Source: Paenibacillus sp. URB8-2
GTDB lineage: Bacteria > Bacillota > Bacilli > Paenibacillales > Paenibacillaceae
DNA: 64,000 nt
Reading direction: 5' to 3'
Assembly (NCBI RefSeq): GCF_013393385.1
Contig: NZ_AP023239.1
Span: 868,001-932,000, forward strand
This document shows positions 1-64,000 of the stretch, piece by piece (the stretch's first letter is position 1; each line of letters begins with the position of its first letter). The notes below the pieces were generated by a model. It was not told the origin of the DNA and searched no databases. It saw nothing but the letters and a program-made list of their open reading frames with translations. The position numbers and the translations under genes were made by a program.

Positions 1-2
1 AT

Positions 3-1172
3 TTCGATTTCAACGCGGATAAAATACTCGATATTGCAAGCGCCGGCAAGGAACTCGGGATCGAGCTGTTTGTTCTTGACGATGGCTGGTTTGAAAAAAG
101 AAATGGCGACAAGTCCTCGCTCGGCGACTGGTTCGTGGACCGCGACAAGCTGCCGGAAGGGCTGGACCATCTGGCAGAACGGGTAAATGAAATGGGGCTG
201 CAGTTCGGGCTTTGGTTTGAGCCTGAAATGATCTCGGTGGATAGCGATTTATACCGTGAGCATCCGGATTGGTGTCTGCATGTGCCGAATCGTCCAAGGT
301 CCGAGAGCCGCAATCAGCTCATTCTTGATTTTTCCCGGGAAGATGTATGTGAAGAAATTACCAAGAGGGTAAGCGCGATTCTGGAGACGGTTCCGGTGTC
401 TTATGTGAAGTGGGATATGAACCGTCATATGACGGAGATCGGCTCCGCATCTCTGCCGGCGGACAGACAGAGAGAAACGGCGCATCGCTATATGCTTGGA
501 CTGTACAAAGTTATGGATGCGATCACCTCCTCTTTTCCCGAAGTGCTGTTTGAAAGCTGCTCCGGCGGGGGAGGAAGATTCGATCCCGGTATTCTCTACT
601 ACATGCCGCAGACGTGGACAAGCGATAACACAGACGCCGTTTCCCGTTTAAAAATCCAGTACGGCACAAGCCTCGTGTACCCGATTATTACAATGGGCTC
701 CCATGTATCCGCAGTTCCGAATCACCAGGTTCACCGGATTACTTCGATGGAGATGCGGGGCGACGTGGCGATGTCCGGGAATTTGGGCTATGAGCTCGAT
801 TTGACTAAGCTTTCTGATGAGGAAAAAGAGACGGTCAAGCAGCAGGTAGCCAAGTACAAGGAGATCCGCAGGCTGATTCAATTCGGTGACTTCTACCGCT
901 TGCTTAGCCCGTTTGAGGGCAATGAAACCGCATGGCTGTTCGCGGACAAAGAGAAGAAAGAAGTCATGGCCTTCTTCTTCAATGTGGTGGCCGAACCGGC
1001 GGCCCCGTTAAAATACCTGAAGCTGAACGGAATCGACGTGACCAAGAAATACCGTCTGGCGGGCACGGATGAGGTATACGGCGGAGACGAGCTTGCCTAC
1101 GTCGGGTTGAGTGTTCCTGCTGAGGCGGAGCGGGATTTCCATAGTTACGTTTGGCATTTTACTGAAGCATAA
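3..1172 (+). CDS. Alpha-galactosidase, GH36 family (5' end outside window)
   Basis: The reading frame is open from the first bases, so the N-terminal part lies upstream; about 389 residues are visible. The product would hydrolyse terminal alpha-1,6-galactose from melibiose, raffinose or galactomannan oligosaccharides in the cytoplasm. GH36 landmarks are present: LFVLDDGWF near the left edge, the nucleophile Asp in VKWDMNR (about 405-425) and the acid/base Asp in SDNTDA (about 615-635), preceded by the ESCSGGGGRFD loop. The last third is the usual beta-sandwich. A terminator follows, and then a LacY-type permease gene transcribed from its own promoter, so hydrolase and transporter probably serve the same sugar. 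The family is clear; substrate preference is inferred. Confidence 0.93.
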   Translation, partial: FDFNADKILDIASAGKELGIELFVLDDGWFEKRNGDKSSLGDWFVDRDKLPEGLDHLAERVNEMGLQFGLWFEPEMISVDSDLYREHPDWCLHVPNRPRSESRNQLILDFSREDVCEEITKRVSAILETVPVSYVKWDMNRHMTEIGSASLPADRQRETAHRYMLGLYKVMDAITSSFPEVLFESCSGGGGRFDPGILYYMPQTWTSDNTDAVSRLKIQYGTSLVYPIITMGSHVSAVPNHQVHRITSMEMRGDVAMSGNLGYELDLTKLSDEEKETVKQQVAKYKEIRRLIQFGDFYRLLSPFEGNETAWLFADKEKKEVMAFFFNVVAEPAAPLKYLKLNGIDVTKKYRLAGTDEVYGGDELAYVGLSVPAEAERDFHSYVWHFTEA

Positions 1173-1194
1173 ATCGCATAGCGAAATCAATCTG

Positions 1195-1232
1195 CGGCCT
1201 TTCCCTTCTTGCGGGAGAGGCCGTTTCACTTT
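1195..1232 (+). terminator. Rho-independent terminator after alpha-galactosidase
   Basis: CGGCCTTTCCC pairs with GGGAGAGGCCG (one G-T wobble) across a short loop and is followed by a T-rich tail. Confidence 0.75.
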
Positions 1233-1364
1233 CATCAGATTGGGTAATTTAGTTAATAAATCAGTAAAATAATCGATAAAGTTATCCGTTTTTCTGATAA
1301 TTCGCTTTATTGTCAAAAAAACCATTAACATTTTATAAAAAATGGGAAAAATCTAATTATTCTA

Positions 1365-1429
1365 TTGAATGTATGCGTTATCTTTGGTATACTCGGTTTA
1401 GTAAATTAATCGACTAATTAACTAGTTAA
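1365..1429 (+). promoter_or_regulatory. Sigma-A promoter with two abutting palindromic operators for the sugar permease
   Basis: TTGAAT (1365-1370) and TATACT (1388-1393) are separated by exactly 17 bases. Just downstream of the -10, two 12-base palindromes abut: TTAATCGACTAA (1406-1417, one central mismatch) and TTAACTAGTTAA (1418-1429, perfect). This is the position of a repressor site, and TTAATCGATTAA-like palindromes are typical of LacI-family sugar regulators. No such regulator gene is in the window, so the assignment is an inference. The region 1240-1360 is AT-rich with no other clear signal. Confidence 0.6.
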
Positions 1430-1488
1430 CTTTCGGAAAGTGTTTTACCTGGTAAGAAAAAAAAGAGCAAGTTAAGGAGGAAAATGAA

Positions 1489-2730
1489 TTGAGAACGCTT
1501 AACAGAAATTATTGGATTTTTGGTGTTTTCTTTATGCTGTATTTCTTCATTTGGGCTGCTTCTACCATGTTTTTATCCTTATGGCTGACACAAGAGGGAG
1601 GCCTCAATTCCACCAAGACGGGTATTATCTTTTCGGCTATTTCCATCGCGGCGATGTGCTTTCAGCCTTTTTTCGGAATCGTGTCGGATAAGCTGGGACT
1701 CAAAAAGAGCCTGCTCTGGCTGTTTATTGGACTGCTGGTATTCATCGGGCCGTTCTTTGTCTACTTGTTTCCGGCTTTGCTGAAGACGAATATCATTCTG
1801 GCGGCTGTAATTGGCGGCGCTTACCTGGGAGCAATTTTCAATGGCGGCGTCGGCGCGATCGAAGCTTATATCGAAAGAGTCAGCCATTTGAACGGGTTTG
1901 AGTACGGACGGGTCAGAGTATTCGGGAACATTGGCGCCGCGGCAAGCACTTTTGTTACCGGGCATTTGTTTAATACCAATCCGGATCTCGTCTTCTGGAT
2001 CGGTACAGGGATGGCGCTGCTGCTGGCTGTTGTGTTCTCCTTCGCCAAGATGGGGAACGCCCAGCCTAATGAAGCGCATGCGGGAAAAGAAACAGCACCG
2101 CCCAAAGGGTCAACCGCCGCTCTCTTCAAGAATAAGAAGTTCTGGATGTTTATGCTGTATGTGCTTGGAGTCGGCTGCGTGTACGATGTTTATGATCAGC
2201 AGTTTGCCGTATACTTCACCCATTTCTTTACCACACCGGAGGCGGGCACCAAGATGTTCGGCAATCTCGTAACCTTCCAAATCTTTTTGGAAGCGATTGT
2301 AATGATTCTGGCGCCGTTTATCATCAATAAAATCGGAGCGAAGAATGCGCTGTTATATGCCGGGTTCATCATGTCCTTCCGGATTCTGGGCTCCAGCCTG
2401 GCGGACGGACCGGTCGCGATCAGCTTGTTGAAATTAATGCACGCCCTGGAAGTTCCGATCCTGCTTGTGGCCATCTTCAAGTACATCTCGGCGAATTTCG
2501 ATATGAGATTGTCGGCGACGATCTATCTGATCGGCTTCCAGTTCACGAAGCAGGTAGGAGCGATCTTCCTGTCGACCATCGCGGGGAATATGTATGATAC
2601 GGTTGGATTTAAAAGCGCATACTTGCTGCTTGGCTCCATTGCTCTCATCTTTACCATGATTTCAATCTTTACATTATCCGGTAAAAAGTTGTTTGTTGTG
2701 AAAAATGTAAGCGCTCAAGAGGCGAGTTGA
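1489..2730 (+). CDS. LacY-type oligosaccharide:H+ symporter (MFS)
   Basis: A 413-residue polytopic membrane protein of the oligosaccharide:proton symporter group (LacY, RafB, CscB). The N-terminus NRNYWIFGVFFMLYFFIWA and the first loop with GIIFSAISIAAMCFQPFFG followed by SDKLGLKK are typical of that group, and about twelve hydrophobic segments are visible. Start is TTG at 1489, eight bases after GGAGG; the ATG at 1484 opens only a three-codon frame. With the alpha-galactosidase upstream, the likely cargo is melibiose, raffinose or a related galactoside. Expression is probably set by the promoter and palindromes at 1365-1429. Confidence 0.88.
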   Translation: MRTLNRNYWIFGVFFMLYFFIWAASTMFLSLWLTQEGGLNSTKTGIIFSAISIAAMCFQPFFGIVSDKLGLKKSLLWLFIGLLVFIGPFFVYLFPALLKTNIILAAVIGGAYLGAIFNGGVGAIEAYIERVSHLNGFEYGRVRVFGNIGAAASTFVTGHLFNTNPDLVFWIGTGMALLLAVVFSFAKMGNAQPNEAHAGKETAPPKGSTAALFKNKKFWMFMLYVLGVGCVYDVYDQQFAVYFTHFFTTPEAGTKMFGNLVTFQIFLEAIVMILAPFIINKIGAKNALLYAGFIMSFRILGSSLADGPVAISLLKLMHALEVPILLVAIFKYISANFDMRLSATIYLIGFQFTKQVGAIFLSTIAGNMYDTVGFKSAYLLLGSIALIFTMISIFTLSGKKLFVVKNVSAQEAS

Positions 2731-2767
2731 AAGAAAGACATGCGAGGCAATAGGAAGGTATAAAATG

Positions 2768-2800
2768 AAAGAACCCGGACAATCATTGTTCGGGTTCTTT
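2768..2800. terminator. Bidirectional terminator between convergent genes
   Basis: AAAGAACCCGGACAA pairs with TTGTTCGGGTTCTTT around a two-base turn (one wobble). It lies between the permease (plus) and the iron-type ABC operon (minus) and can serve both. Confidence 0.8.
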
Positions 2801-2877
2801 GCTTTGCAGTGGAGGACATCTTTCGGCGAAAATGACTTTGAAGTTGCTGCAGCTATTCTATTTTTGCCGATTCAGCC

Positions 2878-3918
2878 TCACCCGACTTGCTGTTTGAGAC
2901 TCAAGGTTACCTTATCGTATAACCGGAACGGCAGGGAGGAAATAACCTCCAGATGATCGGAGCCGCTACGGATATGATAGTGAAACTCACGGCCTTGGAA
3001 CTGAATATTTACGATTTCTCCGCTTATTCCGGCTTGACTTTCCTGTGAAATAAGAAATTGATCGGGCCGGACCGGATAGATCCGATTGAGTTTAAAGCTG
3101 CTGCCCGCCCCTTCACCCGACCAGGAGGTATTGATGCTGTTTTCCGGAATAAACCGGTTGTTGATCCAGCGGCCTTTGACCAGATTGGCTTTCGAAACAA
3201 ATTTGGCGACAAAAATGGTCTGCGGATGCAAATAAACCTCAGACGGAGTGCCGACCTGCTCAATCTTTCCATCCTTCATGACGATAATGCGGTCAGCCAT
3301 AGCCAATGCCTCTCCCTGGTCATGGGTTACATATACAATCGATGAAGAGGTCCGGCGGTGAACATGCTGTATTTCACGGCGCATGTCCATGCGGAGCATG
3401 GCATCCAGGCTGCTGAGCGGTTCGTCCATGAGCAGCAGGGAAGGCTCCGAAGCAATGGCTCGCGCAATGGATACCCGCTGCTTCTGTCCGCCAGACAGCT
3501 CATGCGGCATACGGGAAGCAAGCGGGGCAAGACCAGCGAGATCAAGCACCTGCTCTACGCGTTCCCGCTCATTTCGTTTAATATGCTCGGGCGTTTCTTT
3601 ATGCGCGCGAATCGGAAACCGGATATGCTCGGCTACGTTCATATGAGGCCATAAGGCGAAGGATTGAAAGACCATCCCGACTCTCCGTTTCTCCGGTGGC
3701 ACCATGACGCCGCTGCCGGCAACAACGCGTCCATCGATGAGGATTTGCCCGGAGGTAGGCTGCTCAAATCCGGCCAGCATGCGCAGAAGTGTTGTTTTAC
3801 CGCAGCCGGAAGGCCCTAGAATCGCCACAAACTCGCCTTCGCCAATGGTGAGATCGATGGAACGAACCGCTTCGAAGCTGCCGAACGATTTGCTGACTGC
3901 ATTCAGTTCAATACTCAT
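2878..3918 (-). CDS. ABC transporter ATP-binding protein, FbpC/PotA-like
   Basis: Cytoplasmic ATPase of an importer, 346 residues. Walker A is GPSGCGKTTLLRML, the signature is LSGGQKQRVSIARA, Walker B is LLLMDEPLSSLDA and the H-loop is THDQGEA; a TOBE-like C-terminal region follows from about residue 240. I place the start at the ATG at 3918 (MSIEL), which overlaps the permease stop as ATGA and has AGGAGGG upstream; an in-frame ATG ten codons earlier lies inside the permease. It is the last gene of a three-gene minus-strand operon (binding protein, fused permease, ATPase), the order of ferric-iron FbpABC systems. A 2-aminoethylphosphonate-type system has similar parts and cannot be excluded. 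Confidence 0.9.
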   Translation of the reverse strand: MSIELNAVSKSFGSFEAVRSIDLTIGEGEFVAILGPSGCGKTTLLRMLAGFEQPTSGQILIDGRVVAGSGVMVPPEKRRVGMVFQSFALWPHMNVAEHIRFPIRAHKETPEHIKRNERERVEQVLDLAGLAPLASRMPHELSGGQKQRVSIARAIASEPSLLLMDEPLSSLDAMLRMDMRREIQHVHRRTSSSIVYVTHDQGEALAMADRIIVMKDGKIEQVGTPSEVYLHPQTIFVAKFVSKANLVKGRWINNRFIPENSINTSWSGEGAGSSFKLNRIYPVRPDQFLISQESQAGISGEIVNIQFQGREFHYHIRSGSDHLEVISSLPFRLYDKVTLSLKQQVG

Positions 3919-5687
3919 GTAATTGGCCCTCCTTGGCGCGAAGTCCATTTGTGGATGAGCAGCAGTACAGCTCCCCCCGCCCCGATGAGCGCGACGATCA
4001 GACTGGACAACGCGGTAGAATAAAGGGTATCCCCTGCCTGCTCAAAACTAAAAATCGTTACACCGATCGTCTGTGAGCCGGATGCGTACAGCAGCGCCGA
4101 TACCGTGAGCTCCGTAAGCGCCGTAAGAAAGACCAGGATTCCTCCAGTCAGTAAACCCGGAAATACGAGCGGAAGCAGTATCGCTGTCCATCTTCGCCGG
4201 ATGCCCGCTCCGGATACCCGGGCCGCCTCCTCTATGGAAGAATCAATCTGCATAAATGCAGTTACCCCCGAACGGATTTGCAGAATGAGGAACCTGCAGA
4301 TATAAGCGATGAACAAGATCGACATGGTGCCGTAGATGCCGGGATTCCATCCGGGTATGGGCTCCATCCAGACGAGAATCATCGACAGAGCGAATACGAT
4401 GCCCGGCAGAGTGTAGGGAACGGAAGCGGCAATTTCCACTGCTTTATTCAGGCCAGACGGCTTGCGGACACGAAGATAAGCGAATAAGGAGCCGGCAACG
4501 AGACAGACCAGCATGGTAACGAGTGAGAGTACAAGACTGTTCCGGATGGCCATCCACACCTGCGGATTCTCAAACAGAACGTAACGGTAGTTGTCGAAGG
4601 TTATATTGGAAGCCGTCAGGCCGAGGCCGTAGGCTCTCTTTAACGACATGGTTATCATTGAGGACAAAGGCACAACCGTTATCAGCAGCAAAAATATCCA
4701 CAATGCGGCGGATACCGCTTTGCCGAATCTTCCAAGCGTGTAGCGCGGGACAAAGTCCGGTTGAACCGTATCCGACGCATGGTTTTTACGGAGCAGCATC
4801 CATTGAATCAAACTTCCCAACACCGCGGCTGCCCCAAGCAGTACGGAAAGGCAAGCGCCTCTAGCGAATGCCGATGGCCCGAATCCGATGATTTCTTCAT
4901 AAATTAGCGTGCTAAGAACGGAAATATTCACTGGAGTTCCCAGAAAAGCCGGTATACCGAAGTTGTCCAGCGATGCAAGGAAGACCAGAAGACCGCCGGC
5001 GGTCAGACCCGGCAGCGCCAAAGGCAGCGTTATCCGGCAAAACGTTCTGAATGCTCCGGAACCTCCGGCTCTGGCCGCCCATTCCAGATCACGCGGGATT
5101 TTTCGGAACACTTCCAGCGTAAACATATAGACCAGCGGGAAGTGATGAATCCCCATAACGAAAATAATCCCGCCCATGCTGTACATGCTCCATGGAGCCA
5201 GTTCGGGATTAACCCATTGAAGAAGCTTGGCCGCCCAGCCCTGAGGCCCAATAAAAGAAGACCACGATAGGGTCAGTACATAAGAAGGCAAAATAAAGCA
5301 CAATAAAATGGCCAGATGAAGCATTCTTTTTCGGCCGATATCCGTATAGGCGACCACCCAGGCGAACACGGTTCCGAGCAGCAGAGAAAGCGAAGTAGAC
5401 CCTGCAACTACGGTGCCGGTATTGCGAAGCGTAGTCCAAAAACGTTCCTGATGCATCAGTTCGCGGTAATGCGCCAGCGTTAAGCCCGAATCGCTCTGGA
5501 AGCTGAGCAATATTAATTTGATAACCGGGAATACAAAGAGAAGCAGAACCGCCAGCATTCCCAGAAGCCCTGCGGCTCTGCTTCCCCGGAACCTGCGGAA
5601 AAACGGAGAAAGGATCTTTCGATCCTTTCCGTTTTGCGGTATGGAAATGGAATGCGGTCTTACTTCACTCATTTCAGTAGGCTCCAA
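3915..5687 (-). CDS. Iron(III)-type ABC transporter permease, fused double domain (FbpB-like)
   Basis: A 590-residue inner-membrane permease in which two binding-protein-dependent transport domains are fused, as in FbpB/SfuB. Each half has about six hydrophobic segments and an EAA loop: EWAARAGGSGAFRTFCRITLP in the first half and EEAARVSGAGIRRRWTAILLP in the second. It starts five bases after the binding-protein gene stops and overlaps the ATPase start, so translational coupling is likely. The C-terminal end WTSRQGGPIT lies over the ATPase ribosome-binding site. Confidence 0.9.
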   Translation of the reverse strand: MEPTEMSEVRPHSISIPQNGKDRKILSPFFRRFRGSRAAGLLGMLAVLLLFVFPVIKLILLSFQSDSGLTLAHYRELMHQERFWTTLRNTGTVVAGSTSLSLLLGTVFAWVVAYTDIGRKRMLHLAILLCFILPSYVLTLSWSSFIGPQGWAAKLLQWVNPELAPWSMYSMGGIIFVMGIHHFPLVYMFTLEVFRKIPRDLEWAARAGGSGAFRTFCRITLPLALPGLTAGGLLVFLASLDNFGIPAFLGTPVNISVLSTLIYEEIIGFGPSAFARGACLSVLLGAAAVLGSLIQWMLLRKNHASDTVQPDFVPRYTLGRFGKAVSAALWIFLLLITVVPLSSMITMSLKRAYGLGLTASNITFDNYRYVLFENPQVWMAIRNSLVLSLVTMLVCLVAGSLFAYLRVRKPSGLNKAVEIAASVPYTLPGIVFALSMILVWMEPIPGWNPGIYGTMSILFIAYICRFLILQIRSGVTAFMQIDSSIEEAARVSGAGIRRRWTAILLPLVFPGLLTGGILVFLTALTELTVSALLYASGSQTIGVTIFSFEQAGDTLYSTALSSLIVALIGAGGAVLLLIHKWTSRQGGPIT

Positions 5688-5691
5688 TCAT

Positions 5692-6729
5692 TTATTTTCC
5701 GAACACGTCAATGAATTTCTGTTTGTCCGCTTCGCGTTCATCGGTCAGCTTGGCGAGGTCTCCGGAAATGATCTTCATCTCCGAAATGCTTTTTAGCCCT
5801 TCCGGAGCGGAAATTCCTTTGCGGATCGGAGAATATCCGATCTCTGCGGCAAGCTTCTGGCCGTCCTCGGAGAGGACGAAATCGACAAATGCCTGAGCTG
5901 CCGCCGTATTTTGCGCATCCTTCATAATGCCAATCGGCTCGGTAATAATCGGCACGCCCTCCTCCGGATAAGTCAGCTCCACAGGCGAGCCTTTGGCTTT
6001 TTCACGGGCAACCATGTAGTCGACGACCATACCGTAAGATTTTTCACCGCTGGCCACCGCCTTCATCACCGCTCCGTTGCCCTTGATGACGGCCATGCCG
6101 TTATCCTTCACGGCCTGCAGGAAATTCCATCCGAAGCCGTCAGTACGGCTGAATACGCCGATGTTATAGGCTGCCGCCCCCGAATAAAGCGGACTGGGCA
6201 TGATTCCGGCATCCTTGGCTGCTGACTCCGTCAACACTTTCCACGAGGCAGGGGCAGTTTTCACCTTCCCGGTGTTGGTTGCAAGCACGGTCGCCATGAC
6301 CTTCGTACCCGCATACATCCCGTCCGGGTCTGCCAGCTCGGCAGGGATTTGCCCAAGTTCCGGAGATTTGTACGCCTGCAGGAGATTCTGTCTCTTCAAG
6401 TTTTCGAAGGTGACCGAATCGGCGAGCAGCAGCACATCCGCCTGAATCTGGCCGGCCTGCTTCTCCGCTTGGAGCTTGGCCATCACTTCCTCGGTACCCG
6501 AACGATAGATCGCGACATTGACATCCGGATACTTCTTATTGAACGCAGCCGCGAGTTTGGTCGCATCCTCTTCAGGCTGTGAAGTATAGAAGGAGAGCTT
6601 CCCGGAAATTTTGGCACTGTTCTCACTGCCGTTCTCCACCGGCGAGGCCTGTCCTTTAGTGGAGCATCCGCTGAACACCAGCATGGCCGCCAGAGCGGAG
6701 AAGATTAAACCCTTCCTAACCGTTCTCAA
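5692..6729 (-). CDS. Extracellular solute-binding lipoprotein, FbpA-like (ferric iron or similar anion)
   Basis: A 345-residue lipoprotein: signal peptide with lipobox FSGC (Cys22), then a Ser/Gly-rich tether and a type II periplasmic-binding fold. The mature start GKLSFYTSQPEEDATKLAAA resembles FbpA/FutA ferric-binding proteins. It is the first gene of the minus-strand operon with permease and ATPase behind it. The 250 bases upstream hold no Fur box that I can recognise, so iron control is not demonstrated. The 2-aminoethylphosphonate-binding relatives are the main alternative. Confidence 0.85.
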   Translation of the reverse strand: MRTVRKGLIFSALAAMLVFSGCSTKGQASPVENGSENSAKISGKLSFYTSQPEEDATKLAAAFNKKYPDVNVAIYRSGTEEVMAKLQAEKQAGQIQADVLLLADSVTFENLKRQNLLQAYKSPELGQIPAELADPDGMYAGTKVMATVLATNTGKVKTAPASWKVLTESAAKDAGIMPSPLYSGAAAYNIGVFSRTDGFGWNFLQAVKDNGMAVIKGNGAVMKAVASGEKSYGMVVDYMVAREKAKGSPVELTYPEEGVPIITEPIGIMKDAQNTAAAQAFVDFVLSEDGQKLAAEIGYSPIRKGISAPEGLKSISEMKIISGDLAKLTDEREADKQKFIDVFGK

Positions 6730-6913
6730 AACTCATCTCTCCCTTTGTGTAATAATGATCCAGCCTAATTTGTTGGCAGCTTGTCGCGCCGCTGAAAAGA
6801 AATCCGAACAGTTACCATTGTGATTAATCTATGTTATTTGTGTGTCGGAATAATGTTAAAAGCCCATAAAAATGAGGAAGGCAATTTATGGTAATTGTTA
6901 GTTGTCTATTAAA

Positions 6914-6975
6914 TTTACAATCTGATGATTTAGAAATAATAGAGTTTTTACAGTGTATTGTTACTTTAATAATTA
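6914..6975 (+). promoter_or_regulatory. Possible tandem promoters for the S-layer phosphoesterase gene
   Basis: Two candidate pairs with 17-base spacing: TTTACA (6914) with TAATAG (6937), and TTTACA (6947) with TAATTA (6970). Both are imperfect. They would leave a leader of 90-120 bases before the TTG start at 7063. Confidence 0.35.
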
Positions 6976-7062
6976 GTGTTTGGAAAAAGGTGGGCATATG
7001 TTGGGCAGTTCATCATTGAAATACTATCAAGATTAATATGGAGAACGGAGAGTGCAAAGCCA

Positions 7063-10000
7063 TTGAAAAGAAGAATGTTGAAAAAGCTGGCGTTACATGC
7101 GTCAATTGCCGGTTTGCTGTCTGGCTTGCTAACACCATACGGTGCGGGCAAGGTGAGTGCCAACGCGTTGGGGGAAGGGCTCGATTATACGAAAGTTCCC
7201 AAGCTGTTGATCACGGAGCTGGTGCCGGACAGTTCGAACGTTGCAGGTTCCGACGCTTATGAATTCATTGAAGTCTACAACAATTCAAGCCGGCCGGTTT
7301 CGCTGAAGGATTACAGTCTGGATTACCACTATCTGAATGCGAGCGGCTCAGATGTTGATGCGGTCTGGTCGTTGACTTCATTGGCCGACAATCCGGTAAT
7401 CCCATCCAAACAATCGGTTGTGTTATGGGTGATGAACAGCGTAAATACGGGGCTTACCGCCGCCGATTTTAACGGCAATTACGGTACCTCGCTGGTTGAA
7501 GGAGGAAACCTGTTCCGTGTTTCAGGTGGAAATGGCATGCACAACAGCGCCGTACGGGATTTTTTTCTTAAAGACAGCTACGGGAAGGTCGTCGTTTCGG
7601 CGTCCTATCAGAATGATGATCAGACTAAGCCGGACAAAGGAATTTTTTATGCCTATCCGATGGGCGGAAGTACGGCTATGACGATGGTGGGAACGGGCGA
7701 TTATGCGGCCGGACTGCATGGGGCGACGCCGGGAACGGTTGAAAGCCAATTTATGCCGGAACGCACATCCGATGATTCCGCCACTGAACTTGCCATTCAG
7801 CACGTCCCCGTTACTGAAGCTATCGATGACATCGATCTGAAGCTTACGGCCGGTGTGACGGCCAATGTATACGGCGACCCGACGAACGTAACCGCGGCCG
7901 TATACTACAAGCTGGACTCCGAGGCTGCGTATACCCGGCTTCCGATGAGCATTAACGCGGAGAGATCGGCGAACGATAATTTTGCTTTTGAGGCTTCGAT
8001 TCCGAAGGAACGGCTGACGGAGGACAAGCTGCAGTATTACATAGAGGCTAACGACGGATGGGTCACGAAGAAGACCGAAGTCTACACCGTCCAGGTTAAA
8101 GTGCTCGACTTCGATCCGGCCAAGGTGCCTCCGCTGCTGGTCACCGAGCTGACTCCGAATACGACCAATGTCAACGGCGCGGACGGGTACGAATTTATCG
8201 AAATCTATAACAATACGGACAAGACCATCAATCTGAAGGATTACAAAATTTATTACCGGTACACGGACTCGGGACCGGATGCGGATCTCGTCTGGCGGAC
8301 CGACCGGGAAGAGATGATGATTGGCCCGGGCAAGACGCTTGTCTTTTGGGTCATTAACAACGGCAATGGAAGCAAGAAGGTCGCCGACTTCAACGCGAAT
8401 TTCCATACCCATCTGACAGAAAATCAGGATATCTATAAAATCTATTCGGACGGTATGGCCAATGGCTCCAAGCGCGGTGTAGCGATCGGCACCAACACGC
8501 ATGCGGATATATCCGCAGCGTACTACGACGGAGCTTTGACCAATGAAACGCCCGATAACAAGGGGATTCAGTATAAGTATCCGGCCAACGGCAGCACGAA
8601 CATGATTAAGTTGAGCTCCGGAACGGAACAAGCGTCCCCGGGCAGCGTTAATCCGGCTCAAGTGCCTCAAATCCTGGTATCGGTACCGGATGACAACGAG
8701 CCGCCGACGATTGCGGATATGACGGGAACGAGCAGCATCGACCAGTCTCAGAACCTTGCGATCGTGGGCGACGCCGGGGATAATCAAAGCGTCAAATCGG
8801 TGAAGCTCTATTATAAATCGGACCAGCTGAGTGAATATTCCAGCCGCTACCTGTACGTGGATTACAATGACACAATGTATCATTTTACCCTCTATTCTCC
8901 GGACTTGATCGGCAAGTCCTCCGTGCAATACTATTACGTGGTATCGGACGGAACACAGGAGGTCACCTCGGATATTTATAAAGTAAATATCACCGGCGGG
9001 CCGGACCGGAGTGCGCTTCGGCTCAATATCAAGGACGGCGATTTGATCCGCGGAACCAAGACGGTCAAGGGAACAGCGGAGCAGGCCGGGCCGGATACCC
9101 TTCGGCTTGACATCGACGGCAAGCCGCTGACAAGCGGAACGTATCATGCAGCCGAGAAGGACGCGTTCTTTGCTTTTGACGCCAATTCGGTCAACTATTA
9201 TTTCAAGAACGGCGTAACGATCGGCAATGAAATTTTATATACGTTCATGGACCCGATCAACGCCTATACAACACTCTCCGTGCCGATTGCCGATACCCGG
9301 TTGAAGGCGGGCGACAATGTGATCTCGGTCCGCGCGGGAACGAAATCCTCGCCTTTCGATGATCGTCCGGAAGAGAATAAAGATGATTTTACCGTGAAGA
9401 ATATCCGGCTTGTTTTTGCGGATGGAACGGTTGTTTATGATCCGGGATACGCAAATCCGGTTAAAGAAATCAAAATGGGAGACAGCGCAGGGAGATTCCC
9501 GGTTGTTGATTTCCATTTCAATCTGCCGGATGAACAGCTCAAATCCAAAGCCTATGACTGGGATACGACCAAGCTGCCGGATGGTCCGCATCAAGTAGCC
9601 GTGCAGAGCGCCGAATATGGGCAAAAGACCGTTGATATTACGGTAGATAATACAGCTCCAGCCATTGTTGCGAGTGTCGAGGAAGGCAAAACGTATCGCG
9701 GCGAATTTACGCTGAACGCCAAAATCACGGATGCCCTCGCGGGCGTCGAATCTTCGGAAGCGGCTCTGGACGGGGAAACGATCGAACTGCCCTATGCAAC
9801 CTCTTCGTCCAAGCTGAAACCGGGCAATCACACCTTGACCATTAAGGCGGCCGACAAAATCGGCAATGCCGCGGACAAGAACATTACCTTCAATGTACCC
9901 AATGAAAATCCGCTGAAGCCGGATCTTGTATTTCCTGCCAATGAGCAGTCCGGCGCCGCAGGCGACCTGACGGTTAAGGTGCAGGACCCGACGGGCGATC

Positions 10001-12201
10001 CAATGAAGGTGAGCTTTTATAAAGGCTATCTCTTCGATGCTTCGCATCAAGCCGGATTCATGGCTTACAAGAACGCATCGGAGGTGGAGCCTCCAGGGAT
10101 GCTGAAGCCGGAAGGCGAGCAGGCCTTTACGCAGGAAGAGTACAGCCTGATCGGCACCGCCGACGAGCAATATCTCAATAACGATTCCGACGAGAAATTC
10201 CCATATCACCGGTTTGAGGTGAAGCTTGATCCTTCCGTCAAAGCCACGGATTCGGTGGTGATCGATTGGCAGGGTAAATCGCTGGGAGGACGCCAGGTCA
10301 GCATGTATGCCTGGAGCCCGGCATCGAAGGTGTGGAACAAGCTGGACGGAAGGGTTGCCGGGAATGAGGATTTCACGTTAACCGCGGAAGTGCCGGCAGG
10401 CGACTATGCGGTGGATGGAACGATTCATGTCATTGTTCAGGACCAAATTCCGGTTAGCCAGGACCCTTACGATTTCAGCTTTGTCTGGATGTCGGATACG
10501 CAGTATTACTCTGAGAGTTATCCTGAAATATATAGAGGCAATGTGAAGTGGATTGTGGACCATAAAGATGATATGAACATCAAATATGTAATTCATACCG
10601 GAGACGTCGTCGACGAGGCCGATAAGGAATATCAATGGCAGGAAGCCGACAAGGATATGAAGGTTTTGGAGGATGCCAAAGTTCCTTATGGGGTGCTTGC
10701 AGGCAACCATGATGTATCGCATCAGAATTCGGATTACACTAAATTTTACCAATATTTCGGGGATCAGCGTTTCAAGAGCCAGCCTACCTTTGGCGGTTCC
10801 TATCTCAATAACAGGGGCCACTACGATCTGATTTCGGCAGGCGGGAATGATTTTGTCGTTGTCTATATGGGCTGGGATATCCGCGACGAAGACATTCAAT
10901 GGGTGGATGAGGTTGTAAAAAAATTCCCGGACCGCAAGGCGATCCTCAATTTCCACGAGTATCTGCTTGTATCCGGGAACCGTGCTCCGATTGCGGACAA
11001 GATTTATGAACGTGTCGTTGTGCCTAACCCGAATGTCATCGCAGTGCTGAGCGGACATTATCACGACGCCGAAGAATTAGTCGATCAAATTGATGACAAC
11101 GGCGACGGCGTGGCGGACCGCAAGGTGTACCAAATGCTGGCCGACTATCAAGGAGCTGAAATGGGCGGCCTCGGCTATATCCGGCTGCTGCAGTTCGATG
11201 TCAAGAACAACAAGATTCATGTGAAGACCTACTCGCCTTATCTGGACGATTATAATTTCTATGAACCCGGTGAACATCCGGGCAAGGATGAATTCGATCT
11301 GGATGTGGACCTTCAGCCGATGAAGAAAAGGGTGGCCACCGACTATTTCGGTGTGAAGGTGTACACCGGCGAACAGATTGACGAAAAGACTGGCGTAGCC
11401 AGCGGCAGTAACGCGAGCATACATTGGGAAGGCTTAAAGGCAGGAGGCTACTATCAATGGTATGCAGTCGCTCAAGACGCATACAGCGGTTCGGCCCGCT
11501 CCGACATTTGGGGATTCACGGCCGGCAAAGTCTCGGAGGCACCGGTGCCGACCCAAACGCCGGCAGCTGCCTTGCCTGCTCCGACGCCTACGCCTACGCC
11601 AACACCGACGCCGAGCGCAACTCCGGCGCCGACTGTTCCTCCAACGGCTGTTCCATTCAATGACGTAGGCAGTAAATACGATTGGGCCAAGGAAGCAATT
11701 GATACACTTACGGAGAAAGGTATCTTTAAAGGAACTTCGGATACAACCTTTGACCCGGCCAAAAACATGACGAGAGCCGACTTCATGGTGCTGCTGGTCC
11801 GGATGCTTGATCTGAAGGCCGATTTCAATTCCAACTTCAGCGATGTTCGCGCTACCGATTATTATTATGAAGCTGCGGGCATTGTACGGCAGCTTGGCAT
11901 CGCCACCGGTGTGGGCGGAGGAAAGTTTAATCCTAAAGAGGCCATTTCAAGACAGGATCTGATGGTGCTGCTGATGCGTGCCCTGGAGGTAAACGGCAAG
12001 CTGAAGCTGTCGGGAACTGAAACCGATCTTAGCCGGTTCCGGGATAAATCACAGGTGGCTTCTTACGCCAAGGATGCTGTGGCCGCTATGATTAATGCCG
12101 GAATCGTACAAGGAAGCGGTTCGGGCTTGAACCCTGCCGGTACTGCAACAAGAGCGGAAACCGCACAAATCCTCTACCGGGTATACAATAAAGTGAAGTA
12201 A
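7063..12201 (+). CDS. S-layer-anchored protein with lamin-tail domains and a metallophosphoesterase
   Basis: About 1712 residues, secreted. Start chosen at TTG 7063, 12 bases after GGAG; ATG 7075 is possible, and the frame is open back to 6976. The N-terminus MLKKLALHASIAGLLSGLL gives a signal peptide ending near VSANA. Two lamin-tail domains (about residues 40-170 and 355-490) repeat the block LLxTELxPxxxNVxGxDxYEFIE. Ig-like linker regions follow. The calcineurin-like phosphoesterase (about 1136-1340) shows SDTQYY, HTGDVVDEAD, GNHD, NFHEYL and SGHYHD, so the metal ligands are complete. A Pro-Thr linker leads to three SLH repeats (about 1532-1712) for cell-wall attachment. Substrate unknown; extracellular phosphodiester or nucleotide hydrolysis is plausible. 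Confidence 0.88.
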   Translation: MKRRMLKKLALHASIAGLLSGLLTPYGAGKVSANALGEGLDYTKVPKLLITELVPDSSNVAGSDAYEFIEVYNNSSRPVSLKDYSLDYHYLNASGSDVDAVWSLTSLADNPVIPSKQSVVLWVMNSVNTGLTAADFNGNYGTSLVEGGNLFRVSGGNGMHNSAVRDFFLKDSYGKVVVSASYQNDDQTKPDKGIFYAYPMGGSTAMTMVGTGDYAAGLHGATPGTVESQFMPERTSDDSATELAIQHVPVTEAIDDIDLKLTAGVTANVYGDPTNVTAAVYYKLDSEAAYTRLPMSINAERSANDNFAFEASIPKERLTEDKLQYYIEANDGWVTKKTEVYTVQVKVLDFDPAKVPPLLVTELTPNTTNVNGADGYEFIEIYNNTDKTINLKDYKIYYRYTDSGPDADLVWRTDREEMMIGPGKTLVFWVINNGNGSKKVADFNANFHTHLTENQDIYKIYSDGMANGSKRGVAIGTNTHADISAAYYDGALTNETPDNKGIQYKYPANGSTNMIKLSSGTEQASPGSVNPAQVPQILVSVPDDNEPPTIADMTGTSSIDQSQNLAIVGDAGDNQSVKSVKLYYKSDQLSEYSSRYLYVDYNDTMYHFTLYSPDLIGKSSVQYYYVVSDGTQEVTSDIYKVNITGGPDRSALRLNIKDGDLIRGTKTVKGTAEQAGPDTLRLDIDGKPLTSGTYHAAEKDAFFAFDANSVNYYFKNGVTIGNEILYTFMDPINAYTTLSVPIADTRLKAGDNVISVRAGTKSSPFDDRPEENKDDFTVKNIRLVFADGTVVYDPGYANPVKEIKMGDSAGRFPVVDFHFNLPDEQLKSKAYDWDTTKLPDGPHQVAVQSAEYGQKTVDITVDNTAPAIVASVEEGKTYRGEFTLNAKITDALAGVESSEAALDGETIELPYATSSSKLKPGNHTLTIKAADKIGNAADKNITFNVPNENPLKPDLVFPANEQSGAAGDLTVKVQDPTGDPMKVSFYKGYLFDASHQAGFMAYKNASEVEPPGMLKPEGEQAFTQEEYSLIGTADEQYLNNDSDEKFPYHRFEVKLDPSVKATDSVVIDWQGKSLGGRQVSMYAWSPASKVWNKLDGRVAGNEDFTLTAEVPAGDYAVDGTIHVIVQDQIPVSQDPYDFSFVWMSDTQYYSESYPEIYRGNVKWIVDHKDDMNIKYVIHTGDVVDEADKEYQWQEADKDMKVLEDAKVPYGVLAGNHDVSHQNSDYTKFYQYFGDQRFKSQPTFGGSYLNNRGHYDLISAGGNDFVVVYMGWDIRDEDIQWVDEVVKKFPDRKAILNFHEYLLVSGNRAPIADKIYERVVVPNPNVIAVLSGHYHDAEELVDQIDDNGDGVADRKVYQMLADYQGAEMGGLGYIRLLQFDVKNNKIHVKTYSPYLDDYNFYEPGEHPGKDEFDLDVDLQPMKKRVATDYFGVKVYTGEQIDEKTGVASGSNASIHWEGLKAGGYYQWYAVAQDAYSGSARSDIWGFTAGKVSEAPVPTQTPAAALPAPTPTPTPTPTPSATPAPTVPPTAVPFNDVGSKYDWAKEAIDTLTEKGIFKGTSDTTFDPAKNMTRADFMVLLVRMLDLKADFNSNFSDVRATDYYYEAAGIVRQLGIATGVGGGKFNPKEAISRQDLMVLLMRALEVNGKLKLSGTETDLSRFRDKSQVASYAKDAVAAMINAGIVQGSGSGLNPAGTATRAETAQILYRVYNKVK

Positions 12202-12245
12202 CATCTGGAATATCACTACTTCTGCAAAAAGAAAGCCATGCTGCG

Positions 12246-12280
12246 CAGCCGCTTCCCGCCTTGGGGAGCGGCTGTTTCAT
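12246..12280 (+). terminator. Terminator after the SLH protein
   Basis: CAGCCGCTTCCC pairs with GGGGAGCGGCTG and is followed by TTTCATTC. The stem is strong and the tail weak. Confidence 0.65.
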
Positions 12281-12377
12281 TCGACACCGGATGGAGAGGT
12301 TAAGCTAGAAGTTCATTGAATATATCACTGTCTTTCAGTAATGTTATTTATATACAAAACAGGGGAGGACGTCCGAA

Positions 12378-12980
12378 TTGCAATCCATAACTCCACAAGC
12401 TTACTGGAATCAAGTGTTTAATCGGATACAAGGTAAAGAGTTTGAGAATGCTTCATCCTGGCTGCGGAGGTACCAACCGTATCTTAATGAGATACATGGT
12501 AAGCCGGTTCTCGAAATCGGCTGTGGAAGCGGAAGCGATACGCGGGTTCTTGTGGAAGATGGCTATCAAGTGACCGCCACCGACTTCTCGCAAGCGGCAC
12601 TTGCCCTAGTCAGGGATAAGCTGCCGGAAGCGACCCTTGTCTTGCATGACACACGGTACCCGTTTCCTTTTGCGGACAAGTCCTTTGATGCGGTTATTTC
12701 GAGTCTGTCCTTGCACTATTTTAAAAAGGATTCGATGACCCGGATCATCGGAGAAATCGGACGTATGCTGCAGCCTGGAGGTTTGTTTTTCGTTCGCCTG
12801 AACTCGGTTAACGATACCGAAGCGCCGAAACAGCATCCGATTGAACGTTATTATTACAGCCTGGAATCCTGCAGAGAACTGTTTACGGATTGGAATGAAA
12901 GGAGTCTGCAGGAAGTTATCGAGGATTACCATGGAAAACCGAAAGTAATAATTGAAGGAATGTTCGAGCAAGTCCGTTAA
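12378..12980 (+). CDS. Class I SAM-dependent methyltransferase
   Basis: A 200-residue cytoplasmic methyltransferase. Motif I is VLEIGCGSGSDTRVL, the acidic motif is VTATDFSQAAL, and SFDAVISSLSLHYF forms the post-I strand, so the fold of the Methyltransf_11/25 group is clear. TTG start with GGGGAGG eight bases upstream. It has its own short AT-rich leader, and the next gene begins about 50 bases later. Substrate cannot be told from sequence; TehB-like and small-molecule methyltransferases share these motifs. Confidence 0.82.
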   Translation: MQSITPQAYWNQVFNRIQGKEFENASSWLRRYQPYLNEIHGKPVLEIGCGSGSDTRVLVEDGYQVTATDFSQAALALVRDKLPEATLVLHDTRYPFPFADKSFDAVISSLSLHYFKKDSMTRIIGEIGRMLQPGGLFFVRLNSVNDTEAPKQHPIERYYYSLESCRELFTDWNERSLQEVIEDYHGKPKVIIEGMFEQVR

Positions 12981-13032
12981 TTTTAGTTCAGTATGGAAGG
13001 TGACGGTATTTTTTTAAAGGAGAGTCATCGAC

Positions 13033-13743
13033 ATGTTAAGCAAGCTGCTGGCGTTATTTAAACAAGATCAGCCCCGGAAGAGACAGGGGAACACCAACGT
13101 TTCGAAGAAAAACGCTCCAACCAAAACACACTCAGGAAAAGTTGAATCCACGCGCATAGGAGAACTGGGCGAGCATAAAATTAACATTCAACTCGATCAG
13201 TTGCCCAAGGACTGCAGGCATTTAAGCGATCTCCTGCTGCCGAATCACAAATCCGGGAGAGGGTACTCCCAAATTGACCACTTTGTCATTTCGCCGTACG
13301 GATTATTTGTCATCGAAACCAAGAATTATAACGGCGAAATCAAGGGCGGGCGCAAAGATAAATATTGGAGCGTCAGCAACCGTTATAAAATGTATAATCC
13401 TCTAATGCAAAATTATGGACACATCAAGGCACTTGAAGCTCATTTAGGCGAATTTATAGCGGCCAAATATATTTCGATGATTTCTTTTACGATGAGATGC
13501 CGATTTAGCATCGATCCGGAGCTCCGCAAGATCGGTTCGGATGAGCTTATTGTTTACGATGTGGAATTATACGATTTTCTTCAGCGAAAAATAGCCCGAT
13601 TAAAATCGGAGCTTTCCACACCGATCTTCACACCTGAACATGTGGATGCCATCCACGCAAAAGTGAATGCCTTGAACATTACAGATCCCAAAGCCAGAGC
13701 GGAGCATGTTCGGCTTGTTCAAGGGAGGAAATATAACGGATAA
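13033..13743 (+). CDS. NERD domain protein (nuclease-related)
   Basis: 236 residues. A basic Lys/Arg-rich N-terminus (about 1-40) precedes a NERD domain (about 45-150) with RIGELGEHKINIQL, QIDHFVISPYGLFVIETKNYNG and a YNPLMQN segment. NERD domains are restriction-endonuclease-like, and the D...ETK residues of the core are present, but enzymatic activity has rarely been shown. No membrane segment. Ribosome-binding site AAAGGAGA. A methyltransferase gene follows after 17 bases, so the two may be co-transcribed. DNA repair or defence roles are possible but not shown here. Confidence 0.85.
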   Translation: MLSKLLALFKQDQPRKRQGNTNVSKKNAPTKTHSGKVESTRIGELGEHKINIQLDQLPKDCRHLSDLLLPNHKSGRGYSQIDHFVISPYGLFVIETKNYNGEIKGGRKDKYWSVSNRYKMYNPLMQNYGHIKALEAHLGEFIAAKYISMISFTMRCRFSIDPELRKIGSDELIVYDVELYDFLQRKIARLKSELSTPIFTPEHVDAIHAKVNALNITDPKARAEHVRLVQGRKYNG

Positions 13744-13760
13744 CAAGGAAAGGAGCCGCC

Positions 13761-14336
13761 ATGAACGATCACAAGAAGGAACTTGAGGGACTTAAGCGGC
13801 TGGAATCGCAGGAGCGGTTAGGCGGAATGCCTCCGGAACGGCTGCTCGACCTTGCAGGGGTAAGGAACCATGACGATGTGCTGGATATCGGCGCGGGTGG
13901 AGGCTATTTTACCTTCTCTGCCGCGGGGCGGACGAAGGGGCGTGTGTATGCGGTAGATTCTTCGTCTGTGATGCTCGATGTGCTGCGCAGCCGGGCTCGT
14001 GATTTGGAAAAAGCCAATGTTGAGGTAGCAGAAGGCTCGGCGGAGCATCTTCCGCTGGCGGATGGCTCGGTCGATGTGGCTATCGCGTCGCTTCTTTTGC
14101 ATATTTTGCAGTCTCCCGAAGAAGGGATACGGGAAATGTGCCGGGTCCTGAAGCCCGGTGGCAGAGGACTTGTCGTGGAGTGGCTGCATCCCCGGGAAGA
14201 CGGCAAGCCGGGCCACCGTATCCCCCTTGAGACGATGAAGCTTTATTTGGATGCCTGTGGTGCGGAAAGGGTCCATGAGGATATCTGGACAGATACGTAC
14301 TATTCGATTGTATTTCAGAAGGGTTCCCGCAAGTGA
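13761..14336 (+). CDS. Class I SAM-dependent methyltransferase (UbiE-like fold)
   Basis: 191 residues. Motif I reads VLDIGAGGGYFTFSAA, motif II region YAVDSSSVMLDVLR, and later VDVAIASLLLHIL with CRVLKPGGRGLVVEW, as in Methyltransf_11/31 proteins. ATG start with AAAGGAG. It follows the NERD gene closely. Substrate unknown. It is not a duplicate of the methyltransferase at 12378; the two differ in length and in motifs outside the SAM fold. Confidence 0.83.
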   Translation: MNDHKKELEGLKRLESQERLGGMPPERLLDLAGVRNHDDVLDIGAGGGYFTFSAAGRTKGRVYAVDSSSVMLDVLRSRARDLEKANVEVAEGSAEHLPLADGSVDVAIASLLLHILQSPEEGIREMCRVLKPGGRGLVVEWLHPREDGKPGHRIPLETMKLYLDACGAERVHEDIWTDTYYSIVFQKGSRK

Positions 14337-14544
14337 ATGCGGTAAGCAGTAATTCCGTAATTTTTCCATAAACGTATTGGCAGGTACGAGATTTACCTGT
14401 ATCGTAAAGAAGGATGCTTGATTTCCTTAACTTGGATTTTTATAAACGAATGCATAATAGTTCCAAGAATCTACTGCCCAGCAAGTCAGGCCATCAGTGT
14501 CAATGTTACTTGTACGCGTTTGGCAGAAAACGGAGTTGATGAAG

Positions 14545-15564
14545 ATGTCTTTCGAACATTTGTCGGGTAAAAAAGTGAAATTTGACATTGTGAACAAAAA
14601 TGGCGCGGTATTGGTGCCTGCCGACTCGGTCCTCAATCCGGCTACTCTCCGTTTACTTCAGCAGCATGAAATCAACCCCTTCGATGTCGTCGTACAAGCT
14701 GTAAAAGAGGAGCAGCATACACCTGACTCTCCTTCAAAGTTGATCCAAGAGGCTGCTCATTATTCCAAATATTTATTTGACCGGCTTAATTTCGACCGCA
14801 AGGTGCCCCTAATCGAAATCAAGAACCAGTTTATCCCCGTGGTGCGCCAAATCTCCAGGCACCCTGATCTATTTGAACTGTTCGAGTCCGTTAAAGCCAA
14901 GGATGAATACACGCATCAGCATAATATCGGCGTAGGCGTGCTATCCACGATGATTGGGCAGTGGCTGAATCTGGAGGAATCGGAACTGGCATTGCTGTCG
15001 CTGGCGGCCACCCTTCACGATATTGGCAAGGTTAGGATTCCACAAGAGCTTCTGCTGAGGCCCGGAAAGCTGACAAAAGAAGAGTTCGATGAAATGAAGC
15101 GGCATACCATCTACGGATATGAAATACTCAAAGGCACCATCGGGTTAAGTCCGCGTGTCATGCTTGTCGCGTTGCAGCATCATGAACGGCTGGACGGCTC
15201 CGGGTATCCTTTGCATTTGAAAAAAGGGGAGATCGATTTTTTCAGCCAGATCGTCGCGGTTGCGGATGTGTTCCACGCGATTTCGTCCAAGCGGCCGCAC
15301 CAGGATTCCATGCCTTTTTATCATGTCGTAACCCTGATGCGTCAAGGCTCGTTTGGAGAACTGAATCCGGAAATCGTCTCGCTTCTTCTGGATAAATTCA
15401 TTTATGCCATGCTGGGAAGACAAGTGCTGCTTTCAGACGGCCGTGTGGCGGAAGTGATTCATATTAACTCTTTTGACGACTTGCATCCCCTGGTTAAGAT
15501 TGATGATTCCCTGCTTGATCTTAGCCGGAACCGGGACATTCAAATCGTACAAATCCTGGGATGA
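14545..15564 (+). CDS. HD-GYP domain protein, probable cyclic-di-GMP phosphodiesterase
   Basis: 339 residues from ATG 14545 (GGAG nine bases upstream; the ATG at 14539 is too close to it). The N-terminal ~100 residues form a regulatory region with no recognisable receiver domain. The HD-GYP part carries HNIGVG, the metal pair in LHDIGKVRIPQELL, then HTIYGYEIL, and HHERLDGSGYPLHLKKGEI with the GYP signature. All expected ligands are present, so activity is likely. Together with the exopolysaccharide genes at the far end of the window it would fit a biofilm-forming host, but no direct link is visible. The 160-base leader contains CAGGTA...TACCTG (14381-14399) of unknown meaning. Confidence 0.88.
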   Translation: MSFEHLSGKKVKFDIVNKNGAVLVPADSVLNPATLRLLQQHEINPFDVVVQAVKEEQHTPDSPSKLIQEAAHYSKYLFDRLNFDRKVPLIEIKNQFIPVVRQISRHPDLFELFESVKAKDEYTHQHNIGVGVLSTMIGQWLNLEESELALLSLAATLHDIGKVRIPQELLLRPGKLTKEEFDEMKRHTIYGYEILKGTIGLSPRVMLVALQHHERLDGSGYPLHLKKGEIDFFSQIVAVADVFHAISSKRPHQDSMPFYHVVTLMRQGSFGELNPEIVSLLLDKFIYAMLGRQVLLSDGRVAEVIHINSFDDLHPLVKIDDSLLDLSRNRDIQIVQILG

Positions 15565-15680
15565 GGAATCAGCGGGGCGAATAATGGGTGATAGATAATG
15601 AGCGCGTAAATCCGCAATTGCCGCAGGGCGGCGGAAAAGCGCGCGGCTCAACCTTTTGGGAAAGGAGCATCTGTTGCGCC

Positions 15681-16217
15681 ATGATCAAGACATTGGAATG
15701 TCCATACTGCGGACAGTTGAATAATGTGGAGACGGATCGGTTCGGCGAAGCTCTATGCGGGGCGTGCAAGCGCAGCTTCGGCAGCGCAGCTCTGCCGCCG
15801 TCATCATCCATTGCGGAGATTGCTTCCGGTTCGGAGAACGCTTCGGAGACTCCCGGGAAGGCGGCGCCGGATATCGGCCGCTGGCTCTCCAGGATTGGCG
15901 GCGAGGCCAAGCAAGAGGAGTATGTGAAGCAAGGCTTTTTGCAGAAGATCAAGAAGAATGCGGCGAAAATCCCCTTTGCGGGTGAGGCGGTTGCCATGTA
16001 CTATTGCGCGATGGACCGGCAGACTCCGATTACGGCCAAGCTTACGGCAATCGGAGCGCTTGCCTACATTGTTCTTCCGGTTGATATCATTCCGGACTTC
16101 ATCGCCGTATTGGGATTCACGGACGACGCGGCCGCGTTCTGGGCGGCTTATAAAAGCATCAGCATGCATGTGAAAGACGAACACCGCGAGAAGGCAAGGG
16201 AATGGTTCGAACAGTGA
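15681..16217 (+). CDS. YkvA-like (DUF1232) membrane-associated protein with N-terminal zinc ribbon
   Basis: 178 residues from ATG 15681, with AAAGGAG 13-15 bases upstream; an in-frame GTG exists at 15588. The N-terminus has CPYCG and, 20 residues on, CGAC, a likely zinc ribbon. The C-terminal half is DUF1232: IGALAYIVLPVDIIPDFIAVLGFTDDAAAFWAA, with one or two membrane-spanning segments. Function of the family is not established. A strong terminator follows. Confidence 0.78.
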   Translation: MIKTLECPYCGQLNNVETDRFGEALCGACKRSFGSAALPPSSSIAEIASGSENASETPGKAAPDIGRWLSRIGGEAKQEEYVKQGFLQKIKKNAAKIPFAGEAVAMYYCAMDRQTPITAKLTAIGALAYIVLPVDIIPDFIAVLGFTDDAAAFWAAYKSISMHVKDEHREKAREWFEQ

Positions 16218-16238
16218 AAAATATGAAAGTGTATACGG

Positions 16239-16280
16239 GAAACGGCTGCCGTTCTTGGGAAGAGGCGCAGCCGTTTCTTT
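16239..16280 (+). terminator. Terminator before rlmD
   Basis: GAAACGGCTGC pairs with GCAGCCGTTTC around a 16-base loop, followed by TTTC. Confidence 0.7.
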
Positions 16281-16368
16281 CTGCATACGGCGCCTGCCTT
16301 GGCGATGGCTTTCCTTCAAGCATCATGGTATAGTGGACACGAAAAAGCGAAGAGGATGGAGAACCTTC

Positions 16369-17955
16369 ATGAATGAACACAAGCGTCCCTCCAAGGGAAC
16401 ATCATCATATAAGGAACAGCCGGGGGGCGTACGCGCCGGGTCCGGTAAAGACCGCATGAGAAGTGATAAGGGCCGTGCCGTAACGGGTAAAGCACAGGAA
16501 GAGCGAAGCCGGCGGCAGAATCCGGACAAGCTCTTTGCCGGACGCAAGCAGGCAGGGGATTCCCGGCCAGCTGCAGCCACGGGACGGGAGCATGCCGAGG
16601 AGCTTCGCCCCGGGGATCGTATCGTTGTAACGGTCAAGCGGCTCGGCATTAACGGCGAAGGCATCGGATATTACCGGCGCAAGGCCGTGTTTATTGACGG
16701 GGCGCTGCCGGATGAAGTAGTGAAAGCCGAGGTAACGCAGCTTCAGCCGAAGTTCATCAAGGCCCGGCTGCTGGAGGTGGAGAAAAGGTCTCCCGACCGG
16801 ATCGAACCTCCTTGCCCGGTATTCGGAATCTGCGGCGGCTGCCAGATTCAGCATATCTCCTACGAAGGCCAGCTTCGGGCCAAGACGGAGCTCGTTCGCG
16901 AGGCGTTCTCACGCTATGCCGGTCTGGAAGAAGTCAAAATCAAACCGATGCTCGGAATGGAACATCCCTGGGATTACCGCAATAAGGCTCAGCTTCAATT
17001 GAAGCGGAAGGGGAATGAAGTCATCGCCGGTCTATATGAGGCGGGAAGCCACGATATTGTCGACATCAGCGGCTGTCCAATTCAGCATCCGCAGGTCAAC
17101 AGCGCGGTGGAGAAAGTAAAATCCGTACTGGAAGAGATGCGGATTCCGCTGCATAAGGAGAACGGCGCCAAAGACGGCGTGCGGACCATCGTGGTCCGGC
17201 ACGGATTTCAGTCCGGCCATCTGCAGGTGACGCTTGTCGCGGCCAGCGCCAGACTGCCCCGCCAGGACGACCTGATCCGCCTTCTTCGCTTAACGCTGCC
17301 GGAAGTAACCGGCATCGCCCTGAATGTCAATCCGAAGAAGACCCCGCTAATCTTCGGAGAGCGGACGATTACCTTGTGGGGCGAAGACACGATGGAAGAA
17401 TCGCTGGGTGATTTGCAATTTTCGCTGTCGCCGCGCGCCTTCTTCCAGCTGAATCCGCAGCAGACGGTCAAGCTGTACGAATCGGTGCGCGCGGCTGCCG
17501 GGCTGACCGGCAGGGAGACGGTAGTCGATGCCTACTGCGGCACCGGTACGATCGGGCTATGGCTTGCGCCGTATGCCAAAGTAGTGCGCGGCATCGAGAC
17601 GATCCCGGAAGCGGTGGAGGATGCGAAGCAGAATGCGGCCCGCAATGGCCGCGCCAACGTCAGCTTCCATACCGGAGCCGCCGAGGAGCTGCTGCCGCGC
17701 TGGGCCAAGGCCGGTCTGACCCCGGACGTCATCGTCGCCGATCCTCCCCGGACGGGGCTTGACCCCCGGTTTCTGGAGGCGGTGCTGCGCACCAAGCCGA
17801 ACCGGTTCGTCTATGTCTCCTGCAACCCTTCGACCTTGGCGAAGGACTGCAAGGTGCTGCTGGACGGCGGCTATGCCATCCAGTGGGTCCAGCCTGTCGA
17901 TATGTTCCCGCAGACGAGCCATGTGGAGTGCTGTGTGTTGCTGGTGAGGGAGTAG
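16369..17955 (+). CDS. rlmD: 23S rRNA (uracil-C5)-methyltransferase, RlmD/RlmCD (RumA) type
   Basis: 528 residues from ATG 16369. Order: a basic disordered extension (about 1-75, rich in Lys, Arg, Gly), a TRAM domain (RPGDRIVVTVKRLGINGEGIGY), an iron-sulfur cysteine set (PPCPVFGICGGCQIQ), the SAM motif VVDAYCGTGTIGLWLA, and the catalytic Cys in YVSCNPSTLAKDC. It methylates uracil in 23S rRNA. The basic extension is longer than usual for the family. The gene ends SHVECCVLLVRE, and this 3' end (17919-17940) is repeated twice downstream as in-frame tails, which marks it as an integration target. The gene itself looks intact. Confidence 0.93.
   Translation: MNEHKRPSKGTSSYKEQPGGVRAGSGKDRMRSDKGRAVTGKAQEERSRRQNPDKLFAGRKQAGDSRPAAATGREHAEELRPGDRIVVTVKRLGINGEGIGYYRRKAVFIDGALPDEVVKAEVTQLQPKFIKARLLEVEKRSPDRIEPPCPVFGICGGCQIQHISYEGQLRAKTELVREAFSRYAGLEEVKIKPMLGMEHPWDYRNKAQLQLKRKGNEVIAGLYEAGSHDIVDISGCPIQHPQVNSAVEKVKSVLEEMRIPLHKENGAKDGVRTIVVRHGFQSGHLQVTLVAASARLPRQDDLIRLLRLTLPEVTGIALNVNPKKTPLIFGERTITLWGEDTMEESLGDLQFSLSPRAFFQLNPQQTVKLYESVRAAAGLTGRETVVDAYCGTGTIGLWLAPYAKVVRGIETIPEAVEDAKQNAARNGRANVSFHTGAAEELLPRWAKAGLTPDVIVADPPRTGLDPRFLEAVLRTKPNRFVYVSCNPSTLAKDCKVLLDGGYAIQWVQPVDMFPQTSHVECCVLLVRE
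17919..17940 (+). other. Attachment-like site 1 inside the 3' end of rlmD
   Basis: CATGTGGAGTGCTGTGTGTTG encodes HVECCVLL of RlmD. Similar sequence recurs at 18622 and 21252. The 3' end of rumA/rum genes is a known target for integrative elements in Firmicutes (for example the streptococcal element phi-m46.1). I read this as the left junction of an eroded island. Confidence 0.6.
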
Positions 17956-17978
17956 CATATTTGAAGGGAGAAATTAAT

Positions 17979-18557
17979 ATGACAACGAGTCCCATGAGCA
18001 GTAACAAGGAGTTATCTCCGGAACAACATGAAGGACTACTCAAAATATTGAAAGCACGTTTTGAGAAAAACATGAACCGCCATCAAGGTCTTGAATGGGC
18101 TAATGTACAAGCAAAGCTCGAAGCTCAAACAGATAAATTATGGTCGCTCTATGAAATGGAGAGAACTGGCGGCGAACCGGATGTCGTTGGTCATGACAAT
18201 AAGACGGACGATTACATTTTTTACGATTGTTCAGCGGAAAGTCCTAAGGGTCGCAGAAGTGTTTGTTACGACCGTGAAGCGCTGGAGTCACGGAAAGAAC
18301 ATAAGCCGCAAAACAATGCGATAGAAATGGCAGCTGCCATGGATATTGAACTTTTAACAGAAGAACAATACCGGGAGCTGCAGAAACTTGGAAACTTCGA
18401 TTTGAAAACTTCGAGCTGGGTGAAAACACCCGCTAGTATTAGAAAACTCGGCGGGGCCATCTTTTGCGATCGTCGCTATGACACTGTCTTCATGTACCAC
18501 AATGGAGCAGAATCCTATTATGCTGCTAGAGGGTTCCGTGGCTCGCTAAGGGTCTAA
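17979..18557 (+). CDS. DUF4256 domain protein
   Basis: 192 residues from ATG 17979 with GAAGGGAG upstream. It matches the DUF4256 pattern throughout: LLKILKARFEKNMNRHQGLEW, DEPDVVGHD-like segment EPDVVGHDNKTDDYIFYDCS, RRSVCYDREALESRKEHKP, and a C-terminal YHNGAESYYAARGFRGSL. Function unknown; no signal or membrane segment. It begins 24 bases after rlmD and lies between attachment-like sites 1 and 2, so it is the most rlmD-proximal island cargo. Confidence 0.82.
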   Translation: MTTSPMSSNKELSPEQHEGLLKILKARFEKNMNRHQGLEWANVQAKLEAQTDKLWSLYEMERTGGEPDVVGHDNKTDDYIFYDCSAESPKGRRSVCYDREALESRKEHKPQNNAIEMAAAMDIELLTEEQYRELQKLGNFDLKTSSWVKTPASIRKLGGAIFCDRRYDTVFMYHNGAESYYAARGFRGSLRV

Positions 18558-18621
18558 ATACTGGTGGATGCTGTTAAGCAATCGAATACTGCCACATCGG
18601 GAGTTGTCTATATTGTGTTAT

Positions 18622-18668
18622 CCACAAATGTGGAGTGCTGCACACTGTTGGTTTGGAACGGGAAGTAA
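18622..18668 (+). other. Attachment-like site 2: second rlmD-type tail
   Basis: CCACAAATGTGGAGTGCTGC starts a stretch that reads S-T-N-V-E-C-C-T-L-L-V-W-N-G-K-stop, closely parallel to the RlmD C-terminus, but with no homology further upstream. A tail of this kind would complete rlmD after site-specific recombination. Confidence 0.55.
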
Positions 18669-18716
18669 AGATGTCTTGCTTGCTTTCTGCCTAAAGTTAG
18701 GAGGTAGTGTCAAACC

Positions 18717-19424
18717 ATGAATTTAGAAGTAGTCATGCAGGAGCTTGAAGCTCTCGGCAAGGAACGACTCAAAAAAATGTACTTGTCCAATGGAGCGCAC
18801 GAACCGCTTTTTGGCGTGGCGACAGGCGCTATGAAGCCTATAGCCAGGAAAATCAAAATCAATCAACCTTTGGCTGAGCAGCTTTACGCCACAGGCAACT
18901 ACGACGCCATGTACTTTGCTGGCATCATTGCGGATCCGAAAGCGATGACCGAGGCGGATTTTGAGCGTTGGATGGATGGGGCTTATTTTTACATGCTGTC
19001 CGATTTCGTGGTTGCGGTAACCTTGGCGGAAACTGGTATTGCGCAAGAAGTTGCCGATAAATGGATCGCAAGCGGCGAAGAGCTAAGAATGTCAGCGGGA
19101 TGGAGTTGTTATTGCTGGCTTTTGGGCAGTCGGCCGGACGCTCAGTTTGCCGAAAGCAAAATCGCTAACATGCTGGAGATTGTGGGAAAGACGATCCACG
19201 ATTCTCCCGAACGAACGAAATCTTCGATGAATAATTTTATGTACACAGTAGGGGTATCCTATCTGCCGCTCCATGATAAGGCGGTCGAGACCGCTAAGGC
19301 AGTAGGCCCAGTAGAAGTTAAACGGGACAAGAAGAAAAGCAGTATCTTGCTCGCTTCCGAAAGTATTCAAAAGGCGGTAGAAAAAGGGCAGCTTGGTTTC
19401 AAACGCAAGCATGTAAGATGTTAA
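18717..19424 (+). CDS. AlkD-like DNA alkylation repair protein
   Basis: 235 residues of an all-helical HEAT-like repeat protein of the COG4912 group. Indicators are the N-terminal LEALGKERLKKMYLSNGAHEPLFGV, the IARKIKINQPLAEQLYATGNYDA segment and VGVSYLPLHDKAVETAKAVG near the end. Family members such as AlkD excise alkylated bases, but many paralogues, including this divergent subgroup, have no shown glycosylase activity. RBS GGAGG ends about ten bases before the ATG. It sits between attachment-like sites 2 and 3. Confidence 0.8.
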   Translation: MNLEVVMQELEALGKERLKKMYLSNGAHEPLFGVATGAMKPIARKIKINQPLAEQLYATGNYDAMYFAGIIADPKAMTEADFERWMDGAYFYMLSDFVVAVTLAETGIAQEVADKWIASGEELRMSAGWSCYCWLLGSRPDAQFAESKIANMLEIVGKTIHDSPERTKSSMNNFMYTVGVSYLPLHDKAVETAKAVGPVEVKRDKKKSSILLASESIQKAVEKGQLGFKRKHVRC

Positions 19425-19451
19425 TCGCTTTGCATGAGTACAATCATATTT

Positions 19452-19474
19452 ATATGTTCCCACAGACAAGGGAA
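19452..19474 (+). other. Partial rlmD-like fragment
   Basis: ATGTTCCCACAGACAAG matches rlmD 17902-17918 (ATGTTCCCGCAGACGAG) at 15 of 17 bases and then diverges. It covers the MFPQT codons just upstream of the attachment-like core, so it may be another scar of the same target. Confidence 0.4.
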
Positions 19475-19478
19475 GGCA

Positions 19479-19517
19479 CGAGAGAGCAGGATTGCTCTCT
19501 CGTTTATTTTATATTTT
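19479..19517. terminator. Terminator between convergent island genes
   Basis: CGAGAGAGCA and TGCTCTCTCG form a perfect ten-base stem with a four-base loop, followed by TTTATTTTATATTTT. Confidence 0.85.
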
Positions 19518-19522
19518 ATGAA

Positions 19523-20968
19523 TCATGGAACAATTTCAAAAATAGTACCTTGGTTTAAATCAGTCACGTTCATAGAGCCATAAACCCCTAAATATAGTCT
19601 GGTTTGATCCAGATTCGTTCCCAAACTAGCATAATAAGCTGATTGAGACCCAAAATTATAATCGGTTTCAATAACACTAAAATCACTTAGTTTACAATCT
19701 GGTCTTACCCTGGTATAAGCTAAAACCCCTCGATTCGGAGGTTGAGATTCTTCATTCCGGGCAAAATCGGTAAACACAACGCTTCCAGTTAAATTGGGAA
19801 TTCCATTTCCCATATATGACTGGACTCCCGTAAGTGCAGTTCCTCCAAACTTATCCGGCCTTGGATCTTTATGAAAATAACTAGTTAGAGGCTGAATACG
19901 CTGCACTGAAGTTTTTACTGCATCATTGTAATAGGCAATTGTTTTCTCTTCTAAAGTTGGATTTGCAGAGCAGCCGGTTATAATCGAAGTGGGAAAAGCA
20001 CCTTCCCACCCTCGCCAGCCAAAATTAATAAATCCTTCTTGGTCAGGTTCAGATTTCATTAAAGAAGCTTGAATAAGCTGAGGAACCGGTATTGATTTAT
20101 AATGAACGAATGAAAAAATCGACTCTACCAGATCCTGTCCGACAATTCCTACATATTTGATATACTGGTTATAAAACCTTTGAAATGAAATGCCCGGTAT
20201 ATTGCGAACCCCTTTGGCAATTACCGTAAGCGTTTCCTGAATAGGTGCGGGAAGTTCATTAAAACGTGTGACTACCGGTGGATTATTGATATATGTATTC
20301 TTAGCTACATCAATTTCAATTATTTTACCGGCGATTTCCATATCATCCTGGCTTAAATTAAATGGATCATAGCCTGATCCACCATCTCCGGTTGTTAAAA
20401 CAAGTTTTCTTGTTTCAGGTGAAAAGTTCAGGCTATTGACACCATTATGATTAAAAAATGGTCTTCTTAAATGAAGTAATGTCCGCCGTTTTTGAGGTTG
20501 ACCATTCGATTGTAAAATCCATTCTTCAACTGTATCAATATGATCATATTGAATTTCTCTATTTATCCACTTTAAGTTTAAGGTTCTGGGGTCACACGGG
20601 TTAGGCTTGAAAAATTCAGGAAGACCTTGTCTTGAAACTTCTGAACTAGGAAGAGCACCTGGACCTTGTGTTCCAACTACTGAATAATGAAGATAAAACA
20701 GACCGTTATAATAAAATTCGGGATGAAACGCTAGCCCTAGCAATCCCCGTTCATCATATCTACCACCAGAAAAACCTAGTTTTATGATTCGCGGGCGAAT
20801 ATCTAAAAAAGTCCTTATAACTCCGTTTCTAATGTAAAAGATCTCTCCTACCTGTGTTGCAATAAATAATCTTTCCATTGAGTCACCCGGAAGTATAGCT
20901 GTTTTCAAAACAGTAGGTAAATTTATCTTACCAACAATGGGCCGTAAACTAACTTTAACTTTTGTCAA
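19523..20968 (-). CDS. Glucose/sorbosone dehydrogenase-like beta-propeller protein
   Basis: 481 residues with the GSDH/HHIP-like propeller pattern: GEIFYIRNGVIRTFLDI, DERGLLGLAFHPEFYYNGLFYLHYS, FNHNGVNSLNFSPETRKLVLTTGDGG and FINFGWRGWEG. Such proteins oxidise sugars with PQQ and bind calcium in some cases. TTG start with AAGGAGG nine bases upstream. No signal peptide is apparent, unusual for a group that is mostly exported. The coding sequence is clearly AT-richer than flanking genes, and it lies inside the island bounded by rlmD-like tails, both signs of transfer. Activity is not demonstrated, since no PQQ genes are visible. Confidence 0.78.
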   Translation of the reverse strand: MTKVKVSLRPIVGKINLPTVLKTAILPGDSMERLFIATQVGEIFYIRNGVIRTFLDIRPRIIKLGFSGGRYDERGLLGLAFHPEFYYNGLFYLHYSVVGTQGPGALPSSEVSRQGLPEFFKPNPCDPRTLNLKWINREIQYDHIDTVEEWILQSNGQPQKRRTLLHLRRPFFNHNGVNSLNFSPETRKLVLTTGDGGSGYDPFNLSQDDMEIAGKIIEIDVAKNTYINNPPVVTRFNELPAPIQETLTVIAKGVRNIPGISFQRFYNQYIKYVGIVGQDLVESIFSFVHYKSIPVPQLIQASLMKSEPDQEGFINFGWRGWEGAFPTSIITGCSANPTLEEKTIAYYNDAVKTSVQRIQPLTSYFHKDPRPDKFGGTALTGVQSYMGNGIPNLTGSVVFTDFARNEESQPPNRGVLAYTRVRPDCKLSDFSVIETDYNFGSQSAYYASLGTNLDQTRLYLGVYGSMNVTDLNQGTIFEIVP

Positions 20969-21251
20969 CTAACTTAACCTCCTTCTTATGGTTTTCTTTT
21001 ATAAAAATATGATTAGGACTGTTCTATTAGTACCAAATCAGTTGCATGCCTAACAGACCCGAGGAGGTGGCTATATCGTACCCGTGTCTGTGTTGCAGTT
21101 CGCTGTTTTTTGGCCTCACTGATAAAGACAAAAACTATTGCATAAGGCCGATTTTTGTGTCTTCCGTTTTCATGGCGGAGCTTTTTTGCACAAGCCGCGG
21201 CATACGGCAGCATGATAGATTCATAACTCCATCCGTGATAGCCACACAACA

Positions 21252-21299
21252 CATGTGGAGTGCTCAGTGTTACTTAAATGGAAAGGGGCTTCCGATTAA
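21252..21299 (+). other. Attachment-like site 3: third rlmD-type tail
   Basis: CATGTGGAGTGCTCAGTGTT opens a frame reading T-T-H-V-E-C-S-V-L-L-K-W-K-G-A-S-D-stop, the best match to an RlmD C-terminus among the repeats. A GGGGCTT/AAGCCCC hairpin (21285-21304) overlaps its end. The stop codon of the recombinase relic on the other strand overlaps the same bases. Confidence 0.6.
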
Positions 21300-21512
21300 G
21301 CCCCCTGAAATAAATCGCCCAATCCCTGAGGGTGGGCGATATTATAATGAATCTTGATAGAGCCATCTTGATGGGCTTCTATCTTTTCAATTACCTGATG
21401 GAGCAATTGTTTTTAGAACTTGCTCATCCTCAATGTCAAGCTGTGCAAACAACGCAATTTGCTTCTGAAAGGCACGGAATTGCTCTTCCGTGACGTTACT
21501 GCCTATCAGTGC
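21296..21512 (-). pseudogene. C-terminal relic of a large serine recombinase
   Basis: On the minus strand the frame reads LIGSNVTEEQFRAFQKQIAL...EDEQVL; removing one A from the A5 run at about 21410-21414 would continue it as KQLLHQVIEKIEAHQDGSIKIHYNIAHPQG and a stop. This is the typical tail of large serine recombinases (coiled coil, then IE.I.V..DG.I.I.Y). No catalytic domain is present and a stop lies just upstream, so it is dead. Its end touches attachment-like site 3, where an integrase gene would be expected. The remaining bases (20969-21250 and 21513-21616) show no convincing gene. Confidence 0.6.
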
Positions 21513-21616
21513 TCAAAATTGTAAGGGTGGACAGCCGGGCGGAAATAACAATCGATCCCAAGGAAAATATTATCATCGAAGCCAATCGTACTTTATAATC
21601 AGGGAGGTTTCGGTGT

Positions 21617-23230
21617 TCAGGCTTCCTGTCCGGCTTCCTTTCTCCATTCCCTCGGTGTCATTCCCGTCAGCTTGCCGAAGATCTTGCTGAAGTACCGCCC
21701 GTCCTGATAGCCCACCATTTCGGCGACGGAAGACACTTTGTACTGTCCGTTCGCAAGCAGAAGCTTGGCCTGCTCGATCCGGACCTGCTCCAGGTAATCC
21801 GAAAGATTCTCGTTGTACACCTGCTTGAACCTCCGCGAAACATACTCCCGGCTTAAGAAGAACTGTCCCGCGATATCCTGAAGCGACAGGTTCTCCCTGT
21901 AATTGGCGTCGATATACTGCTTGATCGAATGGATCACGTCGTATTCCCTGAGGCTGGCTTCCTTCAGCGCTTTGGCGATTTCGCACAAGTCGTCGGTCCA
22001 CTCCCGGCGCCAGTCCTCCAGCGACAGCCGGCTGTCCGGACTGATCGGGAACAGTCCGGGAGACGATGCGTGGGCCGGCGTATCCGCCGTCCGGTCCGTG
22101 TCCTTGAGCAGACGGCCGCGAAGCAGCTCATACTCATACCGCCAGTATTTCAGCTGCTCCCAGGTAACCGCCTCCAGCTCCCCTACCGTCTGTATCCACT
22201 TGGCGACCGCGCTTCCGATCCGGCTCGGCTCACCTCTGTGGACCGCGGCCGTAAGGGGATTGGCGAAGTCGGCGAGAGCGATCCTTTGGGCCGGGACCGG
22301 GGGAGGCGTATCGCCCTCGTAATGAATCCGGTCCGTATTCTTCAGGAAGGACACGCCGCGAGCCGCCTGCAGCATCTGCTCAAATCCGTCGTGAAGCCGA
22401 TGCGGGAACGCCGTCGTGCTGCTGCAAGCACAGTGAAAACGGGCGCGCAACACCTTGTACAAGGCGTCATTCATGGCTCTCAGCTTCCCGTCCGCCGCCG
22501 TGAGGTCCCCGGTCAGAAGGAGGATTAGTCCATAATTGGGATCGGCGTGCTTAAAGGCATAACCGTTCTCCGGAGGGCCGATCACCTCGTTGCAGATATT
22601 GCCCATCAGAAAATACAGCAGATCCAGGTTGCCGCCGAATTTATCCAGCACGACTCTGGGCAGCGGATCGGTAATCATCATGGCGACCCGGCATTCCCGG
22701 ACCGCGGACCACCCGAAGGAAGCGTGAAGCTCGTTGGCGACGGTCGGATAGAATCCGGGCTGCGAAACGGCGTTTGAGAGTATTTTATCCCAATACATCG
22801 GCATGGTCTTGTTGATTTCGACATCCTTTCGGATATTCAGCCTGCGCGATTCTTCGTCTTTCAGCCAAGTGTCAACCGCGCGGCGAAGCGCATCGAGCAG
22901 TTCGCTGCGCTTGATCGGCTTCAGCAGATAATCCAGCCCGCCATGCATCATCGTTTTGCGGATATAGGCATAATCGTCATAGCCGCTGATGACGATGCGC
23001 TTCGAATCGGGAGCGTTGTCCTCTATCCATTGAAGCAGCGTCATTCCGTCCACATTGGGCATTTTCACATCCGTGAAAATAATCTCCGGCTGCTCGCTTT
23101 CAATCAGCGTCATCGCCGACGACCCGTCCGAAGCTTCCAGGACATCGGTGATCCGATAGTCCTCCCAATCCACAAGAAGCCGGATGGAATCCCGTACATC
23201 CGTCTCGTCGTCAACAATCAGAACTTTCAT
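21617..23230 (-). CDS. AraC-type response regulator, YesN-like
   Basis: 537 residues. N-terminal receiver (about 1-120) with DDE, phospho-acceptor Asp in IIFTDVKMPNVDG, Ser/Gly in VISGYDD and Lys in LLKPIKR. A long central linker is followed by an AraC-type double helix-turn-helix (about 430-530) with IAGQFFLSREYVSRRFKQVY and VAEMVGYQDGRYFSKIFGKLTGMTP. The ATG overlaps the stop of the upstream kinase (ATGA). It should activate the divergent carbohydrate ABC operon starting at 25241 when phosphorylated by that kinase. Confidence 0.92.
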   Translation of the reverse strand: MKVLIVDDETDVRDSIRLLVDWEDYRITDVLEASDGSSAMTLIESEQPEIIFTDVKMPNVDGMTLLQWIEDNAPDSKRIVISGYDDYAYIRKTMMHGGLDYLLKPIKRSELLDALRRAVDTWLKDEESRRLNIRKDVEINKTMPMYWDKILSNAVSQPGFYPTVANELHASFGWSAVRECRVAMMITDPLPRVVLDKFGGNLDLLYFLMGNICNEVIGPPENGYAFKHADPNYGLILLLTGDLTAADGKLRAMNDALYKVLRARFHCACSSTTAFPHRLHDGFEQMLQAARGVSFLKNTDRIHYEGDTPPPVPAQRIALADFANPLTAAVHRGEPSRIGSAVAKWIQTVGELEAVTWEQLKYWRYEYELLRGRLLKDTDRTADTPAHASSPGLFPISPDSRLSLEDWRREWTDDLCEIAKALKEASLREYDVIHSIKQYIDANYRENLSLQDIAGQFFLSREYVSRRFKQVYNENLSDYLEQVRIEQAKLLLANGQYKVSSVAEMVGYQDGRYFSKIFGKLTGMTPREWRKEAGQEA

Positions 23231-25038
23231 GAAGGCAACCGCTCCTTTCGTACAGGGATGATAATTACGACGGACAGCCCCGAAGGCTGAGCGTTGCTGA
23301 TGGACACCTCGGCCTCTCCGTTAAAGAAGAGACGCAGTCTGGATATTACGTTGACCAAGCCTATGCTGCCCTCTGGGGTACGCCCCGATGCCTCCCGCCC
23401 GATCCTCCGGTTGAGCTCCAAGAGGCGATCCAGTGAAATACCGGGCCCGTTATCCAGAACCGACAGAGTCAGCCGGTCTTCGCCGGCCTGGGCGGCAACC
23501 GTAATTTCAGCCTGCGCGGCGTCTTCAAAGCCGTGCTTGAAGCAGTTCTCGACAATGGGCTGTAGAATCATTTTGGGAACCTGCAGCTCGAGATTGGCGT
23601 TCTCCGCGATGTCCAGGGTATACGACAGCCTATCCTTGAAACGCTGCTTCTGCAGTTCGAGATATGCCTCCACATGGGCGATTTCCTTGGAGACCGGAAC
23701 GACGGATTCTTCCGTGTTCATGTTATAGCGCATCATCAGACCCAGCGAGGAGGTCAGCTCATAGATCTTGGGCACCTTGTGGTGGAGCGCGACGGACCCG
23801 ATGGACTGCAGCGTATTAAAGATAAAATGCGGATTGATCTGGGCCTGGAGCGCCTTCAACTGGTTGTCCTTGTTGGCCAGTTCAAGCTTCAGCTCCCGCA
23901 TAATCAGGTTGTCGATCGTATCCACCATATTCTTTATCGCGCTGCCGAGAACCCCGACTTCATCGCTGCGTTCCAGATCCGGATCGAAATGCAGCTTGCC
24001 CAGCTTGATCCGTCGGATCGACTCGGTTAGCTTCTTGATCGGCGCGGTAACCCAGACCGAAACACACAGCGTCGCCGCGATGGCGACGAGCAGAAATGAC
24101 ATCAGGACTACCATATTGATCCTAAGCACGCGGGAAGCATTGCTATAGAGATAGCTGTCCGGTATTTCCTTGGCGACGATCCAGACCCGGCCGATCAGCT
24201 CGAATTTCTCGAAGACGACGATGCCGTGAAAGCCGTTGTCTTCTTTCCAGTCGAAGTGCCCCGACCTGTCGAAGGTGTAGCGCGCATGCTGCAGCCAGGC
24301 GTAGGAAGGCTTTTGTCCGATAAGATCGTCTTCGGAGCTGTATATCGCGGTGCCGGTATCGTCCAGCAAGTAGATGTTCTCATTACCTTTGTCGTACAGC
24401 ATGTTCATAATGCCCCGAAATCCGTCCAGTTTGAAATCGATAGACAGAATGCCGATCCGCTCTTTCAAGGGCGCGCGGTAGATCGGTCGATGAACGGTGA
24501 AGACTGTATTAGATGGACTGTAGGGGAACTCCTCCATCCCGTAGTTGTGCGAGAGGTGGGGGGGCTCCAGATAAGGATCGTTCTTGTCTATAGGCTGAAT
24601 GTAGTGGCCGTTCAAGCCCACGCTGCCGGCCTCCCGCTTCAAATAGCCGTTGATGAGCAGCCAGGACTGATCGGTCAAATCGGAATAGAGATATACCTGC
24701 TGGATATCCTTAGCGGATTGCTCGATGGCGTGAAGACCGGTATAGATATTGTTCTCGACCATGAAATCGTTGTGATACTGAACGAGAATGTTATACAGGC
24801 TCCCCGGCATCTGGATGTTGTTATAGGCGTACAGCGAAATGCTGTTCATCCCGCCCAACAAACTGGCGAGGCTGGTCGCTCCTTGACGGACCGATGTTGA
24901 GTTCTCCCGGATGGCGTCCTCCTTCAGCGAATGTTTGGTATAAATATATGAGATGAGAATGGATGCCGCTATGGGCAGAAGGATGGCGGCCATAAGGAAT
25001 ACACTCAGCTTGTAACGGATGCTGCTGCGGTATTTCAT
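23227..25038 (-). CDS. Sensor histidine kinase, YesM-like
   Basis: 603 residues. Transmembrane segment at about 10-32, an extracellular sensing domain of ~265 residues, a second membrane segment near 305-327, HAMP (APIKKLTESIRRIKLGK), then the His_kinase domain with QINPHFIFNTLQSIG (phospho-acceptor His near 400) and an ATPase domain with IVENCFKHGF and LDNGPGIS. This is the LytS/YesM class, which in Paenibacillus commonly pairs with YesN-type regulators beside sugar ABC transporters, as here. First gene of the minus-strand pair, divergent from the binding-protein gene. The ligand is probably a carbohydrate or its bound receptor. Confidence 0.92.
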   Translation of the reverse strand: MKYRSSIRYKLSVFLMAAILLPIAASILISYIYTKHSLKEDAIRENSTSVRQGATSLASLLGGMNSISLYAYNNIQMPGSLYNILVQYHNDFMVENNIYTGLHAIEQSAKDIQQVYLYSDLTDQSWLLINGYLKREAGSVGLNGHYIQPIDKNDPYLEPPHLSHNYGMEEFPYSPSNTVFTVHRPIYRAPLKERIGILSIDFKLDGFRGIMNMLYDKGNENIYLLDDTGTAIYSSEDDLIGQKPSYAWLQHARYTFDRSGHFDWKEDNGFHGIVVFEKFELIGRVWIVAKEIPDSYLYSNASRVLRINMVVLMSFLLVAIAATLCVSVWVTAPIKKLTESIRRIKLGKLHFDPDLERSDEVGVLGSAIKNMVDTIDNLIMRELKLELANKDNQLKALQAQINPHFIFNTLQSIGSVALHHKVPKIYELTSSLGLMMRYNMNTEESVVPVSKEIAHVEAYLELQKQRFKDRLSYTLDIAENANLELQVPKMILQPIVENCFKHGFEDAAQAEITVAAQAGEDRLTLSVLDNGPGISLDRLLELNRRIGREASGRTPEGSIGLVNVISRLRLFFNGEAEVSISNAQPSGLSVVIIIPVRKERLPS

Positions 25039-25240
25039 GGCGGTCCTCCTTTTTTGCGAAAATGCAAAGGTTTAGGTATATCATGCGGCGGGAGATTCAT
25101 GGAGCGATCGCTCCGGCTCCCGGGTCAGGTCACAATCTTACACATTTTTGATCAACAGCGGCTGTATTTTCGTCTCCGGTACACCTAGTATACTGAGTGT
25201 GTGAAACGCTTACAAGATATTCAAACAGGGAGGTTATGGT

Positions 25241-26509
25241 ATGAAGAAATTTTCGTCAGTCATCTTGGCAGGCTTCCTCGCTCTATCCGCAGTGCTTGCA
25301 GGCTGCTCCGGATCAGTCTCGGAGACGGGAAGTCCGGCTGCCGGAACGGAGCCGGCGCAAGCCTCCGGCAAAGATGAGATTACCCTGTACACCATCCAAT
25401 CTACGAACCCCAACTTTCAGGAATGGCTGAAGGAGACGGAGGAGAAGAGCGGCGTGAAGATCAATTGGGTCGCCGCGCCGACCGACTCGGACACCCGCCA
25501 GCAGAAGCTCTCCACGATCCTGTCCTCCGGCGACAGCTCCGTGGATATTCTCGAGATCAATGATGAGATGGCGACGTCTTTCAAGAATGCCGGATGGCTG
25601 GAGCCGCTTCAGGACAAGGTGCTGACGGCGGACATTCTGAAGCAGCTGCCGCAGGGCTATATGAAGGATATGCTGACCTCGAATAAGGGGGATGTCATCG
25701 GCGTGCCGACTTATACGGGCTATCTCGCGCTGTGGGTGGATCAGAAGAAGCTCGACGAAGCAGGCATGACCTCGATCGACACCGAGGAGGATTTCGTGAA
25801 CTTCCTGAAGGCGACGACTAAGGACGGCCATTACGGATACGGCGGCTCCTGGGAGAAGACTTACGTATTCAATGAAGTCGCCACTTTCGTTCAACTGTTC
25901 GGCGGAGACTATCTGGACTGGACGAACGAGAACAGCCGGAAGGCGGTCAAGTTCATGTACGATATGGCGAACACCTGGAAGGTAACGCCGATAGATCAGA
26001 TTGCGGACAAATATGAGCAGATGAACCAGAAGTTCATCGACGGGAAGTACGCGGCCGTGTTCATGTGGGGAACGGGAACGGATTACAAGCAGGCGAACCG
26101 GTACGGTCCGGATCAGATTCACATGATCAACATGCCCAAATTCGAGAAGCGGAGCATCTTCACCGATTCCTGGAGCTATGTGCTGAATTCGGCGTCCAAG
26201 AATAAAGAGGCGGCCATCAAGTTCCTTCAGTACGCGGCCAGCGAAGACGGCGAACTGAATGGCTGGAAGAATTTCGACCGTTATCCGGCCAGAGCGGATG
26301 TGGCGTCCAATGAAGCGGTCTCCGGCGATATCAAGGGGATTTACACCGAGATCCAGCAGACCAACGAGGTTCATGGACGCCCGATGCTTCCGCAAACCAT
26401 GGAGTTCATCTCCGAGATGGGCACGCTGTTCCAGAACTACATTCAGGACAAAATCACATTGGACGATTTCTGCAAAAAGGCGCAGGAAGCGGTCGAGCGC
26501 TATAAATAA
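25241..26509 (+). CDS. Carbohydrate ABC transporter substrate-binding lipoprotein
   Basis: 422 residues; lipobox LAGC with Cys22, then a Ser/Gly/Ala tether and a family 1 extracellular binding domain (ITLYTIQSTNPNFQEWLKETEEKSGVKINWV..., FMWGTGTDYKQ, DSWSYVLNSASKNKEAAIKFLQY). It captures a sugar at the cell surface for the permeases at 26617 and 27508. RBS GGGAGG. The upstream region has TATACT at 25189 without a good -35, which fits activator-dependent transcription by the YesN-like regulator encoded divergently. No ATPase gene is nearby; a shared MsmX-type ATPase is expected from elsewhere. Confidence 0.9.
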   Translation: MKKFSSVILAGFLALSAVLAGCSGSVSETGSPAAGTEPAQASGKDEITLYTIQSTNPNFQEWLKETEEKSGVKINWVAAPTDSDTRQQKLSTILSSGDSSVDILEINDEMATSFKNAGWLEPLQDKVLTADILKQLPQGYMKDMLTSNKGDVIGVPTYTGYLALWVDQKKLDEAGMTSIDTEEDFVNFLKATTKDGHYGYGGSWEKTYVFNEVATFVQLFGGDYLDWTNENSRKAVKFMYDMANTWKVTPIDQIADKYEQMNQKFIDGKYAAVFMWGTGTDYKQANRYGPDQIHMINMPKFEKRSIFTDSWSYVLNSASKNKEAAIKFLQYAASEDGELNGWKNFDRYPARADVASNEAVSGDIKGIYTEIQQTNEVHGRPMLPQTMEFISEMGTLFQNYIQDKITLDDFCKKAQEAVERYK

Positions 26510-26616
26510 CCGGCGTCCGCGTCAGTCTACGATACAAAAGGTCCTTGCCCGGCATAGGGACAGCCGACGGAGTTTTGGCTATGCCGGGCATCCCGTCCGA
26601 AGGAAGGTGTATTCAT

Positions 26617-27492
26617 ATGTATGCAGGCAAAAAGTATTTGACCATCGCCTGGATTCTCGTGCTTCCGGCGCTGATTATCCGGATCTTCACGACGATCTAT
26701 CCCATTCTCGAAACCTTTCGCATCAGCTTCTTCGAGGTCAGGCTGCTTCAGGGGATACGGAAATTCGTAGGTCTGGAGAATTATATCCAGATCTTCCACG
26801 ATTCCAAAATGATCACCTCGATCCAATTTACGCTCATCTTTGTGGTCGGCTCGATGATCGGACATATCATTCTGGGAATCGCCCTTGCCTTGATACTCAA
26901 TATGAAATTCGGCGGGCAGAAGATGCTCCGCACCATTGTGCTGCTCCCGTGGGCGATGCCTATGGTCGTCATTGCGATGGCTTCCAAGTGGGCGTTTAAC
27001 AACGAGTACGGCTTGATCAACGATTTCATCCGCTGGTTCAGCTCGTCGTTTAACCTGGACTGGCTGATCTATACGAATACGGCCCGGATTGCGGTTATCG
27101 GCGTGGATTTGTGGAAGGACATTCCCTTCTTTGCGATTCTGATTCTGGCCGGCCTTCAGTTCATTTCGGCCGATATGTACGAGGCGGCTAAGATCGACGG
27201 TGCCGGAGCGCTCGGTTCGTTCTTCCGAATCACGCTGCCGCTGCTGTCCCGAAACATTCTGATTCTCAGTATTTTCTTCACGATGTGGCGCATCACGTCG
27301 TTCGACGTGGTGTATGCGATGACAAGCGGAGGGCCGGGCGAAAGCACGGCGCTGATCGCGTACCGCGTAACGACCGAGGCGTTCACGAATCTGAATACCG
27401 GCTATGCCGCTTCGATCGCGGTCGTGCTGTTCCTGGTCATGGCTCTTCTAAGCTGGCTCAGCATGTCCGCGGCCAAGCGCTTGGACTACTAA
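26617..27492 (+). CDS. Sugar ABC transporter permease (MalF/UgpA type)
   Basis: 291 residues from ATG 26617 (GGAAGG upstream); the frame is open upstream, but that part looks untranslated. Six membrane segments and the EAA motif EAAKIDGAGALGSFFRITLPLL. First of two permeases, separated from the second by 15 bases. Function: the inner-membrane half-channel for the sugar captured by the 25241 protein. Confidence 0.92.
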   Translation: MYAGKKYLTIAWILVLPALIIRIFTTIYPILETFRISFFEVRLLQGIRKFVGLENYIQIFHDSKMITSIQFTLIFVVGSMIGHIILGIALALILNMKFGGQKMLRTIVLLPWAMPMVVIAMASKWAFNNEYGLINDFIRWFSSSFNLDWLIYTNTARIAVIGVDLWKDIPFFAILILAGLQFISADMYEAAKIDGAGALGSFFRITLPLLSRNILILSIFFTMWRITSFDVVYAMTSGGPGESTALIAYRVTTEAFTNLNTGYAASIAVVLFLVMALLSWLSMSAAKRLDY

Positions 27493-27507
27493 GGAGGGAC
27501 CCGTACA

Positions 27508-28353
27508 ATGGCTGACAAAATCTCAAGGCCTCTGCCGCTGATCCTTCTGATGTGGGGGCTGGCGGCGATCGTCGCTTTCCTGATTCTGTTTCCGCTGTGG
27601 TGGATTTTCGTCTCATCCATTACGCCCGCCGGAGAATTGTTCTCCAAACCGATCAAATATTGGCCGGCTCATCCGACGCTGGACAGCTACCGCTACCTGA
27701 TCAATAATGTCGGACTGCTTCCGAAGATTACGGACACGGCGATTATTGTAGGCTTGTCGATTCTGATCGGCATGATAGTATCCGTCATGGCCGCTTTCAG
27801 CTTCGCGAGGTTCCGCAGCAGAGGCTTAACGATCGCCGTCGGCTTCCTGCTGGCGTCCATGCTTATTCCAGACGTCGTTACGGCTCGGCCGCTCTACGAC
27901 TTCCTGCGAAGCGTACATTTATACGATACGTACACGGGGCTTATTCTGCTGTATATCAGCGGCCTGCTGCCGTTCTCCATTCTGATTCTGCAAAATTACC
28001 TGGGCGATATCCCCGTCTCCATCGAGGAATCGGCCGCCATCGACGGCTGCGGCTTCTTCCAGTCGATGTACTACGTCACGGTGCCGCTTCTGCGGCCTGC
28101 GCTGGCGACAGTCTGCATCGTCAACTTCATTACATGCCTGAACAACTTCTTCACGCCGCTCTTCTACTCGAACGGCATCTCGGTTCTGTCCACGGCCATC
28201 ACGCAGCTACCGCTTCGGGACAATATGTACGCCGTTCCCTGGGACCTGGTAAGCGCCATGGGCTGGATCATTATTCTGCCCATCATTATCTTCGTCGCCG
28301 TCTTTCAGCGGCAGATCATGGAGGGCATTATGGCTGGAGGCGTGAAGGGCTGA
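27508..28353 (+). CDS. Sugar ABC transporter permease (MalG/UgpE type)
   Basis: 281 residues, six membrane segments, EAA motif EESAAIDGCGFFQSMYYVTVPLL, FSFARFRSRG before it. AAGGAGG upstream of the ATG. Partner of the preceding permease. The GH172-like gene follows after 41 bases in the same direction, so binding protein, permeases and hydrolase form one operon. Confidence 0.92.
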   Translation: MADKISRPLPLILLMWGLAAIVAFLILFPLWWIFVSSITPAGELFSKPIKYWPAHPTLDSYRYLINNVGLLPKITDTAIIVGLSILIGMIVSVMAAFSFARFRSRGLTIAVGFLLASMLIPDVVTARPLYDFLRSVHLYDTYTGLILLYISGLLPFSILILQNYLGDIPVSIEESAAIDGCGFFQSMYYVTVPLLRPALATVCIVNFITCLNNFFTPLFYSNGISVLSTAITQLPLRDNMYAVPWDLVSAMGWIIILPIIIFVAVFQRQIMEGIMAGGVKG

Positions 28354-28394
28354 TATGCTGGAGATGCCTCTATATGGAAAGGAGCTTTTGACAA

Positions 28395-29504
28395 ATGAAT
28401 TTGAATCCGTTTATGGGAGGACTTACGGCTCTCCCCATGCTCAAATCCGGCCGAAGCCGGGCAATTAACGCGGAGAATCCGCGCGGGGACAAAGGAAAAG
28501 GGGGAATGGCGGCCAGCCATCTCGGCCCCTCCCGCAAAGGCTCGCCCTGTATCCGGGACGTCGCGCCCGGAGCCACGGTTACGCTGGCAGAAATCGACGG
28601 TCCCGGCGTCATTGAACACATCTGGATCACGGTGACCGATCATACCGAGACGGATATCTTCGTGCTGCGGGATCTGGTGCTGCGGATGTATTGGGACGAT
28701 GAAACCGAGCCTTCCGTCGAAAGTCCGCTCGGCGATTTCTTCTGCTGCGGCTTCGGAAGAGGCTGTACCGTCAATTCCCAGGCCATCGTCGTAAATCCGA
28801 CCCGGGGCTTCAACTGCTATTTTCCGATGCCTTTTCGCAAGAAGGCCGTAATTGTGATCGAGAATCAGCATGAGGCCCAGATACCGGCTTTGTTCTATCA
28901 AATCGATTACTGCCTGCATGACGAGCTGCCGGAGGATACCGCGTATTTCCATGCCCGGTGGAAGCGGCAGCGGGTGACGAACAAAGCGGAGGATTACGTC
29001 ATTCTGGACAACGTCAGAGGACGCGGCCATTATGTGGGCACCTATATGGCGCTGACGACCCTGGAGCGGTACTGGTGGGGTGAAGGGGAAATCAAGATGT
29101 ATATCGACGGCGATAAGGAGTTTCCCACCATCTGCGGCACCGGTACCGAAGATTATTTCGGAGGCGCCTGGAGCTTCGCGACCCAGAAGGAAGGAAGAAC
29201 CGTCGAGAACACCTACTGCACGCCGTATATGGGCTACCCTTATTACTCTAGCCATGACGAGGCTGTTCATAATCTCTACCATAACGACGACGCGCCGCCG
29301 ATGCGGGGCTTCTACCGGTGGCATATTCCGGACCCGATCCGGTTCTATGAGGATTTGAAAGTGACGATCCAGCAGATCGGCGTGTATAAGAAAGGGCTGT
29401 TCGAACGTCGGGACGATGTCGCGTCGGTTGCCTACTGGTATCAGACTGAGCCTCATCAGGCTTTTGAGCCCCTGATGTCCAAGGAGGAGCGCTGGCCGAG
29501 GTAA
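28395..29504 (+). CDS. DUF2961 / GH172-family glycoside hydrolase
   Basis: 369 residues, cytoplasmic (no signal peptide). Family features: N-terminal SRAINAENPRGDKGKGG, DGPGVIEHIWITVTD, FPMPFRKKAVIVIENQ, and the conserved GTGTEDYFGGAW. GH172 members characterised so far include difructose dianhydride and alpha-arabinofuranosidase/fructofuranosidase-type enzymes, so a furanoside is the best guess for the imported sugar. Last gene of the operon started at 25241. AAAGGAG lies 8-10 bases before the ATG. Confidence 0.85.
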   Translation: MNLNPFMGGLTALPMLKSGRSRAINAENPRGDKGKGGMAASHLGPSRKGSPCIRDVAPGATVTLAEIDGPGVIEHIWITVTDHTETDIFVLRDLVLRMYWDDETEPSVESPLGDFFCCGFGRGCTVNSQAIVVNPTRGFNCYFPMPFRKKAVIVIENQHEAQIPALFYQIDYCLHDELPEDTAYFHARWKRQRVTNKAEDYVILDNVRGRGHYVGTYMALTTLERYWWGEGEIKMYIDGDKEFPTICGTGTEDYFGGAWSFATQKEGRTVENTYCTPYMGYPYYSSHDEAVHNLYHNDDAPPMRGFYRWHIPDPIRFYEDLKVTIQQIGVYKKGLFERRDDVASVAYWYQTEPHQAFEPLMSKEERWPR

Positions 29505-29618
29505 ACCGTAGAGAATTTAGGCCGTATCGGGAAGAGGAATCCGGGGGGATTTCGCCTTTGAAGGAGTGGCGTATATACTAAACGTACAGCCATCCTGACC
29601 CACAAAGGAGAGTATTTG

Positions 29619-30914
29619 ATGATGCTTAAACGGAGACTGATGCTTGCGATCCTGCTTCTTGCCGCTTTCCTCGTGACGTCATGCGGCGGAAATGAAGTCG
29701 GGACCGAACCGGGTTCGGCGGAGAGCGGAGCGGAGCCTGCCCGGACGCTCAAAATTTTTAATTTCAAGGTCGAAATGGCGGAGCAACTGGACGCGCTCGT
29801 CAGGCGCTATGAAGAAGAGACCGGTATCCGCATCGAGTTGGATACCTGCGGCGGCGGCTGCGATTACAGCGCCGAACTGAAGACCCGTTTCAATTCCGGC
29901 GACAAGCCCGATATTTTCTTTGTGGCGGGGTATACGGATCTTGATCTGTGGCAGGAATATCTGGAGGACTTGTCCGACGAGCCCTGGGTAGAGGACATGC
30001 TTGATCTGGCGAAGCCCGCGATTACCAAAGACGGCAAGATATATGGAATGCCTTTGGCCTTGGAAGGCTGGGGCTTCATTTACAACAAGGATCTCTTCCG
30101 CCGGGCCGGCGTCGACTCGAAGCCGGTCACCCTGAGCGGACTGCGGGAGGCGACGCGAAAGCTGCAGGCCGCGGGAATCGTTCCGTTCGAGAACGGTTAT
30201 GCCGAATGGTGGCTACTGGGCAATCATCTCGTGAACACCGCGTTCGCCCTGCAGCCGGACCCCATCGGGTTCATTGAACGATTGAATAAAGGCAGCGCCA
30301 AGCTTACAGGCAACCGGACAATGGAAGAATGGATAAATCTGGTGGATACCACCGTCGAATACGGCCAGCCAAGTTCGCTTCAGACGGATTATTACTCCCA
30401 GGTCACCAGTTTCGCGAACGGAAAGGCCGCTATGATGCAGCAGGGCGGATGGACGCAGCTGCAGCTTGATAAGCTGAATCCGGATCTTCGGATCGGATTT
30501 CTTCCCATACCCGTGAATGACGATGCCGGGTCCATGGATAAGCTTCAGGTGGGCGTGGCGAACTATTGGGCGGTTCTTAAGAATTCGAGAGTCAAGGGGG
30601 AGGCCAAGGCCTTTCTGCGATGGCTCGTGTCTTCCGATACCGGCAGATCGTTCATCGTGGACGAGGCCAAGCTCATTCCGGCGTTCAAGAGCATTCCAGT
30701 GGATATCAGCCGGCTTGGCCCGCTTGCGGCCGATTTGATGTCCTATATCGAAGCGGGCAAGACGCTTCCCTGGCTGTGGCAGCGATTTCCGGGATACGAG
30801 GCGACCACCTCGCGGATGGCGTCACGGCTGCAGGCTTATATCGGCGGACAGATCGGGAGAGATAGGCTGCTGGAGGAGTTTCAGAGCATTTGGGAAGAGA
30901 CTTCGGTCAGATAG
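29619..30914 (+). CDS. Second carbohydrate-binding lipoprotein, without own permeases
   Basis: 431 residues from ATG 29619 (AAAGGAG eight bases upstream; TTG 29616 also possible). Lipobox VTSC with Cys22 and a family 1 binding fold (GEDKPDIFFVAGYTDL-like segment, YGMPLALEGWGFIYNKDLFRRAGV, MMQQGGWTQLQL). It has little similarity in detail to the binding protein at 25241. TATACT at 29574 suggests its own promoter. It either gives the neighbouring permeases a second specificity or acts as a co-sensor for the YesM-like kinase; neither is proven. Confidence 0.88.
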   Translation: MMLKRRLMLAILLLAAFLVTSCGGNEVGTEPGSAESGAEPARTLKIFNFKVEMAEQLDALVRRYEEETGIRIELDTCGGGCDYSAELKTRFNSGDKPDIFFVAGYTDLDLWQEYLEDLSDEPWVEDMLDLAKPAITKDGKIYGMPLALEGWGFIYNKDLFRRAGVDSKPVTLSGLREATRKLQAAGIVPFENGYAEWWLLGNHLVNTAFALQPDPIGFIERLNKGSAKLTGNRTMEEWINLVDTTVEYGQPSSLQTDYYSQVTSFANGKAAMMQQGGWTQLQLDKLNPDLRIGFLPIPVNDDAGSMDKLQVGVANYWAVLKNSRVKGEAKAFLRWLVSSDTGRSFIVDEAKLIPAFKSIPVDISRLGPLAADLMSYIEAGKTLPWLWQRFPGYEATTSRMASRLQAYIGGQIGRDRLLEEFQSIWEETSVR

Positions 30915-30957
30915 CGGACCGGGTCGCTATAGTAACGGTTGGCGGGCCGCCAAGCAG

Positions 30958-30990
30958 GCAGACCGGTCGGGGACAGCTCCGGCCGGTCTG
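30958..30990 (+). terminator. Hairpin downstream of second binding protein
   Basis: AGACCGG pairs with CCGGTCT, with extra pairing inside the loop; only a short T tail follows, so termination may be weak. Confidence 0.4.
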
Positions 30991-31093
30991 TTCAGATGGA
31001 TGCCGGAGAGTAGGGATTTCGACTAGTATCAGTGTGAGATCCGCCGATATCGCATACAATGTCCCGGACAAGCCAACTGTAAAAGCCAACCGT

Positions 31094-31127
31094 AAAAGCC
31101 CCCGGCTTACAGCCTAGGGCTTTTTTC
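31094..31127 (+). terminator. Terminator ending the sugar locus
   Basis: AAAAGCCC...GGGCTTTTTT with an inner GGCT/AGCC stem. The stretch 30991-31253 otherwise holds nothing recognisable. Confidence 0.75.
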
Positions 31128-31253
31128 AGTTTCTATAAAAGGGGGTTTGACCAGTTCAGATAAGAGTCTGTTTAATTCATCGGCAGAATAAATAGAAAGA
31201 GCATGTCGAACAAAATAAAGATTCGTAATCAACGAGGTCACCTACCAATCCAT

Positions 31254-32132
31254 TTAATTTGCATCCAAAAACGCCTGAACATATTTAACAATTTTTCTCG
31301 CTGCCGGGGACATGGATTTCAAGGATGGGGCCGCGATGCCGATGGAGCGGTAATGGTCTCCTTCCAAGTCAAGAATTCGGATATGGCTCGGAACTTGATG
31401 CAGCACCATTTCAGGAAGGATGCTGATCCCCATACCATTTTGAACCATGGAGATAATCGCCTGGTCATCTTCCAGCTCGAATTTAATGTTGGGGGACACA
31501 TGGTTTTCTTTGAGTATCCGCCTTGCATCGTTATCGCAGCTTTTCTTGGGCAGGATGAACTGTTCTTCTTTGATTTGTTCAAAACGAACCTCATGTTGTG
31601 CAGCAAAAGGGTGTTTCTCGGGAACGATCAAGACCATTCGGTCTTTTTTCAATGGAATCACTTCAAATGACTTCGGTGCGGGCAGAGAGAGAAAGCCAAA
31701 ATCAACGGCACCGCTTGCAATCCAGTGCTCGATATCTTCATAGCTTCCTTCCAGCAGTTTCATTTCTATGGAGGGGTGGCTTTCTGCAAAATAACTCATG
31801 ATTCTTGGCAGCCACCGGATGGATACGCTCGCAAACGTGCCGATACGTACCGTTCCGGCTTCCAGCCCGTTGATATTTGCAATTTGCTGCTTCAACAGCT
31901 CATTCCCTTTTAAAATTTCACGAATGTAGGGCAGGATAAGCTCTCCGCTGCTCGTCAAGTGGACTCCTGCACGCCCCCTGCTCAGTATAGAAAATCCCCA
32001 CTCCGATTCCAGACTGGCAATGGCATGGCTGACTGCAGATTGGGTAAAACCAAGTTCCGCCGCAGCTTGAGACAAGCTCCCCAACTCTACAACCGTATGA
32101 AAGATCTCAAACTTGGCAAGTGACATCATCAT
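31254..32132 (-). CDS. LysR-family transcriptional regulator
   Basis: 292 residues. Helix-turn-helix at about 3-62 (FEIFHTVVELGSLSQAAAELGFTQSAVSHAIASLE) and a LysR substrate-binding domain after residue 90. It is divergent from the EamA transporter gene at 32248, the classic arrangement for a LysR regulator and its target. The 115-base gap is AT-rich; a clear T-N11-A box was not assigned. The inducer is unknown. Confidence 0.92.
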   Translation of the reverse strand: MMMSLAKFEIFHTVVELGSLSQAAAELGFTQSAVSHAIASLESEWGFSILSRGRAGVHLTSSGELILPYIREILKGNELLKQQIANINGLEAGTVRIGTFASVSIRWLPRIMSYFAESHPSIEMKLLEGSYEDIEHWIASGAVDFGFLSLPAPKSFEVIPLKKDRMVLIVPEKHPFAAQHEVRFEQIKEEQFILPKKSCDNDARRILKENHVSPNIKFELEDDQAIISMVQNGMGISILPEMVLHQVPSHIRILDLEGDHYRSIGIAAPSLKSMSPAARKIVKYVQAFLDAN

Positions 32133-32247
32133 CGCTCCATTGCATTATTTTTTTTCAACTAAGGCATTAATAACATTCATTTTCTTTATATAAAATGTAC
32201 ACGTATACTTCGAAGTAAGCAATATCTCATGCCGAAAGGAAGTATTT

Positions 32248-33165
32248 ATGAACACTCAGCTCAAAGCTAATCTTATGCTGTTGATCGTGACCATGTTTTG
32301 GGGCTCGTCCTACTTGTTTATGAAGATGGGGCTTACAGATGTACAGGAATTCAACCTGATTGCCTTGCGTTTTGGACTGGCTTTTATTTTATCCGGACTG
32401 GTATTCCACAGGCGGCTGATTCATGCCGATTTTAAAACGGTGAAATATGCCTTTTGGCAGGGCACGATTTTATTTCTCGTATTCGCCTCGATCACGTTTG
32501 GCGTAAAATCCACATCGGCTTCCAATGCCGGATTTCTGGTTAGTTTAACGGTCGTATTTGTGCCGCTGCTGCTGGCTGTACGGTATAGAAAGATGCCCGA
32601 AAATAGAGTTATTCTCGGAGTGTTCTTAGCTTTGACAGGTATAGGTTTCTTAACTTTAAAAAATCAATTTATGATCAATGCCGGGGACTTTTTGTGCATC
32701 TTAGGCGCGTTGATTTATGCGATCTACATCGTCGTTACAGGGAAACTGACCAAGGGCGTGGATTCCATTACGCTTGGCGTTCTGCAGCTCGGGTTTGCGG
32801 GAGCATGGGGACTGCTATTCTCCGCTTGGCTGGAACAACCGCAGCTTCCAAACACGCCGGACGCCTGGGTTTCGGTTCTGGGGTTGAGTCTGTTTTGCAG
32901 CGCATTTGGCTTTATCGTCCAGACGGCTGCCCAAAAATATACGACTCCAACCCATACAGGGCTGCTCTTTTCACTTGAGCCCGTTTTTGCGGCATGGTTT
33001 GCGTTTGCTTTTGCGGGGGAAAGAATGACCATCCAAGGCTATGCGGGAGCCGGTCTGGTGCTGCTCAGTGTACTAGCCGCCCAGATCGATTTCAAAAAGA
33101 TACGAAGAAAACAGGGATTTCATAAATCCAGTGCGGAGTCTAAAACCAACTCCATAGCAGGCTAA
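32248..33165 (+). CDS. EamA/DMT-family transporter
   Basis: 305 residues, ten hydrophobic segments in two EamA repeats (about 8-140 and 150-288). Starts LMLLIVTMFWGSSYLFMKMGL, a typical EamA opening; the second repeat ends LEPVFAAWFAFAFAGERMT. Probably a metabolite or amino-acid exporter. GAAAGGAAG before the ATG. The quinone reductase gene follows after 16 bases, so both are likely controlled by the LysR regulator. Confidence 0.9.
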   Translation: MNTQLKANLMLLIVTMFWGSSYLFMKMGLTDVQEFNLIALRFGLAFILSGLVFHRRLIHADFKTVKYAFWQGTILFLVFASITFGVKSTSASNAGFLVSLTVVFVPLLLAVRYRKMPENRVILGVFLALTGIGFLTLKNQFMINAGDFLCILGALIYAIYIVVTGKLTKGVDSITLGVLQLGFAGAWGLLFSAWLEQPQLPNTPDAWVSVLGLSLFCSAFGFIVQTAAQKYTTPTHTGLLFSLEPVFAAWFAFAFAGERMTIQGYAGAGLVLLSVLAAQIDFKKIRRKQGFHKSSAESKTNSIAG

Positions 33166-33181
33166 AAGGAGGCGAACCGTA

Positions 33182-33895
33182 ATGAACGTACTCATTGTCT
33201 ATGCCCACCCGGAACCGAAGTCATTCAACGGAGCATTGAAGGATCTGGCCGTTGCGGCTCTGACCGCGGAAGGTCATCAGGTTCAAGTGTCCGATTTGTA
33301 TGCCATGAATTTCAAGGCTGCCGCAGACCGCGATGATTTTATGATGCCGGAGAACCCGGATTTTTTCAAATACCAGCTTGAGCAGGGACATGCTTCTAGA
33401 ACAAACTCCTTTTCCCAAGATATTAAAGAAGAGCAGGAAAAGCTGCTTTGGGCCGATTTCGTCATTTTCCAGTTCCCCCTATGGTGGTACTCTGTCCCTG
33501 CGATTCTGAAAGGGTGGTTCGATCGGGTGTTTGCCTCGGGGTTTGTGTATGGCCAGGGAATCGGCAGATATGATCAGGGCGGACTTAAAGGCAGAAAAGC
33601 GATGGTATCCACGACAACCGGATCTCCCAGGCAGGCCTATACTCCTTACGGAATGGATGGGGATATTCATGAGAAGATTCTTTATCACATTCATCATGGG
33701 ATGCTCTATTTTGCCGGTTTTGAGCCTGTCGAGCCTTTTATCGCCTGGACGCCCGCGCGCGATGAGGAGGCACGAAACCGGTACCTGGACGAATATAAGA
33801 AGCGTCTTCAAAATCTCTCCGCGATACCTTCGATTCCATATCATCCTACTGCTCATTATGACGAGCATCACCAGTTGAAAATAGAGTACAGGTAG
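33182..33895 (+). CDS. NAD(P)H dehydrogenase (quinone), flavodoxin-like fold
   Basis: 237 residues of the NQO1/MdaB/KefF group. MNVLIVYAHPEPKSFNGAL begins the FMN/FAD-binding site, FQFPLWWYSVPAILKGWFDRV is the family hallmark and STTTGSPRQAYTPYG the second cofactor loop. Two-electron reduction of quinones or electrophiles is the expected activity. AAAGGAGG just after the transporter stop supports co-transcription. Role probably in electrophile or antibiotic stress with the exporter. Confidence 0.9.
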   Translation: MNVLIVYAHPEPKSFNGALKDLAVAALTAEGHQVQVSDLYAMNFKAAADRDDFMMPENPDFFKYQLEQGHASRTNSFSQDIKEEQEKLLWADFVIFQFPLWWYSVPAILKGWFDRVFASGFVYGQGIGRYDQGGLKGRKAMVSTTTGSPRQAYTPYGMDGDIHEKILYHIHHGMLYFAGFEPVEPFIAWTPARDEEARNRYLDEYKKRLQNLSAIPSIPYHPTAHYDEHHQLKIEYR

Positions 33896-33939
33896 CTGTT
33901 ATCCGGTTAAAAGATTCTTGGAATTAGCCCAGCACACAA

Positions 33940-33982
33940 ACCATCCTCTCCATGCCTGGCATGGGGGGACGGTCAGTTTTTT
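33940..33982 (+). terminator. Terminator after quinone reductase
   Basis: Stem built on CTCCATGCC/GGCATGGGG extended by outer ACC/GGT pairs, followed by CAGTTTTTTGT. Confidence 0.75.
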
Positions 33983-34136
33983 GTGAGGTTCTTTTCAGAA
34001 GCGGGGGTTATATGGCTTGTAAGGTCGGTCTGATCGTAATCTCATTAACTCCGCTGTCTATGAAGAAAGAACCTTAGACTGGGTATACGCATAGTATGAA
34101 AAGAATTTATGAAGCTTTTTTACGGAGGTTATATTC

Positions 34137-34442
34137 ATGAGTGTTCAATATCCAGCCATGCAGCAGCAGGTTCTTTACCAGGCAGATCCGAGCAGCGTAC
34201 AGACTTTAAAATCCATTAAGGATCGGACCCATCACATCTGCAGAACGTATGTCAATCGGCGCGTTCGTATTCAGACATTGTCAGGCCATGTCCATGAAGG
34301 CGTTATTGTAGGATGCGACGACCGGCAGCTATATTTAAGAGTTAAAAACCCGGGCTATCCTCGTTCCTTTTACGGACCCAGCGATGAAGCGATCCTCACT
34401 TTGGTTCTTTTTGAATTGCTGGTCATCGTTCTGCTCTCTTAG
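34137..34442 (+). CDS. Small Sm-like protein of unknown function
   Basis: 101 residues with a good ribosome-binding site (ACGGAGG). The middle part, YVNRRVRIQTLSGHVHEGVIVGCDDRQLYLRV, has the strand pattern and the G...G.I...D..YL spacing of Sm/LSm-type beta-barrels. The end is a short hydrophobic helix (LTLVLFELLVIVLL). I do not recognise the family. It could bind RNA or sit at a membrane or spore surface; no evidence decides. It stands alone between a terminator and a convergent gene. Confidence 0.6.
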   Translation: MSVQYPAMQQQVLYQADPSSVQTLKSIKDRTHHICRTYVNRRVRIQTLSGHVHEGVIVGCDDRQLYLRVKNPGYPRSFYGPSDEAILTLVLFELLVIVLLS

Positions 34443-34549
34443 GGAGCAGCGAGCCGGAAACAAACGGTCAGTATGACTTCTGAGGCGCGCCGAAGATGGG
34501 GGAAGCATAGGCTCCCTCCATCTCCGGTGCTTGTTAACGTTTTGCGGGG

Positions 34550-37500
34550 TTACATATTTACGGTTGCCGTGTTCGAGTAAGCCGACATTCCTGCTGTATT
34601 TACGGCTGCTATCCGATAGGTGTATTTATGGCCAGGCAAGACAAATCTATCCGTGAAGCTGACGCTGCCCAAAAATCCCAGTCCAATTACGATGTAGGCT
34701 CCACCATTATCAGAGCGTTCGATTACAAAACCGGTCTCGTTATTGGCATTGTCCCTCCAGGTCAGACGAACTCGTAATCCGCTTAGCCGTATTGCCGTCA
34801 AATTGGATGGAGCCGCCGGCGGCTGAACCTGATTTGGAATAACCTTCACGACATTGGAAAAGCCGGAGTCGACTGTCATTGTTGGGAAGCCAGGAGTGGC
34901 GGTGTCGCCGACAGTGTTGGAGGCAACCACCCGGTAGTAGTAAGTCTTGATCATGATGCCGATTGAATCGGTGTATGAAGTTGAATCGGCGGGCAGCGTT
35001 GCTAAAGTAGTCCACGGGCCAGAACTGCTGGCTGCCCGCTGGACAGTGAAGTTAGTTTCGTTTGTGGAATTATCCGTCCAGGTTAAAACTACACGCTTGT
35101 TGAAGAAGGAACCGGTAAGATTGGCTGCGAGACTGGAAGGCGCTTTTGGCGGAACGGCAAACGCCATAGCATGCATCATATCCATCTCTTCGTGAGCTAG
35201 AATATGGCAGTGATACACGTATTCCCAACCAAAGTTCACATAATGATTAGTAATCTGGTTAATTGGATTTCCCAACGGATCAAACCATCCTACAGGCGGC
35301 GGCGGTGTCAGTACAGCGCCCTCGGGCATTGTCGGGTCGATCAGACGAACACTGTTCGGTACCTCGAAAGGTACCTGTTCAGGTGCGGGAATATTGGGTC
35401 TGAGCGCAATGATTGTGTGCTCAAGCGGGTTTACCCTGAAGGTTTCCTTCCAGCCCAGTTCATTGGGATCAGGCGGCAGCATAGCTCCGTCCCAGGCAAC
35501 CCGGTTAATGAGCTGAGCAGAAAACAGGTGCGTGTGAATGGTATGGGTATCCACGCCGTTGTGAGTGATTTTCCAGATCTGAGTTCCATCATCAAGTGAG
35601 CCAATCGGAGTCGCATTAAGATTTGCTGTGCCTCTGATAATTTCAACAGGGGGACTGGCATAGCCATAGACTACAAATTGATTGAGGTTGGAGCTGGATA
35701 CAGGAAATTCCAATCCAAGCATACCGCTCATCCGTCCATAGCCGGTGTCGTAGACTTCGCCCATCTCATCTTGTAAAGCCTTCGGTTCAATCTGAAGGGT
35801 AACAGGCGGCTGAAGAATTCCGCTCGCGTCTATCGGACGAAAGGTTTTGGAGAACTCTTGAAGCTGCACGTAGGCGCTGGCTGCGTCAGTGGGCAAGTTA
35901 TTAACGTTATAGGCGGAGTTGTAGGCAGCCTGTGGGATAATGATCCGATCATGGGTTGCTTCAAAGACGCCTCTTTTTGTATCTGTTTTGGAAAAAGCTG
36001 CTTCTAACGCAGGAATGTCATACGCAGGTGCGGGAGCAGAAGCTGCCACTCTGATCTGCATGATCGTGCGGGTGTTGGGACCGTAGCCAGGCTGCGTGGA
36101 CGGCACACCACCCTCGGCAGTCTGGTCCGGGTTGCCCGTGTAATAGTCATAGCGCGGATCGGCAGCTGGGAAAGCTGCGGGAGCATCATTGTAAAGAATG
36201 AGGGTTTTCCCGGCATACTTGGAAAAGTCAACAATGACATCTGCCCGTTCTGCGGCTCCCAGCAGGAGCGAGTGCTGATCGACATTTCCAAAGTTGAAGT
36301 TTGTCGCATTCAGGTTCCATGTGATCGGCTGACTGGGTATAACCACAGGTGCCGGCAGGAAACCGCCTTCGGTGCCGATCTGAATCCAGTCTGGCCCTTT
36401 TAAGGCAGGATCGGGCACGCCGCTTGGCCAGTCTGCAGGAATACCCGGTGTTCCACAAGCGGGTACCATCTTGACTTCTGTAGCATATCCCGTGTCGGGT
36501 GAGATATAGCCGGAAGGATCAGCTACATACATTTGCAAATTAAAGAAACGGTCATCGGCAGCATTCAGGATGCGGAAACGGTAAGCCTTGGGCTCCACTT
36601 GCAGGTAGGGGTAGGCCGTACCATTAACAAGCGGGGTGTCCATAAACGCTTCGCCCGGCATCGAAGGGTTAGGCGTCGCAGGCATCATTGGCGGCTGCTC
36701 GGGCGCATTTACAGGATTATAGTAAGGGTTCGGAACCGGCCCATGCTCGATATTCGTTGTCGGCGGCCAGAACCACGGGCCATACATCCATCGGCCAAAC
36801 GCGTTTGCCCCGCTTGGGTCCCAGGGATTCTGGGCCGGGCTGTAGACATGAGGATACCAGAGGTCGCCGGTATTTGGTGTCCCTGCCGTTGTTCCCCATG
36901 CCCAAGTGGGATCCGTACTTAGGATGGTGTTGGCATCAACGAAAGTTTTGTCTTGGATAACCAGGGGGATTCCGAGCTCGGGAAGAAGCTTTTGCAAGCC
37001 CGGATTCACACCGGTTGTATTGGTGCCGTTAGTAAGATCCTGTTCGACCTTGTCTGTCAATAGATAAGCTGCGGCTTCTCCGGCGTAGACATTAAGGCGA
37101 GTGATGCCATAGGAGTGATCATGATAGAACATCAGCCGTGCACATTGTGCATTGGTGTAGTACAAGGTCTGTATACCATCGCGCGGGTCGTCTGCATCCT
37201 CCATATCAGGGACGTTTACTACACTGACACCCTGAGGATAGGGAGTGTCTTCTCCGGCCGGGGTAATCCACTGATGAGGCGTCCCATCGCTAATCCAGAT
37301 GGTATTATTGCCATGAAGATGGATGTTGGCGCGATTTTGTGTGTAATCCATAGGCATGGCATCATGTCCTAGAGGCCCATGCCCAGCTCCCATAACGGTT
37401 GTATCCACCGGTAGGAACAGATTGCCTTCGGCTCCGGTAGGAAGCAGATTATAGAACTTGATACGAACCGGTACATCACGGGTGGCGATAATGGCAGGCC

Positions 37501-37912
37501 CCATATAATGGGGAGCATCCACTCCATAAGCTTGAGTACCGTCTCCCTTCAAAATAGGCACACCTTTATGGGTCAAAGCAACATGCGCACCGGGAACGGC
37601 TGTTGTAGACAATTGTACATAGCCTCTGAGCGTGGTGGGTGGCAGATCAGAGTGCATCTGTTCTTTAAACTCGACCACAGCGATTTCATAGTAGTCAGAA
37701 CCCGGATAAGTCGTCGTATCAGGGGCGGCAATCGGGATGTACTGACCTAAAGCGTTTGTACTGCCCTGTCCAAGCCCCGCCATTGCATCAACAAATTTTC
37801 TCAGCGGCGGACTAAAGGCCCAGTTGGCGGTACCGAAGTAGTCCGGAATCAGATACCCAGTAGCCGGATCGGGTACGAGAGCAGCCTGATTTATAGATTT
37901 TTTTGTCTGCAT
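34550..37912 (-). CDS. Multicopper oxidase with two C-terminal FN3 domains
   Basis: 1120 residues from ATG 37912 (GAGGAG eight bases upstream). Copper-ligand motifs: NIHLHGN (near 197), YHDHSYGITR (near 264), HTIHTH (near 790) and YHCHILAHEEMDMMH (near 900), so type 1, 2 and 3 sites look complete. Cupredoxin domains are CotA/bilirubin-oxidase-like but with long insertions. After residue 920 come two FN3 domains (PKAPSSLAANL..., PAAPSNLTAIRL...). There is no signal peptide, as in the spore-coat laccase CotA. Substrate could be phenolics, bilirubin-like compounds or manganese. Single gene; an IS630 element lies just upstream of it. Confidence 0.88.
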   Translation of the reverse strand: MQTKKSINQAALVPDPATGYLIPDYFGTANWAFSPPLRKFVDAMAGLGQGSTNALGQYIPIAAPDTTTYPGSDYYEIAVVEFKEQMHSDLPPTTLRGYVQLSTTAVPGAHVALTHKGVPILKGDGTQAYGVDAPHYMGPAIIATRDVPVRIKFYNLLPTGAEGNLFLPVDTTVMGAGHGPLGHDAMPMDYTQNRANIHLHGNNTIWISDGTPHQWITPAGEDTPYPQGVSVVNVPDMEDADDPRDGIQTLYYTNAQCARLMFYHDHSYGITRLNVYAGEAAAYLLTDKVEQDLTNGTNTTGVNPGLQKLLPELGIPLVIQDKTFVDANTILSTDPTWAWGTTAGTPNTGDLWYPHVYSPAQNPWDPSGANAFGRWMYGPWFWPPTTNIEHGPVPNPYYNPVNAPEQPPMMPATPNPSMPGEAFMDTPLVNGTAYPYLQVEPKAYRFRILNAADDRFFNLQMYVADPSGYISPDTGYATEVKMVPACGTPGIPADWPSGVPDPALKGPDWIQIGTEGGFLPAPVVIPSQPITWNLNATNFNFGNVDQHSLLLGAAERADVIVDFSKYAGKTLILYNDAPAAFPAADPRYDYYTGNPDQTAEGGVPSTQPGYGPNTRTIMQIRVAASAPAPAYDIPALEAAFSKTDTKRGVFEATHDRIIIPQAAYNSAYNVNNLPTDAASAYVQLQEFSKTFRPIDASGILQPPVTLQIEPKALQDEMGEVYDTGYGRMSGMLGLEFPVSSSNLNQFVVYGYASPPVEIIRGTANLNATPIGSLDDGTQIWKITHNGVDTHTIHTHLFSAQLINRVAWDGAMLPPDPNELGWKETFRVNPLEHTIIALRPNIPAPEQVPFEVPNSVRLIDPTMPEGAVLTPPPPVGWFDPLGNPINQITNHYVNFGWEYVYHCHILAHEEMDMMHAMAFAVPPKAPSSLAANLTGSFFNKRVVLTWTDNSTNETNFTVQRAASSSGPWTTLATLPADSTSYTDSIGIMIKTYYYRVVASNTVGDTATPGFPTMTVDSGFSNVVKVIPNQVQPPAAPSNLTAIRLSGLRVRLTWRDNANNETGFVIERSDNGGAYIVIGLGFLGSVSFTDRFVLPGHKYTYRIAAVNTAGMSAYSNTATVNM

Positions 37913-38057
37913 TTTTCTTCTCCTCATAAAGTTATTTATGAAGCAATGCTATATACCCGGCGAAAAATAAATTGAGTTGAGCGATCATGCACAACCCACA
38001 AAGAAATAAATTCCAGTATAATAGTCTTCAATACGATGATTATTGGAGACGATACAA

Positions 38058-38621
38058 ATGAGTGTACGAGTTGGTGTGGCAGAAGAACACAAAGCAGCAG
38101 CCATTCTGGAAATCAAAGCCGCGATGAAAATAAACAAAGATTTACGGATGCACGAAAGGTATCAGACGATCCTCCTGCTGTTACTTGGCGAATCCTACGA
38201 ACGAATTTCCGAAGTGACAGGACGAACGGTTGCGACCTTATATAACTACAGCAAAGCTTACCGAGAGCAAGGGATGCAGGGGCTACAAATCGGACGTCCT
38301 CCAGGACGACATCGCTTGTTAACTGCTGAACAAGAGCAACAAGTGTATGAAGTGATAACGAATCAAACGCCCGAGGATCAAGGATTTCCTTCCCAGATGA
38401 ACTGGACTTCTCCACTCGTTCGGAAATGGATCGAACAAAAGTGGAATATTCGGTATTCGGATCGAGGGACACGAGACCTTTTGTACCGTTTGAAGCTTAG
38501 CTTTACGAAGCCGACCTACACACTGGCTAAAGCAGACCCACAGAAACAAGAAGAATTCAAAGAACACTTTCAGGAGTTAAAAAAAACTCCTCGCTGGGCG
38601 CATCGACCGGATTCTGTTTGA
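38058..38621 (+). CDS. IS630 transposase, N-terminal ORF
   Basis: ATG 38058 with GGAG nine bases upstream. The N-terminal half is a helix-turn-helix region (RYQTILLLLLGESYERISEVTGRTVATLYNY) and a GRPPGRHR linker, then the winged-helix segment NWTSPLVRKWIEQKWNIRYS. The frame leaves the family sequence at the A8 run (38579-38586) and ends after an unrelated tail WAHRPDSV. A plus-one shift there continues into the catalytic half. Confidence 0.85.
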   Translation: MSVRVGVAEEHKAAAILEIKAAMKINKDLRMHERYQTILLLLLGESYERISEVTGRTVATLYNYSKAYREQGMQGLQIGRPPGRHRLLTAEQEQQVYEVITNQTPEDQGFPSQMNWTSPLVRKWIEQKWNIRYSDRGTRDLLYRLKLSFTKPTYTLAKADPQKQEEFKEHFQELKKTPRWAHRPDSV

Positions 38622-39120
38622 AGATGAGTCCATGATCCGGGATTACCAAGCGCTTTCTCGTACCTGGTTTCCCAAGGGGCAGCAAAAAATCATTCCCACC
38701 TACGGCAAGCATTGGGGAGCGAAGCTGATCGGGACGCTGGATTATGAATCCGGCGAAGTGTTTTGCGTACAAGAAGAACAGTATACCGCCAAAGAATTCT
38801 TGTCCTTTCTGGAACGCGTCTTGGAAAAGTATGAAGGCGACCGAATCGTGATGATTTTGGACAATGCACGAATTCATCACGCAGACCTCATCCAGCCTTT
38901 TTTAAAAGAACATCAAGCCAAACTCACCTTGGTTTATTTGCCTCCGTATAGTCCGAATTTGAACATGATTGAAGAATTGTGGGGCTGGTTAAAATCATCC
39001 GTAATTCATAATGTCTTCTTCGACTCGGTACAAAAAATTCGCAAAGTTGTTCAAGGATTTATCCGTTTGATTAATGAAACGCCCGCTGCCACAGTTGAAC
39101 GCTTATGTCTTCAATTCTAA
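38587..39120 (+). CDS. IS630 transposase, catalytic DDE ORF
   Basis: Continues the transposase in the plus-one frame: LLAGRIDRILFEDESMIRDY (first Asp), ILDNARIHHADL (second Asp) and PPYSPNLNMIEELWGWLK (Glu). The first ATG of this frame is at 38632, inside the domain, so an independent start would make an inactive protein. Either programmed frameshifting on A8 or a one-base insertion (A7 to A8) explains the split. Confidence 0.85.
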   Translation, partial: LLAGRIDRILFEDESMIRDYQALSRTWFPKGQQKIIPTYGKHWGAKLIGTLDYESGEVFCVQEEQYTAKEFLSFLERVLEKYEGDRIVMILDNARIHHADLIQPFLKEHQAKLTLVYLPPYSPNLNMIEELWGWLKSSVIHNVFFDSVQKIRKVVQGFIRLINETPAATVERLCLQF

Positions 39121-39255
39121 ATATTAAATGCCGAATATATAGCAATAATCTTTTACTTCTCTATATATTATTCATTGCTTGAACTAGGGTTTGTGCGTGA
39201 ATCATCATACATGATAATTGGTTCACTAACTCGATTTGAAAGACGGAAATAGAAA

Positions 39256-39281
39256 AGAGGGGATTTGAACCCCTAATTTTT
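39256..39281 (+). terminator. Terminator-like hairpin resembling a tRNA T-arm
   Basis: AGGGG-ATTTGAA-CCCCT followed by AATTTTTGT. Read on the minus strand the loop is GGGGTTCAAATCCCC, like a T-arm, but no acceptor, D or anticodon arms accompany it. Confidence 0.4.
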
Positions 39282-39429
39282 GTCGTCCAACACCGGGAAA
39301 GCTTATTGTCCGATTTCGCTCAAGGAGTATTCTACTTTGGTCGGAACCTGCGGATATGCCTTACGTTCAAATAATTGATGTGCTGCAGAATCTATACGAT
39401 ATCGCGCCACGCAGCGCAGCCTGGATTTT

Positions 39430-39606
39430 CCTGCGAAAATGCAGATTTATTTGGTGGATAGCGGCAGGAAAGATGAAGTCCCTGCGAAAGTGCGGGAATT
39501 TGAAGCCGAATCGTCAAGATGGATAGTTGGAGCCGAAGAGCCTGCATTTTTGCAGGAATACGGAGAAGGCCAAGCTTTTGCGGGGAAAAAGCTGTAGCGT
39601 TGCAGG
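39430..39606. repeat. Cluster of short CCTGC...GCAGG palindromes
   Basis: CCTGCGAAAATGCAG (39430), CCTGCGAAAGTGCGGG (39481), CCTGCATTTTTGCAGG (39541) and a degenerate TTTTGCGGGG/TTGCAGG unit (39576-39606) lie 51, 60 and about 35 bases apart in a non-coding stretch. The stretch 39121-39687 holds no gene. Confidence 0.6.
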
Positions 39607-39687
39607 TTTTCCCATTACGACAGGTTCCTCTGTCACATTTTGGTTGTTAAGGTTAAGTGTTCCTTAATAATTAGGGGGGGATTTATT

Positions 39688-39867
39688 TTGGAGTATACAT
39701 TTTTGGGAAGAACCGCGCTACGAGTAAGCCGATTATGTTTAGGCACGATGAATTTTGGCGTCGATACGGACGAACAGACCGCATTTCGCATTATGGATGA
39801 AGCGCTCGATGCAGGCATCAACTTTTTCGATACAGCCAATATCTACGGGTGGGGAGCGAATGCGGGC
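39688..39867 (+). pseudogene. Aldo/keto reductase, N-terminal fragment
   Basis: TTG start, GGGGGG upstream. About 60 residues match the aldo/keto reductase N-terminus: [23 protein letters not shown], then [20 protein letters not shown] with the catalytic-region Asp and Tyr. The family sequence stops at GWGANAG, exactly where the fragment of another gene begins in a different frame. Non-functional. Confidence 0.75.
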
Positions 39868-40264
39868 GCTCGGGTTTGTATACTGGAAAGATATCTTTTT
39901 TCCGCATATCGAAAGCAATCAGGCCAATGCCCCGATCATATTCGTGCTGCAAACGACCCTTGTTCTATGGGGGGTCACGCAAATCGGCAAACGCTTCTAT
40001 CACTTCATCGACCACAATAAAGAAATGCAGCAGCTGCTGCATGAGAATAGCAGCCAGCTTCATCTGATATCCGAGCAGAACAAGGCGCTTACGGATGTAA
40101 CCTATATGATGTGGCATTTCCTTGGAATGATTCCGCTTGCGCTCGTTGTAGGCCTGATTTACATTAAGGCAAGAAGGCTTGTTCCCATCATGATCGTCCA
40201 TTATATTATGGATGTAATGACTGTTGTAGGAGTGTTGACGCTTTCTTTGCAACCATCACCTTAG
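39866..40264 (+). pseudogene. CPBP-type intramembrane protease, C-terminal fragment
   Basis: The second reading frame carries [12 protein letters not shown]..., a long helix, two membrane segments (MMWHFLGMIPLALVVGLIYI and a following one) and RRLVPIMIVHYIMDVM, the last conserved His motif of CPBP/Abi proteases. The EExxxR catalytic motif is missing, having been lost with the 5' part. The join to the aldo/keto reductase lies at about 39860-39868. Confidence 0.65.
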
Positions 40265-40298
40265 CACCGCGGAGTGCTGTTGAAAGGATGATTATTCC

Positions 40299-40769
40299 AT
40301 GACTATAGAAAATCAAGTTCAGATTATTGATTTGCCGGAAATGCATTTCGTAGGCTTGTATCTCACTTCTCCGTTTAAGGACCACGACCCGGTTAGAGTG
40401 GAAGAGATGAAACGGGAATTTAATAACCGGAAAGGCGAAATCGAACACGTCATTCATCCGGAACGATATTACTGCCCGAGTTATTCATCCGAGGTTCTGT
40501 TCACTTACTTGATCTGTATGGAAGTCGAATCTCTTTCAAACATACCCAAAGGCATGATAGGGTTTACCATTCCTCCTCACCGCTACGCAAAAGTAAAATC
40601 CAAAGAGGACCCCTATCAATGCATTCACGACCATTTGAACAGAAACGGACTGCACAATGACCGGCGTGCCCTCGCTTTGGAAATCTACCCGATTGATCAT
40701 CCGGTGTGGCCGGACGAAGCCGAGGTCTATATTCCATTAAGTGAGGGCCAACCCGAGAAAGGAGAATGA
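40299..40769 (+). CDS. GyrI-like / effector-binding domain protein
   Basis: 156 residues matching the stand-alone GyrI-like (AraC effector-binding) domain: IIDLPEMHFVGLYLTSPF, the central PSYSSEVLFTYLICMEVES and PPHRYAKVKSKEDPY before the C-terminal ALALEIYPIDHPVWPDEAEVYIPL. Such proteins bind small hydrophobic ligands or titrate toxins. Its stop is followed within six bases by the next start, so it is probably in an operon with the DUF1801 gene. Confidence 0.8.
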   Translation: MTIENQVQIIDLPEMHFVGLYLTSPFKDHDPVRVEEMKREFNNRKGEIEHVIHPERYYCPSYSSEVLFTYLICMEVESLSNIPKGMIGFTIPPHRYAKVKSKEDPYQCIHDHLNRNGLHNDRRALALEIYPIDHPVWPDEAEVYIPLSEGQPEKGE

Positions 40770-40774
40770 TTCCC

Positions 40775-41161
40775 ATGAAAGAACAAATCACTTACGGCTC
40801 GATCGATGAGTATATTTCAACCTGTACTCCTGAGGTTCAGGACATTCTGCAAACGTTAAGGAAAGTGATCCAAGAGTCGGCGCCGGACGCGAAGGAAAAG
40901 ATCAGCTACCAGATGCCTACATTCGACCTCCATGGCAATCTTGTGCATTTTGCGGCGTTCAAAAAGCACATCGGTTTCTATCCGGCCCCGAGCGGAATCG
41001 AAGCGTTCAAGGAAGAATTAAAGGAATACCACAAGTCGAAGGGAACCTTGCAATTCCCGATTGATCAGCCGCTGCCCTATGACCTCATAAGCCGAATCGT
41101 GAAATACAGAGTTGCAAGCAACATGGAAAAAGCAGAAGCCAAATCGAAAAAGAAAAAATAA
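40775..41161 (+). CDS. DUF1801 / YdhG-like iron-chaperone-fold protein
   Basis: 128 residues from ATG 40775; an ATG at 40766 overlaps the upstream gene but is only two bases from the AAAGGAG. Family landmarks: IDEYISTCTPEVQDILQTLRKVI, EKISYQMPTFDLHGNLVHFAAFKKHIGFYP and GTLQFPIDQPLPYDLI. The B. subtilis relative YdhG has a frataxin-like fold and was proposed as an iron chaperone. C-terminus is Lys-rich. Confidence 0.85.
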   Translation: MKEQITYGSIDEYISTCTPEVQDILQTLRKVIQESAPDAKEKISYQMPTFDLHGNLVHFAAFKKHIGFYPAPSGIEAFKEELKEYHKSKGTLQFPIDQPLPYDLISRIVKYRVASNMEKAEAKSKKKK

Positions 41162-41310
41162 CGGTTCGCACGGGCCTTCTTTAAATCTGAAATCAAATGA
41201 AAATGAATGAAAGAGGCTGAAAAACTCAATATAATACTAACCTTTATGGGCAAATTAATATCTGCAAAAATCGGAATAATGTAAGAGCCAGAAATAACCG
41301 GATAGAAACG

Positions 41311-41973
41311 ATGGTGGTTATGAAAATTGAATTTGAAAATCATATAATAGAGTTTAATGTTCAATATGGAAACAGAAAGAAGCTCTCCCTTCATATAGAT
41401 TTGTTAGGTCTCATAACTGTTAAAGTCCCCAAAGATACAAGTGAAGAGATGATTAAAAGTGCTGTGGGACGTCATGCTAAATTAATATTGGAGAAATTGC
41501 ATATCCTTGCGAAGGCTCGGGAAACCCCTAAGCCCAGAGAGTATCAAGATGAAGGGAAGTTCCTGTATCTTGGGAAAGAGTATTTTCTGCATGAGTTAAT
41601 AGAGACCAGAGGGTTAAATGAAGAAGAGCTTAAAAAAAATCTCAAGAAGTTCTATTTCTCAAGCTGTAAGAAGATCGTAGGAGAACGGATAAATGGTTAT
41701 CAAATACAACTGAGAGTAAAGCCCAAGACCGTTGAGGTGGTAGAGTCCAGGACCAAGTGGGGCAGCTGCAGTTCGGATAAAAAAATAACCTTTAATTATC
41801 GTCTGGCAATGGCTCCAATGGAAGTTATAGATTATGTAATCATCCATGAACTATGTCATCTTATTCACATGAATCATGATAGATCATTTTGGAGACGTGT
41901 TGGAAGTATTATGCCGGATTATAAAGAAAAGCAGGAGTTTCTAACAAGGTATGGGCATGCTATGACGCTTTAA
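41311..41973 (+). CDS. YgjP-like zinc metallopeptidase (DUF45/M48-related)
   Basis: 220 residues if ATG 41311 is used (ATG 41320 is also possible; neither has a good ribosome-binding site). The active-site motif is HELCHLIHMNHDRSFW, with VESRTKWGSCSSDKKITFNYRL before it, which defines the family. The N-terminus is a beta-rich region. The gene is clearly AT-richer than the neighbourhood. A fragment of an unrelated dehydrogenase follows immediately, so it lies between recombination scars but is itself intact. Confidence 0.85.
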   Translation: MVVMKIEFENHIIEFNVQYGNRKKLSLHIDLLGLITVKVPKDTSEEMIKSAVGRHAKLILEKLHILAKARETPKPREYQDEGKFLYLGKEYFLHELIETRGLNEEELKKNLKKFYFSSCKKIVGERINGYQIQLRVKPKTVEVVESRTKWGSCSSDKKITFNYRLAMAPMEVIDYVIIHELCHLIHMNHDRSFWRRVGSIMPDYKEKQEFLTRYGHAMTL

Positions 41974-41977
41974 TGGG

Positions 41978-42103
41978 CATTGGCACCGTTTTGGCCGGGA
42001 GCAGATCATCGAAGTAGCTAAAGCGGTACAGGCAGCAGAACGATTGGGACGGCAAGGGAAAGTGTTACTTACAAGTTCAAAAGTGCGTAATATTAGCAGT
42101 TAG
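41978..42103 (+). pseudogene. C-terminal fragment, probably of a zinc-type alcohol dehydrogenase/quinone oxidoreductase
   Basis: An open stretch without start reads HWHRFGREQIIEVAKAVQAA, then ERLGRQGKVLLTSSKVRNIS and a stop. The pattern A...A..A......GKVLLT is that of MDR-family tails; the assignment is tentative. Its first 16 bases are part of the 19-base repeat shared with the acetyltransferase gene at 42476. Confidence 0.4.
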
Positions 42104-42131
42104 TTGGAAGACAGTAGAAAGGAAAATTAAT

Positions 42132-42659
42132 ATGAGTATCCGATATGAATTGATTTCTGAAGATAATATCAGCTGCATTAAAGACTTGTGTAATGAATTA
42201 ATGGCTTACCAACAATCTAAAGCGCATATCCGTCCCGAATTGTTTGACAGCATGTGCTTTGAAACGAGAATGATTCCATCCGTCCAGAGTGCCAAAGCCA
42301 ACTTTATATTGGTGGCTAAAGACGGGAATGAAATGGTAGGATATGTGTACAGCAATATTTCACCAAAAGAGACTTATTCTAATGAATTTGCGACCTTTTT
42401 TGACCTGGATTCTGTAAAAAATGAGGATGTAGGTTGTCTTTCGCAGTTTTATTTAAAAGAGTGCTACCGGAATACGGGCATTGGCACCGTTTTGTTCGAA
42501 AGGTCCATGGATTGGTTGGATTCATTTGAGTCCATCGGCGACCGGTTTATCTTCGTCTCCAACGGGAATGATTCTGCGCTGAAGTTTTATCTGGGCAAAG
42601 GATTCAAAGTAAGTCACCAAATACTGGACGGGTTCATAACCGTGTTAAGGAATACATAA
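42132..42659 (+). CDS. GNAT-family N-acetyltransferase
   Basis: 175 residues. Acetyl-CoA site resembles the family: LSQFYLKECYRNTGIGTVLFERSMDWL (R/Q-x-x-G-x-G variant NTGIGT), preceded by the beta4 strand FILVAKDGNEMVGYVYSN and followed by the beta5 part RFIFVSNGNDSALKFYLGKGF. Substrate unknown. RBS AGAAAGGAAAAT. Contains one copy of a 19-base exact repeat (42476-42494). Confidence 0.82.
   Translation: MSIRYELISEDNISCIKDLCNELMAYQQSKAHIRPELFDSMCFETRMIPSVQSAKANFILVAKDGNEMVGYVYSNISPKETYSNEFATFFDLDSVKNEDVGCLSQFYLKECYRNTGIGTVLFERSMDWLDSFESIGDRFIFVSNGNDSALKFYLGKGFKVSHQILDGFITVLRNT
42476..42494 (+). repeat. 19-base exact direct repeat (second copy; first at 41975-41993)
   Basis: GGGCATTGGCACCGTTTTG occurs at 41975-41993, fused to a dehydrogenase tail, and inside the acetyltransferase gene. 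It spans the acetyl-CoA motif codons, so the first copy looks like a scrap of an acetyltransferase gene left by recombination. Confidence 0.7.
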
Positions 42660-42669
42660 TCTCTCGGAA

Positions 42670-42783
42670 TTCAAAGGTGTCCTCGTCGCGTTGACCAATC
42701 TTTTTGACAAGGCGCTTTTTGAAGACACCCGTGAAGGATTTATAAAGATGAATGCGGCTCTTAAAGCGAGAGCAGAACAATAA
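42670..42783 (+). pseudogene. Unrecognised gene tail
   Basis: The frame FKGVLVALTNLFDKALFEDT...IKMNAALKARAEQ-stop looks coding but has no start and no ribosome-binding site. It begins where the acetyltransferase ends. Family not recognised; it may be the end of a lost gene. Confidence 0.35.
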
Positions 42784-42811
42784 TCATGTGAGGATTGAAG
42801 GGGCGATGAGG

Positions 42812-43078
42812 ATGGATAAACAATATAAAAATTGTCAAAGCTGCGGCATGCCGCTATCTCGCGACGAGCAGCAGGGCGGTACGGAAACAAACGGCGACAA
42901 AAGCAAAAAATATTGCAGCCACTGTTACCAGAATGGCGAGTTTACGCTGCCTGACCTGACGGCGGAACAAATGAAGGATAGAGTCAAGCAGAAGATGGTG
43001 GAGATGGGCTTTCCGAAATTTCTGACAGGCCTCTTTACCGGAAACATTCATAAGCTCGAACGATGGCGGCGGTCTTGA
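42812..43078 (+). CDS. Small zinc-ribbon protein (putative zinc ribbon domain)
   Basis: 88 residues from ATG 42812 (AAGGGG eight bases upstream; ATG 42806 is too close). Two Cys pairs, CQSCGMPL and YCSHCYQNGEF, form a zinc ribbon, followed by LPDLTAEQMKDRVKQKMVEMGFP. This matches the zf-ribbon_2 family often found beside AraC-like or transcription-linked genes; function unknown. Its last 44 bases overlap a relic on the opposite strand. Confidence 0.8.
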   Translation: MDKQYKNCQSCGMPLSRDEQQGGTETNGDKSKKYCSHCYQNGEFTLPDLTAEQMKDRVKQKMVEMGFPKFLTGLFTGNIHKLERWRRS

Positions 43079-43196
43079 TGGACGGGGGCGTTTCTCCGGA
43101 AAGCTCTTGAATCTTGGCAAGGCCCAGTTCGTTCAGGCCCCCCATTAAATGAATCAACCCATGAAGCGCCATAATCCCAAGGATAATCCAGACCAT
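43035..43196 (-). pseudogene. N-terminal relic of a small membrane protein
   Basis: ATG 43196 with AAAGAGG upstream opens VWIILGIMALHGLIHLMGGLNE followed by LGLAKIQELSG, which is the start of a four-helix membrane family (HGLIHLMG pattern) often found with DUF6544 proteins. After about 35 residues the sequence runs into the zinc-ribbon gene antisense and stops. The intact partner would continue with more helices, so this is truncated by the junction. Confidence 0.5.
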
Positions 43197-43213
43197 AACC
43201 CTCTTTTTCCTCT

Positions 43214-44077
43214 TTAGAATAGTTCCGGTTTATTGTACTCGATTTCCGTAATCTCGCACTGAAACCAGGTGAAATCTCCGGTCTTTTCCTTCCAAATGAT
43301 ATCCGACCTTGAAGGAATCCGTATTCCGTTAAACTCTTTAAACTCTCTATTAACTCCGCCCCAATCGCTCAAAATATACTGCCCGTCTACTTCCTTGTAT
43401 CTTTTGGCGGTAAAGCTGGTTAGATCCCCCTTCTCATTGACAGTGAACACCCCGGAGGCGCCTACTCCCTGGCAGGTCATGGTAGCCCGTGCGGAGTTTT
43501 CGTCAATCGGCTCCCATGTGATATATGAATTTAAAGCCGCAGTCGGAAACCAGGGCATCTCGGCCAGATATCGGAGCAGTGTGCTAATGTCCATTTCAGG
43601 ACCCTGTGCATCTACGACCGGAAATAAAGACAGAAGCTTTATGCTCATTTTGCCTTTGCCTTCCCGGTAGTGATCCAGTCCGGACAGATGTAGCAGAAGG
43701 GCCATTTGAACATCGGCTTGCCAGACGAATCCGGGTTCGTCCGCTCTGAAATATTGCACGGCCTTGGCCGGCATCCATCGCCCGCCTTCTTTTGTTCGCA
43801 TCCGCCCGGTTTGTTTCAAGCGAACGGATGTGATTTTTTCTTTTCCGACAATCTGGGAGTTCTCCAGCCATCTTTGTACGGGAAGAGGCAGAACCGCCAA
43901 GTCTCCCTGCCGAATGATTTCGGTTGATTTGTTGGGACTTGCGCCGAGCAATTGTCTTGCTTGCTTCTTGGCATTTTGATTAAATCTCAGGCGGCCTGCC
44001 TTTATAACGGTGACAAGCGCGATAACAAAAACTGTGAGAATCGCAAACGTTGTTAATAACTGCAGAGGCATGTTCAT
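43214..44077 (-). CDS. DUF6544-family membrane-anchored protein
   Basis: 287 residues from ATG 44077; ATG 44071 is an alternative with better spacing to AAAGGA. One N-terminal membrane anchor, then a basic stretch and a domain with LPVQRWLENSQIVGKEKITSVRLKQ, GRMRTKEGGRWMPAKAVQYF, LLSLFPVVDAQGPEMD and YITWEPIDENSARATM. This matches the DUF6544/DUF6920 pattern; function unknown. A perfect-arm palindrome upstream (44128-44144) suggests control by a TetR-type repressor. Confidence 0.75.
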   Translation of the reverse strand: MNMPLQLLTTFAILTVFVIALVTVIKAGRLRFNQNAKKQARQLLGASPNKSTEIIRQGDLAVLPLPVQRWLENSQIVGKEKITSVRLKQTGRMRTKEGGRWMPAKAVQYFRADEPGFVWQADVQMALLLHLSGLDHYREGKGKMSIKLLSLFPVVDAQGPEMDISTLLRYLAEMPWFPTAALNSYITWEPIDENSARATMTCQGVGASGVFTVNEKGDLTSFTAKRYKEVDGQYILSDWGGVNREFKEFNGIRIPSRSDIIWKEKTGDFTWFQCEITEIEYNKPELF

Positions 44078-44127
44078 GATTCCTTTCTTCATTGCTTTGG
44101 GGTTCGGATTATGAACACTGTTTATTT

Positions 44128-44144
44128 ATTGAACAATGTTCAAT
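44128..44144 (-). promoter_or_regulatory. TetR-type operator palindrome upstream of the DUF6544 gene
   Basis: ATTGAACAATGTTCAAT has eight-base arms around a single central base. Such GAACA-N-TGTTC palindromes are common TetR-family sites. No TetR gene is adjacent. The bases 44145-44184 show nothing else. Confidence 0.45.
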
Positions 44145-44184
44145 GTCAAGTTACTACGTTGCCGGTTCGTTGTCAATATTTGTT

Positions 44185-44592
44185 TTATGAAGCTGTCTCA
44201 CGGATGTTGACTATGCTGAAGCTCCGTTTTGATGAAGAACCTTTTCGGTTGTCGGCTCCTTTTTGCAAATTGATACCTGACATAAACGCAAGTTTAATCA
44301 TGTACAGGCCGTTCGGATGAAAGGTTAACACCACCAGAGGAAACGAAATCAGGAATGTTAGCAAATGAACCGGATAGATTCTTGCCAATCTGGCGACATA
44401 GAAAGCTCTAATCGTGTTGCCGCTATGCTCACCTAGCTTGTCCTGATAATTGTAGGTTAATATAAAGCCGGATAAAATGAAGAAAAAGGAGACGCCGGCT
44501 GAGCCAAGCTGATAACCGGAGAACAAATTCTGGTGAAACAGGAATACCATTAATGCGGCGATGAACCGAAATGTAGTGAGTGATCGTAACAT
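44185..44592 (-). pseudogene. Acyltransferase-3 family protein, truncated
   Basis: The first ~107 residues match the acyltransferase-3 opening: LTTFRFIAALMVFLFHQNL, GSAGVSFFFILSGFILTYNY, and FYVARLARIYPVHLLTF with the conserved Arg-x-x-Arg-x-x-P. The family runs to 350 or more residues; here it collapses into an unrelated tail (NRKGSSSKRSFSIVN...) and stops at 135. The promoter and ribosome-binding site (GGAGG) look intact. The preserved GTTCTTT box in front suggests that it was once part of the same regulon. Confidence 0.7.
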
Positions 44593-44611
44593 TGGAGTTC
44601 CTCCTCTTTTC

Positions 44612-44664
44612 GTTCTTTAAAAAGAACATAAATGTATCTTATAAAGAGAGAATGCTTTTTTCAA
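44612..44664 (-). promoter_or_regulatory. Promoter with SinR-type palindrome before truncated acyltransferase
   Basis: On the minus strand TTGAAA (44664-44659) and TAAGAT (44641-44636) are 17 bases apart. GTTCTTTAAAAAGAAC (44612-44627) lies just downstream of the -10, where a repressor would block transcription. Confidence 0.6.
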
Positions 44665-44810
44665 GCTTATTTATCATAGTTATGAGGTTTGTTGCCGGGG
44701 GCCTGAAAGCAGATAGGGTTATTTGTCGGTCGTATTGCTATTGGAAGATTAAGATGAATGGTGTCTGTGGTATAGTGGAAGCAGGAGTCACAGGACAAAG
44801 GGGGCTTACA

Positions 44811-46232
44811 ATGACGATTTCAACAACGATGATTATCCGGCTGGATATCGAGAAGTCGGTCGCTTCTTTCGGAGATGTCGCTTCCGGAATTGCCGGGGTG
44901 GGCGGGGATATTATCGCCATAGACGTTATCCGCGCAGGCAGGGAGGTAACGACCCGGGACATTACGGTAAATGTGCAGGACGCCGGCAATGTGGAGATCA
45001 TCCGCGTGCTGTCGGGCATGCCGGGGATTAAAGTTGTCAATGTATCCGACCGGACGTTCCTGGCCCATCTTGGCGGCAAAATCGAGGTCACCCCGAAGCT
45101 GCCGATCAAGAACCGCGAGGACCTGTCACAGGTCTATACGCCCGGGGTGGCGCGGGTCAGCATGGCTATCGCGGAGGATAAATCGAAAGCGTATACATTG
45201 ACGATGAAACGCAACACGGTTGCGGTTGTGACGGATGGGACGGCGGTGCTTGGACTGGGAGATATCGGACCGGAAGCGGCCATGCCGGTAATGGAAGGCA
45301 AAGCGATGCTGTTCAAGCAGCTGGCCGGAATCGACGCTTTTCCGCTCTGTCTCGATACGAAAGATCCGGATGAAATCGTCAGAATCGTCAAGGCGGTCGC
45401 CCCCGGCTTCGGCGGCATCAACCTGGAGGATATCTCCTCGCCCCGCTGCTTCGACATTGAGCGGCGGCTGGCGGAGGCGCTTGATATCCCCGTCTTCCAC
45501 GATGATCAGCACGGTACGGCGGTCGTCGTTCTGGCGGGCCTGCTGAACGCGCTCAAAGTGGTCGGCAAGCCGTTTGAGACGGCGCGAATCGTCGTTGCAG
45601 GAATCGGCGCGGCGGGCGTATCCATCTGCAATCTGCTGTTGTCCGCCGGGGCGGGGCATGTCTGCGCGGTGGACAAGGAGGGTATCCTCTGTAAAAACAT
45701 ACCCTACACCAACGAAGAATGGCGGCAGCTTGCCGAATCTACAAATCCGGAAGGGATTACAGGTCTGCTAGGAGAAGCGGTTAAGGGTGCGGATGTGTTC
45801 ATCGGGGTGGCGGGCGCCGGCATCCTGACCGTCGAGCATGTCCAAAGCATGGCCCCGGAGAGCATCATCTTTGCGATGGCCAATCCGATTCCGGAAATTC
45901 AGCCGGAGCTGGCGGAGCCGCATGTGCGCGTTCTGGCGACGGGAAGAAGCGATTATCCGAATCAGATCAACAACGTGCTGTGTTTCCCCGGCATCTTCCG
46001 TGGCGCTCTCGACTGCCGGGCAAGGACCGTCAATCTGGAGATGAAGCTGGCGGCCGCCCAGGCAATCGCAGCGGTGGTTCAGCCCGATGAACTGAACGAG
46101 CTTTATATTATACCCAGCATTTTTAATGAAAAAGTGGTTGAGCACGTACGCGGCGCGGTCATCGAGGCGGCGATCCGGACCGGATCGGCTCGCAGAATAC
46201 CGCCGGATTTTGCGGGATGGCACGAGAAATAA
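44811..46232 (+). CDS. NAD-dependent malic enzyme with N-terminal ACT domain
   Basis: 473 residues from ATG 44811 (AAAGGGGG upstream). An ACT domain (about 5-85, TTMIIRLDIEKSVASFGDVA) precedes the malic enzyme: VYTPGVARVSMAI, GLGDIGPEAAMPVMEGKAMLFK, PVFHDDQHGTAVVVLAGLLNA and the dinucleotide site VVAGIGAAGVSI. Oxidative decarboxylation of malate to pyruvate; the ACT domain suggests allosteric control by a small ligand. TATAGT at 44771 is a possible -10. Complete for the short bacterial MaeB/YtsJ-like class. Confidence 0.93.
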   Translation: MTISTTMIIRLDIEKSVASFGDVASGIAGVGGDIIAIDVIRAGREVTTRDITVNVQDAGNVEIIRVLSGMPGIKVVNVSDRTFLAHLGGKIEVTPKLPIKNREDLSQVYTPGVARVSMAIAEDKSKAYTLTMKRNTVAVVTDGTAVLGLGDIGPEAAMPVMEGKAMLFKQLAGIDAFPLCLDTKDPDEIVRIVKAVAPGFGGINLEDISSPRCFDIERRLAEALDIPVFHDDQHGTAVVVLAGLLNALKVVGKPFETARIVVAGIGAAGVSICNLLLSAGAGHVCAVDKEGILCKNIPYTNEEWRQLAESTNPEGITGLLGEAVKGADVFIGVAGAGILTVEHVQSMAPESIIFAMANPIPEIQPELAEPHVRVLATGRSDYPNQINNVLCFPGIFRGALDCRARTVNLEMKLAAAQAIAAVVQPDELNELYIIPSIFNEKVVEHVRGAVIEAAIRTGSARRIPPDFAGWHEK

Positions 46233-46274
46233 AAAGCGGAACAAATTTGCTTGCGTAAAGGAGATAGAGAATCC

Positions 46275-46478
46275 ATGCACCAACCAGGTTTCTTTTTTTG
46301 GGGCGGGCTTGCGCCTCTCGTTTTTATCGGGTGGCTCGTATCCATTGGATTGGGGATCTATGCGTTTGTTCTGTTCGTTAAACTTGCCCGTAGAGGAATC
46401 GAAGCCTTGGATTTGTATATATACGCTAAAAACCGGGAAATACGCGATCATTATGAATCCGTGAATCGGAAGGATTGA
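46275..46478 (+). CDS. Small single-pass membrane protein
   Basis: 67 residues from ATG 46275 (GGAG about ten bases upstream). One membrane segment (FIGWLVSIGLGIYAFVLFVKL) and a charged tail YAKNREIRDHYESVNRKD. Follows the malic enzyme by 42 bases and precedes a terminator, so both are probably on one transcript. Function not recognised. Confidence 0.65.
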   Translation: MHQPGFFFWGGLAPLVFIGWLVSIGLGIYAFVLFVKLARRGIEALDLYIYAKNREIRDHYESVNRKD

Positions 46479-46514
46479 TGCCCGGAGCGCTATAAAGTGC
46501 TTTGGGGAAAAGAA

Positions 46515-46562
46515 AAAACAGTTAACCCCGTCAGACCAATGCCTGACGGGGTTAACTGTTTT
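46515..46562. terminator. Strong bidirectional terminator
   Basis: AAAACAGTTAACCCCGTCAG pairs perfectly with its complement around an eight-base loop, with A/T tracts on both sides. Shared by the plus-strand malic enzyme unit and the minus-strand acyl-CoA synthetase. Confidence 0.9.
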
Positions 46563-46588
46563 AGAATTGAAAAACCAATCAGCAGGAC

Positions 46589-48199
46589 TTACTCGCTCCC
46601 CGCGCGTTCCCGCGCCCGCAGCTCGACCCGGCGGATTTTGCCCGAGCTTGTCTTCGGGAGGTCGGAGATGAACTCGATTTTACGCGGATATTTGTAAGGA
46701 GCCGTCCATTCCTTGGTATGGGCCTGCAGCTCTTTCACCAGCTCCGGCGAAGCGGCGCTCTCATCCCGCAGAACGATAAAGGCTTTGACTACATGGCCCC
46801 GGACTTCGTCGGGACTGGCTACGACCGCACATTCTTTGACCAAGGGATGCTTCATGAGCGCTTCCTCCACCTCAAAGGGTCCGATCGTGTAGCCGGAGCT
46901 GATAATAATATCGTCGCCGCGGCCCTCGAACCAGAAATAGCCGTCCTCGTCCTTGGATGCCCGGTCGCCGGTAATAAAGTAATCGCCGTGAATGCAGCTC
47001 GCTTTGCGTTCCGGGTCTTTATAGTAGGTCTGGAACAGAGCCGGCATGTTCACATGAACGGCAATGTCGCCGACCTCTCCTGGAGGAAGCGGGATGCCTT
47101 GCTCGTCCACCACTTCGATCATGCCCTGCGCGGTCGCCCGGCCCATCGAGCCGATCCGAATCGGCATGTCCTTCAGCGTACCGATCAGCAGCGTGCTTTC
47201 CGTCTGTCCGTAGCCGTCCCGGATCATGATGTCGAAGTGGCGCTTGAACTCGTTGATGACCTCCTGATTTAGAGGCTCCCCGGCAGATACCGCGCAGCGG
47301 AGGCGGGAAAGGTCATACCGGCCGAGTCCGTCAATTTTGGCCATCAGCCGGTACTCCGTCGGCGTACAGCACAGGACGTGGATATCCCGGTCCTGAATCA
47401 ACTGCAAATACCGGTTCGGATGAAAAGCCCCGTTGTAGATAAATCCGGTGGCACCGTTGCCGAGCACGGACAGGAACGGGCTCCAGATCCACTTTTGCCA
47501 GCCGGGAGCGGCCGTGGCCCATACCGTATCCGATTCCTGGATGTCGAGCCACAGCGAGGTGATGCGCAAATGCGCGTAGCCCCATCCGTGGGTATGAACG
47601 ACCGCCTTCGGGTTGCCGGTGGTGCCAGAAGTGTAGGCGAGGATCGCCATATCGTCCCGGCCGGTGGGAGCGGCGGCATAGGTATCCGGCCGTCCTTCCA
47701 TCAGTTCCTCCAGGTTCAGCCAGCCGTCTTCGGCTTCGCCGGCGCCATCGGATACCGAGAGGCGGAAATCGAGAGCCGGAAGATCCTCCGCAATTTTATT
47801 CACTTCTCCCGTAACCTCCGACCAGCAGATCACCGCTCTGGCTTCGGAGTGGCGGAGGCGGTAGGCCAGATCCTTCGCGCGCAGCATTTCGGAAGAAGGA
47901 ATGATGACGAGCCCGAGCTTCAGGCACGCCAGATAGATCACATAGGCGATGATTCGGCGCGGAACCATAACGAGAACCCGGTCGCCCTGGCGCAGTCCAA
48001 GCTCAGCCAGACCTCCGGCCAGCCGATTGGCCCGCTTCAGCAGTTCGCCATACGTAATTTCCACATACTCGCCTTTGTCGCTTAACCATTTCAGCGCAAG
48101 CTTGCCGGAAGGATGGCGTTCCATCTCCGACGTCATATTGTAACGCTCCGGAGCTATCCATTGCTCATTATCCAATACCAACATCTCCTTTATAGGCAC
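46589..48199 (-). CDS. AMP-forming acyl-CoA synthetase (AcsA/medium-chain type)
   Basis: 536 residues to the ATG at 48199; the AAAGGAG lies inside this frame, so a TTG at 48175 is a likely true start. ANL-family motifs: AYTSGTTGNPKAVVH (P-loop), DGYGQTESTLLIG, FITGDRASKDEDGYFWFEGRGDDIIISSGY and the catalytic Lys in PKTSSGKIRR. WKWSPFLSVLGNG-like region is typical of acetyl/medium-chain acyl-CoA synthetases. Monocistronic, ending at the strong terminator. The exact acid used is not clear. Confidence 0.9.
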   Translation of the reverse strand: MPIKEMLVLDNEQWIAPERYNMTSEMERHPSGKLALKWLSDKGEYVEITYGELLKRANRLAGGLAELGLRQGDRVLVMVPRRIIAYVIYLACLKLGLVIIPSSEMLRAKDLAYRLRHSEARAVICWSEVTGEVNKIAEDLPALDFRLSVSDGAGEAEDGWLNLEELMEGRPDTYAAAPTGRDDMAILAYTSGTTGNPKAVVHTHGWGYAHLRITSLWLDIQESDTVWATAAPGWQKWIWSPFLSVLGNGATGFIYNGAFHPNRYLQLIQDRDIHVLCCTPTEYRLMAKIDGLGRYDLSRLRCAVSAGEPLNQEVINEFKRHFDIMIRDGYGQTESTLLIGTLKDMPIRIGSMGRATAQGMIEVVDEQGIPLPPGEVGDIAVHVNMPALFQTYYKDPERKASCIHGDYFITGDRASKDEDGYFWFEGRGDDIIISSGYTIGPFEVEEALMKHPLVKECAVVASPDEVRGHVVKAFIVLRDESAASPELVKELQAHTKEWTAPYKYPRKIEFISDLPKTSSGKIRRVELRARERAGSE

Positions 48200-48341
48200 A
48201 AGGCGTCTTCACTCATCAAAGTATATTTGTTCTCTCCTATTGTAGCATGAACTCTTAGTACCAGATGCTAAATTTGATGTCAATATAAAAAAATTCTTGG
48301 TGCAGCTATCCTAGATTCGGACTTTATAAATAACGAATGTT

Positions 48342-48374
48342 GTTCTTTATAAAGTAAATCAAAGGTGATAAATT
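48342..48374 (+). promoter_or_regulatory. SinR-type box and -10 element before the acyl-CoA ligase operon
   Basis: GTTCTTTATAAAGTAA (48342-48357) and TAAATT (48369-48374), 27 bases from start to start. The same geometry recurs at 51265 and 56699. A normal -35 hexamer is lacking. Confidence 0.6.
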
Positions 48375-48418
48375 AGATACAAGTCCGAATAATCCATTGT
48401 GCATTGGGGGCACGGATC

Positions 48419-50179
48419 ATGGAGAATACGCAAGAGTTCAACAGGGATACAGTTTTCGAATTGCTTAAGAAGCGGGCGGCCTATGCCCCCCGCGATATTG
48501 CCTACAGTTTCCCGGAATGGGAGCAGCATTATACCTGGTCCGACATGTGGGAGAACGCCGCCGTTCTGGCAAAAGGCTTTTTGCGCCTGGGAGTGAAAAA
48601 GGGCGACCGGATCGCGCTGCTCATGCAGGGAAGGATTGAAATGATCCTTGCCATGTTCGGAGCGGCTTGTATCGGCGCCATTGTCGTTCCGCTTAACGCT
48701 TATTCCAAAAAAGATGAGCTTCAGGGCTATCTGGACGATTCAAAGCCTGAACTGCTGATTATTGGAACAGAAGGGCATGGCCACCACTATCCCACGCTTG
48801 TCCGGGAAATGTTCGCGGAATCGGATAAGGAACGCCCGTGGATTCCCGCCCATGTGTTCGTGGTGGGCCGCGAAGAGGAGGCCGAACTCCCTTTTCTTCC
48901 TTTTTCGGATCTGTATGCGCTGGCCGGCCAGATACGGGAAGAAGAGTTTGTGGAAGTGTGTGCAGCCGTGCGATGCAAAGATCCGCTTATTCTTCTGTAT
49001 ACCTCGGGAACGACCGGACGGCCCAAGGGGGTTCTTCGTTCGACCTCCTCCTTCCTGGTATCGGACGGCGGCTCCGCACAGCGCGGCAAAATGGCTGAAT
49101 GGCTTACCCGTCTAAGCGACCGCATGATCCGGAGATTTTCGCTCATGAACCTGCTTCCGCTGTACCATCTGGGCGGCTTTGCCTCCATATTTACCGGGCT
49201 TAAAGCCTGCAATATCCGGATTGTCATGCTCAGCCACTTTAATCCTGTGAGCGCTTTATCGGCGGTGGAGCGGGAGAGGTGCTCGATCCTGTCGGGAACT
49301 CCATTTATGATTCAGCACATGCTTGCCGTCCCGGGACGGGAGGGATACAATTTGTCGTCACTACTGGGCGTCGTGTTTACGTCGTCGGCGGTAAATGGCT
49401 CTTTGCTGAAAAATATGATCCATGATCCTCAACTGAAGCTGGTCTTCTTCATGGTCAGCTACGGTTCGTCCGAAGCGGGATCGGTATCCAACGGCGTCTG
49501 CTTTGTGAACCGCAGAAAGAATGCGGCGTGGTCCATGTTGTTCAGACTGTTGAATTACTCCAATCTGCTCAGCGGGCGCATCGATCCCGGCGAATTTGAA
49601 GACGGAGACTGCAGCCTCGGGGGAAAGGTCGACCGCGGGGTTCAAGTTCGGATCGTGCATCCGGAGACGGGGGCCGTTCTTTCCTGCCTCGAACAAGGCG
49701 AAATTCAAATCCGGAGCCACCGGGTCATGCGCTATTTCAAGGAGAACCAAGCCTGCTGTTCTTTCACGGAGGACGGCTGGTACAAATCCGGGGATTTGGG
49801 CTTTTTGGATGACAGGGGCCATCTGAAAATCACCGCCAGAATGAAACGCATCATCTCGCGGGGCGGGGAAAAAATATGTCCGGTTGAAATCGAAAACGTC
49901 CTCATGAATCATAAGGACGTAAGCGCGGCTATGGTGGTCGGCATTCCCGATGAGCTGTACGGGGAACTCGTCTGCGCCTGCGTAATCGGGAAAAAAGGGG
50001 CGAATCTGACCGAGGAACGGCTGCGGATGGAGATTACGCCGCATTTGTCGGCCTTCAAGATTCCCCGGTATTTTGTGTTCCTTGACGAGCTCCCGCTGTC
50101 GCCGACAGGGAAGCTTGCGGTTCCCGCCATTCAGGGACTTGCTCTGGAACGGATAGGAGAGCTTAGGAAAAATGCGTAG
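48419..50179 (+). CDS. AMP-dependent acyl-CoA ligase
   Basis: 586 residues from ATG 48419 (a TTG at 48404 is in frame). ANL motifs: LLYTSGTTGRPKGVLRS, SYGSSEAGS, WYKSGDLGFLDDRGHLKITARMKRIISRGGEKICPVEIE and the catalytic Lys in LSPTGKLAVP. It resembles long/medium-chain fatty acid or O-succinylbenzoate-type ligases and differs from the AcsA-like enzyme at 46589. The membrane acyltransferase gene overlaps its 3' end by eight bases, so activation and transfer of an acyl group are likely coupled. Acceptor unknown; polysaccharide or the lasso peptide are candidates. Confidence 0.88.
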   Translation: MENTQEFNRDTVFELLKKRAAYAPRDIAYSFPEWEQHYTWSDMWENAAVLAKGFLRLGVKKGDRIALLMQGRIEMILAMFGAACIGAIVVPLNAYSKKDELQGYLDDSKPELLIIGTEGHGHHYPTLVREMFAESDKERPWIPAHVFVVGREEEAELPFLPFSDLYALAGQIREEEFVEVCAAVRCKDPLILLYTSGTTGRPKGVLRSTSSFLVSDGGSAQRGKMAEWLTRLSDRMIRRFSLMNLLPLYHLGGFASIFTGLKACNIRIVMLSHFNPVSALSAVERERCSILSGTPFMIQHMLAVPGREGYNLSSLLGVVFTSSAVNGSLLKNMIHDPQLKLVFFMVSYGSSEAGSVSNGVCFVNRRKNAAWSMLFRLLNYSNLLSGRIDPGEFEDGDCSLGGKVDRGVQVRIVHPETGAVLSCLEQGEIQIRSHRVMRYFKENQACCSFTEDGWYKSGDLGFLDDRGHLKITARMKRIISRGGEKICPVEIENVLMNHKDVSAAMVVGIPDELYGELVCACVIGKKGANLTEERLRMEITPHLSAFKIPRYFVFLDELPLSPTGKLAVPAIQGLALERIGELRKNA

Positions 50180-51248
50180 ATACTACCCCGGGATCACGAT
50201 ATTCAAGCTCGCCGGCTCGCTGATAGTGCTGATCGCGCATGTAATGTTGTTCCGGTATTTCGGTGAGATGCCGAATGGGCAGATGAATTATATTTTTAAC
50301 GCCATGAAAGTCATTGTGCCCTGCTTTTATATGATTTCCGGGTTTTTGGCTTATCGGGGGTGGTCCGGGGCCGAAAATCCAGCCGCCTATGTACGCAAGT
50401 ACCTGACCCGGATTTTAGTGGTCTACGGTTTCTTTTGTCTCATCTTTGCCGGGGAGTTTGTCGTTCCGGCTTTGATCAGGGGAGGTTTAACGGCGTCCAA
50501 CCTTTTTTTGCAGGCCAAAATAATGGCGGCGATGTTCCTGCTGAACGGACCCTTTATCCAGCTGTGGTTTATTCCGCCGCTTATGTTCGGGATGCTGCTG
50601 GCTTACTTTCTATTCCGAAGAACATCTCTTCGGGCTGCGGCCGTCCTGACCTTGCTTGGATTTCTGCTCGCTCAAACGTTATTCGGTACGCTCCGTGCGA
50701 TTCTGGACGCTATAACGGGCGGCATCCCCTTTTTGGACACGGATTACGGCGGGTATTTGGAGCTCTTCGCCGAGCGTTATCTGGGCTACGGTCTTACGTT
50801 CGTAACGGCGGGAGCTTTCATCGCCAAATATGAAGAACGGTTTTTGCGGCTGGGTGCAAGGTTCTTTCTCGTTCCGGCTGCAGTGCTTACTCTTATTGAA
50901 ACGCTGCTTCTTATGCTTGGAGCCAAGTGGACCCCTGATTATTCTTTGGCCTTTTGCATGATTCCGAATACCGTCCTGTTCTTTTATGGAGTGCTTCGCA
51001 TCAAGAGCCGCTCTATCCAGGCCTATCACTCGACTATCAATCTATTCAGTATGGTGACCTTTTTCGGCCATATTCCTTTCATTCAGATCAACCTTTTGCT
51101 GTTGAAATGGGATGTCGCCAGATTGGAGATTACCCGGGGATGGATCGTGCTGCTGATTACGCTGCTGGAATGTCTGGCAGGAACGCTGATACTGGCATTA
51201 AGCAAGAGACAAGCGGCCTGGAGCCGTCAAAGAGACCCGTACTCTTAA
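50172..51248 (+). CDS. Acyltransferase-3 family membrane protein
   Basis: 358 residues with about ten membrane segments. The opening ITIFKLAGSLIVLIAHVMLFRYFG followed by YMISGFLAYRG, then VRKYLTRILVVYGFF, matches acyltransferase-3 enzymes of the polysaccharide O-acetylase type; the conserved His in LIAHV is present. Start ATG 50172 lies inside the ligase gene. Together with the ligase it forms a two-gene unit ahead of the lasso peptide cyclase gene. Extracytoplasmic O-acylation of exopolysaccharide is the standard role; acylation of another product is speculative. Confidence 0.8.
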   Translation: MRRYYPGITIFKLAGSLIVLIAHVMLFRYFGEMPNGQMNYIFNAMKVIVPCFYMISGFLAYRGWSGAENPAAYVRKYLTRILVVYGFFCLIFAGEFVVPALIRGGLTASNLFLQAKIMAAMFLLNGPFIQLWFIPPLMFGMLLAYFLFRRTSLRAAAVLTLLGFLLAQTLFGTLRAILDAITGGIPFLDTDYGGYLELFAERYLGYGLTFVTAGAFIAKYEERFLRLGARFFLVPAAVLTLIETLLLMLGAKWTPDYSLAFCMIPNTVLFFYGVLRIKSRSIQAYHSTINLFSMVTFFGHIPFIQINLLLLKWDVARLEITRGWIVLLITLLECLAGTLILALSKRQAAWSRQRDPYS

Positions 51249-51264
51249 TATTTTTGAAGAGTTT

Positions 51265-51297
51265 GTTCTTTATTAAGCACGGAAAAGATGGTAAATT
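51265..51297 (+). promoter_or_regulatory. SinR-type box and -10 element before the lasso cyclase gene
   Basis: GTTCTTTATTAAGCAC (51265-51280) and TAAATT (51292-51297), again 27 bases from start to start. Confidence 0.6.
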
Positions 51298-51381
51298 AAA
51301 AACAAATCTAAGCTGCTTGCAGCCTGCGCTGCCGGCATCATTTACATGCAGGAGCATTAAGATGAGATTTGGAGGGACAGG

Positions 51382-53349
51382 ATGGGTGCGATCAGCGGGA
51401 TTTACATGTTTGGAAGCGATACGAATGCCGCCCCGGCCGGCTCGTCCATTTTCGGGAAATTGAAAGCCTACTCCTTTAACCGGACAGGAGAATGGGTGGA
51501 TCAATCCGTGCATCTGGGCTGCGGAATTCTATACAACACGCCTGAATCGAAAATGGAAGAGCTGCCGCGCTGCAATGACAATGGCGCCTTGGTCATTACG
51601 GCGGATGCAATTATTGACAACCGGGCTGAGCTGCTGGAACAATTCAACCTGCAACCTGGTGACCCGGCAGTTGTGACCGACAGCGAACTGATTATCCGGG
51701 CATACGAAACTTGGGGACATGCCTGTCCCGGGCATCTTATCGGCGATTACGCATTTGCGATTTGGGATATCGGCAAGCAGGAGCTGTTTATCGCGCGTGA
51801 CGCCATGGGATCAAGGACCTTGTACTATACCTGTGAGGACGGTTATTTTTCCTTTTGCACAGTAGAGAAGCCATTATTGGGTCTGTTCGGCAAGCGGGCC
51901 GAGTTGGATGAGAAATGGATTACCGATTTTTTATCGATAGACGGAATTCAACATGAACTGGAATGCGAAGGAACTGTTTACCGGGGGATCAGCCAGCTGC
52001 CGCCCGCCCATTATGGAATAGTCAATGCTATGGGTTTGGTCAAAAAGCGGTATTGGGAGCCGTTAAGGGACATTAAGCCGATCGTTTTTGGCAGTGATGA
52101 AGAGTATGTTGAAGCCTTTAACCGGTGTTTCTCGGAAGCGGTATCGTGCCGGCTGAGAAGCCTGGGCGAGACGGGGATTTTTCTGAGCGGCGGGATGGAT
52201 TCCGGTTCGATTGCCTCTGTTGCTGCTCCCCAATTAGCCGATAAGGGGAAAAAGCTGTATGGATTCACATCCGTTCCGGTGCCCGGGTTCAGCGAGCAGC
52301 CGTCCGGAACGGCAATCTATAATGAATCCCGTGAAGTCGAGCTTATCGCACAGGCTTACCCTAACATTGATATCACTTACGGGAGCTTTGCTGAAAAAAA
52401 TTGCCTGACCGATGCCGATGAATTGCTTCGAATCTTTGAGCAGCCTTATAAAATTTTTCAAAACATGACATGGTATCATTCGTTCTTAAAGATGGCCGCC
52501 AAAAGAAATTGTACGGTGATGCTGAACGGCCAGACTGGGAACAGTACCATCTCGTATGGCAATTTCGGGGTTCAATTGGCGACGCTGTATAGAAAAGGGA
52601 GAATCGCCGCGGCGGCCAGGGAAATTTATGAATTCAGCAAATTGGCGAATGCGCCGGTGAGGAAAGTGCTGAAAAGCGCGATTCCCGTAGTCATGCCGTA
52701 CCGTTTGAAAGTTTGGAAGAACCGGAGGCAGCTTCGGGAGTTTGACCGTTTTGAGAATATGGTGGTGAAAAGGTCGCTGATCCAAAAATGGGATGTAATC
52801 AGCGGGCTCGACCGGATTGGAGCCAATACGCCGATCAGCCGTTTTCCGGATTATGAGGAGGATCGAAAGTCGAGAACCAGTCCTCTGCCGTTTGCGCACA
52901 TCGGAGCGGTGGAGACCAAATTATCGCTGGCTAATGGAATTACGATCCGTGATCCCTCCCGGGATAAACGCGTCTTCGAATTCTGCATGGCCATTCCATC
53001 CGAACAATTTGTGCGGAATGGTCAGGATAGATATTTGCTGCGGCGGGCCATGAAAGGGATACTTCCGGACCCGATCCGGCTGAATATCCGGACCAAAGGG
53101 CTTCAAAGCGCGGATTGGATCTATAGGCTGGCTCCGCAGTGGCCCGAGGTTCTCGACGAAGCCGAGAGGGTCCTGGAGCAAGGCGATCTAGAGCCATACG
53201 TGGACAAGGATAAGCTGAGGGAGAAGCTTGCCAAGGCCAGCCGGGACATAAACAAGAATGAGGAAAATCTAATCCGGTCTATAGTGATTACCGTCATTTT
53301 CTCCAGATTTATAGCAGCATTTAATCCGACACCCGAGGTGGTAAAATGA
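51382..53349 (+). CDS. Lasso peptide macrolactam synthetase (asparagine synthetase-like, C protein)
   Basis: 655 residues. The N-terminal half is a class II glutamine amidotransferase-like domain that lacks the catalytic Cys2 (MGAISGIYMFG), so it cannot hydrolyse glutamine. The C-terminal half is an asparagine synthase domain with the ATP pyrophosphatase loop FLSGGMDSGSIAS (near residue 269). This is the pattern of lasso-cyclising C proteins, which adenylate an Asp/Glu side chain and close the ring. RBS TTGGAGGG. It overlaps the kinase gene by four bases (ATGA), and the precursor lies further downstream. A nearby gene set of paeninodin type supports the call. Confidence 0.87.
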   Translation: MGAISGIYMFGSDTNAAPAGSSIFGKLKAYSFNRTGEWVDQSVHLGCGILYNTPESKMEELPRCNDNGALVITADAIIDNRAELLEQFNLQPGDPAVVTDSELIIRAYETWGHACPGHLIGDYAFAIWDIGKQELFIARDAMGSRTLYYTCEDGYFSFCTVEKPLLGLFGKRAELDEKWITDFLSIDGIQHELECEGTVYRGISQLPPAHYGIVNAMGLVKKRYWEPLRDIKPIVFGSDEEYVEAFNRCFSEAVSCRLRSLGETGIFLSGGMDSGSIASVAAPQLADKGKKLYGFTSVPVPGFSEQPSGTAIYNESREVELIAQAYPNIDITYGSFAEKNCLTDADELLRIFEQPYKIFQNMTWYHSFLKMAAKRNCTVMLNGQTGNSTISYGNFGVQLATLYRKGRIAAAAREIYEFSKLANAPVRKVLKSAIPVVMPYRLKVWKNRRQLREFDRFENMVVKRSLIQKWDVISGLDRIGANTPISRFPDYEEDRKSRTSPLPFAHIGAVETKLSLANGITIRDPSRDKRVFEFCMAIPSEQFVRNGQDRYLLRRAMKGILPDPIRLNIRTKGLQSADWIYRLAPQWPEVLDEAERVLEQGDLEPYVDKDKLREKLAKASRDINKNEENLIRSIVITVIFSRFIAAFNPTPEVVK

Positions 53350-54263
53350 GCGGTCCTGATTTCCGGTTTCGTTATAAAGCGTTTGGATTGAATATCGCTT
53401 CCAATTTCCTGATCGAAGGCCTGCTGCCGGCGGACGGCGAACCTGAAGTCTATATCAAGGAGGGAAAGGTGCCCGTCGACTTGCCCGGTCCTCCGAATTC
53501 TTATGGATACACTAGAGTCGGCACAGACGGATTTGCTTTCCGCGTCAAGGACATCGGCACATTTCTCGTTACGGACGGCACACAGATCATCGCAGAACGA
53601 AGTGAAGGCTGCGAACCGGGAGCCCATGTTCTATTCATCCTTGGAACCTGTATAGGAGTGCTCTTGTTCCAGCGCGGCCTGCTTCCGGTCCACGGCGGCG
53701 CATTGGCGCTGGAAGGGAAGCATATCATCGTAACCGGGCATTCCGGTGCGGGCAAATCTACGCTGACAGCGGCATTGACCAAGCGCGGCTGCGCTTTTTT
53801 AGCCGATGATATCGCGGCGCTCCAAGAGGACGAAAGGGGAGAGCCGTGGATTGTGCCCTCTTTCCCAAGACAAAAGCTGTGGCGGGATACGGCCGAGCAG
53901 ATTTATGGCAGTGTTGATTCATTGGACCGGATTCCGGGTATACGGGATAAGTATCATGTTTCGATGGACGGCGGATTTATTGAGGTTCCCCAAAGGCTGG
54001 ACGCCCTCTTTGAATTGTCCACGCATCCGGGTTCCGAGGTGATCGTCTCCGAGGTGAAAGGTCCGGAAAAGCTGATGGTTATACTACGGAATATCTATCG
54101 CTCCGAGTTCATCGAGCTTATGGGGAAACAGGGTGAGCATTTTATGCGATGTTCCGCGCTTGCCGCAGCGATTCGTGTTTTTCATATCGAACGACCAGAG
54201 AATGGTTTTACAGTGGATGAACAAATCAAGGGCATAATTCATAAATTAAACGGAATTTTATAG
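53346..54263 (+). CDS. HPr kinase-like lasso precursor kinase (PadeK/ThcoK type)
   Basis: 305 residues. The N-terminal ~110 residues are a beta-rich region; then HGGALALEGKHIIVTGHSGAGKSTLTAAL with the Walker A GHSGAGKST, FLADDIAAL with the acidic pair, and a C-terminal domain with HPrK/P-like traits. Paeninodin-type clusters contain kinases of this family that phosphorylate the side chain of the C-terminal Ser of the precursor. Here the precursor ends in Ser, as expected for such a substrate. Translationally coupled to the cyclase gene. A three-codon frame with GGAGG follows its stop. Confidence 0.85.
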   Translation: MSGPDFRFRYKAFGLNIASNFLIEGLLPADGEPEVYIKEGKVPVDLPGPPNSYGYTRVGTDGFAFRVKDIGTFLVTDGTQIIAERSEGCEPGAHVLFILGTCIGVLLFQRGLLPVHGGALALEGKHIIVTGHSGAGKSTLTAALTKRGCAFLADDIAALQEDERGEPWIVPSFPRQKLWRDTAEQIYGSVDSLDRIPGIRDKYHVSMDGGFIEVPQRLDALFELSTHPGSEVIVSEVKGPEKLMVILRNIYRSEFIELMGKQGEHFMRCSALAAAIRVFHIERPENGFTVDEQIKGIIHKLNGIL

Positions 54264-54377
54264 GGTGATGGAGGATTTTTATGGCATTTTAATGATATTA
54301 TGACAATAGTTATGCCAAGAATGTTCTCAATAACGACCGAATGATCTTGATTTTTTGAAATATCTATTGTATTGTTA

Positions 54378-54460
54378 TATCAAATATTGCCAGCGGCATC
54401 TTGGTTAAACGGGGAATAAGCGGGGCAACGGCGATATTTAAATATCAGGAGGTGGAGTAT
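54378..54460 (+). promoter_or_regulatory. Leader of the lasso precursor with possible promoter and RNA stem
   Basis: TTGAAA (54355) with TATCAA (54378), 17 bases apart, is a weak promoter candidate. AAATATTGCC (54382-54391) pairs with GGCGATATTT (54430-54439), one wobble, enclosing a GC-rich 38-base segment with AGCGGGG. The ribosome-binding site AGGAGGTGG follows. I assign no riboswitch class. Confidence 0.35.
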
Positions 54461-54595
54461 ATGATTAAAAAAGTATGGGAAAAGCCGGAAGTGAAGGAAC
54501 TGAAAGTGAGCGGCACAGAGTTTGGTACGAAGATTACACCTAAGGTTGATGCCACCTACACTGACGGCACGCATATCTTCTACTCTTTCAGCTAA
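54461..54595 (+). CDS. Lasso peptide precursor, paeninodin-like
   Basis: 44 residues, with an excellent ribosome-binding site (CAGGAGGTGG). Leader of 21 residues with WEKPEVKELKVSGTEF, matching the Y/W-x-x-P-x-L leader pattern read by B1 proteins. The predicted core runs from Gly22 to Ser44, 23 residues, the same length as paeninodin. Asp30 would be core position 9, so a Gly1-Asp9 ring is predicted; the tail is rich in Tyr, Phe and Thr and ends YSFS with the Ser that a PadeK-type kinase could modify. The conserved leader Thr lies at -3 instead of the usual -2, which leaves some doubt about the cleavage point. A perfect terminator follows. Confidence 0.75.
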   Translation: MIKKVWEKPEVKELKVSGTEFGTKITPKVDATYTDGTHIFYSFS

Positions 54596-54610
54596 TTCAT
54601 TTAAAACGGA

Positions 54611-54650
54611 AGAGACCTCAAACGGGTTCAAGGTTTGAGGTCTCTTTTAA
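54611..54650 (+). terminator. Terminator after the lasso precursor
   Basis: AGAGACCTCAAAC pairs perfectly with GTTTGAGGTCTCT around a nine-base loop, followed by TTTTA. A second perfect hairpin (54665-54699, AGAGCTTGTTACT arms) lies just downstream. Confidence 0.88.
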
Positions 54651-54707
54651 TGCGGTTTGATATGAAGAGCTTGTTACTTGCTTTGAGTAACAAGCTCTTG
54701 TTGTTCA

Positions 54708-54840
54708 AATATAAGACTGTATAAGCGGAGCGCTTAACATTTTTACTTATATTTCTACGAGAAACGGTGCCTAAAGGCGATACTCGTATCGCCACTTCGG
54801 AAGCTAAAGCTTCTGAAAAGACGGCGATGCCGTTTCTTCT
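54708..54840 (+). repeat. Structured repeat, copy 1
   Basis: Begins AATATAAGACTGTATAAGC, returns with CTTATATT, and continues TACGAGAAACGG; a GAAACGG...CCGTTTC stem with inner hairpins and TTTCTTCT ends it. A second copy lies at 57128. The last 12 codons and stop of the ABC exporter gene (minus strand) fall within it. Confidence 0.6.
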
Positions 54841-56510
54841 TGGTATAACACGCCACCAGACAGGCGGTAGATATGGTCGCAGACATCGAATACAGACAAG
54901 CGGTGGGTGATGGCAATGCATGTTCTTGGCGGCTGGGAGTTCCGGATATTTTGCAGGACCGCCCATTCCGTATCCATATCCAGGGCGGAGGTCGCCTCAT
55001 CGAGCAGCAGGATGGGCGCCGGCCTCAGCAGGGCCCGGGCGATGGCGATCCGCTGGGCCTGGCCCTCGGATAAGCCGGAGCCATGTTCGCCGATAACCGT
55101 ATGAATGCCTTCCGGAAGCTTCTCTATAAAGCCCCGGGCACAGGCTGTTTCAATGGCGGCATGTATGTCCTCTTCTGTAGCCGCAGGATTGCCGATCCGC
55201 AGATTGTCAGCGATCGTACCGGAGAATAACGTGTTGCCTTGAGGAACGTAGGAAAAATAAGACCGGGTATCAGCCGACAGGCTGACGGGTTCGCGGTCCT
55301 TGCCGATGATGCTGATGTTCCCGTTCTGCGGTTCGATCAATGCGAGCAGAAGCCGGAGCAGCGTTGTTTTGCCTTCCCCCGAAGTCCCGATAAGGGCGAC
55401 AAGCTCGCCGGGATGAATGCGGAGAGAAACATCGGTAAGAATCGGCTTGTTTGCTTCATAGCTGTATGAGACATGTTCCATGCGCAGTTCGGATAAGCTT
55501 TCCTTGACGGCCGGGGCGGTCTCTTTTTTAGCTTCCGGCTGCAATTTTTGAAATACGATCAATCGTTCCGCGGATGTGACCATGGCGATGAGGATCGGGA
55601 AAGTGCGGGCCAGACCTTCAAGCGGTCCCTGAATTTGTCCTACAAGCTGCAAAAAGGCGGTAAACATCCCGAAACTCGCGGCCCCGGTGGATATTCGGAA
55701 AGCGCCCCAGATAAAGGCCAGGAAAAATCCGAGCCGGTAACCGATTCCCATTGTAAGGTCTGCCGCCGCGTTAAAACGGGTGCGTTTAAGTATCCAGAAC
55801 AATCGGTCCTGCTGGGAAGATTGCACTTTCTCCAAGCTGTTTTTTTCATTCTCGAAGGTTTTAACAATGAGCAGATTCTGGACGCATTCATGCAGCAGGG
55901 AGCGATAGCGGCTTTCGGCGGCCTGGATTTGATGCTGCAACTTCTTCAGCTTGCTGCCGATATACCAGCTGATGAGTACGGACACGGGTCCAAGCACGAA
56001 TGCGAACAGGGCCAGCGTTTTGTCAAAGTACAGCAGCGTAAAAAAGGCGGCCGCGAATTGGACAATCAATGCGACGATGTTCGGCAAGGTATTGATTAAT
56101 CCATCGGTGACGTTGGCCGAATCGCTTGTCAGGTGGGTCAACAGATCGCCGCTGTGGTATTTCCCGGCGGCGCTCCACTCCGTTCTATACAGCCGGTCCA
56201 TGAAGCTCCGCTGCAGATCATTGTTGACCGCTTCTCTCAGCTTAACGCTTCTCAAGGTCAGCAAGGAGGAAAGGCCCAACTGGAGAATCAGAATTAAGGC
56301 AAAGGCGATGGCGTATAATCCGCTAAGGCGCATGCTGCTCTGCACGGCATGATCGATTACCTGCTTGGAGACGATGGCGAGGGCCGCTCCGCTAAGAGAA
56401 ATGATGACATTGAGCAGAATGATCGCGGACAGCGCACCCCATTTTCTCTTCATGCACTGTGTCAGCCAGCGGTAAATATCGGTGTTAAAGAGATGCCTAA
56501 GTTTGTTCAT
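54804..56510 (-). CDS. ABC exporter with fused permease and ATPase (lasso D protein)
   Basis: 568 residues from ATG 56510 (GGGGAG upstream). Six membrane segments in an ABC type 1 exporter domain (about 20-310), then an ATPase with Walker A GTSGEGKTTLL, signature LSEGQAQRIAIARA, Walker B ILLLDEATSALD and switch THRLS. The McjD/PadeD-like fold and position fit export and immunity for the lasso peptide. It is transcribed toward the precursor gene, from the opposite strand; in known paeninodin clusters D is usually co-directional. Start codon near a 250-base promoter region shared with the small secreted protein. Confidence 0.87.
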   Translation of the reverse strand: MNKLRHLFNTDIYRWLTQCMKRKWGALSAIILLNVIISLSGAALAIVSKQVIDHAVQSSMRLSGLYAIAFALILILQLGLSSLLTLRSVKLREAVNNDLQRSFMDRLYRTEWSAAGKYHSGDLLTHLTSDSANVTDGLINTLPNIVALIVQFAAAFFTLLYFDKTLALFAFVLGPVSVLISWYIGSKLKKLQHQIQAAESRYRSLLHECVQNLLIVKTFENEKNSLEKVQSSQQDRLFWILKRTRFNAAADLTMGIGYRLGFFLAFIWGAFRISTGAASFGMFTAFLQLVGQIQGPLEGLARTFPILIAMVTSAERLIVFQKLQPEAKKETAPAVKESLSELRMEHVSYSYEANKPILTDVSLRIHPGELVALIGTSGEGKTTLLRLLLALIEPQNGNISIIGKDREPVSLSADTRSYFSYVPQGNTLFSGTIADNLRIGNPAATEEDIHAAIETACARGFIEKLPEGIHTVIGEHGSGLSEGQAQRIAIARALLRPAPILLLDEATSALDMDTEWAVLQNIRNSQPPRTCIAITHRLSVFDVCDHIYRLSGGVLYQEETASPSFQKL

Positions 56511-56698
56511 GCGTAATCTCCCCAATCTGCCGGATTGCTGGAAAAAAGTAACGGTTAAAGCAGGGACTAAAGTGCGGGTATGTTCGCTGAAAGAAACGAA
56601 CGGAAGTAAATACTTGGATATGCCTCTGGTCTTAAGGTGAAGTCTATCAAAGATAAATCAAAAATCAAGATGTATTTACAAATCCCCCATTCCATTAT

Positions 56699-56731
56699 AT
56701 TCTTTATAAAGAACTACCTTGTAGTTAATTT
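56699..56731 (+). promoter_or_regulatory. SinR-type box and -10 element before the small secreted protein
   Basis: ATTCTTTATAAAGAAC (56699-56714) and TAATTT (56726-56731), 27 bases from start to start. The remainder of 56511-56698 shows no gene. Confidence 0.6.
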
Positions 56732-56760
56732 AGACTATATGAAAGAGAGGACTCGGAAGT

Positions 56761-57087
56761 ATGGTAACGTGTATGAAGAAATACACACGGCTCACGCTGA
56801 TTGTGCTGCTTCTCAGTGCGGTTATGCTGCCGGCCTCTGCCTATGCATCCTCCAGCTCGGCAGAAGCGAAGTATTCCTCTTCTTATGCGACCTCCTTTTT
56901 ATCCTCATTGACCAACGTGTTTGCCTCCTGGTTTGACAAGGAAGCAACAACGTCCCACAGCGGCAACAACACATATGGTAATTGGTTAAGTTGGCTAAAA
57001 GGCAGGGACTGCGATGATGAAAGGGATTGGTGGGAGGACAATCAGCATGATTCCTACAAGCTGTGGAAAAAGTATTACTCTTACTGA
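56761..57087 (+). CDS. Small secreted Trp/Tyr/Asp-rich protein
   Basis: 108 residues from ATG 56761 (GAGAGG upstream; ATG 56773 possible). Signal peptide KKYTRLTLIVLLLSAVMLPASAYA, then a Ser-rich stretch (SSSSAEAKYSSSYATSFLSS) and an unusual acidic-aromatic end WLKGRDCDDERDWWEDNQHD...WKKYYSY. No family recognised. Its box and position suggest co-expression with the lasso and polysaccharide genes; a surface adhesin, matrix protein or signalling role are open possibilities. Confidence 0.65.
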   Translation: MVTCMKKYTRLTLIVLLLSAVMLPASAYASSSSAEAKYSSSYATSFLSSLTNVFASWFDKEATTSHSGNNTYGNWLSWLKGRDCDDERDWWEDNQHDSYKLWKKYYSY

Positions 57088-57093
57088 ATTAGT

Positions 57094-57125
57094 ATGGCCC
57101 GGGATTTTCCCCGGGCCATTTTTTT
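57094..57125 (+). terminator. Terminator after the small secreted protein
   Basis: ATGGCCCGGG pairs perfectly with CCCGGGCCAT around a six-base loop, followed by TTTTTTT. Confidence 0.9.
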
Positions 57126-57127
57126 AA

Positions 57128-57226
57128 AATATAAGACTTTATAAGCTGCGCGTTTATCGTTTGGTCTTATATTTTTACGAGAAACGGATGCCGTCCTCTT
57201 CCAGAGGACGGCATCCGTTTCTTCTT
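57128..57226 (+). repeat. Structured repeat, copy 2
   Basis: AATATAAGACTTTATAAGC, later GGTCTTATATTTTTACGAG and AAACGG, then a perfect GAAACGGATGCCGTCC stem with TTTCTTCT. Shares its first 60-base unit with copy 1; the outer AATATAAG/CTTATATT pairing is kept in both while the inner bases differ. Confidence 0.65.
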
Positions 57227-57228
57227 AC

Positions 57229-60200
57229 TTATTGCTGGATATTTCCGCTCTGAACATCATTGCTCTTAAGAGCCAGCACGGCCTTATTAAGGATATTGTT
57301 CTTAACTGTATAGGGCGGCGCATTTGTACCCGCATAGATCGTGGAAATGCCTACAGCGGCGATATTGGAAGTGACGGTATTGCTGATAATCGATACGTTG
57401 AATACATCGGCAGGATCATTTCGTTTCCAGTAGTCGTTGATTTTGATCAGCTCTACCGAAGTCCGCGCAAGCTTCATGGCCGTCACCGTATTATTTTCGA
57501 GAACGACTCGATTAGCCGTTTCAACCGTAATGGCCGAAGCATCACCCTTGACGTTGAACTTGGAGTTCGTGATCTTCAGATCCAGATTGGCATGGCTTGC
57601 GATAAGGGCATTGTTGCCGGTAGCGTTGGAGGCAAAAGTGCAATTATCGAAGCTGTATACGCCACTAGCGACAATCGTTGACCCGAACCGGCTGCCGTCC
57701 GCCGCTTCAAATATAGAGTTCGTGTACATGCCCTGCGGTAAAGTCATGCCTTGGGCAGAGTTGAATCCGAGCACCTTGATATTATTGAATGCCGATCCCG
57801 GTTTGGGATTGCCGTTGAAGCTGGCGAACGCCGCCTCTCCTGTTACTGTAACATTGGAAACCTCAATGGGTTCTCCGCTTACTGCAAAGCCCGCATCCAC
57901 TTTCTTTGTAATCTGAATATTCACATTGGAGACTTTGACACCTTTCGGATTCTTGGCGCTGACGGACAGTTTGCCGTTGGTGATCTCCATACCGTCGATG
58001 ACAATATTGGGCCCTTGGAAGAAGGTGCCGGAATCATTCATCCGGTTACCCAGGAAGGATGCATCATGATAGGCGATAATCCGGGTAGCATCAAAGTGAT
58101 TGTTTACGACCTTTGCATTTTTGAACGTCTCGGATACCGCAAGTCCGATGGTGCCCTTCGAAGCGAGATGGTTGCCCTCAACGGTCGCGTCATGCCCGTC
58201 ATACAGGATGACGTCATAAACCGCATTATTGTAGAATTCATTGTTTTTAATAAAAATGTTGGTGTTCAGGTTTCCGTTCTCGCCGTATCCGCCTTCCACA
58301 TCAATGCCCGACTGCGGCGCGATTCCTTTGATGTCGTGCAGGATGTTGTTCATGATCAGCGCATTGTCGGCGCCACCCACCGTAATACCCTGGCGGCGGT
58401 TATAAGCGAACTCGGAATTTTTAACGACCGGATTCTGGGTGACGGTCCGGTTCCAAGCCTCCAGATAGGCGCCGGTTGACGAGGCTTTAATAAATACCAG
58501 ATGGAAGTAAGCCGCGCCGTCCGGTATCGTCATGATTTCTCTCGCCAAAGCCGGTTGACTCTTGATGAAGGACCCGTCCGTACGATAGAAATACACGGTA
58601 AAGTTGCTGGGCAGATTGGCTATATTGGAAATTTCAAAGGTCCGCTCCGTCTTGAAGATGGCGTTGTTAAAATAAATGCCGTCTTTTGTCCGAACCTTTG
58701 TGCTGTCGCCGATCGGCTGGCCGCTTGCTCCGATTCCGCCGGAGACGAAGCTGGCGGCGTACAGATCCTTAAACATGGTGCCAAAGCCGCCAAGCACCAG
58801 CCCGTCGCCGGTGAAATACATCGCTTTGACGCCATCTATCGTTGTATTCTTCGCGCCTTCAACGAAAATGCCGTATCCGCCTTCGTGGGTGCCCGTATTA
58901 TAAGGGTCCCGCTGGGAATAGTCATGGGTCTGCTTGTCGCCAATATACGTTCCGCCGCGAAGCGTTACATTGTTGGCGCCGTACCCGACATACATGACAT
59001 CGTATCGTTCTTTGCCGTTGGTTTCCTTCTGAAGGACGGCATCCATCGGCAGATCGAACAGCATATCGCCGACCATGGCGATCCGGCTGTTCTTGTCGAT
59101 GAGATAGGTTCCAGGCGGAAGCGTTGTTGCCGTGATGCCTTTCTGGCGGGCCCAGATCAAGGCATTGTTAATGCCCTTGACGGTCTCCACCGGGTGTGTG
59201 CCGTCGTTATAGATGCCCCACCGCGCCAGCTCAATCAGATAGTGCGTCGGCGATGCCGACACGGGAGCGCTCAGGGGCGAGCGGTTTCCGCTGGTGTCTA
59301 CGGCTTCCAACTGAACGGTGTACGCCACGCCGAAATCCAGCCCTTTAGCCTCGTAAAAGTTCTGCAAGAGAGGCTCGGCATTCACTTTTTGTCCGCCCAC
59401 ATAAATATTGTAGCCGGCCAAATCGCTTTCCGTACCGGCCGCCCAGGAGATGGAAACTTTGCTTGGACCGCCCGCGGCCGATACCTGCGCGGGGGTAGCC
59501 GGCGGTACAATGTCCTTCGTCCGGATGGAAAGGCCGATGCCGTTTGAAGTCTTCACAACCGTATAAACTGTTTTGAGTGTGAAAGAATATTCTGTTTCCC
59601 CGGAGAGTCCTTCCGCTTTGTATCTGCCGTCTGATGAAGAACCGATCAGAACGCCGCCCAGGTAAATATCCACCCGGTTAAAATTGGGGGAGGCGGGATT
59701 GTTCCAGGTCAGCGTTACGGATGTGCCGTCGTCCACAGCAGTCAACCCGCTGATTTCCTCGGGAGCCGAGTCATCCGCGGCTTGCGGTGTAGCGGATATC
59801 GGGATTGAAGGCCCCGATTCAATCTGGGCGTCATTTACAGCGGTCACATACAGACTGTAGCTTTGGCCGTTCTTCAGTCCGTTCAGCATATAGGTGTCTC
59901 CGGTTACCGTAGCGGTATTGCTCTTAGTGCCGTCCCGATAGACATTGTAGCCAATAATGGAGCTCTCGCCGTTCTCCGTCCAATTTAGCAGTACGGCTCC
60001 GTCCGAAGCGGAAGCGGACAGTCCGGCCGGAGGAGACGGAAGACTGGCAGGCGCTGTCGTCACGCTTAACTCAGTGCCTGCGGACTCCATGCCGGTCATG
60101 TTTACGGTCTTCAATACATAGTGGTGGGTTGTGCCGGGAAGCAGACCGGTTTCCTGATAGAACGTATCGGTTGTCGCTGCCTTCAGGCTTCCTTCTTTAT

Positions 60201-61275
60201 AAATGTTAACGGCTTTAAAATCGGGATACGCCGGGTTGAACCAGGTAAATGACAAGCCTGTTTTACCGCTGAGCGACTTCAAGCCGGAAACTTCCTGCAG
60301 CACAGGCGCTTCGCTCGGAGCGGGAGTCGGCTCTGGAGCGGGCGTCATGCCGGGCGCCGGAGCCGGCTCAGGAGCCGGAGTGGGAGTAGGCTCGGGTGCC
60401 GGAGCCGCCGCAGCCGGATCGGCAGAGGCGGAAGGAAGCGGCGTTGGCAAAGGCGAAGGCGATGGAGCCGGAGCAACCGGAGGGGCCGCACCGCCCCCGC
60501 CACCACCGCCGCCGGCTCCGCCACCACCGCCGATGGCAGCCATCAAACCCGCGGCGGCCGGTTCGCTCGCGGGAACGCCTTCCGGCGAAGCGGATGGGCT
60601 GACTGGCGGCGGCGCCGATTCGTCGGGCGATCCGGCGGCGCCGATCCGCAGATCCTGGTAGAGCGTTCTGCCGAGCAGGGCGGCGAATTCGGAGCGAGTC
60701 ACCATTTTGGACGGCTGAAACTTGCCGTTCTCGTCTCCGGCCGCGATGCCGTTCGTTACCAGCCTGGAAATGGACGAAGCGGCCCAGTGGTTGTCGATGT
60801 CGGAAACATGGGCTGCGGCATTCGCGCCCTGGCTGTCCAGATTGAAGGCGCGCGCGATGAGCACGGCGCTGTCGGCCCGGGTAAGCGTCTCGCCGGGGCG
60901 GAACGTGCCGTCCGCATAACCGGTAATCAGATTGGACTTCTTCGCGGCTTTAATATAGGGATAAGCCCAATATTCCGACGACACATCGGAAATAGCCTGC
61001 GGATCATCCCCATTGGAGTCAACGCCGATGCCGCTTGCCTGCACGATGATTTTTACGGCTTCCGCCCGGGTAATCGGATTGTCCGGACGGAAGGTTCCGT
61101 CGTCATAACCGCCGATAAGCTGCTGCTCTTTTAAGCGAGAGATTTCTTGATGTGCCCAGTGTTTGGGCGAAATGTCCGAGAACAGAATCGGACTGGCTGC
61201 CTCCGCCTGGGGGAATGTCGGCGTCAGCAAGGCGACGATAATAAAAACAATGAGGGTAAATGCTGTGTTTTTCAT
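57229..61275 (-). CDS. S-layer-anchored FN3/beta-helix protein (pectate-lyase-like)
   Basis: 1348 residues. Signal peptide 1-26, three SLH repeats (about 30-205: FSDISPKHWAHQEISRLKEQ, ISDVSSEYWAYPYIKAAKKS, VSDIDNHWAASSISRLVTN), a Gly- and Pro-rich linker (about 212-325), four FN3 domains (about 330-685) and a right-handed parallel beta-helix (about 690-1348). The helix starts LARWGIYNDGTHPVETVKGINNAL, as in Pectate_lyase_3-type proteins, and contains a beta-sandwich insertion. Probably cleaves or binds a polysaccharide at the cell surface; no catalytic residues can be assigned safely. It is a paralogue of the divergent gene at 61531, and its 3' end abuts repeat copy 2. Confidence 0.85.
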   Translation of the reverse strand: MKNTAFTLIVFIIVALLTPTFPQAEAASPILFSDISPKHWAHQEISRLKEQQLIGGYDDGTFRPDNPITRAEAVKIIVQASGIGVDSNGDDPQAISDVSSEYWAYPYIKAAKKSNLITGYADGTFRPGETLTRADSAVLIARAFNLDSQGANAAAHVSDIDNHWAASSISRLVTNGIAAGDENGKFQPSKMVTRSEFAALLGRTLYQDLRIGAAGSPDESAPPPVSPSASPEGVPASEPAAAGLMAAIGGGGGAGGGGGGGGAAPPVAPAPSPSPLPTPLPSASADPAAAAPAPEPTPTPAPEPAPAPGMTPAPEPTPAPSEAPVLQEVSGLKSLSGKTGLSFTWFNPAYPDFKAVNIYKEGSLKAATTDTFYQETGLLPGTTHHYVLKTVNMTGMESAGTELSVTTAPASLPSPPAGLSASASDGAVLLNWTENGESSIIGYNVYRDGTKSNTATVTGDTYMLNGLKNGQSYSLYVTAVNDAQIESGPSIPISATPQAADDSAPEEISGLTAVDDGTSVTLTWNNPASPNFNRVDIYLGGVLIGSSSDGRYKAEGLSGETEYSFTLKTVYTVVKTSNGIGLSIRTKDIVPPATPAQVSAAGGPSKVSISWAAGTESDLAGYNIYVGGQKVNAEPLLQNFYEAKGLDFGVAYTVQLEAVDTSGNRSPLSAPVSASPTHYLIELARWGIYNDGTHPVETVKGINNALIWARQKGITATTLPPGTYLIDKNSRIAMVGDMLFDLPMDAVLQKETNGKERYDVMYVGYGANNVTLRGGTYIGDKQTHDYSQRDPYNTGTHEGGYGIFVEGAKNTTIDGVKAMYFTGDGLVLGGFGTMFKDLYAASFVSGGIGASGQPIGDSTKVRTKDGIYFNNAIFKTERTFEISNIANLPSNFTVYFYRTDGSFIKSQPALAREIMTIPDGAAYFHLVFIKASSTGAYLEAWNRTVTQNPVVKNSEFAYNRRQGITVGGADNALIMNNILHDIKGIAPQSGIDVEGGYGENGNLNTNIFIKNNEFYNNAVYDVILYDGHDATVEGNHLASKGTIGLAVSETFKNAKVVNNHFDATRIIAYHDASFLGNRMNDSGTFFQGPNIVIDGMEITNGKLSVSAKNPKGVKVSNVNIQITKKVDAGFAVSGEPIEVSNVTVTGEAAFASFNGNPKPGSAFNNIKVLGFNSAQGMTLPQGMYTNSIFEAADGSRFGSTIVASGVYSFDNCTFASNATGNNALIASHANLDLKITNSKFNVKGDASAITVETANRVVLENNTVTAMKLARTSVELIKINDYWKRNDPADVFNVSIISNTVTSNIAAVGISTIYAGTNAPPYTVKNNILNKAVLALKSNDVQSGNIQQ

Positions 61276-61397
61276 ATGATTATCCCTTCTTCATGGAAAT
61301 TTTATCAATGGAAATGGATGCCTGACATAGTTTATCGGAATTCGCAATAACGGATTGAAGACGTAAAATAGGAGATTTAAGGAAAAAAGGCGGGTCT

Positions 61398-61486
61398 AAA
61401 GAACTGTTTTTTTGGAGTGGGACTTAAGCCTTTCCATTCGAAAACAAACGTGATAGTCTAAAATAGAGTGGTTCGTTTTAAAGAAC
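61398..61486. promoter_or_regulatory. SinR-type sites in the divergent beta-helix promoter region
   Basis: AAAGAAC half-site at 61398-61404 (GTTCTTT on the minus strand) and GTTCGTTTTAAAGAAC at 61471-61486. TAAAAT at 61459 could be a -10 for the plus gene, which would place the second site at its transcription start. Confidence 0.45.
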
Positions 61487-61530
61487 GTATGATATGCGGA
61501 TGGAATCTGGAACGGGAGGACGAGATCGAA

Positions 61531-63669
61531 ATGAGCAAACCATTATTGAGGTTGATTCTGCCTTTGATCGTTTTGCTGCTTCTTTCGGGGGTGCCGCCTC
61601 AGATCTATGGTCAGGATTCACCCGAGCCGCAGCAGCCGGTGACGATTGAGCTGTCCAAGTGGAAGATTTACAATGACGGAACCCATCCGTCGGAAACGAC
61701 CAAAGGCATCAACGCGGCTTTAGCCATGCTGCATAACAACGGGGTTAAAGTTGTGACACTGCCGTCCGGCACGTACCTGATTGATAAGGACAGCCGTATT
61801 AACATGGTCAGCGATATGACGTTTATTTTGCCGGATGACGCGGTGCTGCAAAAGGAAGCAAACGGAAAAGAGCGGTACGAAACGATGTTCCTTGGCTACG
61901 GGGTCGATAATGTCACCTTAAAGGGCGGAACATACAGCGGTGATAAGGACCGGCATGATTTCTCCAAAAAGGACAGCCCGCACAGCCCGGGTACGCATGA
62001 GAACGGATACGGCATATTGATGGAGGGAGCGTCAGATGTTGTGGTCGACGGCGTCAAGACCGTTAATTTTACCGGAGACGGAATGGCGATCGGCGGCGTT
62101 GGCACCTTGATCAAAGACTTGTATGAGGGAGGGTTTGTTCCCGGAGCGCTCGATGCCAAAGGATATGCCGTGAATAATAAGAACAAAATCCGCACCCAAT
62201 CGCCGATCCCGCTTACCGCTCCCGTTCTTCAAACGGAAAAGATTTTTGAAATTTCAAACGTCAAAAAGCTGCCGTATACGTTTGAAGTCTATTTCTACCA
62301 AAGCGGCGGAAAGTTCATCAAGAAGATATCGGCCAAGGCCCGTGACCAAATGGCCATTCCGCCCGGAGCCGCCTATTGTCATCTTGTGCTGAATCAGGCG
62401 TCCTCCAAGGGCGGCTATCTGGAAGTGTGGAACCGTGTCGTAAGCCGGAACATTACGGTCCGGAACTCGGAGTCCGCATTCAACCGCCGCCAGGGCATTA
62501 CGGTCGGCGGAGCCGACAATGTTCTGATTACCGGAAATCGGCTTCACGATATCAAGGGAACGGCTCCTCAGTCCGGTATTGATGTGGAGGGCGGATACGG
62601 GGAGAACGGAAATCTGAACACCAACATTACGATTAAAAATAATCAGTTCTACAACAACGCCGCATATGACGCCATTCTTTACGACGGCCGGAACGCTTGG
62701 GTGGACGGCAATCATTTTGCATCCAAGGGAACCATTGGACTTGCGATATCCCCGCCATTCAGCAACGCGTGGGTATCGGATAACCATTTTGACGGTACGC
62801 GCATCTATGCCTACCATGATGTCTATTTGCAAAATAATGCCATGAACGATTCCGCAACCTTTTTCGAAGGGCCGAATATTGTTATTGATGGAATGAAGAT
62901 CACGAACGGCATACTCGCCTTAAGCGCAAAAAAGGCCTATGGAATCAAGGTGTCCAATATCGATATCACAATTACGCAAAAAGTGGATGCGGGTTTAAGC
63001 GTCAACAATCAACCGGTGCGCCTGTCCAATGTCACGATAACCGGGGAGCCCTCCTTGCGGAGTCTTTCAGGAAACGCGGTTTCCGGAAGTGTGTTTGATC
63101 ATCTGAAGGTTATAGGCTACAACTCGGCTTATGGGTTGTCCCTGCCCCCTGGGACTTACAAAGACAGCCGGTTCGATGCGTCCGAGGGAGGAAAGTTCGG
63201 CACACTTTCAGCCGTTCAGGCCGGAGAGTATGTGTTTGATGGCTGTACTTTTAGAGGGAATACCGACGGTGCGGGCATGCTGTACGCCGAGAACAAGCAA
63301 TTAAAGCTGACGGTGAAGAACAGCGCTTTCGAGGTGCCCGGCAATATGCAGGCTATCAGTATTCAGGCGGCTCAAAGCGTCCTTGTGGAGAATAATGTTG
63401 TGAACGCGGAGCATCTGACTTCCAATAGTACGGAGATTGTTAAAATCAACGATTATTGGAAGCGGAACGAACCGTACGATGTGGGGAGCGCCGTGATCCG
63501 GAAGAACAAGATTACTAGCAATCTGCAGGCCGTAGGAATCTCGACGGAGTATGCCGGAATACAGGCGCCTCCTTATACAATAGAAGGGAACACTCTTATT
63601 AATGCGCAGCTCTCATTGAAAGCCAATGATAGAGTCAATAATAATATATTGCAGCAGCTTAAATATTGA
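61531..63669 (+). CDS. Secreted right-handed beta-helix protein (pectate-lyase-like)
   Basis: 712 residues from ATG 61531 (GGGAGG 11 bases upstream; the frame is open to 61468). Signal peptide SKPLLRLILPLIVLLLLSGVPP, then directly the same beta-helix as the 57229 protein: LSKWKIYNDGTHPSETTKGINAAL, YLIDKDSRINMVSDMTFILPDDAVLQKE and QGITVGGADNVL are near identical to that paralogue. SLH and FN3 parts are absent, so it should be released. It lies immediately ahead of the exopolysaccharide operon, which suggests that the two proteins process or remodel that polymer, one free and one cell-bound. No catalytic assignment. Confidence 0.82.
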   Translation: MSKPLLRLILPLIVLLLLSGVPPQIYGQDSPEPQQPVTIELSKWKIYNDGTHPSETTKGINAALAMLHNNGVKVVTLPSGTYLIDKDSRINMVSDMTFILPDDAVLQKEANGKERYETMFLGYGVDNVTLKGGTYSGDKDRHDFSKKDSPHSPGTHENGYGILMEGASDVVVDGVKTVNFTGDGMAIGGVGTLIKDLYEGGFVPGALDAKGYAVNNKNKIRTQSPIPLTAPVLQTEKIFEISNVKKLPYTFEVYFYQSGGKFIKKISAKARDQMAIPPGAAYCHLVLNQASSKGGYLEVWNRVVSRNITVRNSESAFNRRQGITVGGADNVLITGNRLHDIKGTAPQSGIDVEGGYGENGNLNTNITIKNNQFYNNAAYDAILYDGRNAWVDGNHFASKGTIGLAISPPFSNAWVSDNHFDGTRIYAYHDVYLQNNAMNDSATFFEGPNIVIDGMKITNGILALSAKKAYGIKVSNIDITITQKVDAGLSVNNQPVRLSNVTITGEPSLRSLSGNAVSGSVFDHLKVIGYNSAYGLSLPPGTYKDSRFDASEGGKFGTLSAVQAGEYVFDGCTFRGNTDGAGMLYAENKQLKLTVKNSAFEVPGNMQAISIQAAQSVLVENNVVNAEHLTSNSTEIVKINDYWKRNEPYDVGSAVIRKNKITSNLQAVGISTEYAGIQAPPYTIEGNTLINAQLSLKANDRVNNNILQQLKY

Positions 63670-63675
63670 TCGGGC

Positions 63676-63728
63676 AAAGAAGCGGCTCCAAATGTCATGT
63701 GGGGATGACTGGCGGCTGCTTCTTTTTT
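63676..63728 (+). terminator. Terminator after the secreted beta-helix gene
   Basis: AAAGAAGC pairs with GCTTCTTT over a long loop with inner GGC/GCC pairing, followed by TTTT. Confidence 0.7.
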
Positions 63729-63795
63729 GTGCGTGTAAACGAACGAATGATGATCTTAATAACAAACAAAATCAACATAATTAAGGGGATAATAG

Positions 63796-63851
63796 TTGAC
63801 ATGTTCTATATAAAGAACTAAAATTAACGCACAACGTTCTTTATTAAGTTA
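63796..63851 (+). promoter_or_regulatory. Promoter of the exopolysaccharide operon with two SinR-type boxes
   Basis: TTGACA (63796-63801) and TAAAAT (63819-63824) are 17 bases apart, nearly consensus. GTTCTATATAAAGAAC (63803-63818) fills the spacer, and GTTCTTTATTAAGTTA (63836-63851) covers the start region. This is a repressor layout, as in the SinR-controlled eps operon of B. subtilis. Confidence 0.75.
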
Positions 63852-63872
63852 CTCTTTAAAGTGGGTGAAAAC

Positions 63873-64000
63873 ATGGAAGATGAGAACGCGGCATATGAAA
63901 AAGAATCTCCAGCGAGAGCCCCGGTCAAGGAAATCAATCTGAAAGAATGGGCTTTAGTCATCAAAAGGAGAATATGGATTATTCTCCTGCCGACCCTCCT
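63873..64000 (+). CDS. Wzz/YveK-type chain-length regulator, first gene of a polysaccharide operon (3' end outside window)
   Basis: Only 42 codons are visible, from ATG 63873 (AAAGTGGGTG upstream). After a charged N-terminus the segment EINLKEWALVIKRRIWIILLPTL is the start of the first membrane segment of Wzz/EpsA-type polysaccharide co-polymerases. B. subtilis EpsA (YveK) is the first gene of its SinR-repressed matrix operon, which matches the promoter found here. Identity as EpsA orthologue is inferred. Confidence 0.7.
   Translation, partial: MEDENAAYEKESPARAPVKEINLKEWALVIKRRIWIILLPTL

Follow-up and report, generated by a model that had tools for sequence, protein, structure and literature searches.

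The lasso peptide genes analysed here probably belong to a functional pathway that is physically split, phylogenetically hybrid and, as predicted from sequence, under a SinR-type control shared with the EPS operon lying between its halves. The window, i.e., the whole stretch of 64,000 nucleotides that was analysed, covers positions 868,001 to 932,000 of contig NZ_AP023239.1 of Paenibacillus sp. URB8-2 (one-contig genome, 5,583,866 bases). Gene content, gene positions, conservation, tree incongruence and enrichment of operator-like sites were observed directly. Coordinates are window positions unless marked as contig positions. G-numbers are genome codes (G310 is P. methanolicus) and L-numbers locus codes; C' is used as a label for a lasso lineage that is rare (found in 13 of 394 genomes of the family) and B1'/B2' for the pair of genes proper to that lineage.

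Gene content of the two halves

Cyclase, kinase, precursor and exporter genes, called intact by the first-pass annotation, were confirmed as four intact open frames in the ORF list of the window:

51382 to 53349, plus strand: C, lasso macrolactam cyclase, suggested C' lineage (NF033535, PF00733, tree, identities)
53346 to 54263, plus strand: K, HprK-like precursor kinase (PF07475, TIGR04352, K tree)
54461 to 54595, plus strand: A, precursor of 44 aa (open frame, RBS-like sequence, homologues)
54804 to 56510, minus strand: D, ABC exporter (PF00664 and PF00005)

The start of K overlaps the end of C by 4 nt, and D may alternatively start upstream, from the TTG at 56525. In profile searches C matched the lasso cyclase model NF033535 at E 2.9e-106, but with 357 bits against a cut-off of 525, and PF00733 at E 7e-31, being related to asparagine synthetase; SGGMDS is visible in its translation. 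The HprK-related matches of K (PF07475, E 8e-7; TIGR04352, E 1e-8) were weak and both below cut-off, and the NCBIfam model nearest to D, MsbA, also scored below its cut-off. Profile searches with A gave no family match in Pfam or NCBIfam; homologues of it occur in G310, in G350 and in the clade's 10 other genomes. At E ≤ 1e-30 this is the single C of the genome.

B1 and B2 had been reported missing between 48 and 64 kb. They are absent from the entire window, since in six-frame family searches of the whole genome (E ≤ 0.001) PF05402 (B1, PqqD-like) and PF13471 (B2) each had a single place and both places fall outside it; the same searches ruled out a B1 or B2 hidden in the window in another frame. 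The pair is located next to a SinR-like gene:

contig 957838 to 958167, minus strand: SinR-like gene (HTH PF01381 and SinI-type domain PF08671)
contig 958184 to 958642, minus strand: B2, leader peptidase (PF13471; NF033537, 97.8 bits, cut-off 33)
contig 958639 to 958941, minus strand: B1, RRE (PF05402; NF033536, 128.4 bits, cut-off 80)

The genome-wide search advised in the first-pass annotation thus returned one B1 and one B2, 26.2 kb beyond the window end and on the strand opposite to C-K-A, with 33.7 kb between D and B2. Supply in trans, one of its proposals, holds in outline, the sole pair being encoded elsewhere on the chromosome; its counter-proposal of B genes just outside the view in the same operon was right as to place and wrong as to operon, because the pair forms a separate operon at the far end of the EPS cluster. 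The interval between the halves begins within the window with the following genes:

56761 to 57087, plus strand: small protein of 108 aa, judged by eye to be exported; the EPS-side block starts with its gene (open frame)
57229 to 61275, minus strand: surface protein with SLH, fibronectin III and right-handed beta-helix domains (PF00395 three times, PF00041 twice, PF13229 twice)
61468 to 63669, plus strand: second beta-helix protein (PF13229)
63861 to 64000 (window end), plus strand: beginning of the first EPS gene, Wzz-like as judged by eye (position)

The 108-aa protein had no Pfam or NCBIfam match, and homologues of it occur in related loci. The EPS cluster is about 26 kb long and ends with GalE at contig 957759, followed by the sinR-like gene, B2 and B1.

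SinR-like regulator and operator-like sites

The SinR-like protein aligned with B. subtilis SinR (PDB 1b0n) with 130 bits over 107 residues and carries Ser33; its score against the NCBIfam SlrR model (88 bits) was below the cut-off of 250. Palindromes resembling a SinR box, three of which had been spotted by eye prior to scanning, are found along the locus (no strand assigned):

44612 to 44627: 5' edge of the locus, 1 mismatch
48342 to 48357: between divergent AMP-ligase genes, 2 mismatches
51265 to 51280: 101 bp before C, 2 mismatches
56699 to 56714: divergent region between D and the small ORF, 1 mismatch
61471 to 61486: between the two beta-helix genes, 2 mismatches
63803 to 63818: before the Wzz-like first EPS gene, 1 mismatch
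contig 959006 to 959021: before B1 (sequence match)

Seven sites at ≤3 mismatches were counted in the window against 0.24 expected, and 7 of the 11 copies at ≤2 mismatches in the whole genome fall in this 46 kb locus, if its bounds (contig 912612-959021) are set by the outermost box sites; counted between AMP ligase 1 and the B1 promoter, the figure is 6 of 11. The box at 44612-44627, of uncertain regulon membership, lies in the initial portion of a malic-enzyme-like frame, with an acyltransferase-like frame on the minus strand 20 bp away (both named by eye). That at 56699-56714 overlaps a promoter-like -10, promoter-like sites being there at chance number: the scan of 51200-56800 gave 6 against 6.4 expected and therefore has no weight as evidence. 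Looser operator patterns were rejected as mostly chance on control counts; the 14-base core at ≤2 mismatches had 115 genome matches versus 90 in the reversed control. Among the matches listed, those of the degenerate 16-mer outnumbered the control in 12 of 16 genomes (not in G051, G013, G096 and G074).

In the genus sample, kinship being ignored, a box was present upstream of C at 42 of 55 loci in SinR-bearing genomes versus 1 of 20 loci without SinR; the other 13 of the 55 have no box at ≤2 mismatches. The SinR-less loci comprise 18 of the divergent-split group, the second C locus of G034 (same group) and G093. If the explanation holds, the operator-like site upstream of the cyclase in the majority of sampled genomes with SinR would point to matrix biology.

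It is unlikely that these palindromes are the sites of some other regulator or general promoter features, a possibility that would affect only the regulatory half of the explanation. It would agree with the fact that SinR binding is predicted here from homology and that G093 has a perfect box with no SinR detected. However, the published SinR half-site GTTCTYT occurs twice, as an inverted pair, in the palindrome, and the stretch aGVAKSYLSSIER of the encoded protein is almost the same in SinR. In addition, all 8 regions examined of the divergent-split group, which is without a close SinR homologue, have no site at ≤2 mismatches, and two sites lie by the sinR gene of G008. Near the second sinR paralogue of G000 nothing was recognised as tasA by eye.

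Integrity and conservation of the pathway

The gene set is common to eleven species, this one and P. rhizophilus (strain 7197) included, with EPS genes between the lasso halves in nine (an apparent arrangement only where contigs are broken). Comparison with relatives, as had been suggested, did reveal adjacent halves, namely in G090 and G051, which have no EPS block; there B1 and B2 are clustered with A and C, and here they are not. In the regions examined all eleven clade species have full-length open frames, and dN/dS of C, K, D, B1, B2 and sinR was 0-0.23 in six species pairs. Within the genus sample (n = 100 genomes) all 72 genomes with C (E ≤ 1e-30) also have B2, and in all 11 with a C' cyclase the C' gene set is accompanied by B1-B2, with a sinR copy of at least 74% adjoining B2. 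Loss of the B1/B2 functions, considered in the first-pass annotation, is not supported, given the presence of the pair, the low dN/dS and the 72 of 72 genomes.

The precursor consists of a leader with WEKPEV, corresponding to the motif [Y/W]xxPx[L/V], followed by TEFG...PKVD and the C-terminal YSFS. Leader W and C-terminal Ser are found in 13 of 13 C' precursors, and both ends of the precursor are conserved, as is the candidate ring Asp. When the lasso criterion is applied (Thr at -2, Asp/Glu 7-9 residues into the core), the candidate ring Asp at Thr+11 may be read as Gly1-Asp9 with Thr at -3 or as Phe/Tyr1-Asp10 with Thr at -2. For A this would mean a core of 23 aa beginning with Gly or of 24 aa beginning with Phe, a difference of one Phe residue (147.07 Da). 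The Asp is at Thr+10 in 15 listed precursors of the genus, in which respect A differs from the paeninodin/pseudomycoidin type; the Thr+11 spacing failed as a C'-specific character because paeninodin-type L117, L121 and L127 also have it. The nine nearest paeninodin-type precursors have Y in the leader where A has W. A Tyr-to-Trp switch following the exchange of the B genes is not claimed, as the tree equally permits W as the older state.

Two other explanations bear on whether these genes work together. It is very improbable that the leader is cut by another protease, or needs no removal, and that B1/B2 serve another precursor. Pseudomycoidin, going by a title, is reportedly formed without leader and leader peptidase, which would be a precedent. 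A SipW-like peptidase cuts the leaders of LPP, according to the accessible text of Popov 2026 (PMC13381572). However, the genome contains no other C at the threshold given and a single RRE/B2 pair, A retains the RRE motif, and B1-B2 occur with the C' set in all 11 genomes of the genus sample. Slightly less probable still is that C-K-A-D is a decaying remnant, B1/B2 being kept for another role or remnants too: the halves are 34 kb apart on opposite strands and C and K score under the curated cut-offs, but the intact frames in eleven species, the dN/dS values, the conserved precursor ends and ring Asp, and the operator-like sites before C and B1, which are kept even where EPS genes are absent, all argue against decay.

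Probable hybrid ancestry

The two halves of the split pathway gave conflicting relationships. C shares 51% identity with that of P. methanolicus and 32-36% with the 17 cyclases of paeninodin type from the genus that were compared, and D is 54% identical to P. methanolicus D' and 22-29% to the paeninodin-type D compared. Mean identities for C/K/D and for B1/B2 were 51/49/54% and 26/35.5% with P. methanolicus, versus 34.5/27/24% and 65/60% with G097/G098/G075. The clade grouped with P. methanolicus in both the C tree and the K tree (support 100 in each), and its grouping with nine Paenibacillus paeninodin-type rows was rejected (AU p 6e-6 for C, 9e-6 for K). In the B1+B2 trees the clade joined those same nine rows (99/98 and 97/92), and its grouping with the other C' carriers was rejected with AU p of 0.012 and 0.026, a moderate result because B1 and B2 are short. 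Those two carriers, G310 and G350, have their own, different B1'/B2' within about 7 kb of the C' system. These results suggest that C and K by tree, and A and D by identity, belong to the rare C' lineage and B1/B2 to the common paeninodin-type lineage.

That no exchange took place, B1/B2 having been inherited with C', the tree conflict being an artefact of short, fast genes and P. methanolicus and G350 having replaced their own pairs, is as improbable as decay: the B-side AU values and the long row of P. methanolicus in one B1+B2 tree would favour it, but B1/B2 fall inside the Paenibacillus paeninodin-type set regardless of P. methanolicus, C and K are excluded from that set, and G097/G098/G075 share the linked sinR (76%) and likewise the EPS end (GalE 75%, Wzx 78-79%).

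A simple insertion of the EPS cluster into one lasso cluster was rejected since the EPS cluster is in place in G025, which branches deepest within the clade in the C tree, since the EPS end adjoins sinR in G097/G098/G075, and since the B-side trees disagree with those of C and K. An EPS operon flanked by two lasso clusters and later lost in G090 and G051 fits better, polarity being given by parsimony alone.

Under this hybrid explanation, whose chemistry, DNA binding, biological role and order of losses are deduced from sequence, A, K, C and D would derive from a C' cluster that lost its original RRE B1' and leader peptidase B2', and B1/B2 from a paeninodin-type cluster that formerly adjoined the EPS operon on its GalE side and would have kept B1-B2 and sinR while losing the C, A, K and D it once had. 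K is predicted to phosphorylate the C-terminal Ser of A, B1 to bind the WxxPxV leader in trans, B2 to cut the leader off, C to close the ring and D to export the product, which may be glycosylated by the NTP_transf_5 proteins N1/N2. Acting at the common palindrome, the SinR-like protein probably represses both lasso halves as well as the EPS operon and the surface proteins, so that lasso peptide and matrix polysaccharide would be made together. A more far-reaching version is put forward tentatively, as somewhat doubtful in its entirety: a natural chimera in which two EPS-flanking lasso pathways were fused, the RRE/leader-peptidase pair of one serving A/K/C/D of the other under the SinR operator that drives EPS, with a biofilm-matrix lasso peptide as product, phosphorylated and perhaps glycosylated, possibly with a ten-residue ring starting from Phe/Tyr, and with SinR control of lasso cyclases across much of Paenibacillus.

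Comparison with known systems

The locus shares with paeninodin and pseudomycoidin the HprK-like kinase, an NTP_transf_5 protein, the C-terminal Ser, discrete B1 and B2, an ABC exporter and the lineage of B1/B2; in contrast, C and K (tree) and D and A (identity) are of another lineage and the genes are split by an EPS cluster. The C' clusters of P. methanolicus and G350 have homologous A, C, K and D, the W leader, the NPDA ring end, the YSFS tail and EPS genes alongside, but retain their own B genes, and no SinR-box-like site at ≤2 mismatches was found in the 55 and 38.6 kb examined, respectively.

A general association of lasso and EPS genes is not new. In the accessible text of Popov 2026 (PMC13381572), paeninodin-like and LPP clusters are described inside capsular polysaccharide loci of Bacilli, lasso genes are co-upregulated with an EPS gene and a biofilm role is raised as speculation only; a lasso hybrid of two lineages or a SinR operator is not mentioned there. 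The embedding in a polysaccharide locus is shared with LPP clusters. Of the LPP hallmarks given in the same text (second RRE, SipW-like leader peptidase, YxxPxVLxHQxIxFETxxS motif), the second RRE is lacking here, with a single PqqD-like place, and the motif is absent from A by eye. Our literature searches found no report linking SinR with lasso peptides and no description of a lasso lineage hybrid.

Cluster-based genome mining would score this locus as broken or as two fragments. If the explanation is true, a lasso pathway can exchange its leader-recognition pair for one from another lineage, which bears on the portability of RRE and B2. The role of paeninodin-type lasso peptides, a question posed in the accessible text of Popov 2026 (PMC13381572), becomes testable, and the SinR link suggests a condition, deletion of sinR, in which such peptides might be found. 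The source organism is a soil Paenibacillus.

The SinR-type protein, the inverted GTTCTYT-like site and the EPS operon as likely target are also features of the B. subtilis SinR regulon (epsA-O, tapA-sipW-tasA); unlike there, the regulator gene here comes after lasso B1-B2, and lasso genes are among the likely targets. Only the SinR of G008 had tasA-like genes (names by eye) next to it, in a setting like that of B. subtilis.

Location of B1 and B2

The cyclase (C), HprK-like precursor kinase (K), precursor (A) and ABC exporter (D) genes were confirmed where the first-pass annotation had placed them. Its claim that the window (868001-932000 of a single-contig genome of 5.58 Mb) encodes neither the recognition element B1 nor the leader peptidase B2 was borne out, as both lie outside it. 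Family searches of the whole genome found one of each, 34 kb from the C-K-A-D side:

958639-958941 (-), B1, the sole PqqD-like place of the genome
958184-958642 (-), B2, the sole Transglut_core3 place, overlapping B1 by 4 nt
16 nt after B1 and B2, a SinR-like gene; D lies 33 kb from this trio
D side of the intervening block, a small protein, then a pair of beta-helix proteins, one of which carries S-layer and fibronectin domains
Exopolysaccharide (EPS) cluster, Wzz-like, CpsD-like, EpsC-like, EpsG, sugar transferase, glycosyltransferases, NTP_transf_5 (N1), flippase-like, GalE
Beyond HtpG, a second NTP_transf_5 gene (N2)

Pfam was run on part of the block; Wzz and most glycosyltransferases were named by reading only, and the flippase-like gene had no Pfam match. 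C carries the SGGMDS motif and matches a lasso-cyclase profile under the curated cut-off, the profile match of K is likewise under cut-off, and A (44 aa) had no Pfam or NCBIfam family match. The closest named relative found was P. rhizophilus 7197 (C 97% identical), records very near the source genome possibly having been excluded. An imperfect two-copy repeat (window 54705-54770 and 57130-57230) flanks the D/small-ORF region. Within the EPS cluster (locus L003), a tandem 26/77-base array (11565-11794) precedes an EpsM-like gene, and a 15-base array (12659-12719) gives the repeated MFSFA start of N1.

Arrangement in the genus

C (E<=1e-30) was found in 72 of 100 Paenibacillus genomes, all 72 of which also had B2; B2 (E<=0.001) was present in 74 of the 100.

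Position of B2 relative to C at 75 C loci
Same strand, 1.5-1.8 kb downstream: 45
Other strand, 12-22 kb upstream (divergent-split group): 18
Other strand, 37-54 kb downstream: 7, URB8-2 included
Other strand, 3.7-3.8 kb downstream: 2 (genomes G090, G051)
No B2 on the contig of C: 3, two being G099 and G022

In the C tree, the seven far-split loci, G090, G051, G099 and G022 formed a single 11-member branch (support 86, or 100 with P. methanolicus included), here called the clade. A homologous EPS cluster separates the halves in all seven far-split loci, and both ends of this cluster are also visible on the contigs of G099 and G022. The two halves are adjacent in G090 and G051, where C-K-A is followed by D, SinR, B2 and B1 without the EPS block.

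Eight regions of the divergent-split group were fetched and six printed. In these six, the EPS operon extends from a Wzz-like gene as far as N-B1-B2-D, divergently from C and K; N-B1-B2-D is contiguous in five, and an opposite-strand frame interrupts it in G096. In six compact loci, panel BLAST and reading of the 26-40 kb fetched did not recognise the EPS cluster. The lasso operons of three other compact loci (G097, G098 and G075) end in a sinR 76% identical to that of URB8-2, and the part of a related EPS cluster that this gene faces is the GalE-Wzx end. In G019 (L077-L078, ~237-252 kb of its contig), D is separated from the small ORF by an extra block whose genes, named by eye, include radical-SAM-like, protease-like and ABC ones; flanked by two 114-aa frames with alike starts, the block is probably an insertion.

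Origin of the two halves

Compared with the URB8-2 proteins, those of P. methanolicus were 51.0 (C), 49.3 (K), 54.1 (D), 26.0 (B1) and 35.5% (B2) identical; the corresponding means for G097, G098 and G075 were 34.5, 27.4, 24.3, 64.6 and 59.6%. With 44 rows, the C tree joined the clade to P. methanolicus (support 100), and forcing the clade with nine Paenibacillus paeninodin-type rows cost 286 log-likelihood units for C (p 6e-6) and 125 for K (p 9e-6). In joint B1+B2 trees, the clade grouped with those same nine rows (99/98 with 44 rows; 97/92 with 42, G350 being added and three long rows removed). Forcing it with the other carriers of its rare cyclase lineage (C') was rejected (p 0.012 and 0.026), only moderately because the proteins are short; grouping with G097, G098 and G075 alone was not the best tree (p 0.053, 44 rows). 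Judged by these trees and identities, B1 and B2 of URB8-2 are of another lasso lineage than C-K-A-D.

The C' cyclase (E<=1e-135) occurred in 13 of 394 Paenibacillaceae genomes, namely the 11 of the clade, P. methanolicus (G310) and G350. In the latter two, A'-B1'-GtaB-like-D' and B2'-C'-K' lie together within about 7 kb, adjoining EPS genes. The original partners B1' and B2' would have been lost in the clade, which would now use B1 and B2 from a paeninodin-type cluster that no longer has C, A, K or D of its own. One B1-B2 pair with two cyclases was found in loci L120, L121, L125 and L127 (17-22 kb shown), and this arrangement is a plausible intermediate. These four loci are from Bacillaceae and hold, within the stretch seen, two cyclases and two precursors with a single K-B1-B2 set.

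No account of hybrid B1/B2 was found among the open-licence papers listed on lasso/EPS/Paenibacillus and on split or hybrid lasso clusters. Popov et al. (2026; PMC13381572) already report paeninodin-like clusters inside capsular polysaccharide loci, one of them upregulated together with an EPS gene; they describe a role in biofilms as tempting, though untested.

Selection and the precursor core

The dN/dS values (NG86; six species pairs) were 0-0.23 for C, K, D, B1, B2 and sinR, A not being included. The Cys and AHAWLR positions of B2, which we take to be catalytic, were conserved across 42 B2 rows. Precursors of the 11 clade species, G310 and G350 (13/13) keep W..P, Thr, Asp at Thr+11 and the YSFS end; all 15 listed paeninodin-type precursors of the genus have Asp at Thr+10. 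Thr+11 is not a lineage rule, since by eye it also occurs in the L117, L121 and L127 precursors, beside paeninodin-type cyclases. Thr at -2 would mean a core starting with Phe/Tyr and a ten-residue ring, and a Gly1-Asp9 ring would put Thr at -3. According to excerpted sources, lasso rings have 7-9 residues, ten being mentioned for an in vitro analogue (PMC8498205), and a penultimate residue other than Thr, Ile, has been demonstrated (PMC10368454).

SinR-like regulator and its putative operators

The SinR-like protein shares a 107-residue alignment (130 bits) with B. subtilis SinR and has a SinI-type domain; its nearest NCBIfam model was SlrR, under cut-off. Its position 33 is Ser, which is Lys in SlrR (PMC3163267, in part). 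The SinR half-site is GTTCTYT, bound best as an inverted repeat.

Similar palindromes were first noticed by eye upstream of B1, of the small ORF and of C, and then scanned for with GTTCTTTATAAAGAAC. The window had seven sites at <=3 mismatches vs 0.24 expected (0/100 shuffles), and one site with 1 mismatch precedes B1. The whole genome had 11 sites at <=2 mismatches (reversed-pattern control, 2). Seven of them, including all four with <=1 mismatch, fall within 912612-959021 (0.8% of the genome; binomial 9e-13), an interval whose ends were set by the outermost sites; counted between AMP ligase 1 and the B1 promoter, the figure is 6/11. The locus held 6 of 8 such sites in G054 and 3 of 7 in G090. 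Sites at <=2 mismatches occupied all five positions (C, D/small ORF, beta-helix pair, Wzz, B1) in G045, G049, G054 and G019; G025 lacked the beta-helix site and G018 the D/small-ORF site, while G099 and G022 were fragmentary for this comparison. The sites before C and B1 are also present in G090 and G051, which carry a further one preceding A (in G051 with 3 mismatches).

Of 55 loci whose genomes carry a SinR homologue (E<1e-29), 42 had a site at <=2 mismatches in the 400 bp before C (50 at <=3), vs 1 of 20 in SinR-less genomes (Fisher 1.9e-8, ancestry ignored) and 1 of 3750 mononucleotide-shuffled controls. The 20 comprise the 18 divergent-split loci, the second C of G034 and G093. Neither a site at <=2 mismatches (eight fetched regions) nor a close SinR homologue was found in the divergent-split group. 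G093 is the exception, with a perfect box before C and no SinR homologue at E<=1e-8; this may reflect loss, a gap or another regulator. One looser pattern gave 115 matches vs 90 in the control and another exceeded its control in 12 of 16 genomes; such matches are mostly chance.

A SinR-type protein probably co-regulates B1/B2, A-C-K-D and the EPS genes. No account of SinR control of lasso genes was found among the open-licence papers listed, including the excerpted text on SinR and Paenibacillus EPS (PMC7911366); SinR with lasso peptide gave one unrelated paper only. A split, hybrid lasso pathway with SinR-type co-regulation is, on sequence evidence, the likely overall reading, slightly weakened by the Thr+11 exceptions and by the locus bounds set by sites.

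The window has two further sites (44185-48404), one by an acyltransferase-like frame and the other separating a pair of AMP-ligase genes; the regulon may extend to them. In G008, the SinR homologue (L133, 6756-10739) adjoins, by eye, two TasA-like frames and one SipW-like frame, as in B. subtilis, and two SinR-box-like sites lie upstream in the same stretch.
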